Of a stretch of DNA of 64,000 bases, positions 1 to 64,000 are shown piece after piece. The DNA lies in NCBI GenBank assembly GCA_017450065.1, contig JAFSYI010000083.1, forward strand, positions 142,562 to 206,561. The letters are read 5' to 3'. Positions within the stretch are counted from its first letter, which is position 1. Each line of letters begins with the position of its first letter. The DNA comes from Lachnospiraceae bacterium. GTDB taxonomy: Bacteria; Bacillota; Clostridia; Lachnospirales; Lachnospiraceae. Made by a program: the position numbers and the translations under genes. The notes beneath the pieces were generated by a model. The model was not told the origin of the DNA. It saw only the letters and a program-made list of their open reading frames with translations, and did not search any database.

Positions 1-1121
1 CAAACATGGCTGTTCTGTGCGGTAAGCTCGGCAGGAGCGGATGCGGAGTCAATCCTTTAAGAGGACAGAACAATGTACAGGGTGCCTGCGACATGGGAGC
101 GATGCCCACAGATTATCCGGGATATCAGAAGGTAGATAATGACGAGGTCAGAGAGAAGTTCGAGAAGGCATGGGGAGTTAAGCTTAGCCCCAGGCCCGGT
201 CTTAAGGCTACGGATGTATTCCCGGCAGCGATAGAAGGAAAGATCAAAGGCCTGTATATCTGTGGTGAGGATCCCGTGGTTTCGGATCCTGATACACACC
301 ATATTATAAAAGCGCTGGAAAGTCTTGATTTCCTTGTTATGCAGGAGCTCTTCATGACAAAGACTGCCGAGTATGCCGACGTTATCCTCCCGGGTGTGAG
401 CTATGCGGAAAAGGAAGGAACATTTACAAATACGGAGCGCAGGGTGCAGAGGATACGTAAGGCTGTAACACCGGTGGGCGATATGAGACCCGATACGGAT
501 ATACTGATCGACCTTATGAATGCAATGGGATATCCGCAGCCATATCTTACAAGTGCGCAGATAATGGATGAGATAGCCTCGGTAACCCCGAGCTTTGCGG
601 GCATATCACATGAGCGTCTTGACTCGGGTGAGAGCCTTCAGTGGCCGTGCAGGGGTAAGGACCAGCCCGGAACTCCGATTATGCATGTCGGACATCCGGC
701 ACGCGGTAAGGCGCTGCTCTACAGTGTTGAGTATAAGCCTTCGCAGGAGCTCCCGGATGATGAATATCCTTTTGTCCTTATGACCGGACGCATACTTTAT
801 CATTATAATGCAGCCGCAATGACGGCCCGTGCTCCGGGACTTATGACCATATCCGGTGAAGGCTTCATTGAAGTGAATTATCATGATGCGGAAAGGCTGG
901 GTATTGAAAACGGGGAAACGGTCAGGGTATCAAGCCGCCGAGGCGGGATTACGGCAAAGGCTCATGTAGGACGCAAGGTATCGGAAGGCGAGACATGGAT
1001 GCCGTTCCACTTCCCGGATTCTCCCGTAAACATGCTTACAAACGCGGCACTCGATGAATTCGCAAGGATACCTGAATATAAGGTGTGCGCTGTAAATATA
1101 GAAAAAATAGGTGAAAGGTGA
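1..1121 (+). CDS. fdhA: Formate dehydrogenase catalytic subunit, C-terminal part (5' truncated by the window)
   Basis: This is the C-terminal part (about 372 codons, reading phase from base 3) of a molybdopterin oxidoreductase that oxidises formate to CO2. The visible start carries GVNPLRGQNNVQGACDMG, a stretch typical of formate dehydrogenases. The end holds the molybdopterin-dinucleotide binding domain, with MTGRILYHYNAAAMTARAPG near residues 258-277 of the visible part. The iron-sulfur domain and the Cys or selenocysteine ligand of Mo lie outside the window, so I cannot say which is used. The downstream mod/moe/mob/moa genes are what this enzyme would need for its cofactor. The stop overlaps the ribosome binding site of the next gene. 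A related molybdopterin oxidoreductase is possible but less likely. Confidence 0.9.
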   Translation, partial: NMAVLCGKLGRSGCGVNPLRGQNNVQGACDMGAMPTDYPGYQKVDNDEVREKFEKAWGVKLSPRPGLKATDVFPAAIEGKIKGLYICGEDPVVSDPDTHHIIKALESLDFLVMQELFMTKTAEYADVILPGVSYAEKEGTFTNTERRVQRIRKAVTPVGDMRPDTDILIDLMNAMGYPQPYLTSAQIMDEIASVTPSFAGISHERLDSGESLQWPCRGKDQPGTPIMHVGHPARGKALLYSVEYKPSQELPDDEYPFVLMTGRILYHYNAAAMTARAPGLMTISGEGFIEVNYHDAERLGIENGETVRVSSRRGGITAKAHVGRKVSEGETWMPFHFPDSPVNMLTNAALDEFARIPEYKVCAVNIEKIGER

Positions 1122-1125
1122 AAAT

Positions 1126-1467
1126 ATGCTGACGATAGATGCTTTAAAGAATTTCGGTGCAGATACGGAAACCGGCCTGGCAAGATGCATGGGCAATGAA
1201 GCCCTGTATTTAAGACTTGCCGCATCCGTGGTAAATGAGAAGGGTTTTGACAGGCTGAGGGAAGCCATTGATAATGCAGATCTTGACGCAGCCTTCGAAG
1301 CAGCGCATGCGCTTAAGGGCGCGGTCGGCAATCTGTCAATAACACCTCTGTATGACAGGATATGTGAGATAACAGAACTGTTAAGAGAGAAAAAGGATGC
1401 AGATTACGCTGCTTTGGTAAGTGACCTTGTTTCGCTCAAGGAAGAGTACGCCTGCCTTTGCGGATAA
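1126..1467 (+). CDS. Orphan histidine phosphotransfer (Hpt) domain protein
   Basis: A 113-residue protein made only of an Hpt four-helix domain, the module that passes phosphate between response regulators and hybrid kinases. The phospho-acceptor motif is AAHALKGAVGNLS, with His61 as the likely site. I chose ATG 1126 because AAAGGTG lies 6 bases upstream. An upstream GTG at 1111 is in frame but has no ribosome binding site. The start is 5 bases past the formate dehydrogenase stop, so translation is probably coupled. No kinase or response regulator gene is near, so the partner is unknown. Hpt-like anti-anti regulators without signalling partners also exist; the His motif here looks intact. Confidence 0.8.
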   Translation: MLTIDALKNFGADTETGLARCMGNEALYLRLAASVVNEKGFDRLREAIDNADLDAAFEAAHALKGAVGNLSITPLYDRICEITELLREKKDADYAALVSDLVSLKEEYACLCG

Positions 1468-1542
1468 ACACTAAGACTTCCCTGCTCAAAAAGACAGTGC
1501 CGGATATCGTTATTGTGCTCATCGGTGCGAAGGAGATGAAAC

Positions 1543-1571
1543 TTGCACGGGATTTGAAGGTGTGATATATT
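1543..1571 (+). promoter_or_regulatory. Sigma-70-type promoter of the modA leader
   Basis: TTGCAC (1543-1548) and TATATT (1566-1571) are separated by exactly 17 bases. Transcription would start near 1578, giving a leader of about 215 bases before modA. The 75 bases between the Hpt gene and this promoter show no clear terminator. Confidence 0.65.
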
Positions 1572-1590
1572 TTACAATGTAACTAAAAAC

Positions 1591-1780
1591 TTCGAGCCAT
1601 ACTGCCTAAATCACAAAAGACATGGCAGTATGGCCGGTCGGTGAAGACGGAACCGGCTTAGCCCTCAGACACAGTGGCAGCCGGCAGTTATCCGTTTCAT
1701 GCGGCCCGGGGTTGTGCGCGAAAGCAATCAGCCTTCCGCGAAGCCATAATGCAAATGCATTTTAAACCGGCTTCATCAGA
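1591..1780 (+). promoter_or_regulatory. Structured 5' leader of modA, candidate molybdenum-cofactor (Moco) riboswitch
   Basis: The leader starts just after the predicted transcription start and holds several stems. GCCATACTGCC (1596-1606) pairs perfectly with GGCAGTATGGC (1624-1634). CCGGCT (1653-1658) plus GCC (1661-1663) pairs with GGC (1676-1678) plus AGCCGG (1679-1684). An alternative stem CCGGT (1634-1638) with ACCGG (1652-1656) competes with it. The last hairpin, GAAGCC (1740-1745) with GGCTTC (1769-1774), ends 6 bases before the modA ribosome binding site and could act as the expression platform. Moco riboswitches are known upstream of molybdate transport and Moco synthesis genes; assignment to that class rests on context and general shape, not on a checked alignment. 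Confidence 0.5.
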
Positions 1781-1793
1781 AAAGGAGATTCAT

Positions 1794-2777
1794 ATGAAAA
1801 AAGTAACAGCATTACTCACAGTGCTGTCTGTTTGCGCATGCCTTGGCGTGGGATGCGCAGCCGGTACAGCACAGACAGACAAACCTTCGGTACCCAATGA
1901 AAATGCAGATGTCAAAGAATCGGCAGATGTTAAAGAAGAGGCAAATATCGAAGAGCCGGACGGGAAAAACGACGTCACGGCAGATGATGAGACCGTAAAT
2001 GAGGTTCCGGAACAGACAGATCACGCCGGAGAAAAGAAACCGGTAGAACTGATCGTATTTGCGGCGGCATCAATGACAGAAACCATGGAGCAGATAGCGG
2101 ATGTATACAGTGAAGCTGTTCCCAATGTCACGGTCACATATAATTTTGATTCATCCGGTACCCTCAAGACACAGATAGAAGAAGGAGCGGACTGCGATAT
2201 TTTCATATCGGCTTCGCCCAAACAGATGAATCAGCTTGATATCACGGCAGATCCCGAAGTTAATACGGACGGTCTTGATCTGGTCGATCCCGATACTCGT
2301 TTCAACCTTCTGGAGAACAGGGTTGTTCTTGCAGTTCCCGAAGGAAATCCCGGAAATATCAAATCATATGATGAGCTTGCGGACGCTCTTAGGAGTAAGG
2401 ATGTTATGCTTGCCATAGGAAACGAAGATGTCCCTGTGGGACAGTATACACAGAAGATATTTGAATACTACGGACTTGATGAGGATACTTTAAAAAGGGA
2501 CGGAGTACTAACCTACGGAAGCAATGTTAAAGAGGTTACGACTCAGGTGAGCGAGGCGGCTGTTGACTGTGGTATCATATATTCAACAGATGCATTTTCG
2601 GCAGGGCTTACGGTTGAGGATATGGCCACGAAGGAGATGTGCGGACAGGTAATTTATCCCGCTGCGGTACTTAAGATATCCAAACATCCGGAGGAAGCGA
2701 AGGATTTCCTTGATTTCCTTACTTCTGAAAGGTGCTGTGAGATATTTGAAAATGTCGGTTTCACATGCCTGAAATAG
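1794..2777 (+). CDS. modA: Molybdate ABC transporter substrate-binding lipoprotein ModA
   Basis: A 327-residue extracellular binding protein that captures molybdate (or tungstate) for the ModB permease. ATG 1794 is chosen because AAAGGAG sits 6 bases upstream and the product then begins with a lipoprotein signal, MKKVTALLTVLSVCACLGVG followed by the lipobox Cys. An acidic, Asp/Glu/Val-rich linker of about 45 residues separates the lipid anchor from the folded domain, which begins with ELIVFAAASMTETMEQIA, the family N-terminal strand. Further family motifs are NFDSSGTLKTQIEEGADCDIF and FLDFLTSERCCEIFENVGF. It lies behind the structured leader and 42 bases ahead of modB. Tungstate specificity cannot be ruled out. 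Confidence 0.92.
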   Translation: MKKVTALLTVLSVCACLGVGCAAGTAQTDKPSVPNENADVKESADVKEEANIEEPDGKNDVTADDETVNEVPEQTDHAGEKKPVELIVFAAASMTETMEQIADVYSEAVPNVTVTYNFDSSGTLKTQIEEGADCDIFISASPKQMNQLDITADPEVNTDGLDLVDPDTRFNLLENRVVLAVPEGNPGNIKSYDELADALRSKDVMLAIGNEDVPVGQYTQKIFEYYGLDEDTLKRDGVLTYGSNVKEVTTQVSEAAVDCGIIYSTDAFSAGLTVEDMATKEMCGQVIYPAAVLKISKHPEEAKDFLDFLTSERCCEIFENVGFTCLK

Positions 2778-2819
2778 GGGTTTGTATTTATATCACTTAC
2801 AATAACGGGGATGAAAAGA

Positions 2820-3494
2820 ATGGATATGTATCCTCTGTACAATTCCATGCGGATCGCGGGGATAAGTACTGCAATTATATTTGTTACAGGTATCGCGGCA
2901 GCTTATTATATTGCAAAGCTGCCGCGTGTTATAAAGGGAATACTGGATTGTATCCTGACCTTGCCGCTGGTACTTCCTCCGACGGTGGTAGGATATCTTC
3001 TGTTGCGTCTGCTTGGCCCCAGAAGACCGGTCGGTGAATGGTTTCTCAATACCTTTGGCATTAAGCTTACGATGAACTGGTGGTCGGCCGTATTCGCTAC
3101 ATCTGTCGTGATCTTTCCGCTGATGTACAGAACGGCAAGAGGAGCGTTTGAGGCTTTTGATGAAACACTTGCTCAGGCCGGAGCGACGCTGGGACTGAGC
3201 AATGCATACATATTCTTCAGGATAACAATGCCTTATTGCAGGACGGGAATAACGGCAGGAGCGGTTCTGGCGTTTGCCAGAGCACTGGGCGAATACGGGG
3301 CTACTACGATGATCGCAGGCTACACACCCGGTAAGACAGCGACCATATCCACTACGGTATATCAGCTGTGGAGGACCGGTAATGATGCACTTGCTCTTAA
3401 GTGGGTGCTTATAAATATGGCAATATCAGCCGCAGTACTGCTTGTTATCAACCTGATGGAAGGCAGAAAATCAGGCGCTCTGAGCGGAACATGA
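2820..3494 (+). CDS. modB: Molybdate ABC transporter permease ModB
   Basis: A 224-residue inner-membrane permease with about five hydrophobic segments. The ATPase-docking EAA loop is visible as FDETLAQAGATLGLSNAYIF, followed by the typical ARALGEYGATTMIAGYTPGK stretch of ModB/CysT-type permeases. Three in-frame ATGs lie at 2811, 2820 and 2826. I prefer 2820 because GGGGA at 2807-2811 is then about 8 bases away and MDMYPLYNSMRIA aligns with the usual ModB start. It forms an operon with modA and moeA. There is no modC ATPase gene after it, which is unusual since modABC normally stay together. Confidence 0.9.
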   Translation: MDMYPLYNSMRIAGISTAIIFVTGIAAAYYIAKLPRVIKGILDCILTLPLVLPPTVVGYLLLRLLGPRRPVGEWFLNTFGIKLTMNWWSAVFATSVVIFPLMYRTARGAFEAFDETLAQAGATLGLSNAYIFFRITMPYCRTGITAGAVLAFARALGEYGATTMIAGYTPGKTATISTTVYQLWRTGNDALALKWVLINMAISAAVLLVINLMEGRKSGALSGT

Positions 3495-3524
3495 AAAATG
3501 AATGTTGATGATGAAAGGAACATT

Positions 3525-4733
3525 ATGATAACTGATCACAGGACAGCTTCCGGTCTGCTTGTTAAATATGTGAGTACGGCAGGTACGGAAGAAAAGGATA
3601 TAGAGGAGCTTTACGGAAGAATACTGGCCGTGGATATTACGGCACCGGAAAATGTTCCATGCTTCAGACGGTCGCCATATGACGGATATGCATTTAAGGC
3701 ATCGGATACGGAAAACGCCTGTGAGGAATCGCCGGTCATTCTTGATGTGACAGAGAATATCAGAGCCGGTGAGGTTGCAAAAAGCAGGGTCATAAGCGGG
3801 ACAGCGATCCGTCTTATGACAGGAGCGATGATACCGGAGGGTGCCGATGCGGTATGTATGTATGAGGATACGGAATATACAGAAACGACTGTGGCACTTA
3901 AACGAGAATATCATTCCGGTGATAATATAATAAGTCCCGGAGAAGACATAAAAGAGGGTACTCTGATAGCAGGGAAGGGATCGGTTGCGGATGCGGGTCT
4001 CACAGGGACTTTGGCCTCTCTGGGTATTGTTAAGGTCAGTGTATATAAGAAACCTCTTGCGGGTATCATTTCAACCGGTGATGAACTTGTCGATGCACAC
4101 CTTGCTCCGACTGCCGGAAAGATAAGAAATTCAAACAGGTATACAATTGAAGCCGCGCTTAAAGGTATCGGATATGATACTGTATATCTGGGACATGCGA
4201 AAGACAGCATAGAGGATACCGTGAGACTTATTAAAAGGGGACAGACCGAATGTGATGTGATCATATCCACGGGAGGTGTCTCCGCAGGCGATTACGATCT
4301 TGTACCGGAAGCCATGTCCGGATGCGGGTATGAGATTCCCGTAAGAGGAGTGGGGATGAAGCCCGGCATGGCCTGTGCATACGGATTCGCAAACGGGAAG
4401 CTTATGCTGGCGCTGTCCGGAAATCCGGCATCATCGCTGACCAATCTGCAATGCATATGCTTTCCCGCATTAAGGAAGCTTGCCGGATACAGGGAATACG
4501 AACACAGGCTGATAAGCATGAAGCTTAAGGAAGACTGCCCGAAGGCCGGCAGGGGAACAAGGTTCATAAGAGGGCATATTGAATATGAAAACGGTGAAGT
4601 ATATCTGAGCGCTTCTCCGGAACAGGGAAATGCTGTTATGAGCAGTGCGATAGGCTGTAACGCATACGGCATACTTTCGGATATGAAGGCGCCGGTTATG
4701 AGAGGTACCGTAATCAGCGGTTTCTGCGTATAA
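3525..4733 (+). CDS. moeA: Molybdopterin molybdenumtransferase MoeA
   Basis: A 402-residue cytoplasmic enzyme that inserts molybdate into adenylylated molybdopterin. Visible features are SPYDGYAF near residue 50, RLMTGAMIPEGADAV near residue 95, and the MoCF-binding domain with IISTGDELVD near 181, ISTGGVSAGDYD near 246 and ALSGNPASS near 295. ATG 3525 is chosen because GAAAGGAA is 5 bases upstream; an ATG at 3498 adds nine residues but has no good ribosome binding site. The gene follows modB at 30 bases, consistent with one transcript. Length fits the family (about 400). Confidence 0.92.
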   Translation: MITDHRTASGLLVKYVSTAGTEEKDIEELYGRILAVDITAPENVPCFRRSPYDGYAFKASDTENACEESPVILDVTENIRAGEVAKSRVISGTAIRLMTGAMIPEGADAVCMYEDTEYTETTVALKREYHSGDNIISPGEDIKEGTLIAGKGSVADAGLTGTLASLGIVKVSVYKKPLAGIISTGDELVDAHLAPTAGKIRNSNRYTIEAALKGIGYDTVYLGHAKDSIEDTVRLIKRGQTECDVIISTGGVSAGDYDLVPEAMSGCGYEIPVRGVGMKPGMACAYGFANGKLMLALSGNPASSLTNLQCICFPALRKLAGYREYEHRLISMKLKEDCPKAGRGTRFIRGHIEYENGEVYLSASPEQGNAVMSSAIGCNAYGILSDMKAPVMRGTVISGFCV

Positions 4734-4776
4734 ACAGGTGAGTGAATATAAATTGCACAAACAACAAATCGGTAGT

Positions 4777-4814
4777 GTAAAGCAGTTTATGAAATTTGAG
4801 GACCGTCTTAAGGA
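4777..4814 (+). repeat. 38-base dispersed intergenic repeat, copy 1
   Basis: Starts GTAAAGCAG and ends TAAGGA. A second copy with 33 of 38 matches by eye lies at 12971-13008, again shortly upstream of a start codon. It is the first block of a repeat-rich leader in front of the MoeA-like gene. Confidence 0.6.
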
Positions 4815-4819
4815 ATCCA

Positions 4820-4889
4820 TAGCCTTATGACATTCGTGATAACGAATGCACACTGTAGCCTTATGACATTCGTGATAACGAATGCACAC
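4820..4889 (+). repeat. Two tandem 34-base repeats with internal palindrome
   Basis: Two identical 34-base units (4820-4853 and 4856-4889) are separated by TG. Each contains CATTCGT-GATA-ACGAATG, a 7-bp stem with a 4-base loop, and begins with TAGCCTTATGA. They lie in the leader of the MoeA-like gene. Two copies with a 2-base spacer are not a CRISPR array. Confidence 0.8.
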
Positions 4890-4910
4890 CGCAAGCGGTA
4901 CCCCTTATGA
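4887..4910 (+). repeat. Leader motif CACCGCAAGCGGT + CCCCTTATGA, copy 1
   Basis: A short hairpin with a CAAG/GCAA-type loop (ACCGCAAGCGGT) followed by one base and CCCCTTATGA. It ends 22 bases before the start codon at 4933. Copies recur at 22551-22577 and 58568-58594, always shortly upstream of a plus-strand start codon. Confidence 0.65.
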
Positions 4911-4932
4911 CAAATCATAAAAGGAAACGTAT

Positions 4933-5949
4933 ATGGAAAAAGTAAGAACAGAGGATGCGGTGGGACTGACACTGTGTCATGATATAACGGCAATGTATCC
5001 GGGATTTAAAGGGGCTCTTTTTAAACGCGGACACACGGTAAAGGAAGAAGACATAGAGAAGCTTCTGGATATAGGAAAGAAGTATGTATATACGGGAGAA
5101 ATTGAAGCAGGAATGCTTCATGAGGAGGACTGTGCCCTGAGACTTGCGGCAGCCTGCCGGGCAGAGGGCGCTCATTATGAGGGTCCGTCTGAGGGAAAGG
5201 TTCTTCTCATAAGTGATATAAAAGGAATGTTCAGGGTTGATAGGGATCTGCTTGAAATGATAAACGGTATCGGTGATATTACGATCGCAACTTTACCGGA
5301 TCATTTCAGAGTGGAGGAAGGCGACAGGCTTGCTTCAATGAGAATAGTACCGCTGTTTACGGAAGAGAAGCAGATAGAGAAGGCAGAAGGGATGTGCAGC
5401 GAAAGGGATCTTCTTAAGCTCTACCCGTACATGTCTCTCAGAGCCGGGGTGATAATAACCGGTTCGGAGATATACAGTGGAAGACGAAAGGACCGTTTTG
5501 AACCTGTGATCAGAGAGAAGCTTTCATATTTTCCGGGACAGATATCGGATATAAGGATCTGTGATGACAGGATGGAGATGATAATAAGCTCGGCAAAAGA
5601 GCTTATTGATAACGGAGCGGATTTCCTTATTTTTACGGGCGGTATGTCGGTAGATCCTGACGATCTTACTCCCGGTGCGATAAAAAGGCTGGGAGCGGAC
5701 ATAATAAGCTACGGGGTGCCGTCACAGCCCGGGAACATGACTCTTATCGCATATATTAACGATATACCCGTTATCGGTGTTCCGGGAGCTGCTATAAGCC
5801 TTCCGACGACAATGCTGGATGTCATTCTGCCGCAGATATATTCGGGTATAAGATTTACCAAACAGGATATCATCAGACTTGGAGAAGGGGGGCTGTGCAG
5901 GATGTGTAAGGAATGTCATTACCCCAACTGCACATTCGGGCGTTATTGA
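4933..5949 (+). CDS. MoeA/MogA-related molybdopterin-binding protein with C-terminal cysteine cluster
   Basis: A 338-residue protein whose C-terminal half is a MoCF-binding (MoaB/Mog) domain: VIITGSEIYSG near residue 172, IFTGGMSVDPDDLTPGAI near 232 and GVPGAAIS near 281. The N-terminal part resembles the beta-rich domains of MoeA (a MoeA-like start, EDAVGLTLCHDIT), but it is shorter than true MoeA. The tail has Cys322, Cys325, Cys328 and Cys333 in a CxxCxxCx4C pattern suited to a metal site or FeS cluster. AAAGGAAA precedes the start by about 8 bases. It sits between moeA and mobB-moaC, so a role in Moco assembly or delivery is likely; the exact reaction is not known to me. Confidence 0.8.
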   Translation: MEKVRTEDAVGLTLCHDITAMYPGFKGALFKRGHTVKEEDIEKLLDIGKKYVYTGEIEAGMLHEEDCALRLAAACRAEGAHYEGPSEGKVLLISDIKGMFRVDRDLLEMINGIGDITIATLPDHFRVEEGDRLASMRIVPLFTEEKQIEKAEGMCSERDLLKLYPYMSLRAGVIITGSEIYSGRRKDRFEPVIREKLSYFPGQISDIRICDDRMEMIISSAKELIDNGADFLIFTGGMSVDPDDLTPGAIKRLGADIISYGVPSQPGNMTLIAYINDIPVIGVPGAAISLPTTMLDVILPQIYSGIRFTKQDIIRLGEGGLCRMCKECHYPNCTFGRY

Positions 5950-5993
5950 TCATCAAAAAAAATACGAAGTACTTTTTACAGTATATTGATCAT
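5944..5993 (+). repeat. GAA-triloop hairpin flanked by TATTGATCAT direct repeats
   Basis: TATTGATCAT occurs at 5944-5953 and again at 5984-5993. Between them a hairpin at 5957-5977 (AAAAATAC, loop GAA, GTACTTTTT, one A-C mismatch) could act as a weak terminator. The first direct repeat includes the stop codon of the upstream gene. A reverse-complement relative of the hairpin is at 63887-63903. Confidence 0.55.
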
Positions 5994-6004
5994 AAGGGTG
6001 GAAT

Positions 6005-7033
6005 ATGATTACTAAAAAGAATGTTTTCGGAATATCAGGATTTTCAAACAGCGGAAAGACAACTCTTATAGAGAAGCTTATTCCTTTGCTGAAGGAATAC
6101 GGCCTCAAGGTGGCTGTGATCAAGCATGACGGTCATGATTTTGAAATGGACCGGAAGGGCAAGGATACCTACAGGTTCACGGAAGCCGGTGCGGATACGG
6201 TAATGATAAGCTCGGCGTCAAGGTATGCAAGGCTCGAAGAGAAAGGTCGTACGCTTGAAAAAATGCTTGATGACGCCGATGAGGCGGATATCGTTCTTAT
6301 CGAAGGATATAAATACGCGGATGTGAGAAAGATAGGGATCGCAGTTTCATGGCTTGATTACAGGCTTCCGTGTAACGTGGAAGACTACGAGGCCGTTGCC
6401 GTGGACGATAAGATGCGTTTTATCAGATCACTTGACAGGGATTCTGCAGGCAGAGTAAACGGCCTGTCTGTTTTCGATATTAACGATCCCAAAGCTGTTG
6501 CGGATTATATTATAAACACATCGTGTATTAATAAAGAACAGGGCAGAGATAAGGAACAGGAAAAAGACTTTACACATTTTGACGGTGAGGGAAACGCAAG
6601 GATGGTGGATGTTTCGGATAAGAATGTCACGCACAGAAAGGCACGTGCCCGTGCGAGGGTTGTGGTTAACAGGAACACCTTTGAGCTTATTAAAAGCGGA
6701 GGGATCAAGAAGGGTGATGTATTGACTGTTGCTCAGATCGCGGGAATAATGGGAGCAAAACGCACACCGGATCTTATTCCCATGTGTCATCCGATCGTAA
6801 CGGACGGGACAGAATTAAGGCTGACTCTTAATGAGGAGACTCTCAGTGTGGATATAGAATCATCCGTAAGCTGTACCGGCAGGACAGGCGTTGAAATGGA
6901 GGCAATATGTGCATGCACGGTGGCTGCCATGACAGTCTATGATATGTGCAAGGCAGTACAGAGAGATATAGAAATAACGGATATAAGGCTGATGAGTAAA
7001 TCCGGAGGTATACACGGAGATTATGAGGTATAA
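6005..7033 (+). CDS. MobB-MoaC fusion: Moco GTP-binding protein fused to cyclic pyranopterin monophosphate synthase
   Basis: A 342-residue protein with two Moco domains. Residues 1-170 are MobB, with P-loop GFSNSGKTT at 12-20 and the family motif IVLIEGYKYADVRKIGIAV near 97. Residues 190-342 are MoaC, starting FTHFDGEGNARMVDVSDK, with VAQIAGIMGAKRTPDLIPMC, GRTGVEMEAICACTVAAMTV and, at the end, YDMCKA and MSKSGGIHGDY, which hold the conserved catalytic lysines. A Glu/Lys/Gln-rich linker joins them. MoaC makes cPMP from 3',8-cH2GTP; MobB helps dinucleotide attachment. Both domains look complete, so both are probably active. It overlaps mobA by 11 bases. Confidence 0.92.
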   Translation: MITKKNVFGISGFSNSGKTTLIEKLIPLLKEYGLKVAVIKHDGHDFEMDRKGKDTYRFTEAGADTVMISSASRYARLEEKGRTLEKMLDDADEADIVLIEGYKYADVRKIGIAVSWLDYRLPCNVEDYEAVAVDDKMRFIRSLDRDSAGRVNGLSVFDINDPKAVADYIINTSCINKEQGRDKEQEKDFTHFDGEGNARMVDVSDKNVTHRKARARARVVVNRNTFELIKSGGIKKGDVLTVAQIAGIMGAKRTPDLIPMCHPIVTDGTELRLTLNEETLSVDIESSVSCTGRTGVEMEAICACTVAAMTVYDMCKAVQRDIEITDIRLMSKSGGIHGDYEV

Positions 7034-7622
7034 TTGCGGGAAATACAAGATCGCGGTTGCAATATTTGCAGGCGGACGGTCCGTGAGGATGGGAAAGCCA
7101 AAGGAGAGCCTGACGACCGGTGACGGAAGAACCTTCCTTGAAAGGATCTGTGATGAGGCAGGAGCCTGTACGCGGACATGCATATGCGGAAAATACCTTT
7201 CCGTAAGAAGGGGGCAGACAGCAGGTGCAGACGGCTTTACCACAGTGGAGGATGATTATGATGACATAGGCCCGCTCGGAGGACTTATTCCGGTCCTGAG
7301 GCGCGTGAAGGAAGACGGAATGGACGCAGTGCTCGCAGTAGCCGTTGACATGGTAAAATATGACAGATATGAGATCGAAGGTATATGTTCGGCATATTCG
7401 GGTGAGGATATTCTGCTGCCAAGAACAAGTGACGGAAGAGCTCATCCGTTAGCCGGTATCTATTCCGTAAAGATCTTAAAAAGAGCGCTTATGAATGCAA
7501 AAGAGGGTAAATACAGGATGACGGACCTTCAGGGAGAGGATATACGGACGGGATATTATGATACGCCTTCGGATGCCGCATACATAAATATCAACAGACC
7601 GCAGGATCTCTCAGCTGTCTGA
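7023..7622 (+). CDS. mobA: Molybdenum cofactor guanylyltransferase MobA
   Basis: A 199-residue nucleotidyltransferase that adds GMP to molybdopterin to form MGD, the form used by formate dehydrogenases. The family start signature is IFAGGRSVRMGKPKESL (LAGGxSxRMGxxK type). GPLGGLIPVL and AVAVDMVKYD correspond to the usual G-P-L-x-G and D-x-P regions, although the Pro of DMP is replaced (VDMVK). The start codon lies inside the end of moaC (11-base overlap), so it is probably translationally coupled. It is the last gene of the molybdenum block; a promoter follows. Confidence 0.9.
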   Translation: MRYNCGKYKIAVAIFAGGRSVRMGKPKESLTTGDGRTFLERICDEAGACTRTCICGKYLSVRRGQTAGADGFTTVEDDYDDIGPLGGLIPVLRRVKEDGMDAVLAVAVDMVKYDRYEIEGICSAYSGEDILLPRTSDGRAHPLAGIYSVKILKRALMNAKEGKYRMTDLQGEDIRTGYYDTPSDAAYININRPQDLSAV

Positions 7623-7641
7623 TGCAATATCACGTGAACTG

Positions 7642-7670
7642 TTTACTTTTGGGTAAAAGAGGCGTATAAA
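7642..7670 (+). promoter_or_regulatory. Promoter of the lipoprotein gene
   Basis: TTTACT (7642-7647) and TATAAA (7665-7670) are spaced by 17 bases, about 90 bases before the lipoprotein start. A short direct repeat CCATAAAA occurs twice just before the ribosome binding site. Confidence 0.55.
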
Positions 7671-7759
7671 TTTAAGTATGGGATTACGGCTTTGCAACAA
7701 AACGGGAAAGAAGTAACGGTAAACCATAAAAAGCCATAAAAGATTAAGGAGGGCTGATA

Positions 7760-9226
7760 ATGAAGAGAAGACAATTACTTACCGCGGTTTTTACCGTTTC
7801 GGCTGCAGTAATGGTGGCAGGCTGCGGTCAGGACATTACGATCAATATTAACGATAACGGCAATCTCATAGGTTCACTGATCTCAGAGAACGGGATTGAG
7901 TCATTGGTTTCGGGAAATGATGCACAGGAGCCGGAAGCTGCAGAAGAGGTATACAGCAGTGCCGATGGCTGGTCAGTGACATACGATCCGGCTCTGTTTG
8001 CAGTTAATGAGGATGAAGACGAAGATGTTACCGCCTTTGTATATCAGGGTGAATCGGCCGGAACCAATATGGTTACAATATCGTATATTAAGGATAAGCA
8101 GCCGGAAGAGGTTCTGGCGGAGCTGACAGACAACTGGGGAGATCCCGAAGCGATAGAGAGAAGCGAGAGTTATTTCCCGGGAACAAACGATAAGTGGGGA
8201 TACTGGCGCTGCCTTCCTGCAGGAGAAGAGGGCTCGGGACTTTCGGAACGTGCTTTTGCAGGTGAATATAATGACGGCGTGCTTATGTTTGAATTTACTG
8301 AGCACAGAGGAGACGACTCATCGGCACCGGATCCTGCCGCAACAGCGCTTCAGGCACTGACCGACTCGATAACATTTGAGAATTTCGGTCCGCAGAAGAT
8401 GTACGACTATATTCCGGGTGTTTACGTCAGAACCTATAATGAGGAGATAGAGGGAGAGGAGATGACGTTCGAGGACACAATAACCCTTAACGAAGATCAT
8501 TCGGGTGAAATGAGCATGCAGGATGATCTGTATGTAATGTGGGGAAGCACAGTGCTTATGCAGGCTGACAATTCTTACGAATATACGGTGGAAGGTGACA
8601 AGCTTATGCTTAACCTGGACGGTGACTGGCTGGAATTCACAAAGCAGGGCGAAGGTGATGAGATCAAGGCCGCAGATGAGCAGGATACAGCTGAAGCTTC
8701 CGATGAAACAAAAGAGAATGATGATGAACCGGGTAAGCTGCCGGCTTATAAGTATAACGGAGATGATGAGCTTACGGCAGCGGTATATCGGTTTATGATC
8801 GATAATTATGCGGCGCAGTACGATAAAACGGATGTTTCCATACCGTGTATTATGATAGTGGGCACCGATGAGAGTGATTCGGAAGATATCCGCGTCTATG
8901 GGGATTTCTGGCTGCTGAACTACGATCTTGAAGGTGATACCCTTGAATGCAAGTCGGGCGGATCATATCCGGGATGTATTCATTTTAAGAAGACCGACAG
9001 CGGATATGAAGCGCTTAAGATGGATATGGTGGAAGATGGTTCGGGCTATACTCCAAGCGCTAAGAAGATATTCGGAGATATGTATGAAGATTTCGAGAAG
9101 GTAAGCAGCGATGATCAGGCCCGCGAGAAAACAAGGGCTCAGATAATATCTGATTATGTTAATGACAACAAGCTTTCTATCACCAAATACCATGATTTCG
9201 GATGGGATCCGGTCGTTATAAACTAA
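7760..9226 (+). CDS. Secreted lipoprotein of unknown function
   Basis: A 488-residue lipoprotein: MKRRQLLTAVFTVSAAVMVAG is followed by the lipobox Cys22. A linker rich in Asn/Ile/Glu follows, then a first region (about 45-190) with the form of a beta-rich lipoprotein domain (DGWSVTYDPALFAVNEDEDE), a middle region that looks like a lipocalin-type fragment (GVYVRTYNEEIEGEEMTFED, YTVEGDKLMLNLDGDWLEF), an acidic linker near 310-325, and a C-terminal domain starting PAYKYNGDDELTAAVYRFM. I do not recognise the family. It has a strong AAGGAGG ribosome binding site, its own promoter and a terminator, so it is a single-gene unit. Confidence 0.85.
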   Translation: MKRRQLLTAVFTVSAAVMVAGCGQDITININDNGNLIGSLISENGIESLVSGNDAQEPEAAEEVYSSADGWSVTYDPALFAVNEDEDEDVTAFVYQGESAGTNMVTISYIKDKQPEEVLAELTDNWGDPEAIERSESYFPGTNDKWGYWRCLPAGEEGSGLSERAFAGEYNDGVLMFEFTEHRGDDSSAPDPAATALQALTDSITFENFGPQKMYDYIPGVYVRTYNEEIEGEEMTFEDTITLNEDHSGEMSMQDDLYVMWGSTVLMQADNSYEYTVEGDKLMLNLDGDWLEFTKQGEGDEIKAADEQDTAEASDETKENDDEPGKLPAYKYNGDDELTAAVYRFMIDNYAAQYDKTDVSIPCIMIVGTDESDSEDIRVYGDFWLLNYDLEGDTLECKSGGSYPGCIHFKKTDSGYEALKMDMVEDGSGYTPSAKKIFGDMYEDFEKVSSDDQAREKTRAQIISDYVNDNKLSITKYHDFGWDPVVIN

Positions 9227-9311
9227 GGTAAACGGTATGAATAATTTCGTTCACTGTAAGAGGCCGGGCTGATCATAAATGCACCGACACGGTAAGTGAG
9301 AATTGACTAAT

Positions 9312-9346
9312 TCCCCGATAACGAGTATAGTTATCGGGGATTCTTT
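9312..9346 (+). terminator. Rho-independent terminator after the lipoprotein gene
   Basis: Perfect 11-bp stem TCCCCGATAAC (9312-9322) with GTTATCGGGGA (9330-9340), 7-base loop, followed by TTCTTT. The T tract is short. Confidence 0.65.
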
Positions 9347-9447
9347 GTGCGAAACCGGGAAGAAACCTGTCTGCCCGGTCTCAGCAGCCGTAAATCAGGT
9401 ATCGGAATCGTAAATAATAAGAAATAATAAGATAAAGGAGATATACA

Positions 9448-10491
9448 ATGGCTGATCTTAATGAATTAAGCGAGAAGCTGAGCAGTATAAAGGCTGAGAT
9501 CAAGGCAGAGCTTGAGAAGAAAGAAACGTCTAAAAGTGTTTTTGAGTACAGAAAGACGATATTTGATTCCAAGACCGGTAAGATCGGAAGCCTTATGCGT
9601 GAAATGGGAAAGATCCCGAATGAAATGAAGGCCGAATACGGTAAGCGCGTCAATGAGATGAAAGCATGGGCGCAGGATATGTTTGAAGAAATGGATGAAA
9701 AGTTCCGAAAGGAGGAGATGAAGCACAGATACGAGTCTGAGAAGCTTGATGTGACCATGCCGGCCCGGGAAATAAAGATCGGATATCTTCATCCCAATAC
9801 CCTTATAAGGAACAGGATAGTTGATATCTTCGGATCGATGGGCTTTGAGATATATGAAGGAACAGAGATAGAGACCGATTATTATAATTTTACGGCACTC
9901 AATACACCGGATGACCATCCGGCAAGGGACATGCAGGATACCTTCTATCTGTCGGATAAGTTCCTGCTGCGTACACAGACATCTGCGGGACAGATCCATG
10001 TAATGGAAGCAAAGAAGCCTCCCATCAAGATAATATCTCCGGGTAAGGTGTTCCGCTCGGATGATGACGCCACACATTCACCGATGTTCTCCCAGATGGA
10101 GGGACTCGTTGTTGATAAGGGGATCACACTGTGCGACCTTAAGGGAATGCTTGATGAATTCGTAAGGAGGATATTCGGAGAGGGCACAAGCACCAGACTG
10201 CGTCCTTCGTATTTCCCTTTTACAGAGCCTTCCGTTGAGGTGGATGTAAGCTGTTTCCAATGCCACGGCAAGGGCTGTAAGCTGTGCAAGGGTACCGGCT
10301 GGATAGAGGTACTCGGCGCCGGAGTGGTTAATAAGAAGGTACTTGAGGGCTGCGGTATTGATCCGGATGTGTACAGCGGATTCGCATTCGGTATAGGTAT
10401 AGAAAGAATTGCGATGCTCAAGTACGGAATCAATAATATAAAGCTGCTGTTTGAATCGGATCTGAGGGTACTTGAACAGATAAGAGAGTAG
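9448..10491 (+). CDS. pheS: Phenylalanine--tRNA ligase alpha subunit
   Basis: A 347-residue class II aminoacyl-tRNA synthetase subunit that charges tRNA-Phe in an (alpha beta)2 complex. It has an N-terminal coiled coil (residues 1-100), motif 2 region [20 protein letters not shown], and the end motif [20 protein letters not shown] (motif 3). The cysteine-containing [19 protein letters not shown] insertion, a CxxCx3CxxC cluster, is seen in many bacterial PheS. AAAGGAG is 8 bases before the ATG. pheT follows 28 bases later. No T-box leader is visible in the 220 bases upstream. Confidence 0.97.
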
Positions 10492-10519
10492 TAAAAAAAC
10501 AAGGTAAAGGAGATTGGCA

Positions 10520-12940
10520 ATGTTAGTTCCGTTAAGTTGGCTTAAGGAATATGTTGATATAAACATTTCGGTTGATGAGCTGGAGGAGAAGCTGTTCTCA
10601 TGCGGCTTCGAGGTTGAGGAAAAATATGAGGTAGGACATGACATAAGTAAAGTAGTTGTCGGATATGTTGAGGAGTGTGAACCGATACCCGACACACATC
10701 TTCATTTGTGCAAGGTTAATGCGGGAGAAGCAGGAGTACTTCAGATATGCTGCGGTGCGGACAATGTAAGGGCCGGCGGAAAGTTCCCTCTTGCTCTTAT
10801 CGGGGCAACCGTATATGCAACGGCAAAGGATCATAAAACGGTCGAAGGAGTAATGACGATAGGACAGGGTAAGCTGAGAGGATATGATTCCTTCGGTATG
10901 CTATGCTCGGGAGTGGAAATAGGACTTACCGAGGACATGTATGAAGGCGCGGGATACAACGGTCTTTTGGTACTTCCCGATGATGCCGTGACAGGAGCGG
11001 ATGTAAAGCCAATAGTAGGGCTTGACGACTGGATATTTGACATAGCGATAACAGCCAACAGGCCCGACTGCCAGAGCATCTTCGGAATCGCACGGGAGGT
11101 CGCTGCGGTGCTTGGTACGAAGCTTCATGAACCGGCACTTGATTATACGGAGACAGAGGTTAAGAAGGAAGGCTTTGCGGTTAAGGTTGCGGCACCCGAT
11201 ATATGCCCGAGGTACATAGGTCATTATGTATATGATGTAAAGATAGCTCCGAGCCCCGCATGGATGAGAAGAAGACTTGCTCTCATAGGCCAGACGCCAA
11301 TATCGAACTTGGTTGACATAACTAATTATATACTTAATGAACTCGGGCAGCCGATGCATGCTTTTGACTATGCTTATCTTGAAGGCGATCAGATAAACGT
11401 AAGACGTGCGGAAGACGGTGAAAAGATAGTAACTCTTGATGAGAAGGAGCTTACTTTAAACAGCAGTAATCTGGTGATCTGTGACGGAGTTAAGCCGGTT
11501 GCTCTTGCAGGCATAATGGGAGGTCTTAATTCGGAGATACTTGATTCCACGACAGAGGTACTGTTTGAGGCTGCCAAGTTCGCAAGAGACAATATAAGAA
11601 AAAGTTCAAGGGCACTCGGCAAAGCATCGGATTCCTCGGCAAGATTCAGCAAGGGAGTTGATGAGTATACTACAGTCATGGCGATGAAGAGAGCTCTTCA
11701 CCTTATAGAGGAGCTTGACTGCGGCAAGGTAAGTTCAACGCATGTAGATACCAACACGGGCAACACGATCGAAGCATCAGAGCTTAAGGTCAGTGTGAAT
11801 AAAGTGAACGGAGTTCTTGGCATCACAGTTCCTACGGATGATATATTGAGGATACTGAAGGGACTTGCCTTTGATCCCGTACTTGAGGGTGATGAGCTTA
11901 CACTTAGGGTTCCGGCTTACAGAGAGGACATGGAGTCATATCAGGATGTTGCCGAAGAGGTTATACGTATGTATGGCTATGATCATGTGAAGGGGACCTT
12001 CATGCCGACAGCTGAGGTAACCCTGGGCGGATATAATCTTGAACAGAAGACAGAGCTTAAGATTAAGCGGGCTCTGTGTGCGGCCGGAGCAAGCGAGGGA
12101 GTTCATTATTCCTTCTTCTCGCCTTCATCACTGGATCTTATAGGACTTCCTGAGGATGCGTGGGAGCGTAAGGCTATAAGGATAATGAATCCGATAAATG
12201 AGGATCTTTCTCTTATGAGGACCACTCTGGCTCCGCAGATGATACAGGCAATGCAGAGGAACCAGAAGAAGGGCATACTGGAAGGCCGTATATATGAATT
12301 GGGAAATATATTTGTACCGGGATCACTTCCTCTTACCGAGTATCCTGAAGAGCTTGAGACGATATGCATAGGGTGCTTTGGCGAGGATGAGGATTTCTTC
12401 TCTGTAAAGGGTGTTGTCGAGGTGGTTGCGGACACGCTTGGAACAGAATTTGAGTACGAAGCTTCACAAAAGCCCTTCCTTCATCCGTACAGGACCGCAA
12501 AGATCCTGTGCAACGGAGAAGAGGTCGGATACATGGGCCAGATAAAATATGAGCTTATAGATGAACTTGATATGAGGGTTGATTCTTTCATTGCGCAGAT
12601 AGATCTGTATAAGCTTAAGAAGTATTATGCGGGTGAACAGACCTTCATACCTCTTCCCAGATTCCCGGAAGAGAAGAGAGATCTTTGTTTTGTTATGGAT
12701 AAGAACATAACCTGTGCCCAGATAGAGAAGGAGATAAAGAACAGCTGTGAGCTTATCACGGATGTAAAGCTGTTTGATGTTTATGAAGGAATGCAGCTTG
12801 GGATGGATAAGAAGAGCATGGCTTTTACCGTGGTATATACACCGGGCGAGGAGGAGCTTACATCCGATAAGGTGGACGGATATGTATCCGGGCTTCTTGA
12901 AACACTTAAGGATAAGTATGGTGCCGTATTAAGAAGCTGA
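10520..12940 (+). CDS. pheT: Phenylalanine--tRNA ligase beta subunit
   Basis: An 806-residue subunit that binds tRNA-Phe and carries the editing domain. It starts MLVPLSWLKEYVDI, the usual PheT start, followed by an OB-fold tRNA-binding domain (about 40-150), the B3/B4 editing region with IGQTPISNLVDITNYILNEL near 255, the B5 domain near 400-470, the catalytic-like core and a C-terminal anticodon-binding FDX-ACB domain (FPEEKRDLCFVMDKNITCAQ near 717). ATG 10520 is chosen since AAAGGAGA is 6 bases upstream; a TTG two codons earlier overlaps that site. Length matches the family (about 800). Confidence 0.97.
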   Translation: MLVPLSWLKEYVDINISVDELEEKLFSCGFEVEEKYEVGHDISKVVVGYVEECEPIPDTHLHLCKVNAGEAGVLQICCGADNVRAGGKFPLALIGATVYATAKDHKTVEGVMTIGQGKLRGYDSFGMLCSGVEIGLTEDMYEGAGYNGLLVLPDDAVTGADVKPIVGLDDWIFDIAITANRPDCQSIFGIAREVAAVLGTKLHEPALDYTETEVKKEGFAVKVAAPDICPRYIGHYVYDVKIAPSPAWMRRRLALIGQTPISNLVDITNYILNELGQPMHAFDYAYLEGDQINVRRAEDGEKIVTLDEKELTLNSSNLVICDGVKPVALAGIMGGLNSEILDSTTEVLFEAAKFARDNIRKSSRALGKASDSSARFSKGVDEYTTVMAMKRALHLIEELDCGKVSSTHVDTNTGNTIEASELKVSVNKVNGVLGITVPTDDILRILKGLAFDPVLEGDELTLRVPAYREDMESYQDVAEEVIRMYGYDHVKGTFMPTAEVTLGGYNLEQKTELKIKRALCAAGASEGVHYSFFSPSSLDLIGLPEDAWERKAIRIMNPINEDLSLMRTTLAPQMIQAMQRNQKKGILEGRIYELGNIFVPGSLPLTEYPEELETICIGCFGEDEDFFSVKGVVEVVADTLGTEFEYEASQKPFLHPYRTAKILCNGEEVGYMGQIKYELIDELDMRVDSFIAQIDLYKLKKYYAGEQTFIPLPRFPEEKRDLCFVMDKNITCAQIEKEIKNSCELITDVKLFDVYEGMQLGMDKKSMAFTVVYTPGEEELTSDKVDGYVSGLLETLKDKYGAVLRS

Positions 12941-12970
12941 ATACGGATAATATAATACGGAACGGGCAGC

Positions 12971-13008
12971 GTAAAGCAGATTATGAAAGTTGAGAATCGT
13001 CATAAGGA
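12971..13008 (+). repeat. 38-base dispersed intergenic repeat, copy 2
   Basis: Begins GTAAAGCAG and ends CATAAGGA; 33 of 38 bases match 4777-4814 by eye. Its last bases form the ribosome binding site of the M18 aminopeptidase, so the repeat is part of that gene's leader. Confidence 0.6.
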
Positions 13009-13014
13009 GATAAG

Positions 13015-14454
13015 ATGGAAACAAAAAACGCATGGGAAGCATATTCCGCAAAACAGCTTAAGGAGCTTGAAGCTGTAAGCGGGGAGTATATTGACTTTAT
13101 CAGCAGCTGTAAGACGGAACGCGAATGTGTTGACCGCATCGTTGAAGAAGCCGAGGCCGCAGGGTTTAAAGAGCTTAATGCCCTGATAGCTGATAAAGCG
13201 GAAATAAAGAAGGGGGATAAGATATATTCGGTATGGATGAATAAATCGGTCGTCCTGTTTAAGATCGGCTCCCGTCCGATAAGCGAAGGTATGAACATTC
13301 TGGGTGCGCATATCGATTCACCGCGTCTTGACGTAAAGCAGAATCCTCTTTACGAAGACAGCGGGTTTGCATATCTTGATACGCATTATTACGGCGGCGT
13401 CAAGAAATATCAGTGGGTGACTATTCCGCTCGCACTCCATGGTGTTATCGTTAAGAAGGATGGTACGACGGTTATCGTAAACATCGGTGAGAATGAAGAC
13501 GATCCCGTATTCTTTGTTTCCGATCTGCTCATCCATCTTGCACAGGAGCAGATGGAGAAGAAGGCCAATAAGGTGATAGAAGGAGAGGCACTTGATATAC
13601 TGGTCGGTAACAGGCCTCTTGTTATAAAGAAAAGCACGGGGAAGAAAGAACCGGGTAAGGAGAATGAAGAAGGTAAAGCCGGCGCCAGGGACAAGGTTAA
13701 GAATAATATCCTGGAAATACTTAAGAATACCTATGGTGTTGAGGAAGAGGATTTCCTGTCGGCAGAGCTTGAGGTGGTGCCTGCGGGCAGGGCCAGGGAG
13801 ACAGGGTTTGACAGGAGTATGATCCTTGGTTACGGACATGATGACAGAGTATGTGCATATCCTTCACTCCGGGCTATCCTTAATTCGGGTGAGACAGAGA
13901 GGACGGCCTGCTGCATTCTTGTCGACAAGGAAGAGATAGGCAGTGTGGGCGCGACGGGAATGAAATCGCATTTCTTTGAGAATATGGTGGCTGAGATCCT
14001 TAATCTGAGCGGGGATTATTCGGGAATACTGCTTAAGAGGACTCTCGCCAATTCGTGCATGTTAAGCTCTGACGTGAGTGCCGGCTACGATCCGCTGTAT
14101 GCTTCCGTATTCGATAAGAAGAACGTATGCTACCTTGGGAACGGTATGGTATTTAACAAATATACCGGTTCGAGGGGAAAGTCGGGCAGCAATGATGCCA
14201 ATGCCGAGTATATCGCTTATCTTCGCGGAATACTTGATAAGGATAAGGTTGTATACCAGACGGCCGAGCTTGGCAGGGTGGATGCAGGCGGAGGCGGAAC
14301 GATAGCATATATACTCGCTTTATACGGTATGAACGTAATTGATGCGGGCGTGGCTGTTCTTAACATGCATGCGCCATGGGAATGCATAAGCAAGGCTGAC
14401 CTGTATGAGGCGTACAGGTGTTATACGGCGTTTTTAAAAGGACAGGGACTGTGA
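13015..14454 (+). CDS. M18 family aminopeptidase (aspartyl aminopeptidase type)
   Basis: A 479-residue zinc aminopeptidase of family M18, a cytoplasmic enzyme that removes N-terminal residues, often acidic ones. The metal-binding motifs are [20 protein letters not shown] (His and the first Asp), [16 protein letters not shown] (catalytic Glu) and, near the end, [19 protein letters not shown] with the last His. [16 protein letters not shown] holds the bridging Asp. AAGGAGA precedes the ATG by 5 bases. A charged Lys/Glu-rich insertion lies near residues 205-225. The stop overlaps the GTG start of queA by 3 bases, so the two are probably coupled. Confidence 0.93.
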
Positions 14455-15479
14455 TCAAAAAATCTGATTTTTATTTTGAACTTCCCGGGGAGCTTATCGC
14501 ACAGGATCCGCTTGAAGACAGATCCGCCTCAAGACTTCTTGTGCTTGATAAGAACACAGGTGAAGTCAGCCATGATACATTTAAGAACATCGGAGATTAT
14601 CTTAAGCCCGGTGACTGCCTTGTGCTTAACAATACAAAGGTTATCCCGGCAAGACTTCTGGGCGTGAAAGAAGATACGGGAGCCAATGTGGAGGTCTTTC
14701 TTCTGAAACGGCATGAAGATGATGTATGGGAAACACTTGTCAGGCCGGGTAAGAAGCTGAGGCCGGGAGCCCGTGTCAGCTTCGGGGACGGTCTCTTAAG
14801 ATGTGAGATACTTAAGGTGGAAGAAGAGGGAAACCGGCTTGTAAAGTTCTTCTATGACGGAATATTCGAAGAGATACTGGACCGGCTCGGTGAGATGCCC
14901 CTTCCGCCTTATATTACCCATAAGCTTAAGGACAGGGACAGGTATCAGACCGTGTATGCAAGATACGAAGGTTCTGCTGCGGCGCCGACTGCGGGACTTC
15001 ACTTTACAAAGGAGCTCCTGAAGGAGCTTGAAGGTAAGGGTATAGATATAGCCTATGTTACACTGCATGTGGGACTCGGCACCTTCAGGCCCGTTAAGAC
15101 GGATAATATCCTTGAGCATCATATGCATTCCGAAATGTATATGATAAACGAAGAGGCGGCAGGGAAGATAAACAGGGCCAAGGAGAACGGGCACCGTGTT
15201 GTCTGCGTCGGGACTACAAGCTGCAGAACGGTTGAAAGCGCGGCGGATGAGAACGGACGGATAAATCCCTGCAGCGGTGATACGGATATATTTATATATC
15301 CGGGTTACAGATTTAAGGTTCTTGACTGTCTTATTACTAATTTCCATCTTCCCGAATCAACGCTTGTGATGCTTGTAAGCGCGCTTGCAGGACGACAGAA
15401 CGTTCTTGATGCCTATGAAGAGGCAATAAGGGAGCGATACAGGTTCTTCTCGTTCGGGGATGCGATGTTTATACACTGA
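14451..15479 (+). CDS. queA: S-adenosylmethionine:tRNA ribosyltransferase-isomerase QueA
   Basis: A 342-residue enzyme that transfers the ribosyl part of SAM onto preQ1 in tRNA to form epoxyqueuosine. The start is set at GTG 14451, giving [20 protein letters not shown], the canonical QueA N-terminus, with AAAGGACAGG upstream. An ATG at 14418 would add 11 residues that do not fit. Family motifs: [40 protein letters not shown] and [16 protein letters not shown]. It shares an operon with the M18 peptidase. No tgt or other queuosine genes are in the window. Confidence 0.96.
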
Positions 15480-15537
15480 AGGACCGGGGATGTTTAACGC
15501 TGCCGGGTTATCTTAAACGTAAGGAGGGAGAAAGCTT

Positions 15538-15876
15538 ATGGAAGAAAAGAGAAGAAGCAGAAGAATGGTACTTAACGCACATCTGACGATGAATCCCGTA
15601 GGTGAAGCCATGGGAGAAAAGGTACCTGTTGACATCATCGATATAAGCAAGGACGGACTGGGCTTTGCCTGTGACACTCCGCTTGCAATGAATGCGATCT
15701 ACGAAATGGATCTTACCATCTGGACAAAGGATGTTATCCATACGTTTATAAATGTCACCCGTTTTGACGGAAAGAGCAATATGTACGGAGCCACATTTAC
15801 CGGTATGAACGGAAGCGATCAGGATAAGATAAAGATATATGAATTATTTGACAGAGCTGCCAGGGAACTGAATTAA
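15538..15876 (+). CDS. PilZ domain protein, probable cyclic di-GMP receptor
   Basis: A 112-residue stand-alone PilZ domain. The c-di-GMP binding signature is nearly complete: the N-terminal arginine motif EKRRSRRMVLN (RxxxR) and DIIDISKDGLGFAC (the D/N-x-S-x-x-G element). The later YGATFTGM matches the closing strand of the fold. AAGGAGGGAG lies 8 bases before the ATG. It is placed between queA and the phosphoglycerate mutase homologue, only 11 bases before the latter. Partner and output are unknown; single PilZ domains usually act by protein contact. Confidence 0.85.
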   Translation: MEEKRRSRRMVLNAHLTMNPVGEAMGEKVPVDIIDISKDGLGFACDTPLAMNAIYEMDLTIWTKDVIHTFINVTRFDGKSNMYGATFTGMNGSDQDKIKIYELFDRAARELN

Positions 15877-15887
15877 CGGAGATTCTG

Positions 15888-17447
15888 ATGGGAAAGAAAA
15901 CAACTGTCCTGCTCATGCTTGACGGGTTTGGAATATCTGATAACAAAAAGAACAATGCCTTTTATGAAGCAAAGACACCTGTGCTTGATAAGCTTATGAA
16001 GGAATATCCCACAGCAAGAGGCCTTTCTTCCGGGATCGCAGTCGGCCTTCCGAACGGCCAGCCGGGGAATGCGGAAGTGGGATACCGTAATATCGGGGCG
16101 GGAAGGATAGTCTATCAGGAGCTAAGCAGGATCAATAAGGAGATAATGCAGAGGTCTTTTTTTGAGAATGAGGTTCTGCTTGAGACAATAGATCACTGCA
16201 GGCGAAACGATTCGGCGCTGCATATAATGGGACTTCTGTCGGACGGCGGAGTTCATTCCCACATAAGGCATCTGTATTCGCTGCTTGAGCTGGCAGCCGC
16301 GAACGGTCTCAGAAAGGTTTATGTACACTGCTTTACGGATGGACGGGATGCGCCGGTGCACTCCGGAGCCCGCTACATTGAACACCTTCAGGCTGCAATG
16401 AGGGAAATAGGAGCAGGTGAGATCGCAACCGTAAGCGGACGTTATTACGCAATGGACCGGGATAACAATTACGACCGGATCAAAGCGGTTTATCTCGCAA
16501 TGACCCAGGGCGAAGGAAATAAAGCGTCCAATGCGGTCGAAGCTGTTCTTGCATCATACGATAACGGGATAACCGATGAATTCATTAAACCTACGGTAAT
16601 AGTTAACGGAGGTGTTCCGGTGGGAACAGTAAATGATGATGATTCGGTGATCTTCTTTAACTTCAGGCCGGACAGGGCAAGGGAGCTGACAAGAGCCTTC
16701 TGCGAAGACGAATTCCGTATGTTTAAGAGGGAGAGACTTAACAATATATGTTTCTCCTGTTTTAACGATTATGATACTTCGATCGAAAACAAGAATTCCA
16801 TTCTTTCCGTTCAGCCGGTTGTAAATACGCTCGGTGAATACATAAGTCTGTGCGGGGGGACCCAGTTAAGGCTTGCGGAATCAGAGACCGCTTCATATGT
16901 AACTGTGTTTTTTGACAGCAGGCAGGGAGAACCGTATGATGGGGAAGACAGGCTGATAATCCGTTCGCTGAAGAATGTCGAGACCTATGACAGGGTGCCG
17001 GGTATGAATTCTTCTGCGGTCTGCGACAGACTTGTAAGCGAAATAGACGACGGAAGATATGATTTCATATTGTGCAGTCTTCCCAATGCAGATGTTGTAG
17101 GGCATACAGGCAGCATGGAGGCATCAGTCAGGGCCTGCGAGATCGTGGACGAATGTGTCGGAAGGATTTATGATGCCGTAATACGGAGCGGAAGCGTTAT
17201 GTTTATATGCTCCACTCACGGAAAAGCCGAACAGCTTACATATAATCCGGCACCGGAGCATGAGGAACCTTTCACCGGACATACCATGAATCCCGTTCCG
17301 GTCATCATGGTTAATTATACGGAAGGAGTCGGCCTCAGGGATATCGGCTGTCTTGCGGATATCGCACCGACGATACTTGAATCGATGGACATTAAAAAGC
17401 CACGGGAAATGACGGGAAAATCGCTTCTTGTGCGTCCAAATGTCTGA
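15888..17447 (+). CDS. Phosphoglycerate mutase (iPGM)-family paralogue lacking the catalytic serine, probably not a mutase
   Basis: A 519-residue protein with the full architecture of cofactor-independent phosphoglycerate mutase and many conserved blocks: LDGFG (Asp12), GGVHSHIRHL, DGRD, SGRYYAMDRDNNYDR, FNFRPDRAREL, NADVVGHTG (Asp402, His406) and GHTMNPVPV (His465). However, the catalytic Ser62 of GNSEVGH is Ala62 (GNAEVGY, codon GCG at 16071). The DHG metal motif reads STHGKAEQ (Thr443). The substrate Lys and His of the usual EKYxH motif are Thr334 and Tyr337. So the second Mn site and the phosphoserine nucleophile are lost while the frame stays open. An AlkP-superfamily protein with a new role is inferred; residue equivalences follow Bacillus iPGM from memory. 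Confidence 0.88.
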   Translation: MGKKTTVLLMLDGFGISDNKKNNAFYEAKTPVLDKLMKEYPTARGLSSGIAVGLPNGQPGNAEVGYRNIGAGRIVYQELSRINKEIMQRSFFENEVLLETIDHCRRNDSALHIMGLLSDGGVHSHIRHLYSLLELAAANGLRKVYVHCFTDGRDAPVHSGARYIEHLQAAMREIGAGEIATVSGRYYAMDRDNNYDRIKAVYLAMTQGEGNKASNAVEAVLASYDNGITDEFIKPTVIVNGGVPVGTVNDDDSVIFFNFRPDRARELTRAFCEDEFRMFKRERLNNICFSCFNDYDTSIENKNSILSVQPVVNTLGEYISLCGGTQLRLAESETASYVTVFFDSRQGEPYDGEDRLIIRSLKNVETYDRVPGMNSSAVCDRLVSEIDDGRYDFILCSLPNADVVGHTGSMEASVRACEIVDECVGRIYDAVIRSGSVMFICSTHGKAEQLTYNPAPEHEEPFTGHTMNPVPVIMVNYTEGVGLRDIGCLADIAPTILESMDIKKPREMTGKSLLVRPNV

Positions 17448-17487
17448 AAAGTAGAAACAAATTAAACTAAATATACAAAACCCTCAA

Positions 17488-17534
17488 AATAATGTTGATT
17501 ATTCACAAAAACTATTGCGATAATCAGCATTATT
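17488..17534 (+). promoter_or_regulatory. 15-bp inverted repeat overlapping the EF-G paralogue promoter
   Basis: Arms AATAATGTTGATTAT (17488-17502) and ATAATCAGCATTATT (17520-17534) pair with one G-T wobble across a 17-base loop. The right arm fills most of the promoter spacer (17515-17543). It could be an operator, or the terminator of the upstream gene, though no T tract follows. Confidence 0.5.
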
Positions 17535-17543
17535 TAGTACAAT
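17515..17543 (+). promoter_or_regulatory. Promoter of the EF-G paralogue
   Basis: TTGCGA (17515-17520) and TACAAT (17538-17543), 17-base spacer, about 50 bases before the start codon. GGAGGG serves as ribosome binding site. Confidence 0.6.
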
Positions 17544-17596
17544 ATTAAAGGTGCATTTCAGTTGCATCAATAATACTAATTGGAGGGTACAATTAT

Positions 17597-19693
17597 ATGA
17601 ATGTTTATACCGGTGACAAGATCCGTAATGTGGTTTTGCTGGGCCATGGTGGCTGTGGAAAGACCACACTTGTTGAGGCAATGGCTTATCTTTCCGGAAT
17701 AACCACCAGAATGGGCAAGGTAAGTGATGGAAATACCATAAGTGATTATGATAAAGAAGAGCAGAAGAGACAGTTCTCCATAAGCACATCTGTGATCCCT
17801 ATAGAATGGGAAGGCAATAAGATCAATATTCTGGATACACCCGGTTATTTTGATTTTGTAGGTGAAGTAGAAGAGGCGGTTGCCGCAGCGGCGGGAGCTG
17901 TAATTGTTGTATCCGGAAAGGCCGGCATCGAGGTGGGTACGGAGAAGGCATGGGAAATGTGCGATAAGTACAATCTTCCGAGGATAATCTTTGTTACCGA
18001 CATGGATGTGGATAATGCAAGCTTCAGGCAGGTTGTAGAGGACCTTACGGCCAAATACGGCAAGAAGATAGCACCCTTCCATCTTCCCATAAGAGAAGAC
18101 GAGAAGTTTGTCGGATATGTGAACGTTGTTTCCGAGACCGCTTATAAGTGGGAGAAGGACGGAAAGGCTACCGAATGCGAGATCCCCGATTACAATAAAG
18201 AGAACCTCGGAAAGTTCAGGGATATCCTTATGGAGACCGTAGCCGAGACAAGTGAAGAGTTCATGGAGAGGTATTTCGGCGGTGATACATTCTCGGAAGA
18301 TGAGATAAGAGCTGCCCTTAAGGCAAATATCAATGACGGAAGCATAGTTCCGGTTACCTGCGGCTCTTCAGTTCTCTGTCAGGGAGTATATACACTTATT
18401 GATGATATAATCAAGTATTTCAAGAGTCCCGATACAAGAAGCATTGCCGGAATAAATGTAAAGACCAACGAGATATTCGAAGCCAATTACGATTTCAGCA
18501 AGCCAAAGTCGGCGATCATCTGGAAGACCATAGTAGATCCGTTTATAGGAAAGTACTCGCTGATCAAGGTATGTTCCGGAGTTATCAAGGCGGATGATAC
18601 GCTCTATAACAACGATAAGGATGTTGAAGAGAAAATATCCAAGCTGTATGTGTTAAGAGGAAATAAGCCTATAGAGGTTAAGGAGCTTCATGCAGGCGAT
18701 ATCGGAGCAATTGCGAAGCTTACGGCTGCAAGAACAGGCGATACGCTGTCAACCAAGGCTACGACCATCCAGTATGCCCGTACAGATATCAGCAAGCCTT
18801 ATACATGTATGAGATACAAGGCCAGGAATAAAGGTGATATCGACAAGATCTCCGGTGCTCTTCAGAAGATGATGCATGAAGATCTGACTCTTAAGAATGT
18901 TAACGATGCAGAGAACAGACAGACACTTCTTTATGGAATGGGTGACCAGCATCTCGAGATAGTGGCAAGCAAGCTTCTCAGCGAATACAAGTGTGAGATA
19001 GAGCTTACCGAACCCAAGGTGGCATACCGTGAGACGATCCGTAAGACTTCGGATGTTGATGCGAAGTATAAGAAGCAGTCCGGAGGACACGGACAGTACG
19101 GACATGTTAAGATGAAGTTTGAGCCTCTCGGCAATATGGACAAGGCATATGAATTCGAGCAGATAGTAGTCGGTGGAGCAGTTCCGAAGAACTACTTCCC
19201 GGCAGTTGAGAAGGGGCTTGCGGAGTCGGTTCTTAAGGGCCCCCTGGCAGCATATCCGGTTGTCGGAGTTAAGGCCATCCTTTATGACGGATCATACCAC
19301 CCGGTAGATTCTTCGGAGCAGGCCTTTAAGATGGCTACGATCCAGGCCTTCAAGAAAGGCTTTATGGAAGCAGGCCCTGTTCTGCTTGAGCCCATTGCTT
19401 CACTTAAGGTTACGGTTCCCGATGATTATACCGGTGATGTTATGGGAGATCTTAACAAGAGACGCGGTCGTGTTCTGGGCATGAATCCCATAGGCGGAGG
19501 CAAGCAGACGATAGAGGCGGAGATCCCGATGACAGGACTGTACGGATACTGTACGGTACTTCGTTCAATGACGGGTGGACGCGGTGTTTACGAATATGAA
19601 TTCCTCCGTTATGAGCAGGCTCCCAATGATGTCCAGGAGAAAGAGGTTGCGGCAAGGGCAAGCAAGCTTACGGACGAAGGCGGAGAAGATTAA
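17597..19693 (+). CDS. EF-G-like translational GTPase (elongation factor G paralogue)
   Basis: A 698-residue, five-domain EF-G family protein. The P-loop is GHGGCGKTT (residues 16-24), the G3 motif is DTPGYFDFVGE, and domain IV has GGHGQYGHVKMKFEPL near 495. The G4 motif that reads NKMD in canonical EF-G is TDMD here (FVTDMDVDNASF), so nucleotide specificity or affinity may differ. The G2 region (SDGNTISDYDKEEQKRQFSI) also departs from the usual GxxxxDxxxxE+ERGITI sequence: the arginine-glycine-isoleucine core is missing. This fits the paralogous EF-G group found in many Clostridia rather than the str-operon fusA. It has its own promoter and terminator. The function is not established from sequence. 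Confidence 0.88.
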   Translation: MNVYTGDKIRNVVLLGHGGCGKTTLVEAMAYLSGITTRMGKVSDGNTISDYDKEEQKRQFSISTSVIPIEWEGNKINILDTPGYFDFVGEVEEAVAAAAGAVIVVSGKAGIEVGTEKAWEMCDKYNLPRIIFVTDMDVDNASFRQVVEDLTAKYGKKIAPFHLPIREDEKFVGYVNVVSETAYKWEKDGKATECEIPDYNKENLGKFRDILMETVAETSEEFMERYFGGDTFSEDEIRAALKANINDGSIVPVTCGSSVLCQGVYTLIDDIIKYFKSPDTRSIAGINVKTNEIFEANYDFSKPKSAIIWKTIVDPFIGKYSLIKVCSGVIKADDTLYNNDKDVEEKISKLYVLRGNKPIEVKELHAGDIGAIAKLTAARTGDTLSTKATTIQYARTDISKPYTCMRYKARNKGDIDKISGALQKMMHEDLTLKNVNDAENRQTLLYGMGDQHLEIVASKLLSEYKCEIELTEPKVAYRETIRKTSDVDAKYKKQSGGHGQYGHVKMKFEPLGNMDKAYEFEQIVVGGAVPKNYFPAVEKGLAESVLKGPLAAYPVVGVKAILYDGSYHPVDSSEQAFKMATIQAFKKGFMEAGPVLLEPIASLKVTVPDDYTGDVMGDLNKRRGRVLGMNPIGGGKQTIEAEIPMTGLYGYCTVLRSMTGGRGVYEYEFLRYEQAPNDVQEKEVAARASKLTDEGGED

Positions 19694-19717
19694 AACAGAC
19701 ATTTTCCACGGGGTTAC

Positions 19718-19754
19718 AACGAGGGCTTGTGCGTGCACGGGTCCTCGTTCTTTC
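19718..19754 (+). terminator. Terminator after the EF-G paralogue
   Basis: AACGAGG (19718-19724) pairs with CCTCGTT (19743-19749), followed by CTTTC. The loop contains a further small TGC/GCA stem. The T tract is weak. The remaining 200 bases to leuS show no T-box or other clear element. Confidence 0.5.
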
Positions 19755-19958
19755 AATTGAGGAAACCTGTTCTGTATGGTATACTTTTTTATGGCCTGAT
19801 TTATTGATATAAGAAACTGTTAAGATCCGCAACGGCAGAGCTTAAGGAATATATAGGGGCCAGACAGACTTGACAGTGCGGGAATGTATGGATAGAATGG
19901 ATACGTTGAGCGACTGTCGGCTGCTTGACATAAATCAGAAAAAAAGAGAGGCAACAAA

Positions 19959-22382
19959 ATGGCTACACCGTACAATCATGCTGCCGTTGAGAAAAAATGG
20001 CAGGAATACTGGGAAAAAAACGAGACTTTTAAGACCGATGTACATGATTTTTCCAAACCAAAGTATTACGCGCTTGATATGTTCCCTTATCCTTCGGGAG
20101 TGGGACTTCATGCGGGACATCCTGAAGGATATACCGCAACGGATATAATGTCGAGGATGAAGAGGATGCAGGGATATAACGTTCTCCATCCCATGGGATA
20201 CGATTCGTTCGGACTTCCTGCCGAGCAGTACGCCGTGAAGACGGGAAATCATCCCAACGGCTTCACACAGGAGAACATAAAGACCTTTTCCAAACAGCTT
20301 AAGGAGCTTGGTTTTGACTATGACTGGAGCAAGATGATAGCCACTTCGGATCCCAAGTTCTATAAATGGACGCAGTGGATATTCAAACAGCTCTATCTTG
20401 ACGGATATGCCAAGTATATAGATATGCCTGTCAACTGGTGCGAGGAGCTGGGCACAGTCCTTTCGAATGATGAGGTTATAGACGGTAAATCGGAACGCGG
20501 AGGATACCCTGTCGTCCGTAAGAATATGAAGCAGTGGGTAATAGACCAGCCGGCCTTTGCAGAGAAGCTGCTTGAAGGACTTGATGAGATAGACTGGCCG
20601 GTATCCACAAAGGAGATACAGCGTAACTGGATAGGCCGTTCCGAGGGTGTCGAGGTGGACTTTGAGATAGTCGGCGGTGGAAAGTTCTCAATATATACCA
20701 CCTGTATCGAGACCATATACGGTATTACATTTATGGTACTTGCACCGGATGGAAAGATCGTTCAGGAGCTTATGCCCAGGATCGAAAATAAAGAGGAAGT
20801 CCGGGCATATATAGACGAGACACTTAAGAAGAATGATATGGACAGGACCGAGCTTAACAAGACCAAGTCGGGCTGTGAGCTTAAGGGTCTTTCATGTATA
20901 AACCCCGTAAACGGGAAGGAAGCAAAGCTGTTTATCGGTGATTTCGTGCTTGCAAGCTACGGTACGGGAGCCGTAATGGCCGTTCCGTCGCATGACCAGC
21001 GTGACTTTGAATACGCTCAGGCACATAACATTCCGATGCTTCAGGTCATAGAAGGACGTGATGTGAGTGAGTGCGCATTTGAGAAGCATGATTATCTCGG
21101 AAAAGGCTGCAGGCTCATCAATTCCGGGGAATTTACCGGGCTTACGGTGGAAGAGGCAAAGGAAGCCATAACAGATAAGCTTGTTAAGATGGGCGTTGCA
21201 AGAAGAACGGTCAATTATCATTTCAGGGAATGGATATTCGCGCGTCAGCGCTACTGGGGTGAGCCTGTTCCGGTGGTTCATACGGAAGACGGAAAGATCC
21301 ATGTGCTTGATGATGATGAGCTGCCGCTTATCCTGCCCGAGCTTGAGGATTACAGGGGAAAGAACGGCAAGGCTCCTCTGGAGAATGCGGAAGAGTGGAA
21401 GAAATACGACCATAACGGCATAAAGGGAGTCCGTGAGACCTCCACAATGCCCGGATCTGCAGGATCCAGCTGGTATTTCCTCAGGTATATCGACCCCGAT
21501 AATGATGAGGTATTCGCGGATCAGGAACTGCTTAAACACTGGATGCCGGTGGATCTTTATATCGGCGGACCTGAGCATGCCGTAGGTCATCTTATGTATT
21601 CGAGAATATGGAACAGATATCTGTACGACAAGGGACTCTCCCCGGTAAAGGAGCCGTTTAAGAAGCTTGTGCATCAGGGTATGATCCTTGGTGAGAACGG
21701 TATTAAGATGGGTAAGCGTTTCCCTGAATTTGTTGTCAATCCGAGCGATATAGTCAGAGAGTACGGAGCCGATACTCTGAGGCTGTATGAAATGTTCATG
21801 GGACCTCTTGAGGTCAGCAAGCCATGGAGCCAGCAGGGCGTAGAGGGGGCAAGAAGGTTTATAAACCGCGTCTTTACCTTCTTTACTTCTGAAGGGAATA
21901 TCGTTGATGAGCAGGTTCCTTCACTTGACAGGCTTTATCATAAGACCGTTAAGAAGATAACGGATGATTTTGAGAAGCTTGCATTCAATACGGCAATATC
22001 CCAGATGATGATCTTTGTTAATGCTCTGTATAAAGAGGGAAAGTGTCCGAAGGAATATGCCGAGAGCTTCATTAAGATGTTTTCATGCATATGCCCGCAT
22101 GTGGGTGAAGAAATATGGGAGAGCCTGGGACATGATAACACCCTTGCTTATGAACCGTGGCCCGGATATGACGCACAGATGTGTAAGGATGACACTGTTG
22201 AGATCGGCGTTCAGGTAAACGGCAAGGTAAAGGGAACAGTCGGGATAGCGGTGGATGAGGCAAAGGATGCTGCCATCGCAAAGGCAAAGGAAGCAGAAGG
22301 CGTGGCAAGGGCAATAGAAGGAAAGACCATCGTAAAAGAGATATATGTGCCCGGAAAGATAATAAATATAGTTGTTAAGTAG
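19959..22382 (+). CDS. leuS: Leucine--tRNA ligase
   Basis: An 807-residue class I synthetase that charges tRNA-Leu. The HIGH motif is in FPYPSGVGLHAGHPEGYTAT. The editing CP1 domain spans about 220-420, with the typical SYGTGAVMAVPSHDQRDFEY near 328-347. The zinc/leucine-specific region and WYFLRYIDPDN follow. The KMSKS loop reads KMGKR (GIKMGKRFPEFVVNPSDIV), a conservative variant. The C-terminal domain ends VQVNGKVKGTVG and KEIYVPGKIINIVVK as in bacterial LeuRS. The start ATG follows GAGAGGCAACAAA, a modest ribosome binding site. A strong terminator follows the gene. Confidence 0.97.
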   Translation: MATPYNHAAVEKKWQEYWEKNETFKTDVHDFSKPKYYALDMFPYPSGVGLHAGHPEGYTATDIMSRMKRMQGYNVLHPMGYDSFGLPAEQYAVKTGNHPNGFTQENIKTFSKQLKELGFDYDWSKMIATSDPKFYKWTQWIFKQLYLDGYAKYIDMPVNWCEELGTVLSNDEVIDGKSERGGYPVVRKNMKQWVIDQPAFAEKLLEGLDEIDWPVSTKEIQRNWIGRSEGVEVDFEIVGGGKFSIYTTCIETIYGITFMVLAPDGKIVQELMPRIENKEEVRAYIDETLKKNDMDRTELNKTKSGCELKGLSCINPVNGKEAKLFIGDFVLASYGTGAVMAVPSHDQRDFEYAQAHNIPMLQVIEGRDVSECAFEKHDYLGKGCRLINSGEFTGLTVEEAKEAITDKLVKMGVARRTVNYHFREWIFARQRYWGEPVPVVHTEDGKIHVLDDDELPLILPELEDYRGKNGKAPLENAEEWKKYDHNGIKGVRETSTMPGSAGSSWYFLRYIDPDNDEVFADQELLKHWMPVDLYIGGPEHAVGHLMYSRIWNRYLYDKGLSPVKEPFKKLVHQGMILGENGIKMGKRFPEFVVNPSDIVREYGADTLRLYEMFMGPLEVSKPWSQQGVEGARRFINRVFTFFTSEGNIVDEQVPSLDRLYHKTVKKITDDFEKLAFNTAISQMMIFVNALYKEGKCPKEYAESFIKMFSCICPHVGEEIWESLGHDNTLAYEPWPGYDAQMCKDDTVEIGVQVNGKVKGTVGIAVDEAKDAAIAKAKEAEGVARAIEGKTIVKEIYVPGKIINIVVK

Positions 22383-22405
22383 CGTGATTTAAAATACGAA
22401 CAGGG

Positions 22406-22434
22406 AAAGGACGTCCTCAGGGATGTCCTTTTTT
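22406..22434 (+). terminator. Rho-independent terminator of leuS
   Basis: AAAGGAC (22406-22412) pairs with GTCCTTT (22424-22430), extended by partial inner pairing, and is followed by a T run. Confidence 0.8.
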
Positions 22435-22476
22435 GAGGCACAAAGTCCGGTGGATACAATATGTATGCATTATCAC

Positions 22477-22504
22477 TTGATTTTTCATCAATATATAGTA
22501 AAAT
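22477..22504 (+). promoter_or_regulatory. Promoter of the sortase-LRR locus
   Basis: TTGATT (22477-22482) and TAAAAT (22499-22504) with a 16-base spacer. The transcript would include the leader motif at 22551-22577. Confidence 0.5.
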
Positions 22505-22550
22505 GGATGTGTATGTTTAGGCGTTAGTGTAAATATTGGTATCATAAGGC

Positions 22551-22577
22551 ATCCATCACATGCGGTTTCCCTTATGA
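22551..22577 (+). repeat. Leader motif (diverged), copy 2, upstream of the sortase
   Basis: ATCCATCACATGCGGTTT followed by CCCTTATGA. It matches 58568-58594 with few differences. ATCATAAGG (22541-22549) pairs with CCTTATGAT (22570-22578), so here the motif is enclosed in a 9-bp hairpin. It ends 31 bases before the start codon. Confidence 0.55.
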
Positions 22578-22608
22578 TCAATATTCGGAAGTGGAGCCGT
22601 GAGGGGAA

Positions 22609-23406
22609 ATGGCCGGAAAAAACAAGGGGAAAAAAGAGAAGCTGAGGAAGCTTTTCCGGACACTGTGCGGAAGTGCGGCACTATTGTGTCTGGGTTATTT
22701 TGCTGTTTATGTATATATGTCGCACAGCTCGACAGACCGGTCTGAGGGGCTGTCTGCGATCAAAGAAAAGGACAACGGTAATGAGACACCGGTAGTCGTT
22801 CACCTGAGCGAGGATCCCAGGGCTCCGGAAATGCTCGATAAGTTCAGCAAGCTGTATCTTAAGAATAAAAGCATTGTAGGCTGGATAGAGATAGAGGGCA
22901 CGGAGATAGATTATCCGGTACTCCAGTCCTCCAATGAAGAATATTATCTGGATCATAATTTCGATCAGGAGAAGGACAATAACGGTTCCATATTTATTGA
23001 TAAGGAATGCAGTATCTGGCCGCGGAGCCAGAATATAATCATATACGGTCACAACATGAAATCCGGGAAAATGTTCGGAACCCTGGACAAATACAAGGAC
23101 AAGGGTTACTGCGAGAAGCATCCGGTTATCAAGTTCGATACACTGTATGAAAGCGGCGAGTACAGAGTCATGTATGTTTTCAACGAAATAGTGCATGAGG
23201 AGGCTGAAGTAACCTTCAAGTATTATCAGTTTGTTAATGCCAATTCGGCTCAGGAATACAGATCGAACATGAATGAGATGGCGAAGATGTCGTTATATGA
23301 CACCGGAATAGAATCCTATTACGGAGACAGTCTGATAACGCTGTCAACGTGTGATTATTCCGAGGGCGCGCAAAGATTTGTCGTTGTGGCCAAAAAGATA
23401 GGATAG
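22609..23406 (+). CDS. Class B sortase
   Basis: A 265-residue membrane-anchored transpeptidase that cleaves a C-terminal sorting motif and links the protein to peptidoglycan. It has a basic N-terminus, one membrane segment (about residues 21-41), and the catalytic His in IIIYGHNMKSGKMFG, Cys in LITLSTCDYSEG and Arg in RFVVVAKK. The H-C-R spacing and the TLSTC motif fit class B rather than class A. GAGGGGA precedes the ATG. It lies 26 bases before a protein with a TPKTG signal. Clostridial class B sortases that use (S/P)PXTG-like motifs are known, so that protein is the probable substrate. Confidence 0.93.
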   Translation: MAGKNKGKKEKLRKLFRTLCGSAALLCLGYFAVYVYMSHSSTDRSEGLSAIKEKDNGNETPVVVHLSEDPRAPEMLDKFSKLYLKNKSIVGWIEIEGTEIDYPVLQSSNEEYYLDHNFDQEKDNNGSIFIDKECSIWPRSQNIIIYGHNMKSGKMFGTLDKYKDKGYCEKHPVIKFDTLYESGEYRVMYVFNEIVHEEAEVTFKYYQFVNANSAQEYRSNMNEMAKMSLYDTGIESYYGDSLITLSTCDYSEGAQRFVVVAKKIG

Positions 23407-23432
23407 GAGTCAGTATAAAACGGGAGTATATT

Positions 23433-26400
23433 ATGTCGGATAAGGGAAAAAAGAGTGTAAAAAAGAATAGAAGATTCCGGATAAGGAAAAGAGCGAGGAT
23501 GACGATAGCTTCACTGCTGCTTGTTTCCGCGCTTATCGTATCGCTGATACCTACACAGACAAAGATACAGGCCTACGTCGATCCGACCATCGATGTAATG
23601 TCACTTGATGGGGTTATCGGTAATTATTCTGTTTTCAATGAATCCGATACCTCGGTGACCGCGGACAGCGGTACGGATATATACATGGCGTTTCCGCTTG
23701 CGGAGGAAATGACCATAACGGACTATAACGGTTCGGCACATACCTATTATGCCATAAATATGGCGGGAATGACCGGAACAAATGCGGTGCCTGTTTTCGA
23801 GATGGGAACAAAGACGGTAAGCGGCGGCAAGTATTCGGCACTTATCGAATATATCGGATACAGGAATGAGTATGATACGGACACGATCGATCTGACGAAG
23901 AGCGTATGCTTCAATGGAAAAAGCAGCTCGGAGCTTACTGCTTTTTATGAAAAGGCCGACGGTGGCAAGGTAAATTACTGTACGGAGGAATATTCCAACT
24001 ATACGGACAAGCTGGGGAATAACTATAATATCCTTCATATAAAGAAGCTTGAGCTTAATTTTGATCCGGGAGACAGCGAACAGGTTGAGTGGACCAATGC
24101 CCATCCAGACCCGGTTGCGGATGACTGGTACGGGCATTTCGGAGTCGTTGCGGGTACGGATCAGTATATAGACAACCTGTGTCTTGATAAATGCAGCGTT
24201 GATTATCTTTGCGACAACTCATTTGAAAAAGCAACTCCCAGGACAATAAACATACCGACGGAATTATATGAGCTTGGCAACTGTACCTTTAAGGATTGTC
24301 CCAATCTGAGCGATGTGCATATAGGAAACAAGGTAAAGACGGTGGGACGTGAATGCTTTGCCGGCTGCGGTAATCTGAAGAGTCTTAATATAGGAGACTG
24401 CTCATATCTTGAGACTATCGGTGATGCGGCTTTTGCCGGCTGCGGGTTCAATTCGCTCCAGCTCCCGAACAATCAGAACTTAAAGATTGGAGCAGGGGCT
24501 TTCTATGGCTGTTACAATCTTAATGACAGTCTCGATCCTTCACAGGGAATGTTCGGCAAATACGTACAGGCAGGCTCGAGCGGAGTGGCAAGGATAGGAG
24601 CCTATGCCTATGCCAACTGTACATCCCTTACCGATATGTCAATGTATGCAAGGCTTCAGAGCCTGACAACGGGTGGAAGCGAGGATTCGGCATTTGAAGG
24701 CTTCTTTGCCGGATGTACTTCGCTTAAGCATGTGGAACTTCCGTCAACCTACGGCGACTCGTCTTACAGCAGCTCCACAGCGGCCACACTCGGACAGTTT
24801 ACATTCCAGAAGTGTAATAATCTTGAATATGTTAAGTTCAATACACATAATTCAAGGCCGTATGATGACTATCAGTTCGTAACGACGGCAACACTGGATT
24901 ATGCGATGGCCGAGAATGAGAATTACAATATGCCCACGGTTGCGGACTCGTTCGTTATCTGGGGTCCCAATCCATATCCTGCAGCGACCAATGAAGCTGC
25001 GGCACATATCAGCGCGCAGGATTTCTCCAATACCTATATGTATTTCGATACTGAAGGGAACAGGGTATATGAGCTGAATCTCGGCGGCTATGTATTTAAT
25101 TTCAATAACGGAAGGATCAATAAGATAATTCCCACGGAAAATTCGAAACCCACTCTTGTTATTCCCACGACCATAGGCGATGAAGCAATTACGGCTATAG
25201 GTGAGTATGCTTATGACAGTGACAGTAAATATGCCGGCAAGCTTGAGAAGCTTACCATACCCGACACGATAAGATCGATCGGCGGTTATGCGTTTAGGAA
25301 TCTGCCTGAACTGAAGAAGGTATATATAAACACAGTCGGAGTAGATGTGGGAATAGGAGCTTTCTCCGGAAATCCCTCGCTTCTGTATGTAAGGTTCGGA
25401 CAGACCGGTAACGGTTCGGAAACGAAAATAGGAGACAAGGCATTCTACAACTGTCCGGAGCTTCTGGAGGTTGATTTCAGGGATGATGCCTATGATTCGG
25501 ACACCATTTATGATGTGAATGTAACCTCGATAGGTACGGATGCATTCAAGACAAACCGTCAGAACTCATTCAATGACAGTGCTCTTGAGGCTGCGGGTCT
25601 TAACCGGCTCGGAAGTGACAAGAGCAGCGTGAACGGGCTGTGGCTTGTGATGAAGGGAAGTACCGCAAGGGATTATGTCCCCTACTGTTTTGCACTTAAC
25701 CTCGATACTGCCGGTACAACGGGCAGAGCTTCACAGTCCCCGGGGCTTAAGGCGATGGTTCCTTCGCTTGACGGGACAAGGGTACTTCCGCTGGGACTCT
25801 GCAATCTGTTCACCGTTAAGGTATATGCGGCAACCGGCGGAAACAAGGTAAGTACCAAATACAACAGCTATATAACCTATGCAAGCGGAAACCCGGATAA
25901 TATATCGATGAGATATAATGAGGATGAATCCAGGGGTGAAGTGGGCGTGAGTCTTATAACTTATCCGACACCGGAGACAACCGTCGGAAAGATATATGAT
26001 GACAGCGGTGAAGTTATAGGAAATGTATATGCAAAAGACATTATCCAGAAAAGCCAGGCAGGGGAGGAACCACAGGTTACCGAAAGGGATATATTATCAA
26101 AGCTCCAGAATATCGTTATTCCCGACGGAGTGGATCTGATCGATGAGACAGTTAACTCAATGGATCCCACAAAAGAATACCTGAGGGGAATAAAGGCCAC
26201 AGTAGGAGATGAAGAGAACGGAGTAAATACGATAACGTTCAACCTGAATTCACTACCGGATGAGGAAGGCCTGTTTACAGAGGATGATTATCTTACGAAT
26301 ATATTCTTCAACGAAAACGTTGAACATCTTGGAACCCTTCCTTTCTTAAGCGCAGAGAAGCTTGCGAATATTTCGTTCAATGCTGAGGGAAATATGACTG

Positions 26401-27947
26401 ATGCGACAGAGGAGGATCCGTATTACTGGTGTGAGAACGGGATCGTTTACAGTTATAACGGAAAGGATACCATCCTTGAAGAGGTGCTGCATGCACGCGG
26501 AGACTCCGGAACGGGAATTCCCGATAAAGTCATAAACGGTACCAAAGATCCACAGATAAAGAATATAACAAAGATAGCCGAGGGCGCATTTAAAAACTGT
26601 GAACATCTTCAGGAGGTTGATCTGAGTTCGTCCGAAAAGATCAAGTCCATACCGAAGAACTGCTTCTACGGCTGTACTCTTCTTGATGACATTACACTGC
26701 CCGAGGGTGTGAACAATATAGACAGCGGGGCATTTATGGACTGTGCGGATAAGGTGGACGTACTGATACCGGGAACCGAAGTCTATATCTCACCTACGGC
26801 CTTCGATAAGGAAAAGAGACCCACGATAATAACATATTCCGACAGCTCAGCATACAGATATGCTCTGGATAACGGTATCGATTACAGGCTTCTTGATGAC
26901 AGATATCTCGTTAAGTTCATCGACTGGGACGGCACGGTGTTAAAGACTGAGTATGTATCGACCGGCCAGGATGCGGTGCCGCCCGTTCCGGATCCTGAAA
27001 GAGACGGATATACATTTGCAGGATGGCTTCCGGACTACACAAATGTTAAAGATGATATATCGTGTGTGGCCCAGTACGAGCAGAACAGCAGTACGACAAC
27101 CACATCCTCGTCTACATCAACCACCAAATCTTCATCCGGTGGCGGCGGAGGAGGAGGTGGCGGCGGCGGTGGCTCAAGCAGCAGCTCAAGCAGATCCAGC
27201 AGTGCAAGCAGCTCCAGCAGCTCGAGCAGTTCGAGCAGCTCATCGTCGAGCAGCACCAATATAAATTCATCATCGGTTCCGATAGTGATAAGCGGATATG
27301 CCGCAATACCGCCTTCAACAGGCAGTGCCCAGGCAGCAACGGCAGTGAACGGCAATCCTTCGCATTCAGGAAGGACTTCCGTAGTTTCGTCAGCCGACGG
27401 GATAACCGATAAAGGCAAGATGTCGGCAAATGTAAACGGGTCCGCGGACAATTATGTAGTAAAGATTTCGGAAACACCGGAAGCGGAGCAGTCAGCCGTT
27501 ACCGCACTTACGAAAGAATTCGGCTCTATGTCAAATATAAAGTATTTCCCGATGGATATAAGTCTTTACGATTCTACGGGAAAGACCAGGATATCACCGG
27601 TTCCGGAAGGCGTATCGGTAAGTGTAACGATTCCGATACCGGATGATCTGGCAATATACGGCGGTAATGCAAAGATTGCCAGTACGGCAAACGGCGTGCT
27701 TGAGAAAATGGCCCCCAAATTTACGGTCATAAATTCAGTACCGTGTATGAATTTTACGGCTACTCATTTTTCGCCATATGTTGTATACGTGGATACGGCT
27801 AATCTTTCGGCAACGGGTACGCTTGACTCAACGCCAAAGACAGGCGATATGATACATCCCAAGTGGTTTCTGGTCATCGGGCTTGTGATGGCGGCGCTGT
27901 TTATGTTCCTTAAGAAGGACAAAGAGGAGCTTGCAGCTGTTGCTTAA
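23433..27947 (+). CDS. Giant LRR_5 (BspA-like) surface protein with TPKTG sorting signal
   Basis: A 1504-residue secreted, wall-anchored protein. A basic stretch and hydrophobic segment MTIASLLLVSALIVSLIP act as signal. Many BspA-type leucine-rich repeats (LRR_5) run through about 270-730 and 1035-1150, with units such as IGDAAFAGCGFNSLQLPNNQ. A Listeria-Bacteroides (Flg_new) repeat, YLVKFIDWDG to GYTFAGWLPDYTNV, lies near 1158-1215. A Ser/Thr, poly-Gly and poly-Ser linker follows (about 1218-1280). A beta-rich module near 1340-1452 is shared with the next protein. The end is TPKTG (1467-1471), a membrane helix and a basic tail. Binding target unknown; adhesion is an inference from the family. 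Confidence 0.92.
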   Translation: MSDKGKKSVKKNRRFRIRKRARMTIASLLLVSALIVSLIPTQTKIQAYVDPTIDVMSLDGVIGNYSVFNESDTSVTADSGTDIYMAFPLAEEMTITDYNGSAHTYYAINMAGMTGTNAVPVFEMGTKTVSGGKYSALIEYIGYRNEYDTDTIDLTKSVCFNGKSSSELTAFYEKADGGKVNYCTEEYSNYTDKLGNNYNILHIKKLELNFDPGDSEQVEWTNAHPDPVADDWYGHFGVVAGTDQYIDNLCLDKCSVDYLCDNSFEKATPRTINIPTELYELGNCTFKDCPNLSDVHIGNKVKTVGRECFAGCGNLKSLNIGDCSYLETIGDAAFAGCGFNSLQLPNNQNLKIGAGAFYGCYNLNDSLDPSQGMFGKYVQAGSSGVARIGAYAYANCTSLTDMSMYARLQSLTTGGSEDSAFEGFFAGCTSLKHVELPSTYGDSSYSSSTAATLGQFTFQKCNNLEYVKFNTHNSRPYDDYQFVTTATLDYAMAENENYNMPTVADSFVIWGPNPYPAATNEAAAHISAQDFSNTYMYFDTEGNRVYELNLGGYVFNFNNGRINKIIPTENSKPTLVIPTTIGDEAITAIGEYAYDSDSKYAGKLEKLTIPDTIRSIGGYAFRNLPELKKVYINTVGVDVGIGAFSGNPSLLYVRFGQTGNGSETKIGDKAFYNCPELLEVDFRDDAYDSDTIYDVNVTSIGTDAFKTNRQNSFNDSALEAAGLNRLGSDKSSVNGLWLVMKGSTARDYVPYCFALNLDTAGTTGRASQSPGLKAMVPSLDGTRVLPLGLCNLFTVKVYAATGGNKVSTKYNSYITYASGNPDNISMRYNEDESRGEVGVSLITYPTPETTVGKIYDDSGEVIGNVYAKDIIQKSQAGEEPQVTERDILSKLQNIVIPDGVDLIDETVNSMDPTKEYLRGIKATVGDEENGVNTITFNLNSLPDEEGLFTEDDYLTNIFFNENVEHLGTLPFLSAEKLANISFNAEGNMTDATEEDPYYWCENGIVYSYNGKDTILEEVLHARGDSGTGIPDKVINGTKDPQIKNITKIAEGAFKNCEHLQEVDLSSSEKIKSIPKNCFYGCTLLDDITLPEGVNNIDSGAFMDCADKVDVLIPGTEVYISPTAFDKEKRPTIITYSDSSAYRYALDNGIDYRLLDDRYLVKFIDWDGTVLKTEYVSTGQDAVPPVPDPERDGYTFAGWLPDYTNVKDDISCVAQYEQNSSTTTTSSSTSTTKSSSGGGGGGGGGGGGSSSSSSRSSSASSSSSSSSSSSSSSSSTNINSSSVPIVISGYAAIPPSTGSAQAATAVNGNPSHSGRTSVVSSADGITDKGKMSANVNGSADNYVVKISETPEAEQSAVTALTKEFGSMSNIKYFPMDISLYDSTGKTRISPVPEGVSVSVTIPIPDDLAIYGGNAKIASTANGVLEKMAPKFTVINSVPCMNFTATHFSPYVVYVDTANLSATGTLDSTPKTGDMIHPKWFLVIGLVMAALFMFLKKDKEELAAVA
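27137..27255 (+). repeat. Low-complexity poly-Gly/poly-Ser coding tract
   Basis: GGC/GGA/GGT codons for 12 glycines in a row are followed by AGC/TCA/TCG codons for a nearly pure serine run. It encodes the flexible linker of the LRR surface protein and could change length by slippage. Confidence 0.8.
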
Positions 27948-27970
27948 CCCTTAAAAATGGAGTAAGCATT

Positions 27971-30900
27971 ATGGGGAGAAAAATAAGAAAATTCATAGCC
28001 ATACTCTTATGTATTACGTCTGTGATAATTTTATGCATGCCGTTAAATACTTCGTATGCTTCCGTCCAGGTGGGTGATTTTACCGTTGACGGAGACGTGC
28101 TTGTAAAATATAACGGAGGAGAAGAGAACCTGACAGTACTTAGTGGTGTGACCACTATAGGCAAGGAGGCTTTTGCCGGAAATAAGACAATAAAGAAGGT
28201 TATACTCCCCGATACCGTCCGAAAGATCGATTTTGCGGCTTTTGAAGACTGTACGGAGCTTATGCAGGTTGTGATACCTGCCGGAGTAAGGGAAATAGGT
28301 TCCAGTGCTTTTTCCGGTTGCGAGAACCTGCTGTTTGTTAATATTCCGGATAAATGTTCAAAGATAGGTTCTGCCGCTTTTGCCAAATGCGACAGACTGT
28401 CAGGTGTCTCGGTCGCGGAAACCAATCCGTTCTATTTGTGTCTTGACGGAGTGCTGTATTCAAAGGACGGAACAAAGCTTATACAGTATCTGGCAGGAAG
28501 GCCGAGCTCTGTTTATAATATGCCGTCTTCCGTGAATACGATAGAAGAATATGCGTTTTGGGGAGCCTCGCAGCTTGCTGATCTCTCCATATCATCATCG
28601 GTCCGAGAGATCCCGGAATATGCTTTTGCCAATTGCAGGGGACTTAAGAATGTAGTGCTCCCGTACAGTGTACTTTCCTTAAGAGCTTATTCTTTCAGTG
28701 ACTGTGACAGTCTGGAGAATGTTGTTCTCCCGGAGTCGACGGGATACATTGATCAGACTGCATTTTATCTTACCAATGATGTGGAGCTTGATTACTATGA
28801 TCCGGAAGCTGCAAAGAAGATAATAGAGGATGCCGGTGTAACAAAAGAAAGCTTCGACGAATACGTTGAGGGAGTCACAAGAAACGACTACAGTATCTTC
28901 GTATCGGGCTCCGCCGGTGAGAAGGCGTATCTTAGTGAAATGCCGTATTCGGGCACGGAAACAGCAGGTGAGGGTGACGGAACATCCGGGAGTACCGGTA
29001 ACGCACGGGTACAGGGCGAGCTTGCTTCCGCAGTGATAAACGGCGGTCAGGCATTTCTTATGGTTCCAAGGAATGTAAGTGTCAGAGGATATGATATAGG
29101 AAATGCAGACGGTGAGGATCTGAGCCAGCCTGTGTTTACGGATCCGTATATAACCGGATCAAGTAATATAACCGGTAATATACTTGCGGGATATTACGGG
29201 AACGATGAAGTTCCGGTATTGCCGCAGGGGATCAGGAAGATCGGCAACCGGGCCTTCTACATGAATACAGTTGCAAGAGAAGTGGATATACCGGCAGGTG
29301 TGACTGAGATAGGTGACTTTGCATTTGCCAGAGCATCGATTGAGAAGGTGAATATTCCCGAGGGTACAAAGAAAATAGGGTATGCGGCATTCTATAATTG
29401 CGGCCTGCTGACGGATGTGAGTATTCCCGATTCGGTTGATTCCATTGAACTCGGAGCATTTTACGGGTGCAGATGGTATGATGATCTTATGAAAAACGGC
29501 GGTGACAGCGACTTTCTGGTCGTTGGCGACGGCATACTTATCGGATACAAAGGCAGAGGAGGGAGTGTATCAATACCCGCCGGTATCAAAACCATAGGCG
29601 CAGGATGCTTCGCGGATAATAAAGCTGTTACGGATGTGATACTTCCGCAGGGCCTGACCGTGATAGGTGAGGAAGCATTTATGGGCTGCAGCGGTATACA
29701 GGAGATCTCTTTTCCCGATTCTGTTGAATATATAGAGGATCGCGCTTTTAAAAACAGCGGACTCAAGCAGGTGATCATACCCGCCGGCATCCGAAGTATA
29801 GGCTTAGGTGCTTTTGACCGATCGGATGTGATAAATGATGAAGACAGCACCGGAGCGGTTGTGTTCCTTGGCAGTAAGCTTCCGGGTGTGAGCTATAAGA
29901 ATACGGCTGCAAGGCTTTCCGCTTCCGATCTGAGGACCCCTTCGTTTGACGGATTTAACAATGCCATTGTGGGCAGTGATGCAGATATTACGGAAGACAG
30001 CATTCTCTCGCCGAGAGAATACGGCTTCAGAGGACAGGTATATGTCATAACGAGCGATGCGTCTGCCGATACCGGTGAGCTTCGTCTTATAAGCTCGTTC
30101 GCAACGCCGCAGGATGATGACGGAAATGTAGTGATAGATCCGCATGTTACGATCAACGGCAAGAACTATATAATGACCGGAGTCAGTGACGATGCTTTTG
30201 ATGATTACAAAAACAGTACGGGAAGTAATATTGGTTATGCAAAAAACGTAAGCATCAAGGGGAATACCTCTCCGGAGCTTAAATCGAAGCTTGAAGAGCT
30301 GTCACGTACGCTTAAGAATAATCCGGTTGACCTTAAAGAAGGACGGGAAAGCGGTTCGTGGAATGTTATAAATACACACATGGATGAAGGTATCAGTCCC
30401 GATAAAGACGGTGCTTATGCATATATATCCGCAGATAAAGGAAGTTATCATATGAGTATAAGCAAAGCGGACGACAGGGCAGATATATGTAATGATGCCT
30501 TTATAAATAAGTTCGGAAGTACGTCCGGAATATCAATGGTTCCGCTTGACATAAGCCTGTATGAGGATAAGAGCGGTGTCAGCATAAAGCGCCTGTCCGG
30601 AAAGAATGTGGATATCGAGCTGCCCATACCGGCTGCCATGACGTCCGAAAACAATATAATGATCGGAGCACTGAATGATAACAACGAGCTTGAGACCATA
30701 CCTTCACAGATAGTGAATCATGGCGGAAACGATAAGATAAAGTTTGTTGCAACGCATTTTTCGACCTTTGTGGTATATACAAGTCAGGACCAGGTTACAG
30801 TACTTAACACCGAAACCGAGCAGAACCTTTCACTGCCGGTTCAGTACGCGGTAATAGGTACATTAAATAAAAATGTAGGAGTCTTCAGCCTGCGCTGGTA

Positions 30901-30979
30901 TTTTGCTGTAATACTTCTGTCATTTGCGGCGATCCTTCTGATCTGCAATGTACGGAGCGGCAGAAAAGAACAGGACTGA
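27971..30979 (+). CDS. LRR_5 (BspA-like) surface protein with C-terminal membrane anchor
   Basis: A 1002-residue exported protein with a signal peptide (FIAILLCITSVIILCMPLN). Two blocks of LRR_5 repeats lie near 55-270 and 415-625, with repeat units such as VREIGSSAFSGCENLLFVNI. Residues about 825-936 match the membrane-proximal module of the preceding protein (both have MDISLY or LDISLY, then ELPIP or TIPIP, then ATHFS...VVY). The end is a plain membrane helix, WYFAVILLSFAAILLICNV, followed by a short basic tail. There is no sortase motif, so it is held in the membrane rather than the wall. It starts 23 bases after its neighbour. Probably a paralogue from an old duplication. Confidence 0.9.
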   Translation: MGRKIRKFIAILLCITSVIILCMPLNTSYASVQVGDFTVDGDVLVKYNGGEENLTVLSGVTTIGKEAFAGNKTIKKVILPDTVRKIDFAAFEDCTELMQVVIPAGVREIGSSAFSGCENLLFVNIPDKCSKIGSAAFAKCDRLSGVSVAETNPFYLCLDGVLYSKDGTKLIQYLAGRPSSVYNMPSSVNTIEEYAFWGASQLADLSISSSVREIPEYAFANCRGLKNVVLPYSVLSLRAYSFSDCDSLENVVLPESTGYIDQTAFYLTNDVELDYYDPEAAKKIIEDAGVTKESFDEYVEGVTRNDYSIFVSGSAGEKAYLSEMPYSGTETAGEGDGTSGSTGNARVQGELASAVINGGQAFLMVPRNVSVRGYDIGNADGEDLSQPVFTDPYITGSSNITGNILAGYYGNDEVPVLPQGIRKIGNRAFYMNTVAREVDIPAGVTEIGDFAFARASIEKVNIPEGTKKIGYAAFYNCGLLTDVSIPDSVDSIELGAFYGCRWYDDLMKNGGDSDFLVVGDGILIGYKGRGGSVSIPAGIKTIGAGCFADNKAVTDVILPQGLTVIGEEAFMGCSGIQEISFPDSVEYIEDRAFKNSGLKQVIIPAGIRSIGLGAFDRSDVINDEDSTGAVVFLGSKLPGVSYKNTAARLSASDLRTPSFDGFNNAIVGSDADITEDSILSPREYGFRGQVYVITSDASADTGELRLISSFATPQDDDGNVVIDPHVTINGKNYIMTGVSDDAFDDYKNSTGSNIGYAKNVSIKGNTSPELKSKLEELSRTLKNNPVDLKEGRESGSWNVINTHMDEGISPDKDGAYAYISADKGSYHMSISKADDRADICNDAFINKFGSTSGISMVPLDISLYEDKSGVSIKRLSGKNVDIELPIPAAMTSENNIMIGALNDNNELETIPSQIVNHGGNDKIKFVATHFSTFVVYTSQDQVTVLNTETEQNLSLPVQYAVIGTLNKNVGVFSLRWYFAVILLSFAAILLICNVRSGRKEQD

Positions 30980-30992
30980 ACGGAGGAGTGAA

Positions 30993-32414
30993 ATGAAAAA
31001 CGAAAACAGAGCTGTGAAAATGAACACAAACAACAATCTTTTAGAGTTGGAAGAACATATGTACATCCTTGCGGATGTAGAGACGCCCAATGTGTTCAGG
31101 AACCTGTTCCCTTATGAAGAGGTTCCCAAGATCGCATTTAACGACAGGATAGTTCCCCACAATATGCCAAGGGAAATATGGATAACGGATACGACCTTCA
31201 GGGACGGACAGCAGAGCCGTGCCCCGTATTCAACAGAGCAGATAGTTACAATATTCGATTATCTGCACAAGCTTGGCGGTCCCAACGGAATGATAAGAGC
31301 CAGCGAGTTCTTCCTTTACAGTAAAAAGGACAGGGACGCGGTATACAAGTGTATGGAGAGGGGGTATCAGTTCCCTGAAATAACCAGCTGGATAAGAGCG
31401 AGCAAGGAGGATTTCAAGCTTGTCAAGGAAATTGGGATGAAGGAAACCGGAATCCTTGTAAGCTGCTCCGATTATCATATTTTTTATAAGCTTAAGATGA
31501 ACCGCAGGCAGGCTATGGAGCATTATCTTAATATAGTACGGGACTGCCTCGAGGAGGGTATAAGCCCCAGATGCCATCTTGAAGATATAACAAGGGCGGA
31601 TATTTACGGGTATGTGATTCCGTTCTGCCTTGAGCTTATGCGTCTTATGGACGAATATAAGATACCGATTAAAATACGGGCCTGTGATACCATGGGATAC
31701 GGTGTTAATTACCCGGGAGCCGTGATCCCGAGATCTGTACAGGGTATAATATACGGACTTAACAAGCATGCCGGTGTAGATCCTCACCTTCTTGAATGGC
31801 ACGGACATAATGATTTCTATAAGGCCGTTTCCAATTCAACGACCGCATGGCTGTATGGCTGCTCGGGTGTTAACTGTTCTCTGTTCGGTATAGGAGAAAG
31901 GACGGGCAACACGCCGCTTGAAGCAATGGTATTCGAGTATGCGCAGTTAAGAGGCAGCCTTAACGGTATGGATACGACCATAATCACGGAGCTGGCCGAA
32001 TACTATGAAAAAGAGATCGGTTATAAAATACCTCCGCGCACACCGTTTGTCGGGGAGAACTTCAATGTTACACGCGCCGGCATACATGCCGACGGTCTTC
32101 TCAAGAATGAAGAGATATACAATATCTTTGATACAGAGAAGTTCCTTAACAGACCGGTGCTGTGCGCAGTATCCAACACATCGGGACTTGCGGGAATAGC
32201 ACACTGGATAAATACATATTATAAGCTTCCGAAGGAGGAACATCTTGACAAGAACTGTCCGCTTGTGAAACGTATTAAAGAGATAGTGGACAGTGAATAT
32301 GAGGACGGACGTGTTACCGTTATGACAAATGACGAGCTGGTAAGTATCATATCTCAGACCTGCACGGATCTCTCGATACCGCAGATGATACCGCCAAAGG
32401 ACAGAAAGCATTGA
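30993..32414 (+). CDS. Probable Re-citrate synthase (homocitrate/isopropylmalate synthase family)
   Basis: A 473-residue DRE-TIM metallolyase that condenses acetyl-CoA with a 2-oxo acid. Metal and acyl-CoA motifs are ITDTTFRDGQQSRAPYS near 67-83 and EWHGHNDFYKAVSNSTTAW with the HxH pair. The C-terminal allosteric LeuA domain is absent. The length, the unusual N-terminus and the adjoining isocitrate dehydrogenase make Re-citrate synthase, known from Clostridium kluyveri and other anaerobes, the best fit; homocitrate synthase is the alternative. ATG 30993 is chosen because CGGAGGAG is 6 bases upstream. It would feed citrate to 2-oxoglutarate for glutamate synthesis. No aconitase gene is in the window. 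Confidence 0.75.
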   Translation: MKNENRAVKMNTNNNLLELEEHMYILADVETPNVFRNLFPYEEVPKIAFNDRIVPHNMPREIWITDTTFRDGQQSRAPYSTEQIVTIFDYLHKLGGPNGMIRASEFFLYSKKDRDAVYKCMERGYQFPEITSWIRASKEDFKLVKEIGMKETGILVSCSDYHIFYKLKMNRRQAMEHYLNIVRDCLEEGISPRCHLEDITRADIYGYVIPFCLELMRLMDEYKIPIKIRACDTMGYGVNYPGAVIPRSVQGIIYGLNKHAGVDPHLLEWHGHNDFYKAVSNSTTAWLYGCSGVNCSLFGIGERTGNTPLEAMVFEYAQLRGSLNGMDTTIITELAEYYEKEIGYKIPPRTPFVGENFNVTRAGIHADGLLKNEEIYNIFDTEKFLNRPVLCAVSNTSGLAGIAHWINTYYKLPKEEHLDKNCPLVKRIKEIVDSEYEDGRVTVMTNDELVSIISQTCTDLSIPQMIPPKDRKH

Positions 32415-32461
32415 ACAAAACAGACCTTGATCACCGGATTTAGCACAAAGAGGAGGAAGAG

Positions 32462-33673
32462 ATGAGCAGAATTGAAATGAAGAATCCCATTGTTGAGATG
32501 GATGGAGATGAGATGACCAGGATCCTATGGCAGATGATAAAGGATGAACTCCTTACGCCGTACATAGATCTGAAAACAGAATACTATGATCTGGGACTTA
32601 AGAACAGGAATGATACAGATGACCAGGTAACCAGGGATTCGGCCAATGCAACCCTGAAGCATGGGGTTGCGGTTAAGTGTGCAACGATAACACCCAATGC
32701 CGCAAGGATGGATGAATATAATCTCAAGCAGATGTGGAAGAGCCCCAACGGTACGATCCGTGCGATCTTAAACGGAACGGTTTTCCGTACGCCCATAATC
32801 GTTAAGGGAATAGAGCCATATGTTAAGAACTGGAGAAAACCCATTACCATAGCCAGACATGCATACGGAGATGTCTATCTTAATACGGAAATGCATGTTG
32901 AATGTGCAGGGACCGCAGAGCTGGTATTTACCGCAGCCGACGGAACCAGAACCACCCGGCTCATTCATGAGTTTGATGAAAAAGGGGGTGTGATCCAGGG
33001 GATTCATAACTGTACATCCTCAATCGAAGCCTTTGCACGCTGCTGTTTTAATTATGCGCTTGACAGTAAAAAAGATCTGTGGTTTGGAGCAAAGGATACC
33101 ATCTCAAAACAGTATGACCATCATTTCAAGGATGTTTTCAATGACATATATGAGAAGGAGTATAAGCAGCGCTTTGAGGAAAACGGTATTGAATACTTCT
33201 ATACGCTTATTGACGATATCGTAGCCAGGGTTATACGTTCGGAAGGCGGAATGATATGGGCATGCAAGAACTATGACGGTGATGTTATGAGTGATATGGT
33301 ATCAACGGCATTCGGTTCACTGGCCATGATGACATCGGTCCTTGTGTCTCCTACGGGCGTTTATGAATATGAAGCCGCGCACGGAACTGTACAGAGACAT
33401 TATTATAAACACCTCAAAGGAGAGGAAACATCCACCAATTCCGTTGCCACGATTTTTGCCTGGACGGGTGCTCTTAAAAAGAGGGGTGAGCTTGATGAGC
33501 TTCCGGAGCTTGTTGATTTTGCAACGCGGCTTGAAAAAGCAACGATCGACACCATTGAATCCGGAAGGATGACAAAGGACCTCGCACTGATAACCACGAT
33601 TAAGGATCCCGTAGTGCTTAACAGTGCTGACTTTATTAAGGAAATAAGAAAGACGTTTGATAAGGAAGGTTGA
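32462..33673 (+). CDS. icd: NADP-dependent isocitrate dehydrogenase
   Basis: A 403-residue enzyme of the dimeric, eukaryote-like (subfamily II) type, which oxidises isocitrate to 2-oxoglutarate and CO2. Characteristic blocks: [72 protein letters not shown] and [20 protein letters not shown] near the end. GGAGGAAGAG precedes the ATG. It is the second gene of a likely Re-citrate synthase-icd-rex operon; the TTG start of rex is only 4 bases after its stop. Confidence 0.95.
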
Positions 33674-33677
33674 GCCA

Positions 33678-34316
33678 TTGGAAACAAGAGAAATATCACG
33701 GGCTGTTATAAGCCGTTTGCCGCGATATTACAGATATCTGGGAGAACTCAACGATGAAGGCGTGGAGAGGATATCATCACAGGAACTAAGCAGCCTGATG
33801 AAGGTGACCGCATCACAGATAAGGCAGGATCTGAATAATTTCGGAGGATTCGGACAGCAGGGATACGGATATAATGTAAAGTTCCTCTACGACGAGATCG
33901 GCAGTATCCTCGGCCTTGACAAAAAACACAACCTTATACTTATTGGTGCGGGAAATCTTGGCCAGGCGTTGGCAAACTATGTTAATTTTGAAAAAAGAGG
34001 CTTTCTTATAAAGGGTATTTTTGACAAAAACGAGGAAATACACGGCAGGCTCATACGCAATATACCGGTAAGACCGATGGATGAGATGGAGAGCTTCATG
34101 AAGGAAAATGACATAGATATCGCTATCCTGACGATACCAAAGTCCGGTGCGGTCGATATCGCCAAAAAGCTGGTTTCCTACGGAATAAAGGGAATATGGA
34201 ATTTCGCCCATGTGGATCTTAATGTTCCGGACAACATAGAGGTTGAAAATGTTCATCTGTCGGAAAGCCTTATGAAACTTTCCTACAACCTTGCAAACGT
34301 TCAGGACAGTAAATAA
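33678..34316 (+). CDS. rex: Redox-sensing transcriptional repressor Rex
   Basis: A 212-residue DNA-binding repressor that leaves DNA when the NADH/NAD ratio rises. The N-terminal winged helix includes ISRLPRYYRYLGEL and TASQIRQDLNNFGGFGQQGYG. The Rossmann NAD domain has LILIGAGNLGQALANY. The end NVHLSESLMKLSYNL matches the domain-swapped helix. I place the start at TTG 33678 because AAGGAAGG is 7 bases upstream and the resulting METREISRAVISRLP is the usual Rex N-terminus; no ATG fits. I found no clear Rex operator (TTGTTAA-N4-TTAACAA type) in the intergenic regions, so its targets may be outside the window. Confidence 0.95.
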   Translation: METREISRAVISRLPRYYRYLGELNDEGVERISSQELSSLMKVTASQIRQDLNNFGGFGQQGYGYNVKFLYDEIGSILGLDKKHNLILIGAGNLGQALANYVNFEKRGFLIKGIFDKNEEIHGRLIRNIPVRPMDEMESFMKENDIDIAILTIPKSGAVDIAKKLVSYGIKGIWNFAHVDLNVPDNIEVENVHLSESLMKLSYNLANVQDSK

Positions 34317-34346
34317 GATCCCGGCGGTTGAGAGGAAGGTAATGTT

Positions 34347-34994
34347 ATGCCTATATCAGAAGAAAAATTTAAAGCGGCGCTTGCCGATAAGCATATCCCG
34401 GTGCTGATCCTGGATAATAAGTGGCATAAGCTTTTTAAAAGATCCGGAACAACTCCGCAGATAGAAGAGCTGGAAAAGGAGCTTACCGCTTTACTTAAAC
34501 GTCAGGGAAAGCTTAACAGTGAGATAAAAAACATTAAGAAGCTTAAGGGCGAGCTGATGCAGAATATCGTCAGCAGTATGGATGGAACGGATGATAAATC
34601 CGAAAAGAAGGTAAGCGAGAGCAAGCGGCTGATCAACGAATCCAATGAGAAGATGGAAGCCTATGAGGATGAGCTTCTGGAACTTCCGCGTGAGATTGAC
34701 CGTGTAAACCGTGAGCTTATGATACAGTCGATGGCTCTGTGCTATGACCAGCTGTCCGAAAATACAGATGAAATAGAAGAGATAGCCGACTGGATACATA
34801 AGATAAGGATAGAGCTCAAAAAAAACATAATAAAAAAGCAGGAAAAAGAATTCCTGAACGCTGAGCTTTACACTTATATGCATGATATCTTCGGTCCGGA
34901 TGTTATGGAGATATTCGATATGAGATATGAGCCCACACTGAAGAAGCCCGAGAAAAAGGAAGAGGAAACAACAGAGAAAAAAGGAGAAAAATGA
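34347..34994 (+). CDS. Coiled-coil protein of unknown function
   Basis: A 215-residue cytoplasmic protein with no signal or membrane segment. A short N-terminal region with VLILDNKWHKLFK is followed by long Lys/Glu-rich heptads (about 35-165), then ELYTYMHDIFGPDVMEIFDM and a charged tail. I do not recognise a family name. It lies 30 bases after rex and 4 bases before nnrD, so it belongs to the same transcript. The position in a run of conserved housekeeping genes suggests a vertically inherited family rather than a recent gain. Confidence 0.75.
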   Translation: MPISEEKFKAALADKHIPVLILDNKWHKLFKRSGTTPQIEELEKELTALLKRQGKLNSEIKNIKKLKGELMQNIVSSMDGTDDKSEKKVSESKRLINESNEKMEAYEDELLELPREIDRVNRELMIQSMALCYDQLSENTDEIEEIADWIHKIRIELKKNIIKKQEKEFLNAELYTYMHDIFGPDVMEIFDMRYEPTLKKPEKKEEETTEKKGEK

Positions 34995-34998
34995 CCAG

Positions 34999-36510
34999 AT
35001 GGAATACATATTAACAGCAGACGAGATGAAAAAATGTGATGCGTATACCATTGAACATTTCGGTGTGCCGGCTGTTGTCCTTATGGAGCGGGCGGCACTC
35101 AAATGCGTAGCGGCCATTATTCGTGAGAACTATAACCTAAGACGCGTGCTTGTTGTGTGCGGAAGCGGAAATAACGGGGGAGACGGTTTTGCAATAGCCA
35201 GAATACTTAATGAAAGAGGGATCAAGGTTGATGTACTGCTTGCAGGCTCGCTGCTTCAGATGAGTCCCGAGACCAAGATAAATTATGAGTGCTGCGTAAA
35301 GTACGGTATACCCATAAGGTCAGCAGTAAAAGAGGATGAGTATACGCTCATCATAGATGCAGTGTTCGGAGTCGGACTGAACAGGAATCTTGAGAAGGAT
35401 ACCGCCGAATTTATAAACGGGATCAATACTTTTAAGGAGAACGGTGCCAGGATAGTGTCAGTGGATATTCCGTCCGGAGTAAACGCAAGCACGGGTGAGA
35501 TCATGGGAGCTGCCGTAAAGGCCGACATGACAATAACCTTCGGGTATTATAAGAAGGGCCTCTTACTATATCCCGGGGCTGAATATACGGGAAAGCTGAT
35601 GCTTGTTAATATAGGTATAACAGATGCTTCCCTGGATATCATAAAGCCCTCGCTTAAATGCCTTACAAAACGTGATCTTATAAACGCAAAGCAGCTTAAA
35701 AGACCAGACAGATCAAATAAGGGAACGTTTGGAAAGGTACTTATCGTTGCCGGAAGAGAGAATATGTCGGGATGTGCCCTCCTTGCCGCACTCAGCTGTT
35801 TCAGATCGGGAGCCGGCATGGTAAGGGTGATAACCCATGTAAATAATAAACAGCTTATAAGTGAAAAGCTGCCGGAAGCCATGGTTGACACCTATGATGA
35901 CAAAATTGATACCATAAAGCTTTCAGAAGCCGTTAAGTGGGCAGACGTGACAGCGATAGGCCCGGGCATAGGAAAGGATGAGACTGCCAAAGAACTTTTT
36001 GAGTTTATTTTCTTTAAATCATCGGGACCGTGTATTATCGATGCAGATGCAATAAGCCTGCTCAAAAAGTACAGGCTGACCCTTAAGAACGGTACGGGAC
36101 GGGACATAATAATAACTCCGCATATCGGAGAGTTCTCACGTTTCACGGGGATAGAAAAGGAAAAGGTAATGAATGATATTGTTACCGTGACCCTTGCATG
36201 CGCGAAGAATTACAATATAACATGTGTCACAAAGGACGCCAGAACCGTAATAGCCTCAAAGGAGGGTGAATGCTGCATAAATCTTTCCGGAAATAACGGA
36301 ATGGCAACAGCCGGAACGGGTGACTGCCTTCTCGGGGTCATCGCGGCATTTGTGGCAAGAGGCATGACCGCATTTGAAGCAGCTGTATTCGGATGTTATA
36401 TCCATGGATGTGCCGGTGACAAGGCTGCCGTGAAGCGGGGTAAGAGCGGCCTTATGGCCAGCGATCTTATTGATGAATTAAAGGATTTTCTGGAGGACTC
36501 CGATGAGTAA
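34999..36510 (+). CDS. nnrD: Bifunctional NAD(P)H-hydrate repair enzyme (epimerase + ADP-dependent dehydratase)
   Basis: A 503-residue fusion that repairs hydrated NADH and NADPH. Residues 1-210 are the YjeF N-terminal epimerase domain, with VVCGSGNNGGDGFAIARIL and SVDIPSGVNASTGE. Residues 225-500 are the ribokinase-like dehydratase, with GKVLIVAGRENMSGCALLAA, IGPGIGKDETAKEL and ATAGTGDCLLGVIAAFVARG. It is the Nnr-type fusion common in bacteria. It starts 4 bases after the coiled-coil gene and overlaps alr by 8 bases. The placement of nnrD beside alr is a frequent arrangement in Bacillota. Confidence 0.95.
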   Translation: MEYILTADEMKKCDAYTIEHFGVPAVVLMERAALKCVAAIIRENYNLRRVLVVCGSGNNGGDGFAIARILNERGIKVDVLLAGSLLQMSPETKINYECCVKYGIPIRSAVKEDEYTLIIDAVFGVGLNRNLEKDTAEFINGINTFKENGARIVSVDIPSGVNASTGEIMGAAVKADMTITFGYYKKGLLLYPGAEYTGKLMLVNIGITDASLDIIKPSLKCLTKRDLINAKQLKRPDRSNKGTFGKVLIVAGRENMSGCALLAALSCFRSGAGMVRVITHVNNKQLISEKLPEAMVDTYDDKIDTIKLSEAVKWADVTAIGPGIGKDETAKELFEFIFFKSSGPCIIDADAISLLKKYRLTLKNGTGRDIIITPHIGEFSRFTGIEKEKVMNDIVTVTLACAKNYNITCVTKDARTVIASKEGECCINLSGNNGMATAGTGDCLLGVIAAFVARGMTAFEAAVFGCYIHGCAGDKAAVKRGKSGLMASDLIDELKDFLEDSDE

Positions 36511-37624
36511 GAAACGTGTTGTGGCAAATGTTTCCCTGGATGCCATTGAGAATAACATAAGCAGCATGAAGGCGCTCATATCTCCCGGGACGAAGATAAT
36601 GGCGGTAATTAAAGCGGACGGATACGGCCACGGAGCTCTGCAGATAGCGGTAAGGCTTGAACAGATGGACTGTGTTTTCGGATATGCAACCGCGACAGCC
36701 GAAGAGGCATTTAAGCTAAGGAACGGAGGGATAAGAAAACCCATACTTGTGCTCGGCTATACATTTCCCGAAAATTACGAGGAAATGATACGCCTTTCCA
36801 TACGTCCTGCTGTATTTAAGGCTGAAACCGCAGAGCAGCTGAACCGTGCGGCACAGTCCGTTCATAAGAAGTGCATGGTACATATAAAGGTTGATTCGGG
36901 TATGTCAAGGATAGGTGTTCCCTGCAACGAAGAGGGAGTATCCGTTGCTGAAAAGATAGCAGATTACGATATGCTTGAGGTGGAAGGTATATTTACCCAT
37001 TTTGCACGCGCAGATGAACCTGATATGAAGCCGGCATACAACCAGCTGCACAGGTTTGAAGGCTTTCTTGAAATGTGCAGGGAAAAAGGAATTGAACCTG
37101 TATACAGACACTGTTCGAACAGCGCGGCCATCATAAGAATGCCGGAAGCAAACATGGATATTGTGAGGGCTGGTATCACGATGTACGGACTGTGGCCTTC
37201 GGGTGAGGAAGAAGACAATATCCGTCTGGAACCTGCGATGGAAGTAAAAAGCAGTATTGTATATATAAAAACACTGGAACCCGGAACCGAGATAAGCTAC
37301 GGCGGAATATACAAAACGGAAAAAAGAACAAGGGTGGCAACGATCCCGGTCGGCTATGCGGACGGATACCCAAGATCATTATCCAATAAGGGATATGTTC
37401 TTATCAGGGGCAGGAAGGCACCGATCCTTGGGCGGGTATGTATGGATCAGCTTATGGTCGATGTTACCGATATACCGGAAGTCTGTGAATATGATGAAGT
37501 TACACTGCTCGGTAATTCAGAAGGCAGCACGATAACAGCAGAGGAACTCGGCAGGCTGTCCGGCAGATTCAACTATGAGCTCGTATGTGAGATATCGGAC
37601 AGAGTACCGAGGAAATATGTATGA
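36503..37624 (+). CDS. alr: Alanine racemase
   Basis: A 373-residue PLP enzyme that makes D-alanine for peptidoglycan. The PLP lysine is in IMAVIKADGYGHGALQIA near residue 37. HIKVDSGMSRIGV, HCSNSAAIIRMPE, RAGITMYGLWPS and, in the C-terminal domain, VPVGYADGYPRSLS-type sequence (IPVGYADGYPRSLS) and GRVCMDQLMVDVT are all family blocks; the second catalytic Tyr lies in SYGGIYKT. The gene overlaps nnrD by 8 bases and ends the operon that begins with Re-citrate synthase or rex. Confidence 0.97.
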   Translation: MSKKRVVANVSLDAIENNISSMKALISPGTKIMAVIKADGYGHGALQIAVRLEQMDCVFGYATATAEEAFKLRNGGIRKPILVLGYTFPENYEEMIRLSIRPAVFKAETAEQLNRAAQSVHKKCMVHIKVDSGMSRIGVPCNEEGVSVAEKIADYDMLEVEGIFTHFARADEPDMKPAYNQLHRFEGFLEMCREKGIEPVYRHCSNSAAIIRMPEANMDIVRAGITMYGLWPSGEEEDNIRLEPAMEVKSSIVYIKTLEPGTEISYGGIYKTEKRTRVATIPVGYADGYPRSLSNKGYVLIRGRKAPILGRVCMDQLMVDVTDIPEVCEYDEVTLLGNSEGSTITAEELGRLSGRFNYELVCEISDRVPRKYV

Positions 37625-37660
37625 CCTCAAAGCGAACAGACTAAATTCGTTCACGATAAC

Positions 37661-37689
37661 TTGATAGATGAAGTAATAAATGTTATTAT
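37661..37689 (+). promoter_or_regulatory. Promoter of yebC
   Basis: TTGATA (37661-37666) and TATTAT (37684-37689) with a 17-base spacer, 38 bases before the ATG. Just upstream is AATTCGTTCACGATAAC, a motif related to other intergenic sites in the window. Confidence 0.65.
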
Positions 37690-37726
37690 ATGCTTTAGTG
37701 CAAAAAAACAAATATGAGGTGTAAAG

Positions 37727-38455
37727 ATGTCAGGACATTCAAAGTTTGCCAATATTAAGCATAAGAAAGAAAAGAATGATGCGGCAAAGGGAAAGATTTT
37801 TACGATAATCGGAAGGGAAATCGCCGTTGCGGTTAAAGAGGGCGGCCCTGATCCCAATAATAATTCGAGACTTCGTGATGTTATAGCAAAGGCAAAGGCA
37901 AATAACATGCCGAATGATACGATCGACAGAGGTATCAAGAAAGCGGCCGGCGATGCGAACAGCGTAAATTACGAATATGTTTCATATGAAGGCTATGGTC
38001 CGAACGGTATAGCCATAATAGTGGACGCCCTTACTGATAATAAGAACAGAACTGCAGCCAATGTAAGAAGTGCATTTACCAAGGGAAACGGAAGCGTGGG
38101 TACACAGGGCTGCGTATCGTTCATGTTTGATAAGAAGGGACAGATCATCGTAGATAAGGAAGAATGCGAGACAGATCCGGATGATCTTATGATGATGGCA
38201 CTGGATGCGGGAGCAGAGGACTTCTCCGATGAAGAAGACAGCTATGAGATCATAACTGATCCTGACAGCTTCAGTGATGTAAGAGAGTCGCTTGAGGAAC
38301 AGGGGATCCCCATGATATCCGCAGAGGTTACGATGATTCCTCAGACATGGGTGACCCTTACCGACGAAACCGCGATAAAGAACATACAGAAAACCCTCGA
38401 TCTTCTTGATGAGGATGACGATGTACAGGCTGTTTATCATAACTGGGACGAGTAA
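37727..38455 (+). CDS. YebC/PmpR family protein
   Basis: A 242-residue member of the YebC family (TACO1 relatives), linked to transcription regulation and to relief of ribosome stalling at proline stretches. The start [20 protein letters not shown] and the following [11 protein letters not shown] are diagnostic, as are [20 protein letters not shown] and [11 protein letters not shown]. Length is normal (about 240). It has its own promoter and AGGTG ribosome binding site. The next 270 bases hold no gene but a dense set of hairpins. Confidence 0.95.
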
Positions 38456-38469
38456 TTCGTTACAGCAGT

Positions 38470-38527
38470 AAACTTCAAAAATCATGACTCATGTGCTTGC
38501 ACATAGGAGGCATGATTTATGAAGTTT
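38470..38527 (+). repeat. 58-base imperfect hairpin after yebC
   Basis: AAACTTCA (38470-38477) pairs with TGAAGTTT (38520-38527). Inside, AATCATG (38480-38486) pairs with CATGATT (38511-38517) and ATGTG (38491-38495) with CACAT (38500-38504) around a CTTG loop. The reverse complement of the core resembles the hairpin at 63939-63977. It could serve as a terminator-like end for yebC, but no T run follows. Confidence 0.7.
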
Positions 38528-38546
38528 GGTATTGGAACAATACCAA
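38526..38546 (+). repeat. Perfect 9-bp hairpin with GAA loop
   Basis: TTGGTATTG, loop GAA, CAATACCAA. It is directly joined to the preceding hairpin and lies 6 bases before the triple repeat. Confidence 0.75.
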
Positions 38547-38552
38547 CCACGA

Positions 38553-38670
38553 AAACGCGAAGCGTTTGAGGGGTGCTGTAACGAATCAGGGTCCGGAAAA
38601 TCGCGAAGCGATTTGAGGGGTAGTGTGCTGAATATCTACCTAAAAAACGCGAAGCGTTTGAGGGGTGCTG
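38553..38670 (+). repeat. Three direct repeats, each a GCGAAGC mini-hairpin plus GAGGGG box
   Basis: Copies at 38553-38578, 38598-38620 and 38645-38670. Copies 1 and 3 read AAACGCGAAGCGTTT then GAGGGGTGCTG. Copy 2 reads AAATCGCGAAGCGATTT then GAGGGG: an extra T-A pair is inserted on both sides of the stem, so pairing is kept. GTGCTG and an ATATCTA-like string follow copies 2 and 3. The array sits 58 bases before the CFI-box gene. Spacing is 45 and 47 bases. Confidence 0.8.
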
Positions 38671-38728
38671 ATATCTATCCATTTTACAGCATATATTTCG
38701 CAGAGTTTTCAAATATAAAGGAAACAAT

Positions 38729-39505
38729 ATGAGTATAGAAAATGACCTGACCGGCATGTTGTTTGATAACATGTCTCTTATGAAGAAGTTCAATAAGGAC
38801 ACATATGCAGATGCTTTCAATACCTATTACGAGAATTACAAACCTCTGTTTGATTCGATAGAAAAAGGCTGCAGGGAAGCGGATGACAGGGACTCATATA
38901 TAAGGGATCTTGCGGCTTCATTTGTGAGCAGAGCTGTTTCCGAAGAGAAAAGCATAGAAAAGAAGAGCGACAGGGAGCATTTCACGATAGATCATAATTC
39001 GGTACTTGCGGTTTATGTACTGCCTGCATTACTTGAGACCAGAAGCGACGGCCTTAAGACTCTGGCCGATGAGATCGTAAAACAGTGGAACGAAGCGTTT
39101 ACCAGATATACCATAAGTCCGGGAACTTTTGCCGAGATTGACGGAGGCTTTAAGCGCAAGCTTTGTTACATAACGACAGCGGTATGCGAAAGCCTCGGTA
39201 AATCCGATGACTGTTATGAGCTGAGGACATTAAGGGATTACAGGGACAATTATCTTCTGTCCAACGAGGATGGCGTAAAGGTAGTGGACACATATTACAA
39301 TATTGCGCCAACGATAGTAAACAGGATAGACAAGAGCAAGGATTCCGGAAACATATACAGAAACATTTTTGACGAATATATCAATCCCTGTATAGGTCTT
39401 ATCGAAGACGGAAAGCTTGATGAATGTGAAGAACTGTACTCGGAAATGGTATACTCGTTAAAGGACAGATTTATGAATAACAGAACTGAAAGGCAGGATG
39501 GATGA
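38729..39505 (+). CDS. CFI-box domain protein of unknown function
   Basis: A 258-residue protein without signal peptide or clear membrane segment. Residues 1-140 are helical and unrecognised. From 145 on it matches the pattern of the CFI-box C-terminal domain: KLCYITTAVCESLG (Cys146, Cys153), then LRTLRDYRDNYLLSNEDG and VVDTYYNIAPTIVNRI, where typical members read CFIATAAYG, LRxFRD and YYxxSP. The domain's function is not known. The gene follows the hairpin array and its stop overlaps the metY start (ATGATG), so it may be co-expressed with metY. Confidence 0.75.
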   Translation: MSIENDLTGMLFDNMSLMKKFNKDTYADAFNTYYENYKPLFDSIEKGCREADDRDSYIRDLAASFVSRAVSEEKSIEKKSDREHFTIDHNSVLAVYVLPALLETRSDGLKTLADEIVKQWNEAFTRYTISPGTFAEIDGGFKRKLCYITTAVCESLGKSDDCYELRTLRDYRDNYLLSNEDGVKVVDTYYNIAPTIVNRIDKSKDSGNIYRNIFDEYINPCIGLIEDGKLDECEELYSEMVYSLKDRFMNNRTERQDG

Positions 39506-40779
39506 TGAAGGATTATAATATAGGAACATTATGCGTACAGGCGGGATGGCAGCCGAAAAACGGTGAACCCAGGGTTTTGCCCATATATCAGAGTACTACC
39601 TTTAAGTATGAAAGCTCAGATGCAATGGGAAGGCTTTTTGACCTTGAGGAAAGCGGCTATTTCTATACCAGGCTTCAGAATCCGACGAACGACTACGTCG
39701 CAGAGAAGATATGCAAGCTCGAAGGCGGAGTCGCCGCAATGCTGACATCATCAGGACAGGCAGCCAATTATTATGCTGTTTTTAACATAGCGGAGGCGGG
39801 AGATCATGTAATAATGTCTTCCAAGGTATACGGAGGAACCTTCAATCTTCTTATGGCTACAATGAAGAAGATGGGAGTGGAATGCAGTGTTGTGGATCCG
39901 GATGCGGATATTGAGGAGATAAACAGTCTCTTCAGACCTGACACCAAGTGTGTTCTGGCCGAGACTATCGCCAACCCGGCGGTAGTGATACTGGACATAG
40001 AGAAGTTCGCAAAGGCGGCGCATGACCACGGAGTACCGCTCATTGTAGATAACACATTCCCTACGCCCATAAACTGCAGGCCGTTTGAGTGGGGCGCAGA
40101 TATAGTAACACATTCGACCACCAAATATATGGACGGTCATGCAATGTGTGTGGGTGGCTGTATAGTAGACAGTGGTAATTTTGACTGGACGGAATATGCG
40201 GATAAATTCCCGGGTCTTACAACGCCCGATGAGACATATCATGGTATAGTATATACGGAAAAGTTCGGAAAGGCTGCTTATATCACCAAGGCAACGTCCC
40301 AGCTTATGAGGGATCTCGGTTCGATCCAGTCGCCCCAGAATGCTTTTCTTCTAAATGTGGGTCTTGAGACTCTTCATCTTCGCGTTCCAAGACACTGTGA
40401 GAATGCGCTTAAGGCTGCGAAATATCTTAAGGATCATGAGAAGGTTGCATGGGTAAATTATCCGGGACTTGAAGACGATAAATATCATTCTCTTGCGATG
40501 AAGTATATGCCGAACGGTACATGCGGTGTAATGTGCTTCGGAATAAAAGGCGGAAGAAGCGCAAGTATTGAATTTATGGACAGGCTTAAGCTTATAAGCA
40601 TAGTTACACACGTGGCTGACGCAAGATCGTGCGTGCTTCATCCTGCATCGCATACTCACAGACAGATGTCTGACGAGCAGCTGATAGAGGCAGGAGTTCA
40701 GCCCGATCTTATCAGGTTCAGCGTTGGAATAGAGGATGCAGACGATATTATAGCCGATCTGGAACAGGCACTTGCTTAG
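39502..40779 (+). CDS. metY: O-acetylhomoserine sulfhydrylase (MetY)
   Basis: A 425-residue PLP enzyme of the Cys/Met metabolism family that makes homocysteine from O-acetylhomoserine and sulfide. The PLP lysine lies in THSTTKYMDGHAMCVGG. Other blocks are QSTTFKYESSDAMGRLFDLE, YTRLQNPTND, SSGQAANYYA and DARSCVLHPASHTHRQMSDE. Length and the long C-terminal domain (about 425) fit MetY rather than MetB or MetC (about 380). The start overlaps the upstream stop; ATG 39505 is an equally good choice. Cysteine-forming O-acetylserine activity cannot be excluded. Confidence 0.93.
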   Translation: MMKDYNIGTLCVQAGWQPKNGEPRVLPIYQSTTFKYESSDAMGRLFDLEESGYFYTRLQNPTNDYVAEKICKLEGGVAAMLTSSGQAANYYAVFNIAEAGDHVIMSSKVYGGTFNLLMATMKKMGVECSVVDPDADIEEINSLFRPDTKCVLAETIANPAVVILDIEKFAKAAHDHGVPLIVDNTFPTPINCRPFEWGADIVTHSTTKYMDGHAMCVGGCIVDSGNFDWTEYADKFPGLTTPDETYHGIVYTEKFGKAAYITKATSQLMRDLGSIQSPQNAFLLNVGLETLHLRVPRHCENALKAAKYLKDHEKVAWVNYPGLEDDKYHSLAMKYMPNGTCGVMCFGIKGGRSASIEFMDRLKLISIVTHVADARSCVLHPASHTHRQMSDEQLIEAGVQPDLIRFSVGIEDADDIIADLEQALA

Positions 40780-40797
40780 TGGTGGCGGATTATTCAT

Positions 40798-43473
40798 ATG
40801 GATTTTAAAAAGGAACTGTCGACAAAGATAATAGGTATTGCAGCTCTTGTGGTACTTGGTTATATATTTTTTATTTCGGTATATAACCAGATAATCGTGC
40901 AAAGCGGAGGATTCTTCTATGCCATAATATTTGGCGGAATCCTTATTCTTGCTTTTGTACTTCTGAGCCTTGTGACCAAGATACTTGACATTTCGGATGA
41001 AGTTAACGATAACTTTATGTGGAATGTTGTTGAGGTTGTCATGCTCTGTTTCAGTGCATACCTGTTCCTTATATTCAGACTTTCTTATAAATCCTCGGTG
41101 CCGGCCGAAGAGACCATAATATACCGTGCTGCGGCACTGATGAAGGAGAAAGCAATAAGTACCAAGGGAATGGATATGATATCACATCTTATCACATACC
41201 CCTCGCAGTACGTTTATGCGCGTTTCCTTTCTGTATTTTTCAAAATGACGGATACAGGGTCCGGAGCATTCGTAACTCTTAATGCCATTACCCTCATTCT
41301 TACCGCTTTTGTGATGGACAGGGTTGTAAGAAGGATAGCGGGGCGTGCATGCGGACTTCTGGCTGCCCTTTGTACACTGTTCATTCCGTCCCAGTCGTTT
41401 GCGGTATATTCTTACAGCAGTGAGTTCTTCCTCTGCTTTATAATGATACTTACCTTTGACATACTTTTACTGGTAACAGACGGAAAGAAAAGAGATAAGA
41501 AGCGTATGATAATATTTGATGCTTTATTCGGTCTGCTTCTTGGTCTTTTATGCTTTACAGAGCCGCTCACCTTTATATGTATAATAGCTTTTCTTGTATA
41601 TTTTGTTTACAGAAGAAAGGTAAAGGAGCATTATCCATGGCATGCATTTGCCGTGATCTGCGGTGTGATGCTTCTGACGCTTCTGATCTTTAACATAACC
41701 AAGTCGTCGGTCCTTGATAAAAGCTTTGGTGAAGTGGTCGGTGGATCCTTTACACGGTTTTCTGTTTCCAGAAATCCGGAAACGGATGAGAAGTATACCT
41801 TCGGCGAGATATTCAGGCTTTTCCACAGCAATCTTGATAATCAGAATACAAATGTTAACGACAACTATCTCTTCCTTGAAGGCAAGGACGGAGAGTCTTA
41901 TACCAGGACGAACAGCGCATGGTTCACGCTTGGCACACAAATGAGCTATATGTTTATCATAGTTATGTCGATAGCATGTGCCTACTATATGCTCAGGAAC
42001 AAACACAGGGAAGTTCTGCCGTGCCTTCTGCTGCTGTTTGGAAGCTTTATCATGCTGTTTTACCGTTCCACGAAGGAGAACAGTACATATTTTCTTTTTG
42101 AAATACTGATGATAATAGGCTGTACGGGTCTTCATTATATGTATATGAACCATCATTCGGACATTCCTGTGCTTCTGAGTGAAATGGCCAATTCTCCTAC
42201 AATGAGTCCGGCAACCCTGGCAGGAACACTTGCACGCGCCAAGGCTCTTATATTTGTGGATCACAGCAGGGACAAGGAGCCCAGGATAGAAATAAGCGAA
42301 GAACAGGCAATAATCCAGAATTCAATGGATGATAAATTCGTGACTGACGGTGCTCCGGGACAGGAAAGCGGCTCCGGTACAGATGTAGCGTCGGAATTCA
42401 GTATTTTTTCAGGCGGTGTAACTGATTACGGTGACGGTGCGTTCGGAGGACAGGTCGGTGATATGTTCGGAACCGTTCCTCAGGCTGTTCAGGTACAAAA
42501 TGAGGATTCCATGAAGACAGGGACGGGAGATTTCATTGCCCGGAGTCCTGCCGGTATGACAGAGCCTGCCGGAGAGTCCGGCGCAGAAGAAACAGGCGGG
42601 TATGCCGGTGATGCATATGAAGAATATCCCGAGGAATACTCCGATACATATGAGGAATATAATGACGCTGACGGAGGATATATCGAGGAGTACGAAGAAT
42701 ATCCGGAGGAATATACGGAACAGCCGGAAGAGTATTCAGGGGATTATACAGGACAGTACGAAGAATACAGTGAGGATAATACGGGATCATACGAGGAATA
42801 TCCCGAAGATTATCCGGAAGAATATGAGGAATATCCGGAAGAGTTTGAAGAATATCCTGAGGATCAGGTGGAAGAGTACGGAGAATATCCGGAAGAAGCG
42901 GCAGGGGAATATGAGGAATATCCTGAAGAAGCGGTTGAAGAATACCCGGAGTCTGCAGGGGAAGAGCCACAGCAGTATGAGGAGTATCAGCAGGAGAAGA
43001 ATGAACAGCCGCAGGACGGAGTACAGCAGAAAAAGAAATCAGCATTCAGCAATACATCACATGCCCTTGGATTCAATATGGAGAATAGTTTCTTTGATCA
43101 TGGATTCAAAGAGGGAATTGATTATGAAACCACATATTTCGAGGAGCCGGAAGCTGATATAGACGATCCGCTGCCCGATTACGAGTCCGGACTTTCAATA
43201 TATGCGGAGGATGACTGGTTTACTGACGAGCCTTCAGGCACTTCAGCCGATACGGCCGCATATCCTTCCGAGGCTGAGGCTTATACGGAGAGAACAGACC
43301 CTGAAGCAGCACCACAGCAGGAAAACACTGCTGTATCCGCAAATGTACTTCAGCAGGAGAATATACAGACGGTAAACGGAACGGATGATACGGCGCAGGG
43401 AACAGAAACAGTCAGGAAGAAGGTAATAAAGAAGAAGGTTGTCAGAAGGGTGGTAAAGAAGACCAATTCATAG
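40798..43473 (+). CDS. Polytopic membrane protein (GT-C-like) with Glu/Tyr/Pro-rich cytoplasmic repeats and basic tail
   Basis: An 891-residue protein. Residues 1-455 hold about ten hydrophobic segments with a layout like GT-C glycosyltransferases of the PMT/ArnT type, with acidic residues after the second or third segment (ILDISDEVNDN) and RNPETDEK in a loop; no catalytic motif is certain. Residues 606-720 are dense EEYPEEY-type repeats, very acidic. The extreme C-terminus is strongly basic (RKKVIKKKVVRRVVKK). Repeat codons are varied (GAA/GAG, TAT/TAC), so the repeat is old or selected at protein level. It starts 18 bases after metY. The function is not known to me. Confidence 0.82.
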   Translation: MDFKKELSTKIIGIAALVVLGYIFFISVYNQIIVQSGGFFYAIIFGGILILAFVLLSLVTKILDISDEVNDNFMWNVVEVVMLCFSAYLFLIFRLSYKSSVPAEETIIYRAAALMKEKAISTKGMDMISHLITYPSQYVYARFLSVFFKMTDTGSGAFVTLNAITLILTAFVMDRVVRRIAGRACGLLAALCTLFIPSQSFAVYSYSSEFFLCFIMILTFDILLLVTDGKKRDKKRMIIFDALFGLLLGLLCFTEPLTFICIIAFLVYFVYRRKVKEHYPWHAFAVICGVMLLTLLIFNITKSSVLDKSFGEVVGGSFTRFSVSRNPETDEKYTFGEIFRLFHSNLDNQNTNVNDNYLFLEGKDGESYTRTNSAWFTLGTQMSYMFIIVMSIACAYYMLRNKHREVLPCLLLLFGSFIMLFYRSTKENSTYFLFEILMIIGCTGLHYMYMNHHSDIPVLLSEMANSPTMSPATLAGTLARAKALIFVDHSRDKEPRIEISEEQAIIQNSMDDKFVTDGAPGQESGSGTDVASEFSIFSGGVTDYGDGAFGGQVGDMFGTVPQAVQVQNEDSMKTGTGDFIARSPAGMTEPAGESGAEETGGYAGDAYEEYPEEYSDTYEEYNDADGGYIEEYEEYPEEYTEQPEEYSGDYTGQYEEYSEDNTGSYEEYPEDYPEEYEEYPEEFEEYPEDQVEEYGEYPEEAAGEYEEYPEEAVEEYPESAGEEPQQYEEYQQEKNEQPQDGVQQKKKSAFSNTSHALGFNMENSFFDHGFKEGIDYETTYFEEPEADIDDPLPDYESGLSIYAEDDWFTDEPSGTSADTAAYPSEAEAYTERTDPEAAPQQENTAVSANVLQQENIQTVNGTDDTAQGTETVRKKVIKKKVVRRVVKKTNS

Positions 43474-43499
43474 TTTTGTAAAATTAGTAAATTTTTGTG

Positions 43500-43528
43500 T
43501 TGCATATTTGATGTTTTTTTAATATAAT
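43500..43528 (+). promoter_or_regulatory. Promoter of tRNA-Thr
   Basis: TTGCAT (43500-43505) and a perfect TATAAT (43523-43528) with a 17-base spacer, 20 bases before the tRNA. Confidence 0.8.
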
Positions 43529-43548
43529 TTTTTGGTAAGTCGTTATAA

Positions 43549-43621
<73 letters not shown>

Positions 43622-43634
43622 GTGACTGTTATTG

Positions 43635-43676
43635 GGGACAACACGGGCGTCAGCTTCGAAGTTGTCCCTTCTATTT
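43635..43676 (+). terminator. Terminator of tRNA-Thr
   Basis: GGGACAAC (43635-43642) pairs with GTTGTCCC (43661-43668), followed by TTCTATTT. Confidence 0.75.
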
Positions 43677-43713
43677 ACTAAACTAATGCTTTGTGATACA
43701 TTATAATTTATAG

Positions 43714-43734
43714 TGAACGAATTTAATTCGTTCA
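43714..43734 (+). promoter_or_regulatory. Perfect 21-base palindrome upstream of argH
   Basis: TGAACGAATT, a central T, then AATTCGTTCA. A TATAAT lies just upstream (43702-43707). It could be an operator for argH; ArgR boxes share TGAAT/ATTCA halves, but the match is loose. Related AATTCGTTCA strings occur after other genes. Confidence 0.5.
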
Positions 43735-43807
43735 TTTTGCGCCGGGCCGGCGGAAGCACTACCTGTTCCGGACAGGCAAAGGAAAAGAAAGTAAGAGGAT
43801 AATACAA

Positions 43808-45226
43808 ATGGCTCAATTGTGGGGCGGAAGATTTGAAAAGGAAACAGATGAGCTTGTATATGCTTTTAATGCGTCCATATCCTTTGACAAAAAGCTTTAT
43901 AAGCAGGATATAGCCGGAAGCAAGGTACATGCAAGGATGCTTGCGAAACAGGGTATAATAACCGCTGAGGACGAGAAGGCGATACAGCTGGGTCTTGACT
44001 CAATCCTTGATGATATCGAGTACGGAAATATAGAGATAACCGATGAATATGAGGATATACACAGCTTCGTAGAGGCCAATCTTACCGAAAGAATAGGTGA
44101 GGCAGGTAAAAAACTGCATACCGGCAGGAGCAGGAACGATCAGGTTGCCCTTGACATGAGGATGTATACAAGGGATAAGGTCCTTGAAACAAGAGGGCTT
44201 ATCATACAGCTTCTCGGTACTCTTGACGATCTGATGGAGAAGCATATAGAAACATATATGCCGGGATTTACACATCTGCAGAAAGCACAGCCGGTAACTC
44301 TGGCGCATCATCTCGGAGCCTATTTTGAGATGTTTAAGAGGGATTATCAGCGCCTCTATGATATATTTGACAGAATGAATTTCTGTCCTCTCGGAGCAGG
44401 CGCGCTTGCAGGCACCACCTATCCTCTGGACAGGAAATATACGGCCAAGGCGCTTGGTTTCTACGGACCTACATTAAACAGCATGGATTCGGTATCGGAC
44501 AGGGATTATCTTATAGAATACCTGGCTGCCGCTTCAACAATAATGATGCATCTCAGCAGGTTCTGTGAAGAGATCATCATATGGAACAGTAATGAATACC
44601 GCTATATTGAAATAGATGATGCGTTTTCGACCGGAAGCAGCATAATGCCGCAGAAAAAAAATCCGGATATAGCTGAACTTATAAGAGGAAAGACAGGCAG
44701 GGTATACGGAGCCTTAATGTCGCTCCTTACCACCATGAAAGGAATTCCGCTTGCATATAATAAAGATATGCAGGAGGATAAGGAGCTTGTATTTGATGCA
44801 ATGGATACCGTAAACGGGTGTCTTGTGTTATTTAACGGCATGATAAAGTCGATAAAGTTCAATAAGGATATTATGGCTGCGAGCGCCATGAACGGCTTCA
44901 CCAATGCCACCGATGCCGCTGATTATCTTGTCGGAAGAGGAGTGCCGTTCAGGGACGCGCACGGTATCATAGGGAGGCTGGTACTTTACTGTATCGATAA
45001 GAAATGTTCTCTTGATGAACTGTCGCTTGATGAACTGAGAGAGATATCCCCGAAGTTTGATGAGGGCGTTTATGATGCGATAAGTCTTAAAACCTGTGTC
45101 AAGAGAAGGCTGACGATGGGAGCCCCGGGACGCAGGGCAATGGAGGAAGAGATCCTTTCATGCCGGGAATTCTTAAAGAAGGCAAAGGAAGCCGAGAATG
45201 AGATAAACAGCTTTTTCAATGAATAA
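43808..45226 (+). CDS. argH: Argininosuccinate lyase
   Basis: A 472-residue enzyme that splits argininosuccinate into arginine and fumarate, the last step of arginine synthesis. The start MAQLWGGRFEKETDELVYAF and the superfamily signature TGSSIMPQKKNPDIAELI are clear, as are HTGRSRNDQVALDMRMYTRD and GFTHLQKAQPVTLAHH. Length is typical. No other arginine genes are in the window. The 130 bases upstream hold a perfect palindrome. The asd gene follows 49 bases later with its own AGGAG site. Confidence 0.97.
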   Translation: MAQLWGGRFEKETDELVYAFNASISFDKKLYKQDIAGSKVHARMLAKQGIITAEDEKAIQLGLDSILDDIEYGNIEITDEYEDIHSFVEANLTERIGEAGKKLHTGRSRNDQVALDMRMYTRDKVLETRGLIIQLLGTLDDLMEKHIETYMPGFTHLQKAQPVTLAHHLGAYFEMFKRDYQRLYDIFDRMNFCPLGAGALAGTTYPLDRKYTAKALGFYGPTLNSMDSVSDRDYLIEYLAAASTIMMHLSRFCEEIIIWNSNEYRYIEIDDAFSTGSSIMPQKKNPDIAELIRGKTGRVYGALMSLLTTMKGIPLAYNKDMQEDKELVFDAMDTVNGCLVLFNGMIKSIKFNKDIMAASAMNGFTNATDAADYLVGRGVPFRDAHGIIGRLVLYCIDKKCSLDELSLDELREISPKFDEGVYDAISLKTCVKRRLTMGAPGRRAMEEEILSCREFLKKAKEAENEINSFFNE

Positions 45227-45275
45227 TGTAAGCATTGATCTGCGACTATTATATAGTGAAAGTGAGGAGATTATT

Positions 45276-46361
45276 ATGAGTGAGAAATTAAAGGTGGGAA
45301 TACTTGGCGGAACGGGAATGGTAGGACAGAGATTCATATCTCTTCTTGAGGATCATCCCTGGTTTGAGGTTGTTACCATAGCAGCCAGTGCCAGGAGTGC
45401 GGGCAAGAGATATGAAGATGCGGTAGGTGACAGGTGGAAGATGACCACGCCCATGCCGGAGGCTGTTAAGGATATTGTTGTAATGAATGTCAGCGAGGTT
45501 GAGAAGGTTGCTTCAACCGTTGATTTTGTATTCAGTGCCGTGGATATGACCAAGGATGAGATCAGGGCGATCGAGGAGGAATATGCCAGGACCGAGACTC
45601 CCGTTGTTTCAAATAACAGCGCACACAGATGGACCCCCGATGTTCCGATGATCATACCTGAGATCAATCCCGAACATGTTGAGGTTATTGAAGCCCAGAA
45701 AAAGAGGCTTGGAACGACCAGAGGCTTTATTGCTGTTAAGCCTAACTGCTCGATCCAGAGTTATGCTCCGGTACTTGCTGCCTGGAAGGAATTCGAACCC
45801 ACTGAGGTTGTGGCTACGACATATCAGGCTATTTCGGGTGCAGGCAAGACCTTTAAGGACTGGCCTGAAATGGAAGGCAACATCATTCCTTATATCGGAG
45901 GAGAGGAAGAAAAGAGTGAGCAGGAGCCTTTAAGAATCCTCGGTAAAGTTGTTGACGGTAAGATCGAGAAGGCTTCTTCGCCCCTTATAACGACTCAGTG
46001 TATAAGAGTTCCCGTATTAAACGGACATACCGCAGCTGTATTTGTAAGGTTTAACAAAAAGCCTTCCAGGGAACAGCTCATCGGGAAGATGGTAAGCTTC
46101 TCGGGCGAGCCTCAGAAGCTGGGGCTTCCGAGCGCCCCCAAGCAGTTTATACAGTACCTTGAGGATGACAATCGTCCTCAGGTTACCATGGATGTTGATT
46201 ATGAGAGAGGAATGGGTATATCCATAGGACGTCTTCGTGAAGATACGCTGTTTGATTATAAATTCGTGGGACTTTCACATAACACCGTAAGAGGTGCTGC
46301 AGGCGGTGCGGTACTGTGCGCCGAACTGTTAAAGGCCAAAGGATATATTCAGGCGAAATAA
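45276..46361 (+). CDS. asd: Aspartate-semialdehyde dehydrogenase
   Basis: A 361-residue enzyme that reduces aspartyl phosphate to aspartate semialdehyde for lysine, threonine and methionine synthesis. The Rossmann start is KVGILGGTGMVGQRFISLLE and the catalytic Cys is in AVKPNCSIQSYAPVL. TTYQAISGAGKTFKDWPEME and the long insertions show the archaeal/fungal-type subfamily rather than the E. coli type. ATG 45276 is chosen because GAGGAG is 7 bases upstream; an earlier in-frame ATG at 45219 lies inside argH and adds 19 unlikely residues. With metY and metH it points to local methionine synthesis. Confidence 0.95.
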   Translation: MSEKLKVGILGGTGMVGQRFISLLEDHPWFEVVTIAASARSAGKRYEDAVGDRWKMTTPMPEAVKDIVVMNVSEVEKVASTVDFVFSAVDMTKDEIRAIEEEYARTETPVVSNNSAHRWTPDVPMIIPEINPEHVEVIEAQKKRLGTTRGFIAVKPNCSIQSYAPVLAAWKEFEPTEVVATTYQAISGAGKTFKDWPEMEGNIIPYIGGEEEKSEQEPLRILGKVVDGKIEKASSPLITTQCIRVPVLNGHTAAVFVRFNKKPSREQLIGKMVSFSGEPQKLGLPSAPKQFIQYLEDDNRPQVTMDVDYERGMGISIGRLREDTLFDYKFVGLSHNTVRGAAGGAVLCAELLKAKGYIQAK

Positions 46362-46393
46362 GTCACTCATTTATATGTTAGGCGGGTGTTACA

Positions 46394-47773
46394 ATGGCAT
46401 TTAAGCGTATTTCCGAGCTTAAGACATTACATAATTATTATAACAGAAATGACAATCAGATAGTCGTCCTGTACGGAAGCAGATATAGCGGAAAGCATTC
46501 ACTGTTAAGAGAGTTCCTTAAAGGAAAGCAGTTCTATTATTATGCCGCAAGAGCGTGTTCGGATCAGGAACAGCTTAAACAGTGGTATGATGAACTTAAG
46601 GATGCTCTGCCCAGGAATGCACAGATAAAAGAGGGATATTCGGGGATCATTTCAACCATGACTGCCCAGAAGACTGAGGCCGGGAAGAGAATAATCGTCA
46701 TTGATGAATTCCAGAATATTATAAAGGGCGGAAACGAGTTTATGGAGGCCGTTGTACAGGGAGCTCACAGCAGGCTTAATCAGGTACAGAGTCCCGTAAT
46801 GTTTCTGCTCTGTTCATCATCAGTATACTGGGTCGAGAACCAGATGGTTGACAGACTGAAGGAACTGGCCTTTGAGATATCCGGGCTGCTTAGGCTTAAC
46901 AGCCTTAAGTTTCTTGATTTTACGAAATATTTCAAGAATTACGATATGGAGGCAAGCGTTGAAGCCTACTCCGTGATAGGCGGAAATCCGATGCTCTGGG
47001 AGCTTTGGGACGACCAGAAAACGGTTGCCGAGAATATATGCAGGCTTGCGCTTAAGGAAGGCGGTCCTTTATATGAATACGGGAACAATATCCTTCCGTC
47101 GGAGCTAAGAGAACCTGTAGTATATAATACGATACTTTCGGCACTTGCCCAGGGTAAGAACAAGCTTAACGATATATACAAATATACCGGATTTTCGCGG
47201 GCAAAGATTTCGGTTTATCTAAAGAACCTGATAGAGCTTGAGATGGTCGCGAAGATTGACTCGGTGAATACGGCAGGACATGAGAATGTTCAGAAGGGAA
47301 TTTATCGGATAGTGAATCCCTATGCGAGGTTTTGGTATAAGTATATTTTCAAGAATTATTCAAGACTCGTGTTTACGCCTCCCGAGAAGTTCTTCAACCG
47401 TTATATAGCTCCGACCTTTAAAGCATATACTGCTTACTGTTTTACGGACGTCTGTGCCGAATATCTTGATATCCTTAACCAGATGGATAAGCTGAGCTTC
47501 AGGTATAACCAGCGTGGGGTATGGGTCGGCAAGGTTGGGACCATTGATACGGTGGCCACTGATGACAACGGAAACACGCTTGTTGCATTATGCAACTGGG
47601 AAAATCCTCTGATGAAATACGAGGATTATGAGTGGCTGATGTTCTGCATCAAGCAGGCAAAGCTTAACGTTGATTCGATATACCTGTTTTCGGCGGGTGA
47701 CTTCGATCTGGAGCTTAAGCAGGAAGCGATGATAAAGGATAATATCAGGCTGATAGACGGCTCACAGCTCTGA
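46394..47773 (+). CDS. Archaeal-type STAND ATPase with degenerate DUF234-like C-terminus
   Basis: A 459-residue cytoplasmic protein. The P-loop is GSRYSGKHS (residues 28-36; His in place of the usual Thr/Ser after Lys, with Ser next) and Walker B is RIIVIDEFQNI (Asp104, Glu105). A helix-turn-helix-like region follows (LNDIYKYTGFSRAKISVYLK near 258-277) and then RIVNPYARFWYKYIF, the usual start of DUF234. DUF234 carries a PD-(D/E)xK-like fold; here the EID is TID and the ECKW-type motif reads ALCNW, so nuclease activity is probably lost. The role is unknown. It lies 25 bases before topB, without toxin-like neighbours. Confidence 0.85.
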   Translation: MAFKRISELKTLHNYYNRNDNQIVVLYGSRYSGKHSLLREFLKGKQFYYYAARACSDQEQLKQWYDELKDALPRNAQIKEGYSGIISTMTAQKTEAGKRIIVIDEFQNIIKGGNEFMEAVVQGAHSRLNQVQSPVMFLLCSSSVYWVENQMVDRLKELAFEISGLLRLNSLKFLDFTKYFKNYDMEASVEAYSVIGGNPMLWELWDDQKTVAENICRLALKEGGPLYEYGNNILPSELREPVVYNTILSALAQGKNKLNDIYKYTGFSRAKISVYLKNLIELEMVAKIDSVNTAGHENVQKGIYRIVNPYARFWYKYIFKNYSRLVFTPPEKFFNRYIAPTFKAYTAYCFTDVCAEYLDILNQMDKLSFRYNQRGVWVGKVGTIDTVATDDNGNTLVALCNWENPLMKYEDYEWLMFCIKQAKLNVDSIYLFSAGDFDLELKQEAMIKDNIRLIDGSQL

Positions 47774-47798
47774 TGGATGACATAGAGGTAGCTTGTAT

Positions 47799-50414
47799 TT
47801 GGGAAAGAAACTGATAATAACCGAGAAACCCTCCGTTGCACGTGATTTTGCAAGAGTTCTTAATGTAAAGGGCAACAGAGACGGGTATATTGAAAATGAT
47901 GAATATGTTATCTCCTGGTGCGTAGGTCATCTTGTCGGCATGCTGTATCCGGAGGATTATGACATAAAATACAAAAACTGGAGGCTCGAGGATCTTCCTT
48001 TTCTGCCTAAAGACTATAAATACGGGGTTCTTAAACCGGTAGCCAAACAGTACGGAATAGTAAACGGCCTTCTCCACAGGGAGGATGTCGATACGGTGTA
48101 CTGGGCCGGCGACTCTGGAAAGGAAGGGCAGACGATCGAAGAGAATATACGTAACTACGGCGGAGTCAGAGACGGAATGAAAGAGCTTCGTGTCTGGATC
48201 GACTCACAGACGGATGATGAGATATTACGCGGTATCCGGGAAGCTAAGTCTATGAGTGAGTACGATAATCTCGGTAAGTCCGGAATAATGCGTACAATAG
48301 AGGATTATGCCCTTGGTATTAATTTTTCAAGAGTATTGTCACTTAAGTACGGAAGGATGATAAATGATGCCGCAGCCACGAAAAAATATGCCGCGATTGC
48401 CGTAGGAAGAGTCATGACCTGTGTACTCGGCATGGTAGTGAACAGGGAGCGTGAAATAAGGAATTTCACGGAGACTCCTTTTTTTCGTGTGACAGGCAAT
48501 CTGACAGAGGAGAAGATAGCAGCCGAATGGAAGGCGGCCCAGGGTTCGAAATACCATAACAGCCCTCTTTTATATAAAGAGAACGGGTTTAAGAAGCGTG
48601 AGGATGCCGAAAAGCTTATAGAAGAGCTTGACGGGAAACAGGCAGCTGTAGAATCTGTGGAGAGATCCACCTCAAAGAAGAAGCCGCCTCTTCTGTTTAA
48701 TATAACGGAGCTGTCTGCCGAATGTGCCAAACGCTTTAAGATAACCCCCAATTCAACGCTTCAGATAGCACAGGATCTGTACGAACAGAAGTTTACAACA
48801 TATCCCAGAACCGATGCCCGTGTATTAACGACAGCAGTTGCAAAGGAAATATATAAGAATCTTAACGGACTTAAGTCATATGAGCCTACAGTAAAGTTCA
48901 CGGAAAAGATATTGAACGGGAAGCTGTATGCAGGCCTTGAGAAAACGCAGTATGTTAAAGATGCGGATGTGACCGATCATTATGCGATCATTCCGACCGG
49001 ACAGACAAGGAATCTCTCGGGATTATCGGATCTGCACAGGAAGGTCTATGATCTTATTGTGCGCAGATTCTTAAGTATTTTCTATCCGCCCGCAGAATAT
49101 GTTTCGGTAAAGCTGACCGTATCCGTTGAAAAGGAGAAGCTGTTTTCGACTGCCAAGATACTTTCAAAAAAAGGTTATATGGAGATAGCAGGCGTTACGA
49201 AACAGAAGGATGATGAAGAAAACGAGCTTAGCGAGGATGGAAAGAAGAAGGTCCTTGCATGGATAGAGAAGCTTAAGAAGGGCGATATGCTTGATGTTGT
49301 TTCCTATGAGATCAAGGAAGGAAAGACTTCACCGCCCAAACGATATACTGCCGGAACCATGATGCTCGCAATGGAAAACGCAGGTAATCTTATTGAAGAT
49401 GAGGAACTGAGAGAACAGATAAAAAAGACCGGCATAGGAACTTCTGCAACCAGAGGCCAGATCATTAAAAAGCTGGTGGATATAACATATATCAATGAAA
49501 ATAAGAAGAGCCTTATCCTTACGCCTTCTAATCTCGGGGAAATGGTATTCGAGGTTGTAGATATGAATGTTCCGACGCTTCTGAACCCTGAAATGACAGC
49601 CAACTGGGAAAAAGGGCTTGAGGGAATAATAAACGGAACCGTGGATGCATCCGATTACCGGAGCAAGCTCGAGGATTATATAAGACGTGAAACCGACAGA
49701 ATGATAGCGGGTGATATGATAACAGCACTCGCAGGCAGGATAAATCCGTTTACGGGAAAAGGAAGCAAGGGAGCAGCCACGAGGAAGCCACTGGGGCTTA
49801 AGTGCCCCAAATGCGGTGGAGAGTTAACGACAACGTCCTTTGGATACGGATGCAGCAATTACTGGAACAAAGATAGTAAATGTGATTTCTCCGTTGGCAA
49901 AATAGCTGGTGTAATTATAAGCGAAGATGACTTTGCCGATCTTATAAATAACGGGAAGACCAAAGTGATTGACGGCTTCGTGAGCTCAAAAAAGAAGAAA
50001 TTCAGTGCAGCGCTTAAGCTGGTAAGGGAAGATGACGGTAAGTACAGGACTGTTTTTGACTTTGATAATTCAGGGAGTAATAAAGTAACACCGGATATGC
50101 AAACGATTGACGGACTGCTTTGCCCTGTATGCTCGGGAAAGCTTCTTAAGAATCCGGCAGGAGACTGTATATGCGAGAACCACGGAAGGATTTCGGGCGG
50201 CAGCTGCAGGTTCATGGTTGGTACCATTCTCGGACACAGAGTTACCGAGGAGGAGCTGAGAGAACTTGTCTCCAACGGAATCACGGGTGTTATAAAAGGA
50301 TTCATCAGTAAGAAGGGTAAACCTTTTGATGCAAGGCTTAAGCTGGACAGAGACGAAAAAGGTAGCATAACGGGGATGTCTTTTGATTTTGACAGGTCCG
50401 AAGCAAAAAATTAA
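47799..50414 (+). CDS. topB: DNA topoisomerase III (type IA)
   Basis: An 871-residue type IA topoisomerase that passes single strands and resolves linked DNA. The TOPRIM domain starts KLIITEKPSVARDFARVLN; the catalytic Tyr is in FTTYPRTDARVLTT. The TOPRIM metal motif, usually D-x-(D/G)-R-E-G-E, reads DSGKEGQ, with Lys for Arg and Gln for the last Glu. At the C-terminus are two zinc-ribbon repeats: CPKCGG...CSNY, then CPVCSG...CENHG, each followed by a TopB C-terminal segment (ISEDDFADLINNG; VTEEELRELVSNG). The start TTG 47799 is chosen since GAGGTA is 8 bases upstream and yields MGKKLIITEKPS. Confidence 0.94.
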   Translation: MGKKLIITEKPSVARDFARVLNVKGNRDGYIENDEYVISWCVGHLVGMLYPEDYDIKYKNWRLEDLPFLPKDYKYGVLKPVAKQYGIVNGLLHREDVDTVYWAGDSGKEGQTIEENIRNYGGVRDGMKELRVWIDSQTDDEILRGIREAKSMSEYDNLGKSGIMRTIEDYALGINFSRVLSLKYGRMINDAAATKKYAAIAVGRVMTCVLGMVVNREREIRNFTETPFFRVTGNLTEEKIAAEWKAAQGSKYHNSPLLYKENGFKKREDAEKLIEELDGKQAAVESVERSTSKKKPPLLFNITELSAECAKRFKITPNSTLQIAQDLYEQKFTTYPRTDARVLTTAVAKEIYKNLNGLKSYEPTVKFTEKILNGKLYAGLEKTQYVKDADVTDHYAIIPTGQTRNLSGLSDLHRKVYDLIVRRFLSIFYPPAEYVSVKLTVSVEKEKLFSTAKILSKKGYMEIAGVTKQKDDEENELSEDGKKKVLAWIEKLKKGDMLDVVSYEIKEGKTSPPKRYTAGTMMLAMENAGNLIEDEELREQIKKTGIGTSATRGQIIKKLVDITYINENKKSLILTPSNLGEMVFEVVDMNVPTLLNPEMTANWEKGLEGIINGTVDASDYRSKLEDYIRRETDRMIAGDMITALAGRINPFTGKGSKGAATRKPLGLKCPKCGGELTTTSFGYGCSNYWNKDSKCDFSVGKIAGVIISEDDFADLINNGKTKVIDGFVSSKKKKFSAALKLVREDDGKYRTVFDFDNSGSNKVTPDMQTIDGLLCPVCSGKLLKNPAGDCICENHGRISGGSCRFMVGTILGHRVTEEELRELVSNGITGVIKGFISKKGKPFDARLKLDRDEKGSITGMSFDFDRSEAKN

Positions 50415-50489
50415 ACAATTTTTCAATCAATAGAATACAACGGGCAGATTTTATGATAAAATAATATTTACTTAGGCTTGGGATTACGA

Positions 50490-53018
50490 ATGACACTTGA
50501 AGAATTCAGACAATTAAGCAGGGACATAATATATCTTGACGGTGCGACGGGTACGAACCTGATGAAAAGGGGAATGCCCAGGGGTGTGTGTCCCGAGACC
50601 TGGATACTTGAAAACAGGGAAATAATGACAGGGCTTCAGCTTGAATACTTTGAAGCGGGCACCAATATTGTATTGGCGCCTACTTTTACTGCGAACAGGC
50701 TAAAGCTCATGGAATACGGGCTTGAGGACAGGATCGGAGAGATCAACCGTGAACTGGTCGGCGTTTCGAAAGAGGCAAGGGACCGTTTCCTTATTAGCAA
50801 TCCTTCGGCGAAAGCCTATGTGGCTGCTGATCTTACAATGACGGGCAGGCAGCTTAAGCCGATGGGCACGCTTGATTTCGAAGAGCTTGTGGATATATAC
50901 AAGGAACAGCTTAAATATATTACGGAAGCAGGCGTTGATGTGATCACAGTGGAGACTATGACTTCACTTCAGGAGACAAGGGCTGCTCTGATAGCGGCAA
51001 GAGAAACCTGCGATCTGCCTGTTCTCTGTTCGCTTACTTTTGAAGAAAACGGAAGGACTCTTTTCGGAACAGACGGTGTAACCGCAGTGTCTGTCCTTGA
51101 GAGCCTGGGAGCTTCTGCCGTGGGAGCCAACTGCTCTACCGGACCCGACAGGATGACAGAGGTGATAAAAGCAATGTCCGGACTTGCAGATATTCCGATA
51201 ATTGCCAAGCCCAATGCAGGTATGCCTGCGCTTGACAACGAAGGGAATACTGTTTACAACGTCGGCCCGGATGAATTTGCGGATCAGATGCTTCAGCTGG
51301 TTGAGAGCGGAGCCTCAATAATCGGCGGCTGCTGCGGTACGACGCCGGATCATATAAGAGCTTTACGTAAGATCACGGGGGCTTTAAAACCGGTTCCTCA
51401 TAAAAGAGAAGAGAATGTAAGGTTCCTGTCATCAGAGAAAAGTACCGTATGCTTTGATACGGGATCAAAGTTCATGATTGTGGGTGAGCGGATCAATCCC
51501 ACGGGTAAGAAGAAGCTGCAGGAAGAACTGCGCAGCGGTTCTTTTGATATGGTGCATGATTTTGCACTCTCACAGGAGGAGAACGGAGCTTCACTGCTTG
51601 ATATAAATGTCGGGATGAGCGGGATCAATGAGCTTGAGACCATGCTTACGGCAATAGAAGAGGTTACGACGCATGTTTCGCTTCCTCTGGTAATAGATTC
51701 GAGTCACACCGATGTGATCGAACAGGCGCTTCGCAGATATCCCGGAAGAGCGCTTATAAATTCGATCTCTTATGAAAAGGTTAAGTTCGATGGCCTTCTT
51801 CCGATCGCGAAGAAATACGGGGCAATGTTCATTCTGCTTCCGCTGTCGGATGATGGGCTTCCGAAATCACTTGAAGAAAAGAAACAGATAATAGATAAAA
51901 TACTGAAAAGAGCGGATGAACTTGGCATTTCACGTAACGATATAATCGTAGACGGTCTTGTGGCGACGGTAGGAGCAAATAAGAAGGCTGCGCTTGAGAC
52001 TCTTGAAACAATAAGGTACTGCAGGGAGGAACTTTCACTCCCCACCATAGTGGGACTGTCAAATATTTCATTCGGACTGCCCGAGAGAGCCAATGTTAAC
52101 TCGGCCTTTCTCAATCTTGCAATACAGAACGGTCTTACGATGGCCATATCCAATCCGTCGCAACATCAGCTTGTTGCGGGTGCGCTTGCCACAGACATGC
52201 TCCTTAACAAGGAAGGCGCGGATTTAAGATATATCGAATACATCAACTTTCTGAAAGAAAAGTATCCGGATATGGCAGCCATGGGTACTATTGCGTTAAA
52301 GACTGACAGTGCGCAGGTTGGTCCGGGAAATAAAGCTACGGACAGAAACAGTTCTTCCGAAAAAGACGGAACCGGTACAAAACAGAAAGAGGATGCCGTA
52401 AAAAAAGCTGTTATCACAGGAAACAGGAACGGGATAACGGATCATGTAAAGGAAGAACTTGACAGAGGCAGAAAGGCCCAGAGCATATTGGATGACAGCC
52501 TTCTGCCGGGAATAAACGAGGTTGGAGCGCTGTTTGAGTCGGGGAGATATTTTCTGCCCCAGCTTATTGCAAGCGCTGAAGCGATGCGGACAGCGATCGA
52601 TTATATGGAGCCTTATCTTAAAAATGACGGGGAGAAAGAAGAAAAGGCCAGAATAGTTATAGCAACAGTAAAGGGTGACATCCATGATATAGGCAAGAAT
52701 CTTGTTGCGCTGATGCTTAAGAATTACGGCTTCAGGGTTTATGATCTTGGGAAGGATGTCTCAAGGGAAGAGATAATAGCAAAGGCAAGGGAAGTAGATG
52801 CCGACATAATAGCTTTATCGGCGCTGATGACTACAACCATGCAGGAAATGAGAGAAGTCATCAGGTGCGCGAGAAAGGAAGGACTCAGGGCGAGAGTAAT
52901 GATAGGGGGAGCGGTAATAACTCAGGATTATGCGGATGAGATCAATGCGGAAGGGTACAGCCGGGACGCGCAGGAAGCGGTCAAGCTAGCTGAAAGGCTC
53001 ATCAGGGTATACAGCTGA
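50490..53018 (+). CDS. metH: Cobalamin-dependent methionine synthase without the reactivation domain
   Basis: An 842-residue modular enzyme that moves a methyl group from methyl-tetrahydrofolate via cobalamin to homocysteine. Domain 1 (1-310) is the zinc homocysteine domain, with LDGATGTNLMKRGMPRG, GANCSTGP and GGCCGTTPDH. Domain 2 (330-600) binds folate (FMIVGERINPTGKKKLQEEL, DINVG). A hydrophilic linker of about 35 residues precedes the cap and the B12 domain with VKGDIHDIGKNLVALMLKNY (DxHxxG). The C-terminal SAM-binding activation domain of E. coli MetH is missing, as in many Clostridia where it is a separate protein. ATG 50490 is preferred to the TTG at 50478. Confidence 0.93.
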   Translation: MTLEEFRQLSRDIIYLDGATGTNLMKRGMPRGVCPETWILENREIMTGLQLEYFEAGTNIVLAPTFTANRLKLMEYGLEDRIGEINRELVGVSKEARDRFLISNPSAKAYVAADLTMTGRQLKPMGTLDFEELVDIYKEQLKYITEAGVDVITVETMTSLQETRAALIAARETCDLPVLCSLTFEENGRTLFGTDGVTAVSVLESLGASAVGANCSTGPDRMTEVIKAMSGLADIPIIAKPNAGMPALDNEGNTVYNVGPDEFADQMLQLVESGASIIGGCCGTTPDHIRALRKITGALKPVPHKREENVRFLSSEKSTVCFDTGSKFMIVGERINPTGKKKLQEELRSGSFDMVHDFALSQEENGASLLDINVGMSGINELETMLTAIEEVTTHVSLPLVIDSSHTDVIEQALRRYPGRALINSISYEKVKFDGLLPIAKKYGAMFILLPLSDDGLPKSLEEKKQIIDKILKRADELGISRNDIIVDGLVATVGANKKAALETLETIRYCREELSLPTIVGLSNISFGLPERANVNSAFLNLAIQNGLTMAISNPSQHQLVAGALATDMLLNKEGADLRYIEYINFLKEKYPDMAAMGTIALKTDSAQVGPGNKATDRNSSSEKDGTGTKQKEDAVKKAVITGNRNGITDHVKEELDRGRKAQSILDDSLLPGINEVGALFESGRYFLPQLIASAEAMRTAIDYMEPYLKNDGEKEEKARIVIATVKGDIHDIGKNLVALMLKNYGFRVYDLGKDVSREEIIAKAREVDADIIALSALMTTTMQEMREVIRCARKEGLRARVMIGGAVITQDYADEINAEGYSRDAQEAVKLAERLIRVYS

Positions 53019-53118
53019 GGTCTGATAAAGGAATTATTTCCTGCTGCTTTAGTTAAATAACCGTTGCGGAACAGGTAACGCAAGGGTGTTTAAGATAAAA
53101 AAATAAAGGAGAAGGGTT

Positions 53119-54609
53119 ATGGCAAAAAGACGAAAGAATTCTCATTCTGCGGCTGCCATTAATGCGATCGCCGGTACTGAAAAAGCTGTAGCCGATAAAA
53201 CTGACAAGGCAAAAGAAGCTGTGTCAGAGGTGACAGAAGCGGTGAAGGCTGAAGAAACAGTGCAGGAGACCGGTATTAACGCCGAAGACACGGTAAAAGA
53301 TGCTGTTGACAAGGCTGAAGAAGCTGCCGGTAACGCCGAGGATGCAGTAAAAGAAGCCGCTGACAAGGCTGAAGAAGCTGCCGGTAACGCCGAAGACGCA
53401 GTAAAAGAAGCTGCTGACAAGGCTGAAGAAGCTGCCGGGAACGCTGAAGCTGCTGTGAAAGATGCCGCCGAAAAGACAGAAGAAGCTGTAGAAGAAACTG
53501 CGGAAACAGCAGAAGCCGCAGCGGAAATTGCTTCCGGGAAAGCAGAAGAGGCTGTAGAAAAGGCAGAGGAAGCTGTTGAAGAAGCCTCCGGGGAAACGGA
53601 AGAGACTACCAGGAAGGCCGAAGAAACCGTGGAAGAAGCTGTCGAAAAAACGGGAGAGACTGTAGAGAAGACCGAAGAAACCGTGGAAGAAGCTGCAGGT
53701 AAGGCCGAAGAAGCTGTCGGGGAAACGGAAGAGACTGCAGAAAAGGCAGAAGAAGCCGTAAAAGAAAAAGCGGAAGAGACCGAAGCCGATGAAAAAGAGG
53801 CTGCCACCGATTCCGGGGATACGGGAAATGATGACAGTGAAAAATCGAAAGCAGCAGCCGAAGAACCGGATAAGCCTGCTGAAAAAAGCGAAGAAACAGC
53901 AGTTAAAGAGGAGTTAAAAGGGGAAGCAGTAAAAGAAACAGCAACCGTTGACACATTAGATAAAGAAACAGCCGCAGTTACAGAGGCAGTAAAGGAGATA
54001 ATCGTGGAAAATAACAATAACCCCAGAATCGAAGAATTATTAAACAACAGTGCAAAGAAGCTTTCAAAGAAGCAGCGCAAGGCAAATGACAAGGAGCTTA
54101 TCGACTGCATGAAGAATGATGACATGAAGGTGCTTGCGGCACTTCTCATGGATGTCAGGGATAAGAACGATTCCAAGCTTTCATATACCAAGGCACAGGT
54201 TTATTTCGCAATGGCTACTTCAATACTTGCCCTTGTTCTTGTGTGCTGTGTTTCGTGGGCAGTATTAAGTATCCTTCCGGAGATCAACAATATAACCAAT
54301 CAGGCAAACATTATCATGGGACAGGCTAACGATACCATAATCCAGGCAAATCAGGCAATAGAGCAGGCTAATGGCGTTCTCACCGATGTTCAGCCCGTAG
54401 TCGCAAATCTTACGGAAGTAACCAACGACCTTGCAGGCGCAGATCTGACAGGCATGCTTGAAGATGTAGATGCTCTTGTTGTTTCGAGTGAAAAGAACAT
54501 GGGTGAAGCTCTTCAGACAATTACGGAAATTGATATCAAGTCTCTTAATGATGCAATATCCGATCTGAGTGCGATAGTTGCGCCTTTGGCGGGAATGTTC
54601 AGAAGATAA
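53119..54609 (+). CDS. Ala/Glu/Lys-repeat membrane-anchored protein of unknown function
   Basis: A 496-residue protein without signal peptide. Residues 20-270 are made of KAEEAVEEA-like repeats, an extended amphipathic or coiled region like LEA and apolipoprotein repeats. Residues 300-355 are Lys-rich and more ordered (IEELLNNSAKKLSKKQRKAN). One membrane segment, FAMATSILALVLVCCVSW, lies near 363-380. The last 110 residues contain QANxxIxQAN heptads and end in PLAGMFRR. Topology is probably N-terminus inside. The GAGAAGGG site is 8 bases before the ATG. It precedes ilvB by 28 bases, but a functional link is doubtful. Confidence 0.82.
   Translation: MAKRRKNSHSAAAINAIAGTEKAVADKTDKAKEAVSEVTEAVKAEETVQETGINAEDTVKDAVDKAEEAAGNAEDAVKEAADKAEEAAGNAEDAVKEAADKAEEAAGNAEAAVKDAAEKTEEAVEETAETAEAAAEIASGKAEEAVEKAEEAVEEASGETEETTRKAEETVEEAVEKTGETVEKTEETVEEAAGKAEEAVGETEETAEKAEEAVKEKAEETEADEKEAATDSGDTGNDDSEKSKAAAEEPDKPAEKSEETAVKEELKGEAVKETATVDTLDKETAAVTEAVKEIIVENNNNPRIEELLNNSAKKLSKKQRKANDKELIDCMKNDDMKVLAALLMDVRDKNDSKLSYTKAQVYFAMATSILALVLVCCVSWAVLSILPEINNITNQANIIMGQANDTIIQANQAIEQANGVLTDVQPVVANLTEVTNDLAGADLTGMLEDVDALVVSSEKNMGEALQTITEIDIKSLNDAISDLSAIVAPLAGMFRR
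53308..53469 (+). repeat. Three tandem 54-base coding repeats
   Basis: Units at 53308-53361, 53362-53415 and 53416-53469 encode the 18-residue repeat DKAEEAAGNAEDAVKEAA. They are nearly identical at DNA level, unlike the older diverged repeats that follow, so they arose by recent duplication. Confidence 0.8.
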
Positions 54610-54637
54610 CGGAAAAGGCAGGAAGGTTTTAAGCTTT

Positions 54638-56254
54638 ATGTTAGGTGCTGATGCAATAGCAAGATGCCTGCTTGAAGAGCAGGTAAAGGTAATATTCGGA
54701 TATCCGGGAGTGGCAATCTGCCCGTTCTTCAACAGTATGCTGGCGGTAGATATTGACAGGGTTCTTGTAAGAACAGAGCAGAACGCGGCACATATGGCAA
54801 GCGGTTACGCAAGAATATCGGGTAAAGTAGGCGTATGTGTTGCCACGTCCGGTCCGGGTGCCACCAATCTCATTACAGGGATAGCAACGGCTTACGCCGA
54901 TTCTATCCCGCTTATATGTATAACGGGTCAGGTTAATTCGGAACAGCTTGGTTCGGATGTTTTTCAGGAGGCTGATATAACCGGAGCTGTCGAATCATTT
55001 GTTAAATACAGCTACCTGGTTAAGGATGCCGACGATATCCCGAGGATATTCAAAGAGGCGTTTCATATCGCGTCCACCGGAAGAAAAGGTCCGGTGCTCA
55101 TCGATGTCCCCATCGATATACAGAATGCTCCCGTAGGTAAGTTCTATTATCCTGAGGATGTTAATCTCAGGACATATAAGCCGACGGTAAAGGGTCATGT
55201 TGTACAGATAAAGAAGGTAATTAAGGCAATAGAGAAAGCCAAACGTCCCATAATATGTGCGGGAGGCGGAGTACATCTGAGTGATGCGGCAGAGGAATTA
55301 CGTGAATTTGCCCACAGATGCGGTATTCCTGTCGTAAGTACATTGATGGGACTTGGAGTTATGCCAACAGACGATCCGCTGTATTTCGGTATGGTGGGCA
55401 ATAACGGCAAATCATATGCCAACCGTGCGATGAATGAGTCCGATCTTACGATCATGATAGGAGCAAGAGTGGCGGACAGGGCGATCTCACAGCCTGATCT
55501 TGTCATGGATAATACCGTACTTGTGCATATCGATGTTGATCCCGCGGAAATCGGAAAGAATGTAGGTCCTCATATACCTCTGGTAGGTGATATAAAGAAC
55601 ATACTTGAGGATATGGAGAAGTATGAAACTGACTGCAGCTGCGGTGAATGGATAGATACTCTTAATGAGTATAAGAGAAATGAGCCGGAGCGTAAGGCTC
55701 CCCGTAAGGAATATGTGGATCCTGCAAAGTTCATTGCCATGCTGTCAGATAAGCTTGATGATGATGCCATATATGTTGCCGATGTGGGTCAGAACCAGAT
55801 GTGGTCATGCGGATATCATAAAGTTAAGAACGGAAGATTTCTTACATCAGGCGGTATGGGAACCATGGGTTATTCAATACCGGCAGCGATCGGTGCAAGA
55901 GCCGCTGCACCGGACAGACAGATAGTTGCCGTATGCGGCGACGGCTCCTTCCAGATGTCGATGATGGAGCTGGCCACAATGCAGCAGCATAAGCTTCCGG
56001 TCAAGATAATCATATTCCATAACGGATATCTCGGTCTTGTAAGAGAGTATCAGTATAATACTTATAAGGCTAACTATTCAGTAGTGGATCTTTCCGGGTC
56101 TCCGGATTTCGGTAAGCTGTCAGCAGCCTATGACATTCCGTTCTTCAGGCTTGAAAATATGGATAATGCTTCTGAAGTCCTGGATGAATTCCTTGGCATT
56201 AAGGATCCGGCGCTTATGGAGATAATGATAGATCCTTTGGATGTTGTTAAATAG
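54638..56254 (+). CDS. ilvB: Acetolactate synthase large (catalytic) subunit
   Basis: A 538-residue ThDP enzyme that joins two pyruvates (or pyruvate and 2-oxobutyrate) in the first shared step of valine, leucine and isoleucine synthesis. The N-terminal domain has FGYPGVAICPFFNSM and the catalytic Glu in VRTEQNAAHMASGYAR. The ThDP signature runs from VCGDGSFQMSMMELATMQQH to the Mg site. ATG 54638 is preferred: AGGAAGG is upstream and the usual start MLGADAIARCLLEE follows. It is somewhat short of E. coli IlvB/I (about 565). Two regulatory-subunit genes and ilvC follow. No T-box leader or attenuator is visible between the upstream gene and ilvB. Confidence 0.94.
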   Translation: MLGADAIARCLLEEQVKVIFGYPGVAICPFFNSMLAVDIDRVLVRTEQNAAHMASGYARISGKVGVCVATSGPGATNLITGIATAYADSIPLICITGQVNSEQLGSDVFQEADITGAVESFVKYSYLVKDADDIPRIFKEAFHIASTGRKGPVLIDVPIDIQNAPVGKFYYPEDVNLRTYKPTVKGHVVQIKKVIKAIEKAKRPIICAGGGVHLSDAAEELREFAHRCGIPVVSTLMGLGVMPTDDPLYFGMVGNNGKSYANRAMNESDLTIMIGARVADRAISQPDLVMDNTVLVHIDVDPAEIGKNVGPHIPLVGDIKNILEDMEKYETDCSCGEWIDTLNEYKRNEPERKAPRKEYVDPAKFIAMLSDKLDDDAIYVADVGQNQMWSCGYHKVKNGRFLTSGGMGTMGYSIPAAIGARAAAPDRQIVAVCGDGSFQMSMMELATMQQHKLPVKIIIFHNGYLGLVREYQYNTYKANYSVVDLSGSPDFGKLSAAYDIPFFRLENMDNASEVLDEFLGIKDPALMEIMIDPLDVVK

Positions 56255-56303
56255 TTAATCTGACCGGATGAATTATTTGATCCTTTAATATGGATGGTAT
56301 AAG

Positions 56304-56789
56304 ATGAAGAGACTGTATTCTGTATTGGTTGAGAACAGATCGGGCGTGCTGAGTAAGGTGGCCGGTCTGTTTTCAAGACGTATGTTTAATATCGATTCGC
56401 TGGCTGTAGGTGAGACAGATGATCCCGCAGTAAGCTGTATAACAATAGTATCCTCGGGAGATAAGGGAACGCTCGAGCAGATAGAGAAGCAGCTTAACAA
56501 AAAGATCGATGTAATAAAAATAAAGACATTTTCGGAAGAGGAAAGTATAAGCCGCGAGCTTATCCTTGTTAAAGTTAAATACAACAAGGGTAACCGCAGG
56601 GAGATCATGGAGGTCTGCGAGATCCTGAATGCTTCAATAGTTGATATGAGTAAGAATCTTATGACCATACAGCTGTGTGATACGCCGGAGAGGACCAGGC
56701 TTCTTATACAGATGCTTGCTTCGATAAGCATTGTCGAAGTGGCACGTACCGGTACCCTTGCCCTTCAGAAATGTGCATTAAGTGATTAA
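56304..56789 (+). CDS. ilvN: Acetolactate synthase small subunit, paralogue 1
   Basis: A 161-residue regulatory subunit with an N-terminal ACT domain (YSVLVENRSGVLSKVAGLFS, then FNIDSLAVGETDDPAVSCIT) and the ALS_ss C-terminal domain (RELILVKVKY). It binds valine and tunes the catalytic subunit. GGATGGT precedes the ATG. It lies 49 bases after ilvB. Compared with paralogue 2 the C-terminal domain is more diverged (NRREIMEVCEILNASIVDMS). Either could be the main partner of IlvB. Confidence 0.92.
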   Translation: MKRLYSVLVENRSGVLSKVAGLFSRRMFNIDSLAVGETDDPAVSCITIVSSGDKGTLEQIEKQLNKKIDVIKIKTFSEEESISRELILVKVKYNKGNRREIMEVCEILNASIVDMSKNLMTIQLCDTPERTRLLIQMLASISIVEVARTGTLALQKCALSD

Positions 56790-56853
56790 ATATCGGATGA
56801 ACAAATATAATAGTAATTACAGACCCTAAAGAATATTGATTGGTGGTATAAAG

Positions 56854-57354
56854 ATGCAGAGAAAAGTTTTTCAGTTACTTGTAGACAATCAGGCGGGTGT
56901 TTTGAGCCGTATATCAGGCCTTTTCAGCAGAAGAGGTTATAATATTGAAAGTATAACGGCCGGTACGACATCCAATCCGAAATATACAAGAATAACCATA
57001 GTCGCTAACGGAGATGAAGCCATACTCGACCAGATAGAGAAGCAGGTCGGCAAGCTTATAGATGTCAGGAAGGTATGGGAGCTTGAGCCTGAATCATCAG
57101 TATACAGGGAGCTCATACTTATTAAAATAAGAGCCACAGACGATCAGAGGCAGGCCATAGTATCGGTAACAGATATTTTCCGTGCCAAGATAATCGATGT
57201 TGACATCGACTCAATGATAATCGAGCTTACGGGAAATCAGAGCAAGATAGATGCATTTCTTAATCTGTTAAAGGGATATGAGATACTGGAAATAGCAAGA
57301 ACGGGAATTGCGGGACTTACAAGAGGATCCGAGAATATTACGATACTTGAGTAA
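56854..57354 (+). CDS. ilvN: Acetolactate synthase small subunit, paralogue 2
   Basis: A 166-residue second small subunit: ACT domain FQLLVDNQAGVLSRISGLFS, RRGYNIESITAG and TRITIVANGDEAILDQIEKQ, then the C-terminal domain RELILIKIRATDDQRQAI with the end ILEIARTGIAGLTRG. It is closer to the common bacterial IlvH/IlvN consensus than paralogue 1. ATG 56854 follows GGTGG at about 7 bases; an in-frame TTG at 56836 has no site. About 40 percent identity between the two by eye. Tandem ilvN genes beside one ilvB are unusual. Confidence 0.92.
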   Translation: MQRKVFQLLVDNQAGVLSRISGLFSRRGYNIESITAGTTSNPKYTRITIVANGDEAILDQIEKQVGKLIDVRKVWELEPESSVYRELILIKIRATDDQRQAIVSVTDIFRAKIIDVDIDSMIIELTGNQSKIDAFLNLLKGYEILEIARTGIAGLTRGSENITILE

Positions 57355-57442
57355 GCATCATCATACATCCGGATAACGGTGACCGGACAAGTAAAGAACC
57401 GGAGGCTATTACTGACGGTTAATATAAAATTAATTTTTTTAG

Positions 57443-58474
<1,032 letters not shown>

Positions 58475-58477
58475 TCC

Positions 58478-58506
58478 TTGCATCGCTTTTGGTTTTATGA
58501 TAGAAT
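58478..58506 (+). promoter_or_regulatory. Promoter of the rplS operon
   Basis: TTGCAT (58478-58483) and TAGAAT (58501-58506) with a 17-base spacer, 124 bases before rplS. Confidence 0.7.
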
Positions 58507-58567
58507 AGCCAATGTTGTATATAGTTAAGTAGACGGTCCTCTGTGTTATTCAGGTATAGAAATTGGA

Positions 58568-58594
58568 ATCCACCGCAAGCGGTTCCCCTTATGA
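58568..58594 (+). repeat. Leader motif ATCCACCGCAAGCGGTT + CCCCTTATGA, copy 3, in the rplS leader
   Basis: The best-formed copy: CACCGCAAGCGGT hairpin then TCCCCTTATGA. It ends 35 bases before the rplS start and lies inside the transcribed leader. Autoregulatory L19 leaders are known in Bacillota; whether this motif plays such a role cannot be told, since the same motif precedes two unrelated genes. Confidence 0.65.
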
Positions 58595-58629
58595 TAATAC
58601 AAGAACGTCAGGTTGTAAGGAGGTTCGGA

Positions 58630-58977
58630 ATGAACGATATTATTAAAAACATCGAAGCTGAGCAGATGAAGGAGTCAGTTCCCGAGTTTGCGGTTGGCGA
58701 TACCGTTAAGGTTCACGCCAAGATCAAGGAAGGTAACAGAGAGAGGATTCAGATCTTTGAAGGTACCGTACTTAAGAGACAGGGTGGAAGCAACAGGGAA
58801 ACGTTTACTGTAAGGAAGACCAGTAACGGTGTAGGTGTTGAGAAGACCTGGCCGCTTCATTCTCCGTTTGTTGAGAAGATCGAAGTGGTAAGACGCGGTA
58901 AAGTCAGAAGAGCTAAGCTGTTCTACTTAAGAGATCGTGTCGGCAAGGCAGCTAAGGTTAAGGAAATACTTAAGTAA
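58630..58977 (+). CDS. rplS: 50S ribosomal protein L19
   Basis: A 115-residue ribosomal protein at the subunit interface. Sequence blocks: [37 protein letters not shown] and [23 protein letters not shown] 58630 follows TAAGGAGG at 6 bases; in-frame upstream codons from 58543 would add residues that read through the leader motif and are rejected. A terminator follows, but lepB and rbgA may also be reached by read-through, as rplS-lepB-rbgA-rnhB is a common order in Bacillota. Confidence 0.98.
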
Positions 58978-59016
58978 TCCCTTTGCCTGGTGTGATTTTC
59001 CAATAGGAATGATTTT

Positions 59017-59058
59017 AAGAGGGCAGATACTTGACTATGGTATTTGCCCTCTTGCTTT
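59017..59058 (+). terminator. Terminator of rplS
   Basis: AAGAGGGCAGATAC (59017-59030) pairs with GTATTTGCCCTCTT (59040-59053) with one mismatch, followed by GCTTT. Long stem, short T tract; partial read-through into lepB is possible. Confidence 0.65.
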
Positions 59059-59091
59059 AAGCATTATAATTGTAATGAGCAGAGAAATACA

Positions 59092-59682
59092 ATGAAACGA
59101 AGAAATCTTGGAACGATAGAACTTGACTATAAGCATAAAGAAAAAAAGAGAATATCCATGCAGTCGTTCTATGATTTTATATTCTGGATATTCGGGATAG
59201 CTGCCGCCATTTTCCTCGGAGTTATGACGGTTAATTTTGTGGGCATCAGAACAAGTGTTGTCGGAAGTTCAATGGAACCGGTTCTTTTTAACGGTGAAGA
59301 AGTTCTGCTTAACAGGATAATATATCAATTCTCCACTCCCAAACGGGGGGATATAATTGCCTTTCATCCTAACGGAAATGAGAATACACATCTGTATGTT
59401 AAGCGGATCGTTGCTCTTCCCGGAGAGACAATACAGATAAAGCAGGGATCTGTTTATATTAACGGGGAGATGAGCGCGATGGACATTGAGACGCTGGATG
59501 CGGGAGTTGCTGCCGAACCTATGAAGCTGAGCGATGAAGAATACTTCGTAATGGGCGACAACAGAGAGAACAGTGAGGACAGCAGGAGCGCAAATATAGG
59601 AAATGTAACCCGTGAAATGATAGAGGGCAAGGTCTGGTATCATATGACCTATGACGATATCAGGATGGGAAAGGTGGAATAA
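59092..59682 (+). CDS. lepB: Signal peptidase I
   Basis: A 196-residue membrane peptidase that removes signal peptides. One N-terminal membrane segment lies at about residues 24-46 (FIFWIFGIAAAIFLGVMTV). The catalytic Ser is in VVGSSMEPVLFNGE and the Lys in YVKRIVALPGETIQI. Box E reads MGDNRENSEDSRSANIG, where typical members have GDNR..S.DSR. ATG 59092 is favoured over an in-frame ATG at 59044, which lies within the terminator. The stop overlaps the rbgA start as TAATG. Confidence 0.95.
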   Translation: MKRRNLGTIELDYKHKEKKRISMQSFYDFIFWIFGIAAAIFLGVMTVNFVGIRTSVVGSSMEPVLFNGEEVLLNRIIYQFSTPKRGDIIAFHPNGNENTHLYVKRIVALPGETIQIKQGSVYINGEMSAMDIETLDAGVAAEPMKLSDEEYFVMGDNRENSEDSRSANIGNVTREMIEGKVWYHMTYDDIRMGKVE

Positions 59683-60530
59683 TGAATTATCAGTGGTTTC
59701 CCGGGCATATGACAAAGGCCTTCCGCATGATGCAGGAGGATATTAAGCTTATCGATCTTGTGATCGAGCTGCTTGATGCAAGAGCGCCTCTGGCATCAAG
59801 AAATCCGGATATAGATACCCTTGCTGCAGGTAAGGCAAGAATGATCCTGTTAAATAAGGCAGATCTTGCGGATGAAAAGCTGAATGAAAAATGGATAAGC
59901 TACTTCTTAGAAAAAGGACTTACGGTTGTGCTTATCAACAGCAGAGACGGAAACGGTATAAAGAAAATATTACCGGCTGTTCAGGAAGCCTGCAGGGAAA
60001 AGCTTGAAAGAGACAGGAAGAGAGGCATAAAGAACCGCCCGGTAAGAGCCATGGTAGCGGGAATCCCAAATGTAGGGAAGTCGACCTTTATCAATTCACT
60101 GGCCGGAAGGGCTGCCGCAAAGACCGGAAATAAACCCGGAGTAACCAAGGGGAAGCAGTGGATCAGGCTTAATAAGAATATCGAACTTTTGGATACCCCC
60201 GGTGTTTTATGGCCTAAGTTCGAAGATCAGGATACGGGCAGGAGACTGGCATTTCTGGGATCGATCAATGATGAGATAATAGATAAGCGTGAGCTGGCAT
60301 GCGAGCTTATTGATTTCATGAAGGATGAAGGAAACGGGTACGCCGGTCTTATAAACAGTAAGTACGGGGTGTCAGAGGATAATGTGGATCATCAGGTGAT
60401 CTCTGATATCGCAATGGTAAGAAAATGCCTTATAAAAGGAGGAGAGCCGGATATCGACAGGGCTTCAGGGATGTTTATTGATGATTTCAGAAGCGGGAAG
60501 CTGGGAAGGATAACTCTTGAAAAACCATAA
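59682..60530 (+). CDS. rbgA: Ribosome biogenesis GTPase A (RbgA/YlqF)
   Basis: A 282-residue circularly permuted GTPase required for late 50S assembly. It starts INYQWFPGHM-like (MNYQWFPGHMTKAFRMMQED). The G4 motif LLNKADLAD comes before the P-loop AGIPNVGKSTFINSLAGR, then GVTKGKQWI and DTPGVLWPKFEDQ, which show the permuted order G4-G5-G1-G2-G3. The C-terminal RNA-binding domain follows. The start shares one base with the lepB stop, so the two are coupled. Confidence 0.96.
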   Translation: MNYQWFPGHMTKAFRMMQEDIKLIDLVIELLDARAPLASRNPDIDTLAAGKARMILLNKADLADEKLNEKWISYFLEKGLTVVLINSRDGNGIKKILPAVQEACREKLERDRKRGIKNRPVRAMVAGIPNVGKSTFINSLAGRAAAKTGNKPGVTKGKQWIRLNKNIELLDTPGVLWPKFEDQDTGRRLAFLGSINDEIIDKRELACELIDFMKDEGNGYAGLINSKYGVSEDNVDHQVISDIAMVRKCLIKGGEPDIDRASGMFIDDFRSGKLGRITLEKP

Positions 60531-60610
60531 GAAACGGAAAACGAGGAAGGCTTTGGAAAACCATGGAAAAGACATTTGAGAGTATATGCCCTGTTTTATA
60601 AGATTACGGT

Positions 60611-60660
60611 ATAAGATCTTACGGAAATCCGCAGGGTCTTATTTATGTTTTATCTCTGTT
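60611..60660 (+). terminator. Possible terminator or structured intergenic RNA after rbgA
   Basis: ATAAGA (60611-60616) with TCTTAT (60637-60642) encloses CGGA-AA-TCCG, followed by a T-rich stretch. Weak compared with the other terminators. The 227-base gap between rbgA and rnhB holds no gene. Confidence 0.4.
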
Positions 60661-60672
60661 TTGGATTCATCC
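60656..60672 (+). repeat. 17-base dispersed repeat CTGTTTTGGATTCATCC, copy 1
   Basis: Identical to 63907-63923, inside the terminal palindromic element. Both lie between genes. Confidence 0.6.
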
Positions 60673-60757
60673 GTGAATACAGGGGTCAGATCAATTACAG
60701 GATGATGTAATAAACGGATATTAAGAGTGAAACGGAAAAAGGAAGCGGAATTGCAAT

Positions 60758-61522
60758 ATGGAAAAGAAGATATCTGAAATTAAGGATCTGTTTGCCGTTA
60801 TAAAAGAGGACGGCCTTAAAGATTTTATAAACGAGTATGGTAAAGACGAACGTCCCGGAGTACAGGCTGTGATCGCCAGGGCGCAGAAGAAATATGATAA
60901 ATATATTGCCGAGATCAGGCGAATAGATTCCATGAAGGAATATGAGCGCAAATACAGTGAATATGAGCTTATCTGCGGCATAGACGAGGTGGGAAGGGGA
61001 CCTCTCGCCGGACCTGTTGTGGCCGGGGCGGTTATACTTCCCAAAGATTGTTCCATTCTATATGTTAATGATTCCAAGAAACTGTCCGAAAAAAAGAGAG
61101 AGGAGCTTTATGATGTCATCATGTCGGAGGCGGTTTCTGTCGGCCTTGGATATGTTGATAATCTAAGGATCGATGAGATAAATATACTTCAGGCAACATA
61201 TGAAGCGATGAGGCAGGCCATAGGTAAGCTATCACCACAGCCGGATATTCTTCTTAATGATGCCGTGACCATTCCGGACGTATCCATTAAACAGGTACCG
61301 ATAATAAAAGGTGATGCCAAGAGTATTTCAATAGCAGCGGCATCGATAGTTGCCAAGGTGACAAGAGACAGGCTGATGGCAGAATATGACACACAGTATC
61401 CGGGTTATGATTTTGCCGGGAATAAGGGATATGGATCGGCTAAGCATATAGAGGCAATAAGAAAGCTTGGTCCCACACCCATACACAGACGAAGCTTCAT
61501 AGGAAACTTTATACAGAATTAA
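60758..61522 (+). CDS. rnhB: Ribonuclease HII
   Basis: A 254-residue endonuclease that cuts RNA in RNA-DNA hybrids and at single ribonucleotides. The N-terminal helical extension (1-70) is typical of Bacillota RNase HII. The catalytic residues are in ICGIDEVGRGPLAGPVVAGA (Asp-Glu), NDSKKLSEKKRE, ILLNDAVTI and KGDAKSISIAAASIVAKVTR. The third acidic position reads LLNDAV, whereas many members have (L/V)xDG. It follows rbgA in the conserved order. Confidence 0.96.
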   Translation: MEKKISEIKDLFAVIKEDGLKDFINEYGKDERPGVQAVIARAQKKYDKYIAEIRRIDSMKEYERKYSEYELICGIDEVGRGPLAGPVVAGAVILPKDCSILYVNDSKKLSEKKREELYDVIMSEAVSVGLGYVDNLRIDEINILQATYEAMRQAIGKLSPQPDILLNDAVTIPDVSIKQVPIIKGDAKSISIAAASIVAKVTRDRLMAEYDTQYPGYDFAGNKGYGSAKHIEAIRKLGPTPIHRRSFIGNFIQN

Positions 61523-61568
61523 ATCCGTTCCCTATTAAAAGACAAACACGGAGAATACAGGAGGTCAG

Positions 61569-63431
61569 ATGGCTTTCAATCTGAATGCACTGAATGCATA
61601 CCGGCAGACTGCCGGAATACAGAACGGCGGCAGTAATTACAGCACTTCCGCTGTTAATAATAATGTTCAGAATCAGGCAAATGTCAGTCAGGCATCCCGT
61701 CCTCAGGTGAGTATACAGACCGGGCAGGTGCTTGGCGGAGAAGTGGTTAACGTCAAAAACGGAGAGGTAACTCTGAAGCTTGACAACAATGCTACATTAA
61801 CGGCACAGCTTGACAGAAATATGGATGTATCCGCAGGACAGAAGCTTGTATTTCAGGTTACCAGCAACGGGGAACAGACAACGCTTCATCCCCTGTATTC
61901 CAATCTTAACAACAATACAATGGCCAATGTGGCATTAGAGGAGGCCGGCATGAAGCCTACAGCTTCCAACCTTGCCATGGTGACCGGAATGCTTGATGAA
62001 GGTATGTCTGTTAATTCACAGGCGCTTCATGCAATGTCCAGAAGCATGGAAGCCAATCCGACTACAGATCCCGCAACCATAATACAGCTAACCAAGCTGG
62101 GACTGCAGGTAAATGAACTGAATATTGAACAGTATGAGAATTATATGAATTTCGAGCATCAGATAATAAATGATGCACAGAGTCTGTCACAGGGATTAAG
62201 TAACCTTCTTGGCAGCGTATCCACAGCACAGACTGAACAGGCGGCAGGAACGGTATCACCGGAAACCTTTCTTAATGATACGCAGCTTCAGCTGTCCAAT
62301 GATATTATGAGCCTCGTTTCATCCGGGGATAAAGACTGGAATGCGATACTGAGTAATCCACAGATAACCGGTGCTGCGGCACAGTCGGTAGAGATAGCCG
62401 CCAACGGTCCGCTGGTAGTGACCCAGGAGGTTCCGTCTACAGTACCGGTAGAGGTAGAGGATGTATGGGCTGTATCGTTAAATCCTGACAGTGAAGCGGA
62501 ACCTGAAATGAATACGTCGGTAAACATGGGTGAGAGTACGGTGAATCAGGAGGCAGGATCGGCTCTTGGTCAGGAACAGATGCAGGACGGTTCGTCACAG
62601 CTGATGAAGGGATTTATTGATGATCTGTCAAAGCTTGGAATGCCTGCGGATGAACTTAACAATATTACTAACGGAACCATGTCCGTTAATGATATGCTTG
62701 ATTTTGTAAAGACACTTATCAACAATAACAATTCAGGTGCGGTAAAGCTTAATAATTCCCAGATGGAAACACTGTCAAAGCTCCTTAACAACAGCGATTT
62801 CAAGCAGCTTGTCGGTGACCAGATCATGAAGCAGATGCTTCTTAATCCGGCGGATGTTGCCAAGGAAGGGAAGGTAGAGGAACTGTATAAGCAGCTGGCC
62901 GAACAGTCACAGAAGGCAATGGAGATCCTTAAGAATGCAGGACAGGCCGGAAGTGAGGTCATGAAGAGCGCACAGAATATAAGTGACAATGTTAACTTCA
63001 TGAACCAGCTTAATCAGATGGCACAGTATGTCCAGCTGCCGATAAGGATGACTCAGGAGAATGCACACGGTGAGCTGTATGTATATACCAATAAGAAAAA
63101 GCTCGCGCAAAAGGACGGGAATGTAAGCGCTCTGCTTCATCTTGATATGGATAATCTCGGGCCGATGGATGTATACGTTGCGATGCAGAATAACAAGGTT
63201 AATACGAATTTCTACCTTGCGGATGAGGCTGCCCTTGATCTTATAGAAGCAAATATCAGTATTCTTGATGCAAGATTACAGAAAAAAGGTTATAATATGA
63301 CTACAAGTGTCACAATGAAGAATCCGGAAGAACCACAGAAGACCGTGGTCGGAGAGATGCTTAAGGAGAAGAGCAACGGAGTTGTGGGAGGCCCCATTGC
63401 ATCCAAACTGTCATTTGACGTAAGGGCATAG
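61569..63431 (+). CDS. FliK-like protein (YlqG-type)
   Basis: A 620-residue Asn/Gln-rich protein with a C-terminal hook-length-control-like domain: VQLPIRMTQENAHGELYVYT, NLGPMDVYVAMQNNKVNTNF and DARLQKKGYNMTT resemble the Flg_hook domain of FliK. The first 480 residues are flexible, with few Cys or Trp. In Bacillus the genes after rnhB are ylqG and ylqH, and the same pair appears here, so this is a YlqG-type protein. Its link to flagella is not proven; no other flagellar gene lies in the window. AGGAGGT precedes the ATG. Confidence 0.8.
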   Translation: MAFNLNALNAYRQTAGIQNGGSNYSTSAVNNNVQNQANVSQASRPQVSIQTGQVLGGEVVNVKNGEVTLKLDNNATLTAQLDRNMDVSAGQKLVFQVTSNGEQTTLHPLYSNLNNNTMANVALEEAGMKPTASNLAMVTGMLDEGMSVNSQALHAMSRSMEANPTTDPATIIQLTKLGLQVNELNIEQYENYMNFEHQIINDAQSLSQGLSNLLGSVSTAQTEQAAGTVSPETFLNDTQLQLSNDIMSLVSSGDKDWNAILSNPQITGAAAQSVEIAANGPLVVTQEVPSTVPVEVEDVWAVSLNPDSEAEPEMNTSVNMGESTVNQEAGSALGQEQMQDGSSQLMKGFIDDLSKLGMPADELNNITNGTMSVNDMLDFVKTLINNNNSGAVKLNNSQMETLSKLLNNSDFKQLVGDQIMKQMLLNPADVAKEGKVEELYKQLAEQSQKAMEILKNAGQAGSEVMKSAQNISDNVNFMNQLNQMAQYVQLPIRMTQENAHGELYVYTNKKKLAQKDGNVSALLHLDMDNLGPMDVYVAMQNNKVNTNFYLADEAALDLIEANISILDARLQKKGYNMTTSVTMKNPEEPQKTVVGEMLKEKSNGVVGGPIASKLSFDVRA

Positions 63432-63551
63432 CCGGTTTTGCGACCGATTGTGGATTGATGCATAATCACAGTTTTGTACTTACCGGAAAGTAAGAATGCA
63501 GTGGAAAAGATATACATCCGGGGAAGTTAAGGGGTAACAGGGACAGGTTAT

Positions 63552-63851
63552 ATGGATGATAAGGACAAAAAGCCCAAGGTCAGGCAGGCGATAGCGATAG
63601 AGTACGATCCCGGTGACATGGCGCCCAAGGTCATAGCAACAGGTAAAGGCGCTTTGGCCGATAAGATCATTGAGAAGGCTAAGGAAGCGGATGTACCGCT
63701 GCATCAGGACAGCAAGCTTGCCAGCACACTATCCAAACTGGAGATAGGTGATTATATTCCTCCGGAACTTTATGAAGTCGTTGCGGAGATACTTGTATTT
63801 GTGGACGAGATGGAGAAGATGAAGGGCAAGGTTTCAAAGATACGGCCGTAG
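63552..63851 (+). CDS. FlhB C-terminal-domain protein (YlqH/FlhX type)
   Basis: A 99-residue cytoplasmic protein corresponding to the C-terminal export-switch domain of FlhB/EscU without the membrane part: AIAIEYDPGDMAPKVIATGKG, then GDYIPPELYEVVAEILVFVDEM. The NPTH autocleavage sequence of full FlhB is absent, since the homology begins just after it. Known FlhX/YlqH proteins can substitute for the switch domain in some bacteria. It follows the FliK-like gene by 120 bases, consistent with a pair. Confidence 0.85.
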   Translation: MDDKDKKPKVRQAIAIEYDPGDMAPKVIATGKGALADKIIEKAKEADVPLHQDSKLASTLSKLEIGDYIPPELYEVVAEILVFVDEMEKMKGKVSKIRP

Positions 63852-63872
63852 ATACATATATTTTTGTAACTA

Positions 63873-64000
63873 TTCAGAACAAGCTCAAAATACTTCGTAT
63901 TTTTCGCTGTTTTGGATTCATCCAATACATAAATTTATAAAATATGCCTCTATCATGCAAGCATGAGAGTCATATTTTAAAATTTATGTGCTGTTCTGAA
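63873..64000. repeat. Palindromic intergenic element with inverted ends (MITE-like or large structured RNA)
   Basis: Outer arms TTCAGAACAAGC (63873-63884) and GCTGTTCTGAA (63990-64000) are inverted repeats with one extra A. Inside are a perfect 7-bp hairpin AAAATAC-TTC-GTATTTT (63887-63903), the 17-base repeat (63907-63923), and a long hairpin from CATAAATTT (63929) to AAATTTATG (63989) whose core resembles the reverse complement of the hairpin at 38470-38527. The window stops at the end of the right arm. Confidence 0.6.

Follow-up and report, generated by a model that had tools for sequence, protein, structure and literature searches.

The window, by which we mean the whole analysed stretch of 64,000 nucleotides from a Lachnospiraceae bacterium, holds a phosphoglycerate mutase gene of the iPGM type (gpmI) directly behind a gene for a PilZ protein, with queA upstream and an EF-G homologue downstream (Table 1). 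The iPGM frame opens with ATG and contains no internal stop; GGAGA, the ribosome binding site, lies just 5' of the start, and 11 bp separate the gene from the PilZ stop codon. The initial annotation, which reported an open frame of 519 residues with a ribosome binding site directly after PilZ, was thus accurate. With 592.4 bits against a TIGR01307 cut-off of 330.65, and with matches to PF06415 and PF01676 as well, the product is a full-length homologue; its 533 bits for NF003897 lie below that profile's cut-off of 862, which is passed by none of 299 family genomes, intact enzymes included. No terminator-like site was detected in 15400-17700, and a promoter scan returned an uninformative 8 sites where 4.4 were expected. 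The PilZ protein carries RxxxR plus [DN]xSxxG, which we take to be the c-di-GMP-binding motif, and the window genome has 42 GGDEF matches, 40 of them over the cut-off.

Between pheT and queA lies an aminopeptidase-like gene (13015-14454, presumably encoding an aminopeptidase), which is seen in the window's branch of the genus and was not detected at this place in other branches. Within the shared gene order, we compared window 9448-12940 and 19959-22382 with L032, L034, L042, L045, L055-L057 and L060-L067. The pheT of other branches is 25-37% identical to the window's, versus 77-94% within the window's branch, and that of G028 and G029 is 70-71% identical; for leuS, four loci of other branches show 48-50% identity versus 89-92% in the window's branch. 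The pattern suggests that synthetase genes around the locus were exchanged in situ. Window 22609-27947 encodes what we take, from the translation, to be a sortase-like protein followed by a surface-type protein of 1504 residues with repeats, a long Ser/Gly tract and a C-terminus resembling a membrane anchor.

Table 1. Genes and sequence features at the PilZ-iPGM locus (window positions)
Feature	Position	Strand	Basis
queA, conserved upstream neighbour	14418..15479	+	PF02547 484.6 bits; synteny
PilZ protein, 112 aa	15538..15876	+	PF07238 24.6 bits (cut-off 22.5); RRSRR ... DISKDG
Degenerate iPGM orthologue, 519 aa	15888..17447	+	TIGR01307 592 bits; residue tables
Codon 62, gcg = Ala; nucleophilic Ser in enzymes	16071..16073	+	alignment
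Transferase domain, residues 82-296	16131..16775	+	PF06415 limits; holds phosphoglycerate-binding and lineage-specific residues
Codon 334, acc = Thr; substrate Lys in enzymes	16887..16889	+	alignment
Codons 443-444, Thr-His; Asp-His in enzymes	17214..17219	+	alignment
EF-G homologue, downstream neighbour	17597..19693	+	profile match; synteny

What is left of the active site

At 19 chosen positions the window protein reads DAYRHRDRDRRRTYDHTHH, compared with DSHRHRDRDRRRKHDHDHH in the intact gpmI of the same genome. Alignment to that gpmI and to PDB entries 1o99 and 1ejj places five substitutions: Ala62, Tyr66 (the His of GNSEVGH), Thr334 and Tyr337 (the Lys and His of EKYxH) and Thr443 (the Asp of DHG). 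Retained are Asp12, Asp402, His406, His444, His465, His123, Arg153, Asp154, Arg185, Arg191, Arg260 and Arg263. We assume that single-residue roles can be carried over from Geobacillus iPGM, so that metal site 1 would comprise Asp402, His406 and His465, and metal site 2 Asp12, Ser62, Asp443 and His444; the lysine at position 334 would contact the phosphate, and H123, R153, D154, R185, R191, R260 and R263 would be the substrate residues of the transferase domain. On these assignments metal site 1 and the transferase-domain residues are complete, whereas metal site 2 has kept Asp12 and His444 and lost Ser62 and Asp443, and neither the nucleophile nor the lysine of a functional iPGM is present. 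The residue numbering and the losses listed in the initial annotation (Ala62, Thr334, Tyr337 and Thr443, with metal site 1 kept) hold up in the alignment. The alanine is shared with 1o99, presumably an engineered, inactive Ser62-to-Ala mutant of Geobacillus iPGM, where 1ejj aligns Ser62; in 1o99, however, the neighbouring catalytic residues are intact.

An orthologue from a second species, in a separate assembly (G019), is 86% identical and has the same letters at all 19 positions, which makes a sequencing error very unlikely. With its catalytic residues missing, its frame intact and its sequence under purifying selection, the window protein is almost certainly a pseudoenzyme, as far as sequence can define one. 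The TIGR01307 profile nonetheless scores it as a mutase well above the cut-off, and automatic annotation would therefore put a dead enzyme into glycolysis.

The gpmI lineage behind PilZ

We searched 37 genomes of the genus (G000-G036) and found an iPGM match in 35. At this locus PilZ is directly upstream of iPGM in every one of the 35; the gaps, measured to start codons that a script assigned, range from -8 to 96 bp. All 35 aligned PilZ proteins contain both RxxxR and [DN]xSxxG; PilZ of G004, G022, G028 and G029 was read from L080, L073, L084 and L079, whose iPGM is identical. The two remaining genomes have no iPGM match; G033 has its PilZ at a contig end and G015 lacks a PilZ match, so neither counts as a genome that kept PilZ and lost the iPGM. 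EF-G is found downstream wherever the contig extends far enough. In most loci it is the immediate neighbour; gpmA intervenes in six and an aroA-like gene in G014 and G032, and in G029 the distance grows to about 4 kb. Outside the genus, no PilZ homologue was detected near gpmI in 68 of 68 loci, of which L091 and L102 have too little upstream sequence to judge.

The copies at the PilZ locus fall into 14 intact, 17 broken but full-length, three milder and one cut (G035, at a contig end after 311 residues, with Ala62 present). The milder ones are those of G014 (8/8 core residues), G032 (7/8) and G011 (two contig-end fragments); counts over the 17 broken copies leave out these three genomes and G035. 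None of the 17 retains all eight core residues together. All of them have lost the lysine, in whose place stands Asn, Thr, Gly or Ala; the Asp of DHG is gone from 14, Ser62 from 10 and Asp12 from seven. Conversely, H406 and H444 are kept in 17/17, D402 in 16/17 and H465 in 13/17, and among the ligand residues H123, D154, R185 and R260 are kept in 17/17, R191 and R263 in 16/17 and R153 in 12/17. GNAEVGY was considered as a signature of the variant clade and rejected, Ser62 being retained in 7/17 broken copies; the loss common to all is that of the lysine. The suggestion that such variants might form a clade with a fixed PilZ neighbour was thus borne out on both counts, with the motif itself falling away as its mark.

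A quick tree with 76 rows gathers the broken and milder copies into a single clade of 22 rows (SH-aLRT 100), and gives 95 for 18 rows of broken copies. A more careful tree of 49 rows, built with 25 catalytic columns removed and without G011n, G035p, G019b and G007b, unites 20 broken and milder rows with support of 100/100 and the 17 fully broken ones with 98/88. Both trees nest this clade inside the PilZ-linked gpmI clade. Long branches lead to the broken copies in both, which leaves their detailed branching order uncertain. The queA-PilZ-iPGM order is common to intact and broken copies. By the joint evidence of tree and synteny, the window gene is the original gpmI of the genus, inherited vertically, and the intact copy elsewhere in its genome is the newcomer; the term paralogue in the initial annotation has to be given up, and a recent duplication within the genome is ruled out on the same grounds. 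Since all 14 intact copies have the PilZ neighbour, the adjacency is older than the catalytic loss, and PilZ was therefore not recruited by a dead enzyme.

The fewest state changes that the careful tree requires are four each at Asp12, Ser62, the lysine and His465 and three at Asp443, compared with zero at His123, Asp154 and Arg185. As reconstructed on this tree, the catalytic residues were lost piecemeal. With eight and seven of the eight core residues kept, the G014 and G032 copies may still be active, though both genomes have other mutases.

How far does the degeneration extend? Among the best 80 of 567 relatives, 78 are intact at all 19 positions, and the other two (L068, L069) are the G019 and G012 loci themselves. 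Relatives with public records are for the most part Lachnospiraceae metagenome-assembled genomes, and several of the window's nearest ones mention the rumen. In a residue check of 23 family genomes, chosen by eye among the weaker-scoring of 299, the catalytic residues present in the recovered pieces are intact; these were 33 matches, 30 of them with a locus, and many pieces are contig fragments. With 23 of the 299 covered at residue level, restriction to this genus is not established. In nine distant sequences of the same check, a single arginine position that lies outside the catalytic set is occupied by Gln.

Other mutases and enolase in the genus

The initial annotation had proposed looking for another intact gpmI in the genome, and there is one: a single further iPGM (G000:C76:15408-16991), 52% identical to the window protein and intact at 19/19 positions. 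It is carried by eight genomes of the window's branch, unlinked to the PilZ locus, and groups in the tree with the 530-aa-type gpmI of other Lachnospiraceae genera (76-89% identical). When the G000 stretch was used as query, six of the seven other carriers in the genus aligned over the gene and short adjoining pieces only, some of the contigs being short, and the G019 stretch shares longer flanks with it. Between G000 and G019 the second gpmI has a dS of 0.12, compared with 0.51-0.93 for genes of the PilZ locus. Given its tree position, its limited shared flanks and its low dS, the second gpmI looks to have been acquired or exchanged laterally. Tandem-like repeats with a 63-bp period (L046 7268-7750; self-matches 79-90% identical) lie about 1.7 kb upstream of it in the window genome. 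G021 has a third iPGM match of 40 residues at a contig end (G021:C29:5-124), perhaps an assembly duplicate.

Other carriers of a degenerate copy have other mutases. A gpmA lies immediately 3' of the broken iPGM, before EF-G, in G001, G007, G016, G017, G018 and G027, which belong to two sub-branches (all but G017 were seen twice); G007, a draft with 6% contamination, carries another intact gpmI as well. A different kind of gpmA, 79-85% identical to the first, is found elsewhere in G009, G014, G023 and G032, and also in G015, in which no iPGM was found. ApgM was found in G011 (as fragments), G014, G015 and G032. Altogether, another mutase was found alongside 19 of the 21 broken, cut or milder copies and alongside 2 of the 14 intact ones (Fisher p 8e-6; the genomes are related, so this is no test of independent events); the two without a detected one, G030 and G035, are drafts that are 90% and 82% complete. 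Very probably, then, the ancestral gpmI was displaced by other mutases.

The next glycolytic enzyme shows an odd pattern. A search for enolase (TIGR01060, E up to 1e-30) gave matches in 14 of the 37 genomes and none in the other 23. Of the 21 genomes whose copy is broken, cut or milder, 13 had a match; of the 14 with an intact iPGM, 13 had none, these being drafts 70-99% complete (G002, G010 and G036 at 99%). PF00113 agreed in 12 rechecked genomes, of which two (G000 and G034) were positive, and either profile detected enolase in each of the 14 control genomes. Where the mutase is intact, enolase is as a rule not found; where other mutases occur, it often is. Butyrivibrio and Pseudobutyrivibrio are known to have lost enolase, according to the accessible portions of two reports (PMC6912079, PMC7523725), in whose main texts, so far as available, the words phosphoglycerate mutase do not occur. 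One reading has lower glycolysis disappear early and return, along with a new mutase, in the window's branch.

In bacteria, dPGM, iPGM and archaeal-type iPGM are distributed as a mosaic even among closely related lineages, with genes transferred laterally or lost, as described in the available part of PMC2964296; the genus is similar in that mutase types differ between close relatives. The extra copies mentioned in that portion of the paper are pseudogenes with stop codons, however, whereas the inactive copy is maintained here.

Constraint on the broken copies and possible functions

What might maintain a mutase that has lost its catalytic residues? The broken gene is clearly constrained and evolves under purifying selection. 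Its dN/dS is 0.086 (G000-G019), 0.072 (G005-G035, partial), 0.041 (G008-G030) and 0.033 (G012-G024, dS saturated), and could not be computed for G008-G009; four intact pairs, with dS also high, give an overlapping range of 0.016-0.041. In the same broken pairs it exceeds that of EF-G in 3/3 and that of PilZ in 3/4, and compares with 0.027-0.087 for the adjoining queA and 0.053-0.077 for the aminopeptidase. The broken gene evolves faster than the intact one, as branch lengths show more clearly than dN/dS. No internal stop occurs in any iPGM match of the genus. Intact frame, dN/dS and residue tables together back the initial annotation in its view of a maintained protein with lost mutase residues.

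The constraint has shifted within the protein. Over 17 broken, 14 intact and 68 other gpmI sequences, mean pairwise identities of the N-terminal phosphatase part, the transferase domain and the C-terminal phosphatase part are 0.58, 0.66 and 0.47 in broken copies, 0.88, 0.90 and 0.89 in intact ones and 0.87, 0.80 and 0.86 in the others. Enzymes outside the genus thus vary more in the transferase domain than elsewhere, whereas broken copies preserve it better than the rest. Positions invariant in intact and other sequences are kept in the broken ones at 53/102 in the transferase domain versus 54/169 in both phosphatase parts (p 0.001). Of 33 positions diagnostic of the PilZ-linked lineage, 12/22 are kept in the transferase domain, 0/10 in the C-terminal part and 1/1 in the N-terminal part (p 0.004 for transferase versus C-terminal; p 0.02 with the phosphatase parts pooled). 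The 12 transferase residues are R172, K199, A219, I238, V239, N240, G241, V243, G246, N249, R277 and K280. The lineage's own residues are kept about as well as the universal ones, and this fits a lineage-specific role of the transferase domain, which conservation leaves undefined.

Relative to GpmI (TIGR01307; PDB 1ejj, 1o98), the window protein is alike in being a full-length two-domain protein with metal site 1 and the transferase ligand residues kept, and unlike in lacking the nucleophilic Ser, the Lys and the metal site 2 Asp, in the place of its gene behind PilZ and in the shift of constraint to the transferase domain. It resembles pseudoenzymes in general (reviews PMC5106787 and PMC10211241) in that the fold is kept, catalytic residues are lost and the protein is maintained; a difference is that here the old orthologue is the one that died, and the active copies came later.

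We envision that the genus's own gpmI sat behind PilZ while it was still an active mutase, and that in one branch other genes, namely two kinds of gpmA, a foreign-type gpmI and ApgM, took over the mutase reaction. The old protein would then have lost the phosphatase half of its active site bit by bit and would have been retained because its transferase domain serves another purpose. It may still bind 2- or 3-phosphoglycerate at that domain without turnover, phosphoglycerate being held electrostatically at the domain's surface according to the accessible text of PMC8113725, and it may work with the co-encoded PilZ c-di-GMP receptor, which would let the cell combine c-di-GMP signalling with the state of glycolysis. 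To the combined statement, namely a pseudoenzyme freed by mutase replacement and kept as a phosphoglycerate-binding partner of PilZ, we assign a probability of roughly 40%.

Its parts deserve separate weights. The fixed neighbour, the short or overlapping gaps, the PilZ motif and the many GGDEF genes would agree with iPGM being a partner of PilZ, for which the chance is about one in three; the adjacency may alternatively be mere operon inheritance. A mirror-tree comparison of PilZ with the transferase domain in the 17 broken copies yielded no PilZ-specific coevolution signal (partial correlation -0.15 when the other domain is controlled for, 0.21 when queA is); the eight intact copies, few in number and divided by a single deep fork, gave high values of 0.78 and 0.91. 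The partner role together with phosphoglycerate binding is tentative and could well be wrong. An extended version, in which the active ancestor already had two jobs as mutase and PilZ partner, replacement left a phosphoglycerate-sensing, c-di-GMP-linked protein and the 12 lineage-specific residues form part of a contact surface, is speculative and should be regarded as doubtful.

Alternatively, the protein may be a neofunctionalised enzyme in which metal site 1 and the glycerate pocket serve another reaction, with a substrate that resembles phosphoglycerate. The retention of D402, H406, H465 and H444 and of the substrate residues would agree with this, and the superfamily does perform other chemistry, for example that of CMP-5'-phosphonoformate--3-phosphoglycerate phosphonoformyl transferase (NCBIfam; the window protein scores 11 bits against a cut-off of 545). 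The broken copies share no new catalytic set, however, as the various replacements of the lysine illustrate; metal ligands vary among relatives, with at least four changes each at D12, S62 and H465 on the tree, and the C-terminal phosphatase part is the least conserved. We therefore consider such an enzyme unlikely.

It is also conceivable that the protein is a slowly decaying leftover whose job has gone to another mutase and which persists through its operon place, with constraint on folding only. Long branches, piecemeal losses and the dN/dS of 0.033-0.086, set against the overlapping range of intact pairs, would be expected under such decay. The values nevertheless stay within the range of the adjoining queA and aminopeptidase genes, internal stops are lacking throughout the genus (G011 and G035 are broken only by contig ends and cannot be judged) and lineage-specific residues are retained in the transferase domain, which makes decay distinctly unlikely. 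As a regulatory subunit of the replacement mutase, the protein would resemble the inactive paralogues that stimulate S-adenosylmethionine decarboxylase or deoxyhypusine synthase in trypanosomes, a known type of activator in the accessible text of PMC5201418 and PMC3663545, and gpmA does lie directly downstream in all six genomes of two sub-branches. Yet the other mutase differs by species, being a gpmA unrelated to iPGM, a distantly related ApgM or a gpmI of the same family, which lies unlinked in eight genomes, and iPGM is described as a monomer in the available part of PMC8113725. A regulatory subunit is thus very unlikely. Assembly or sequencing error or contamination has virtually no probability, for although the genome is a draft (3.2 Mb, 88% complete, 3.4% contamination), the same substitutions recur in a separate assembly of another species, with intact frames and conserved synteny.

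Among open-access titles and the openings of abstracts, covered in part and with subscription journals and preprints outside, we found neither an iPGM pseudoenzyme nor a link between PilZ and phosphoglycerate mutase. The PilZ locus offers, at one place in one genus, a natural series from intact enzyme through milder copies to dead protein, alongside three other mutase types (gpmI, gpmA and ApgM). With such a series one can ask directly whether the second function of a glycolytic enzyme preceded the loss of its first. If the link to PilZ is true, it would tie metabolites of lower glycolysis to c-di-GMP signalling.
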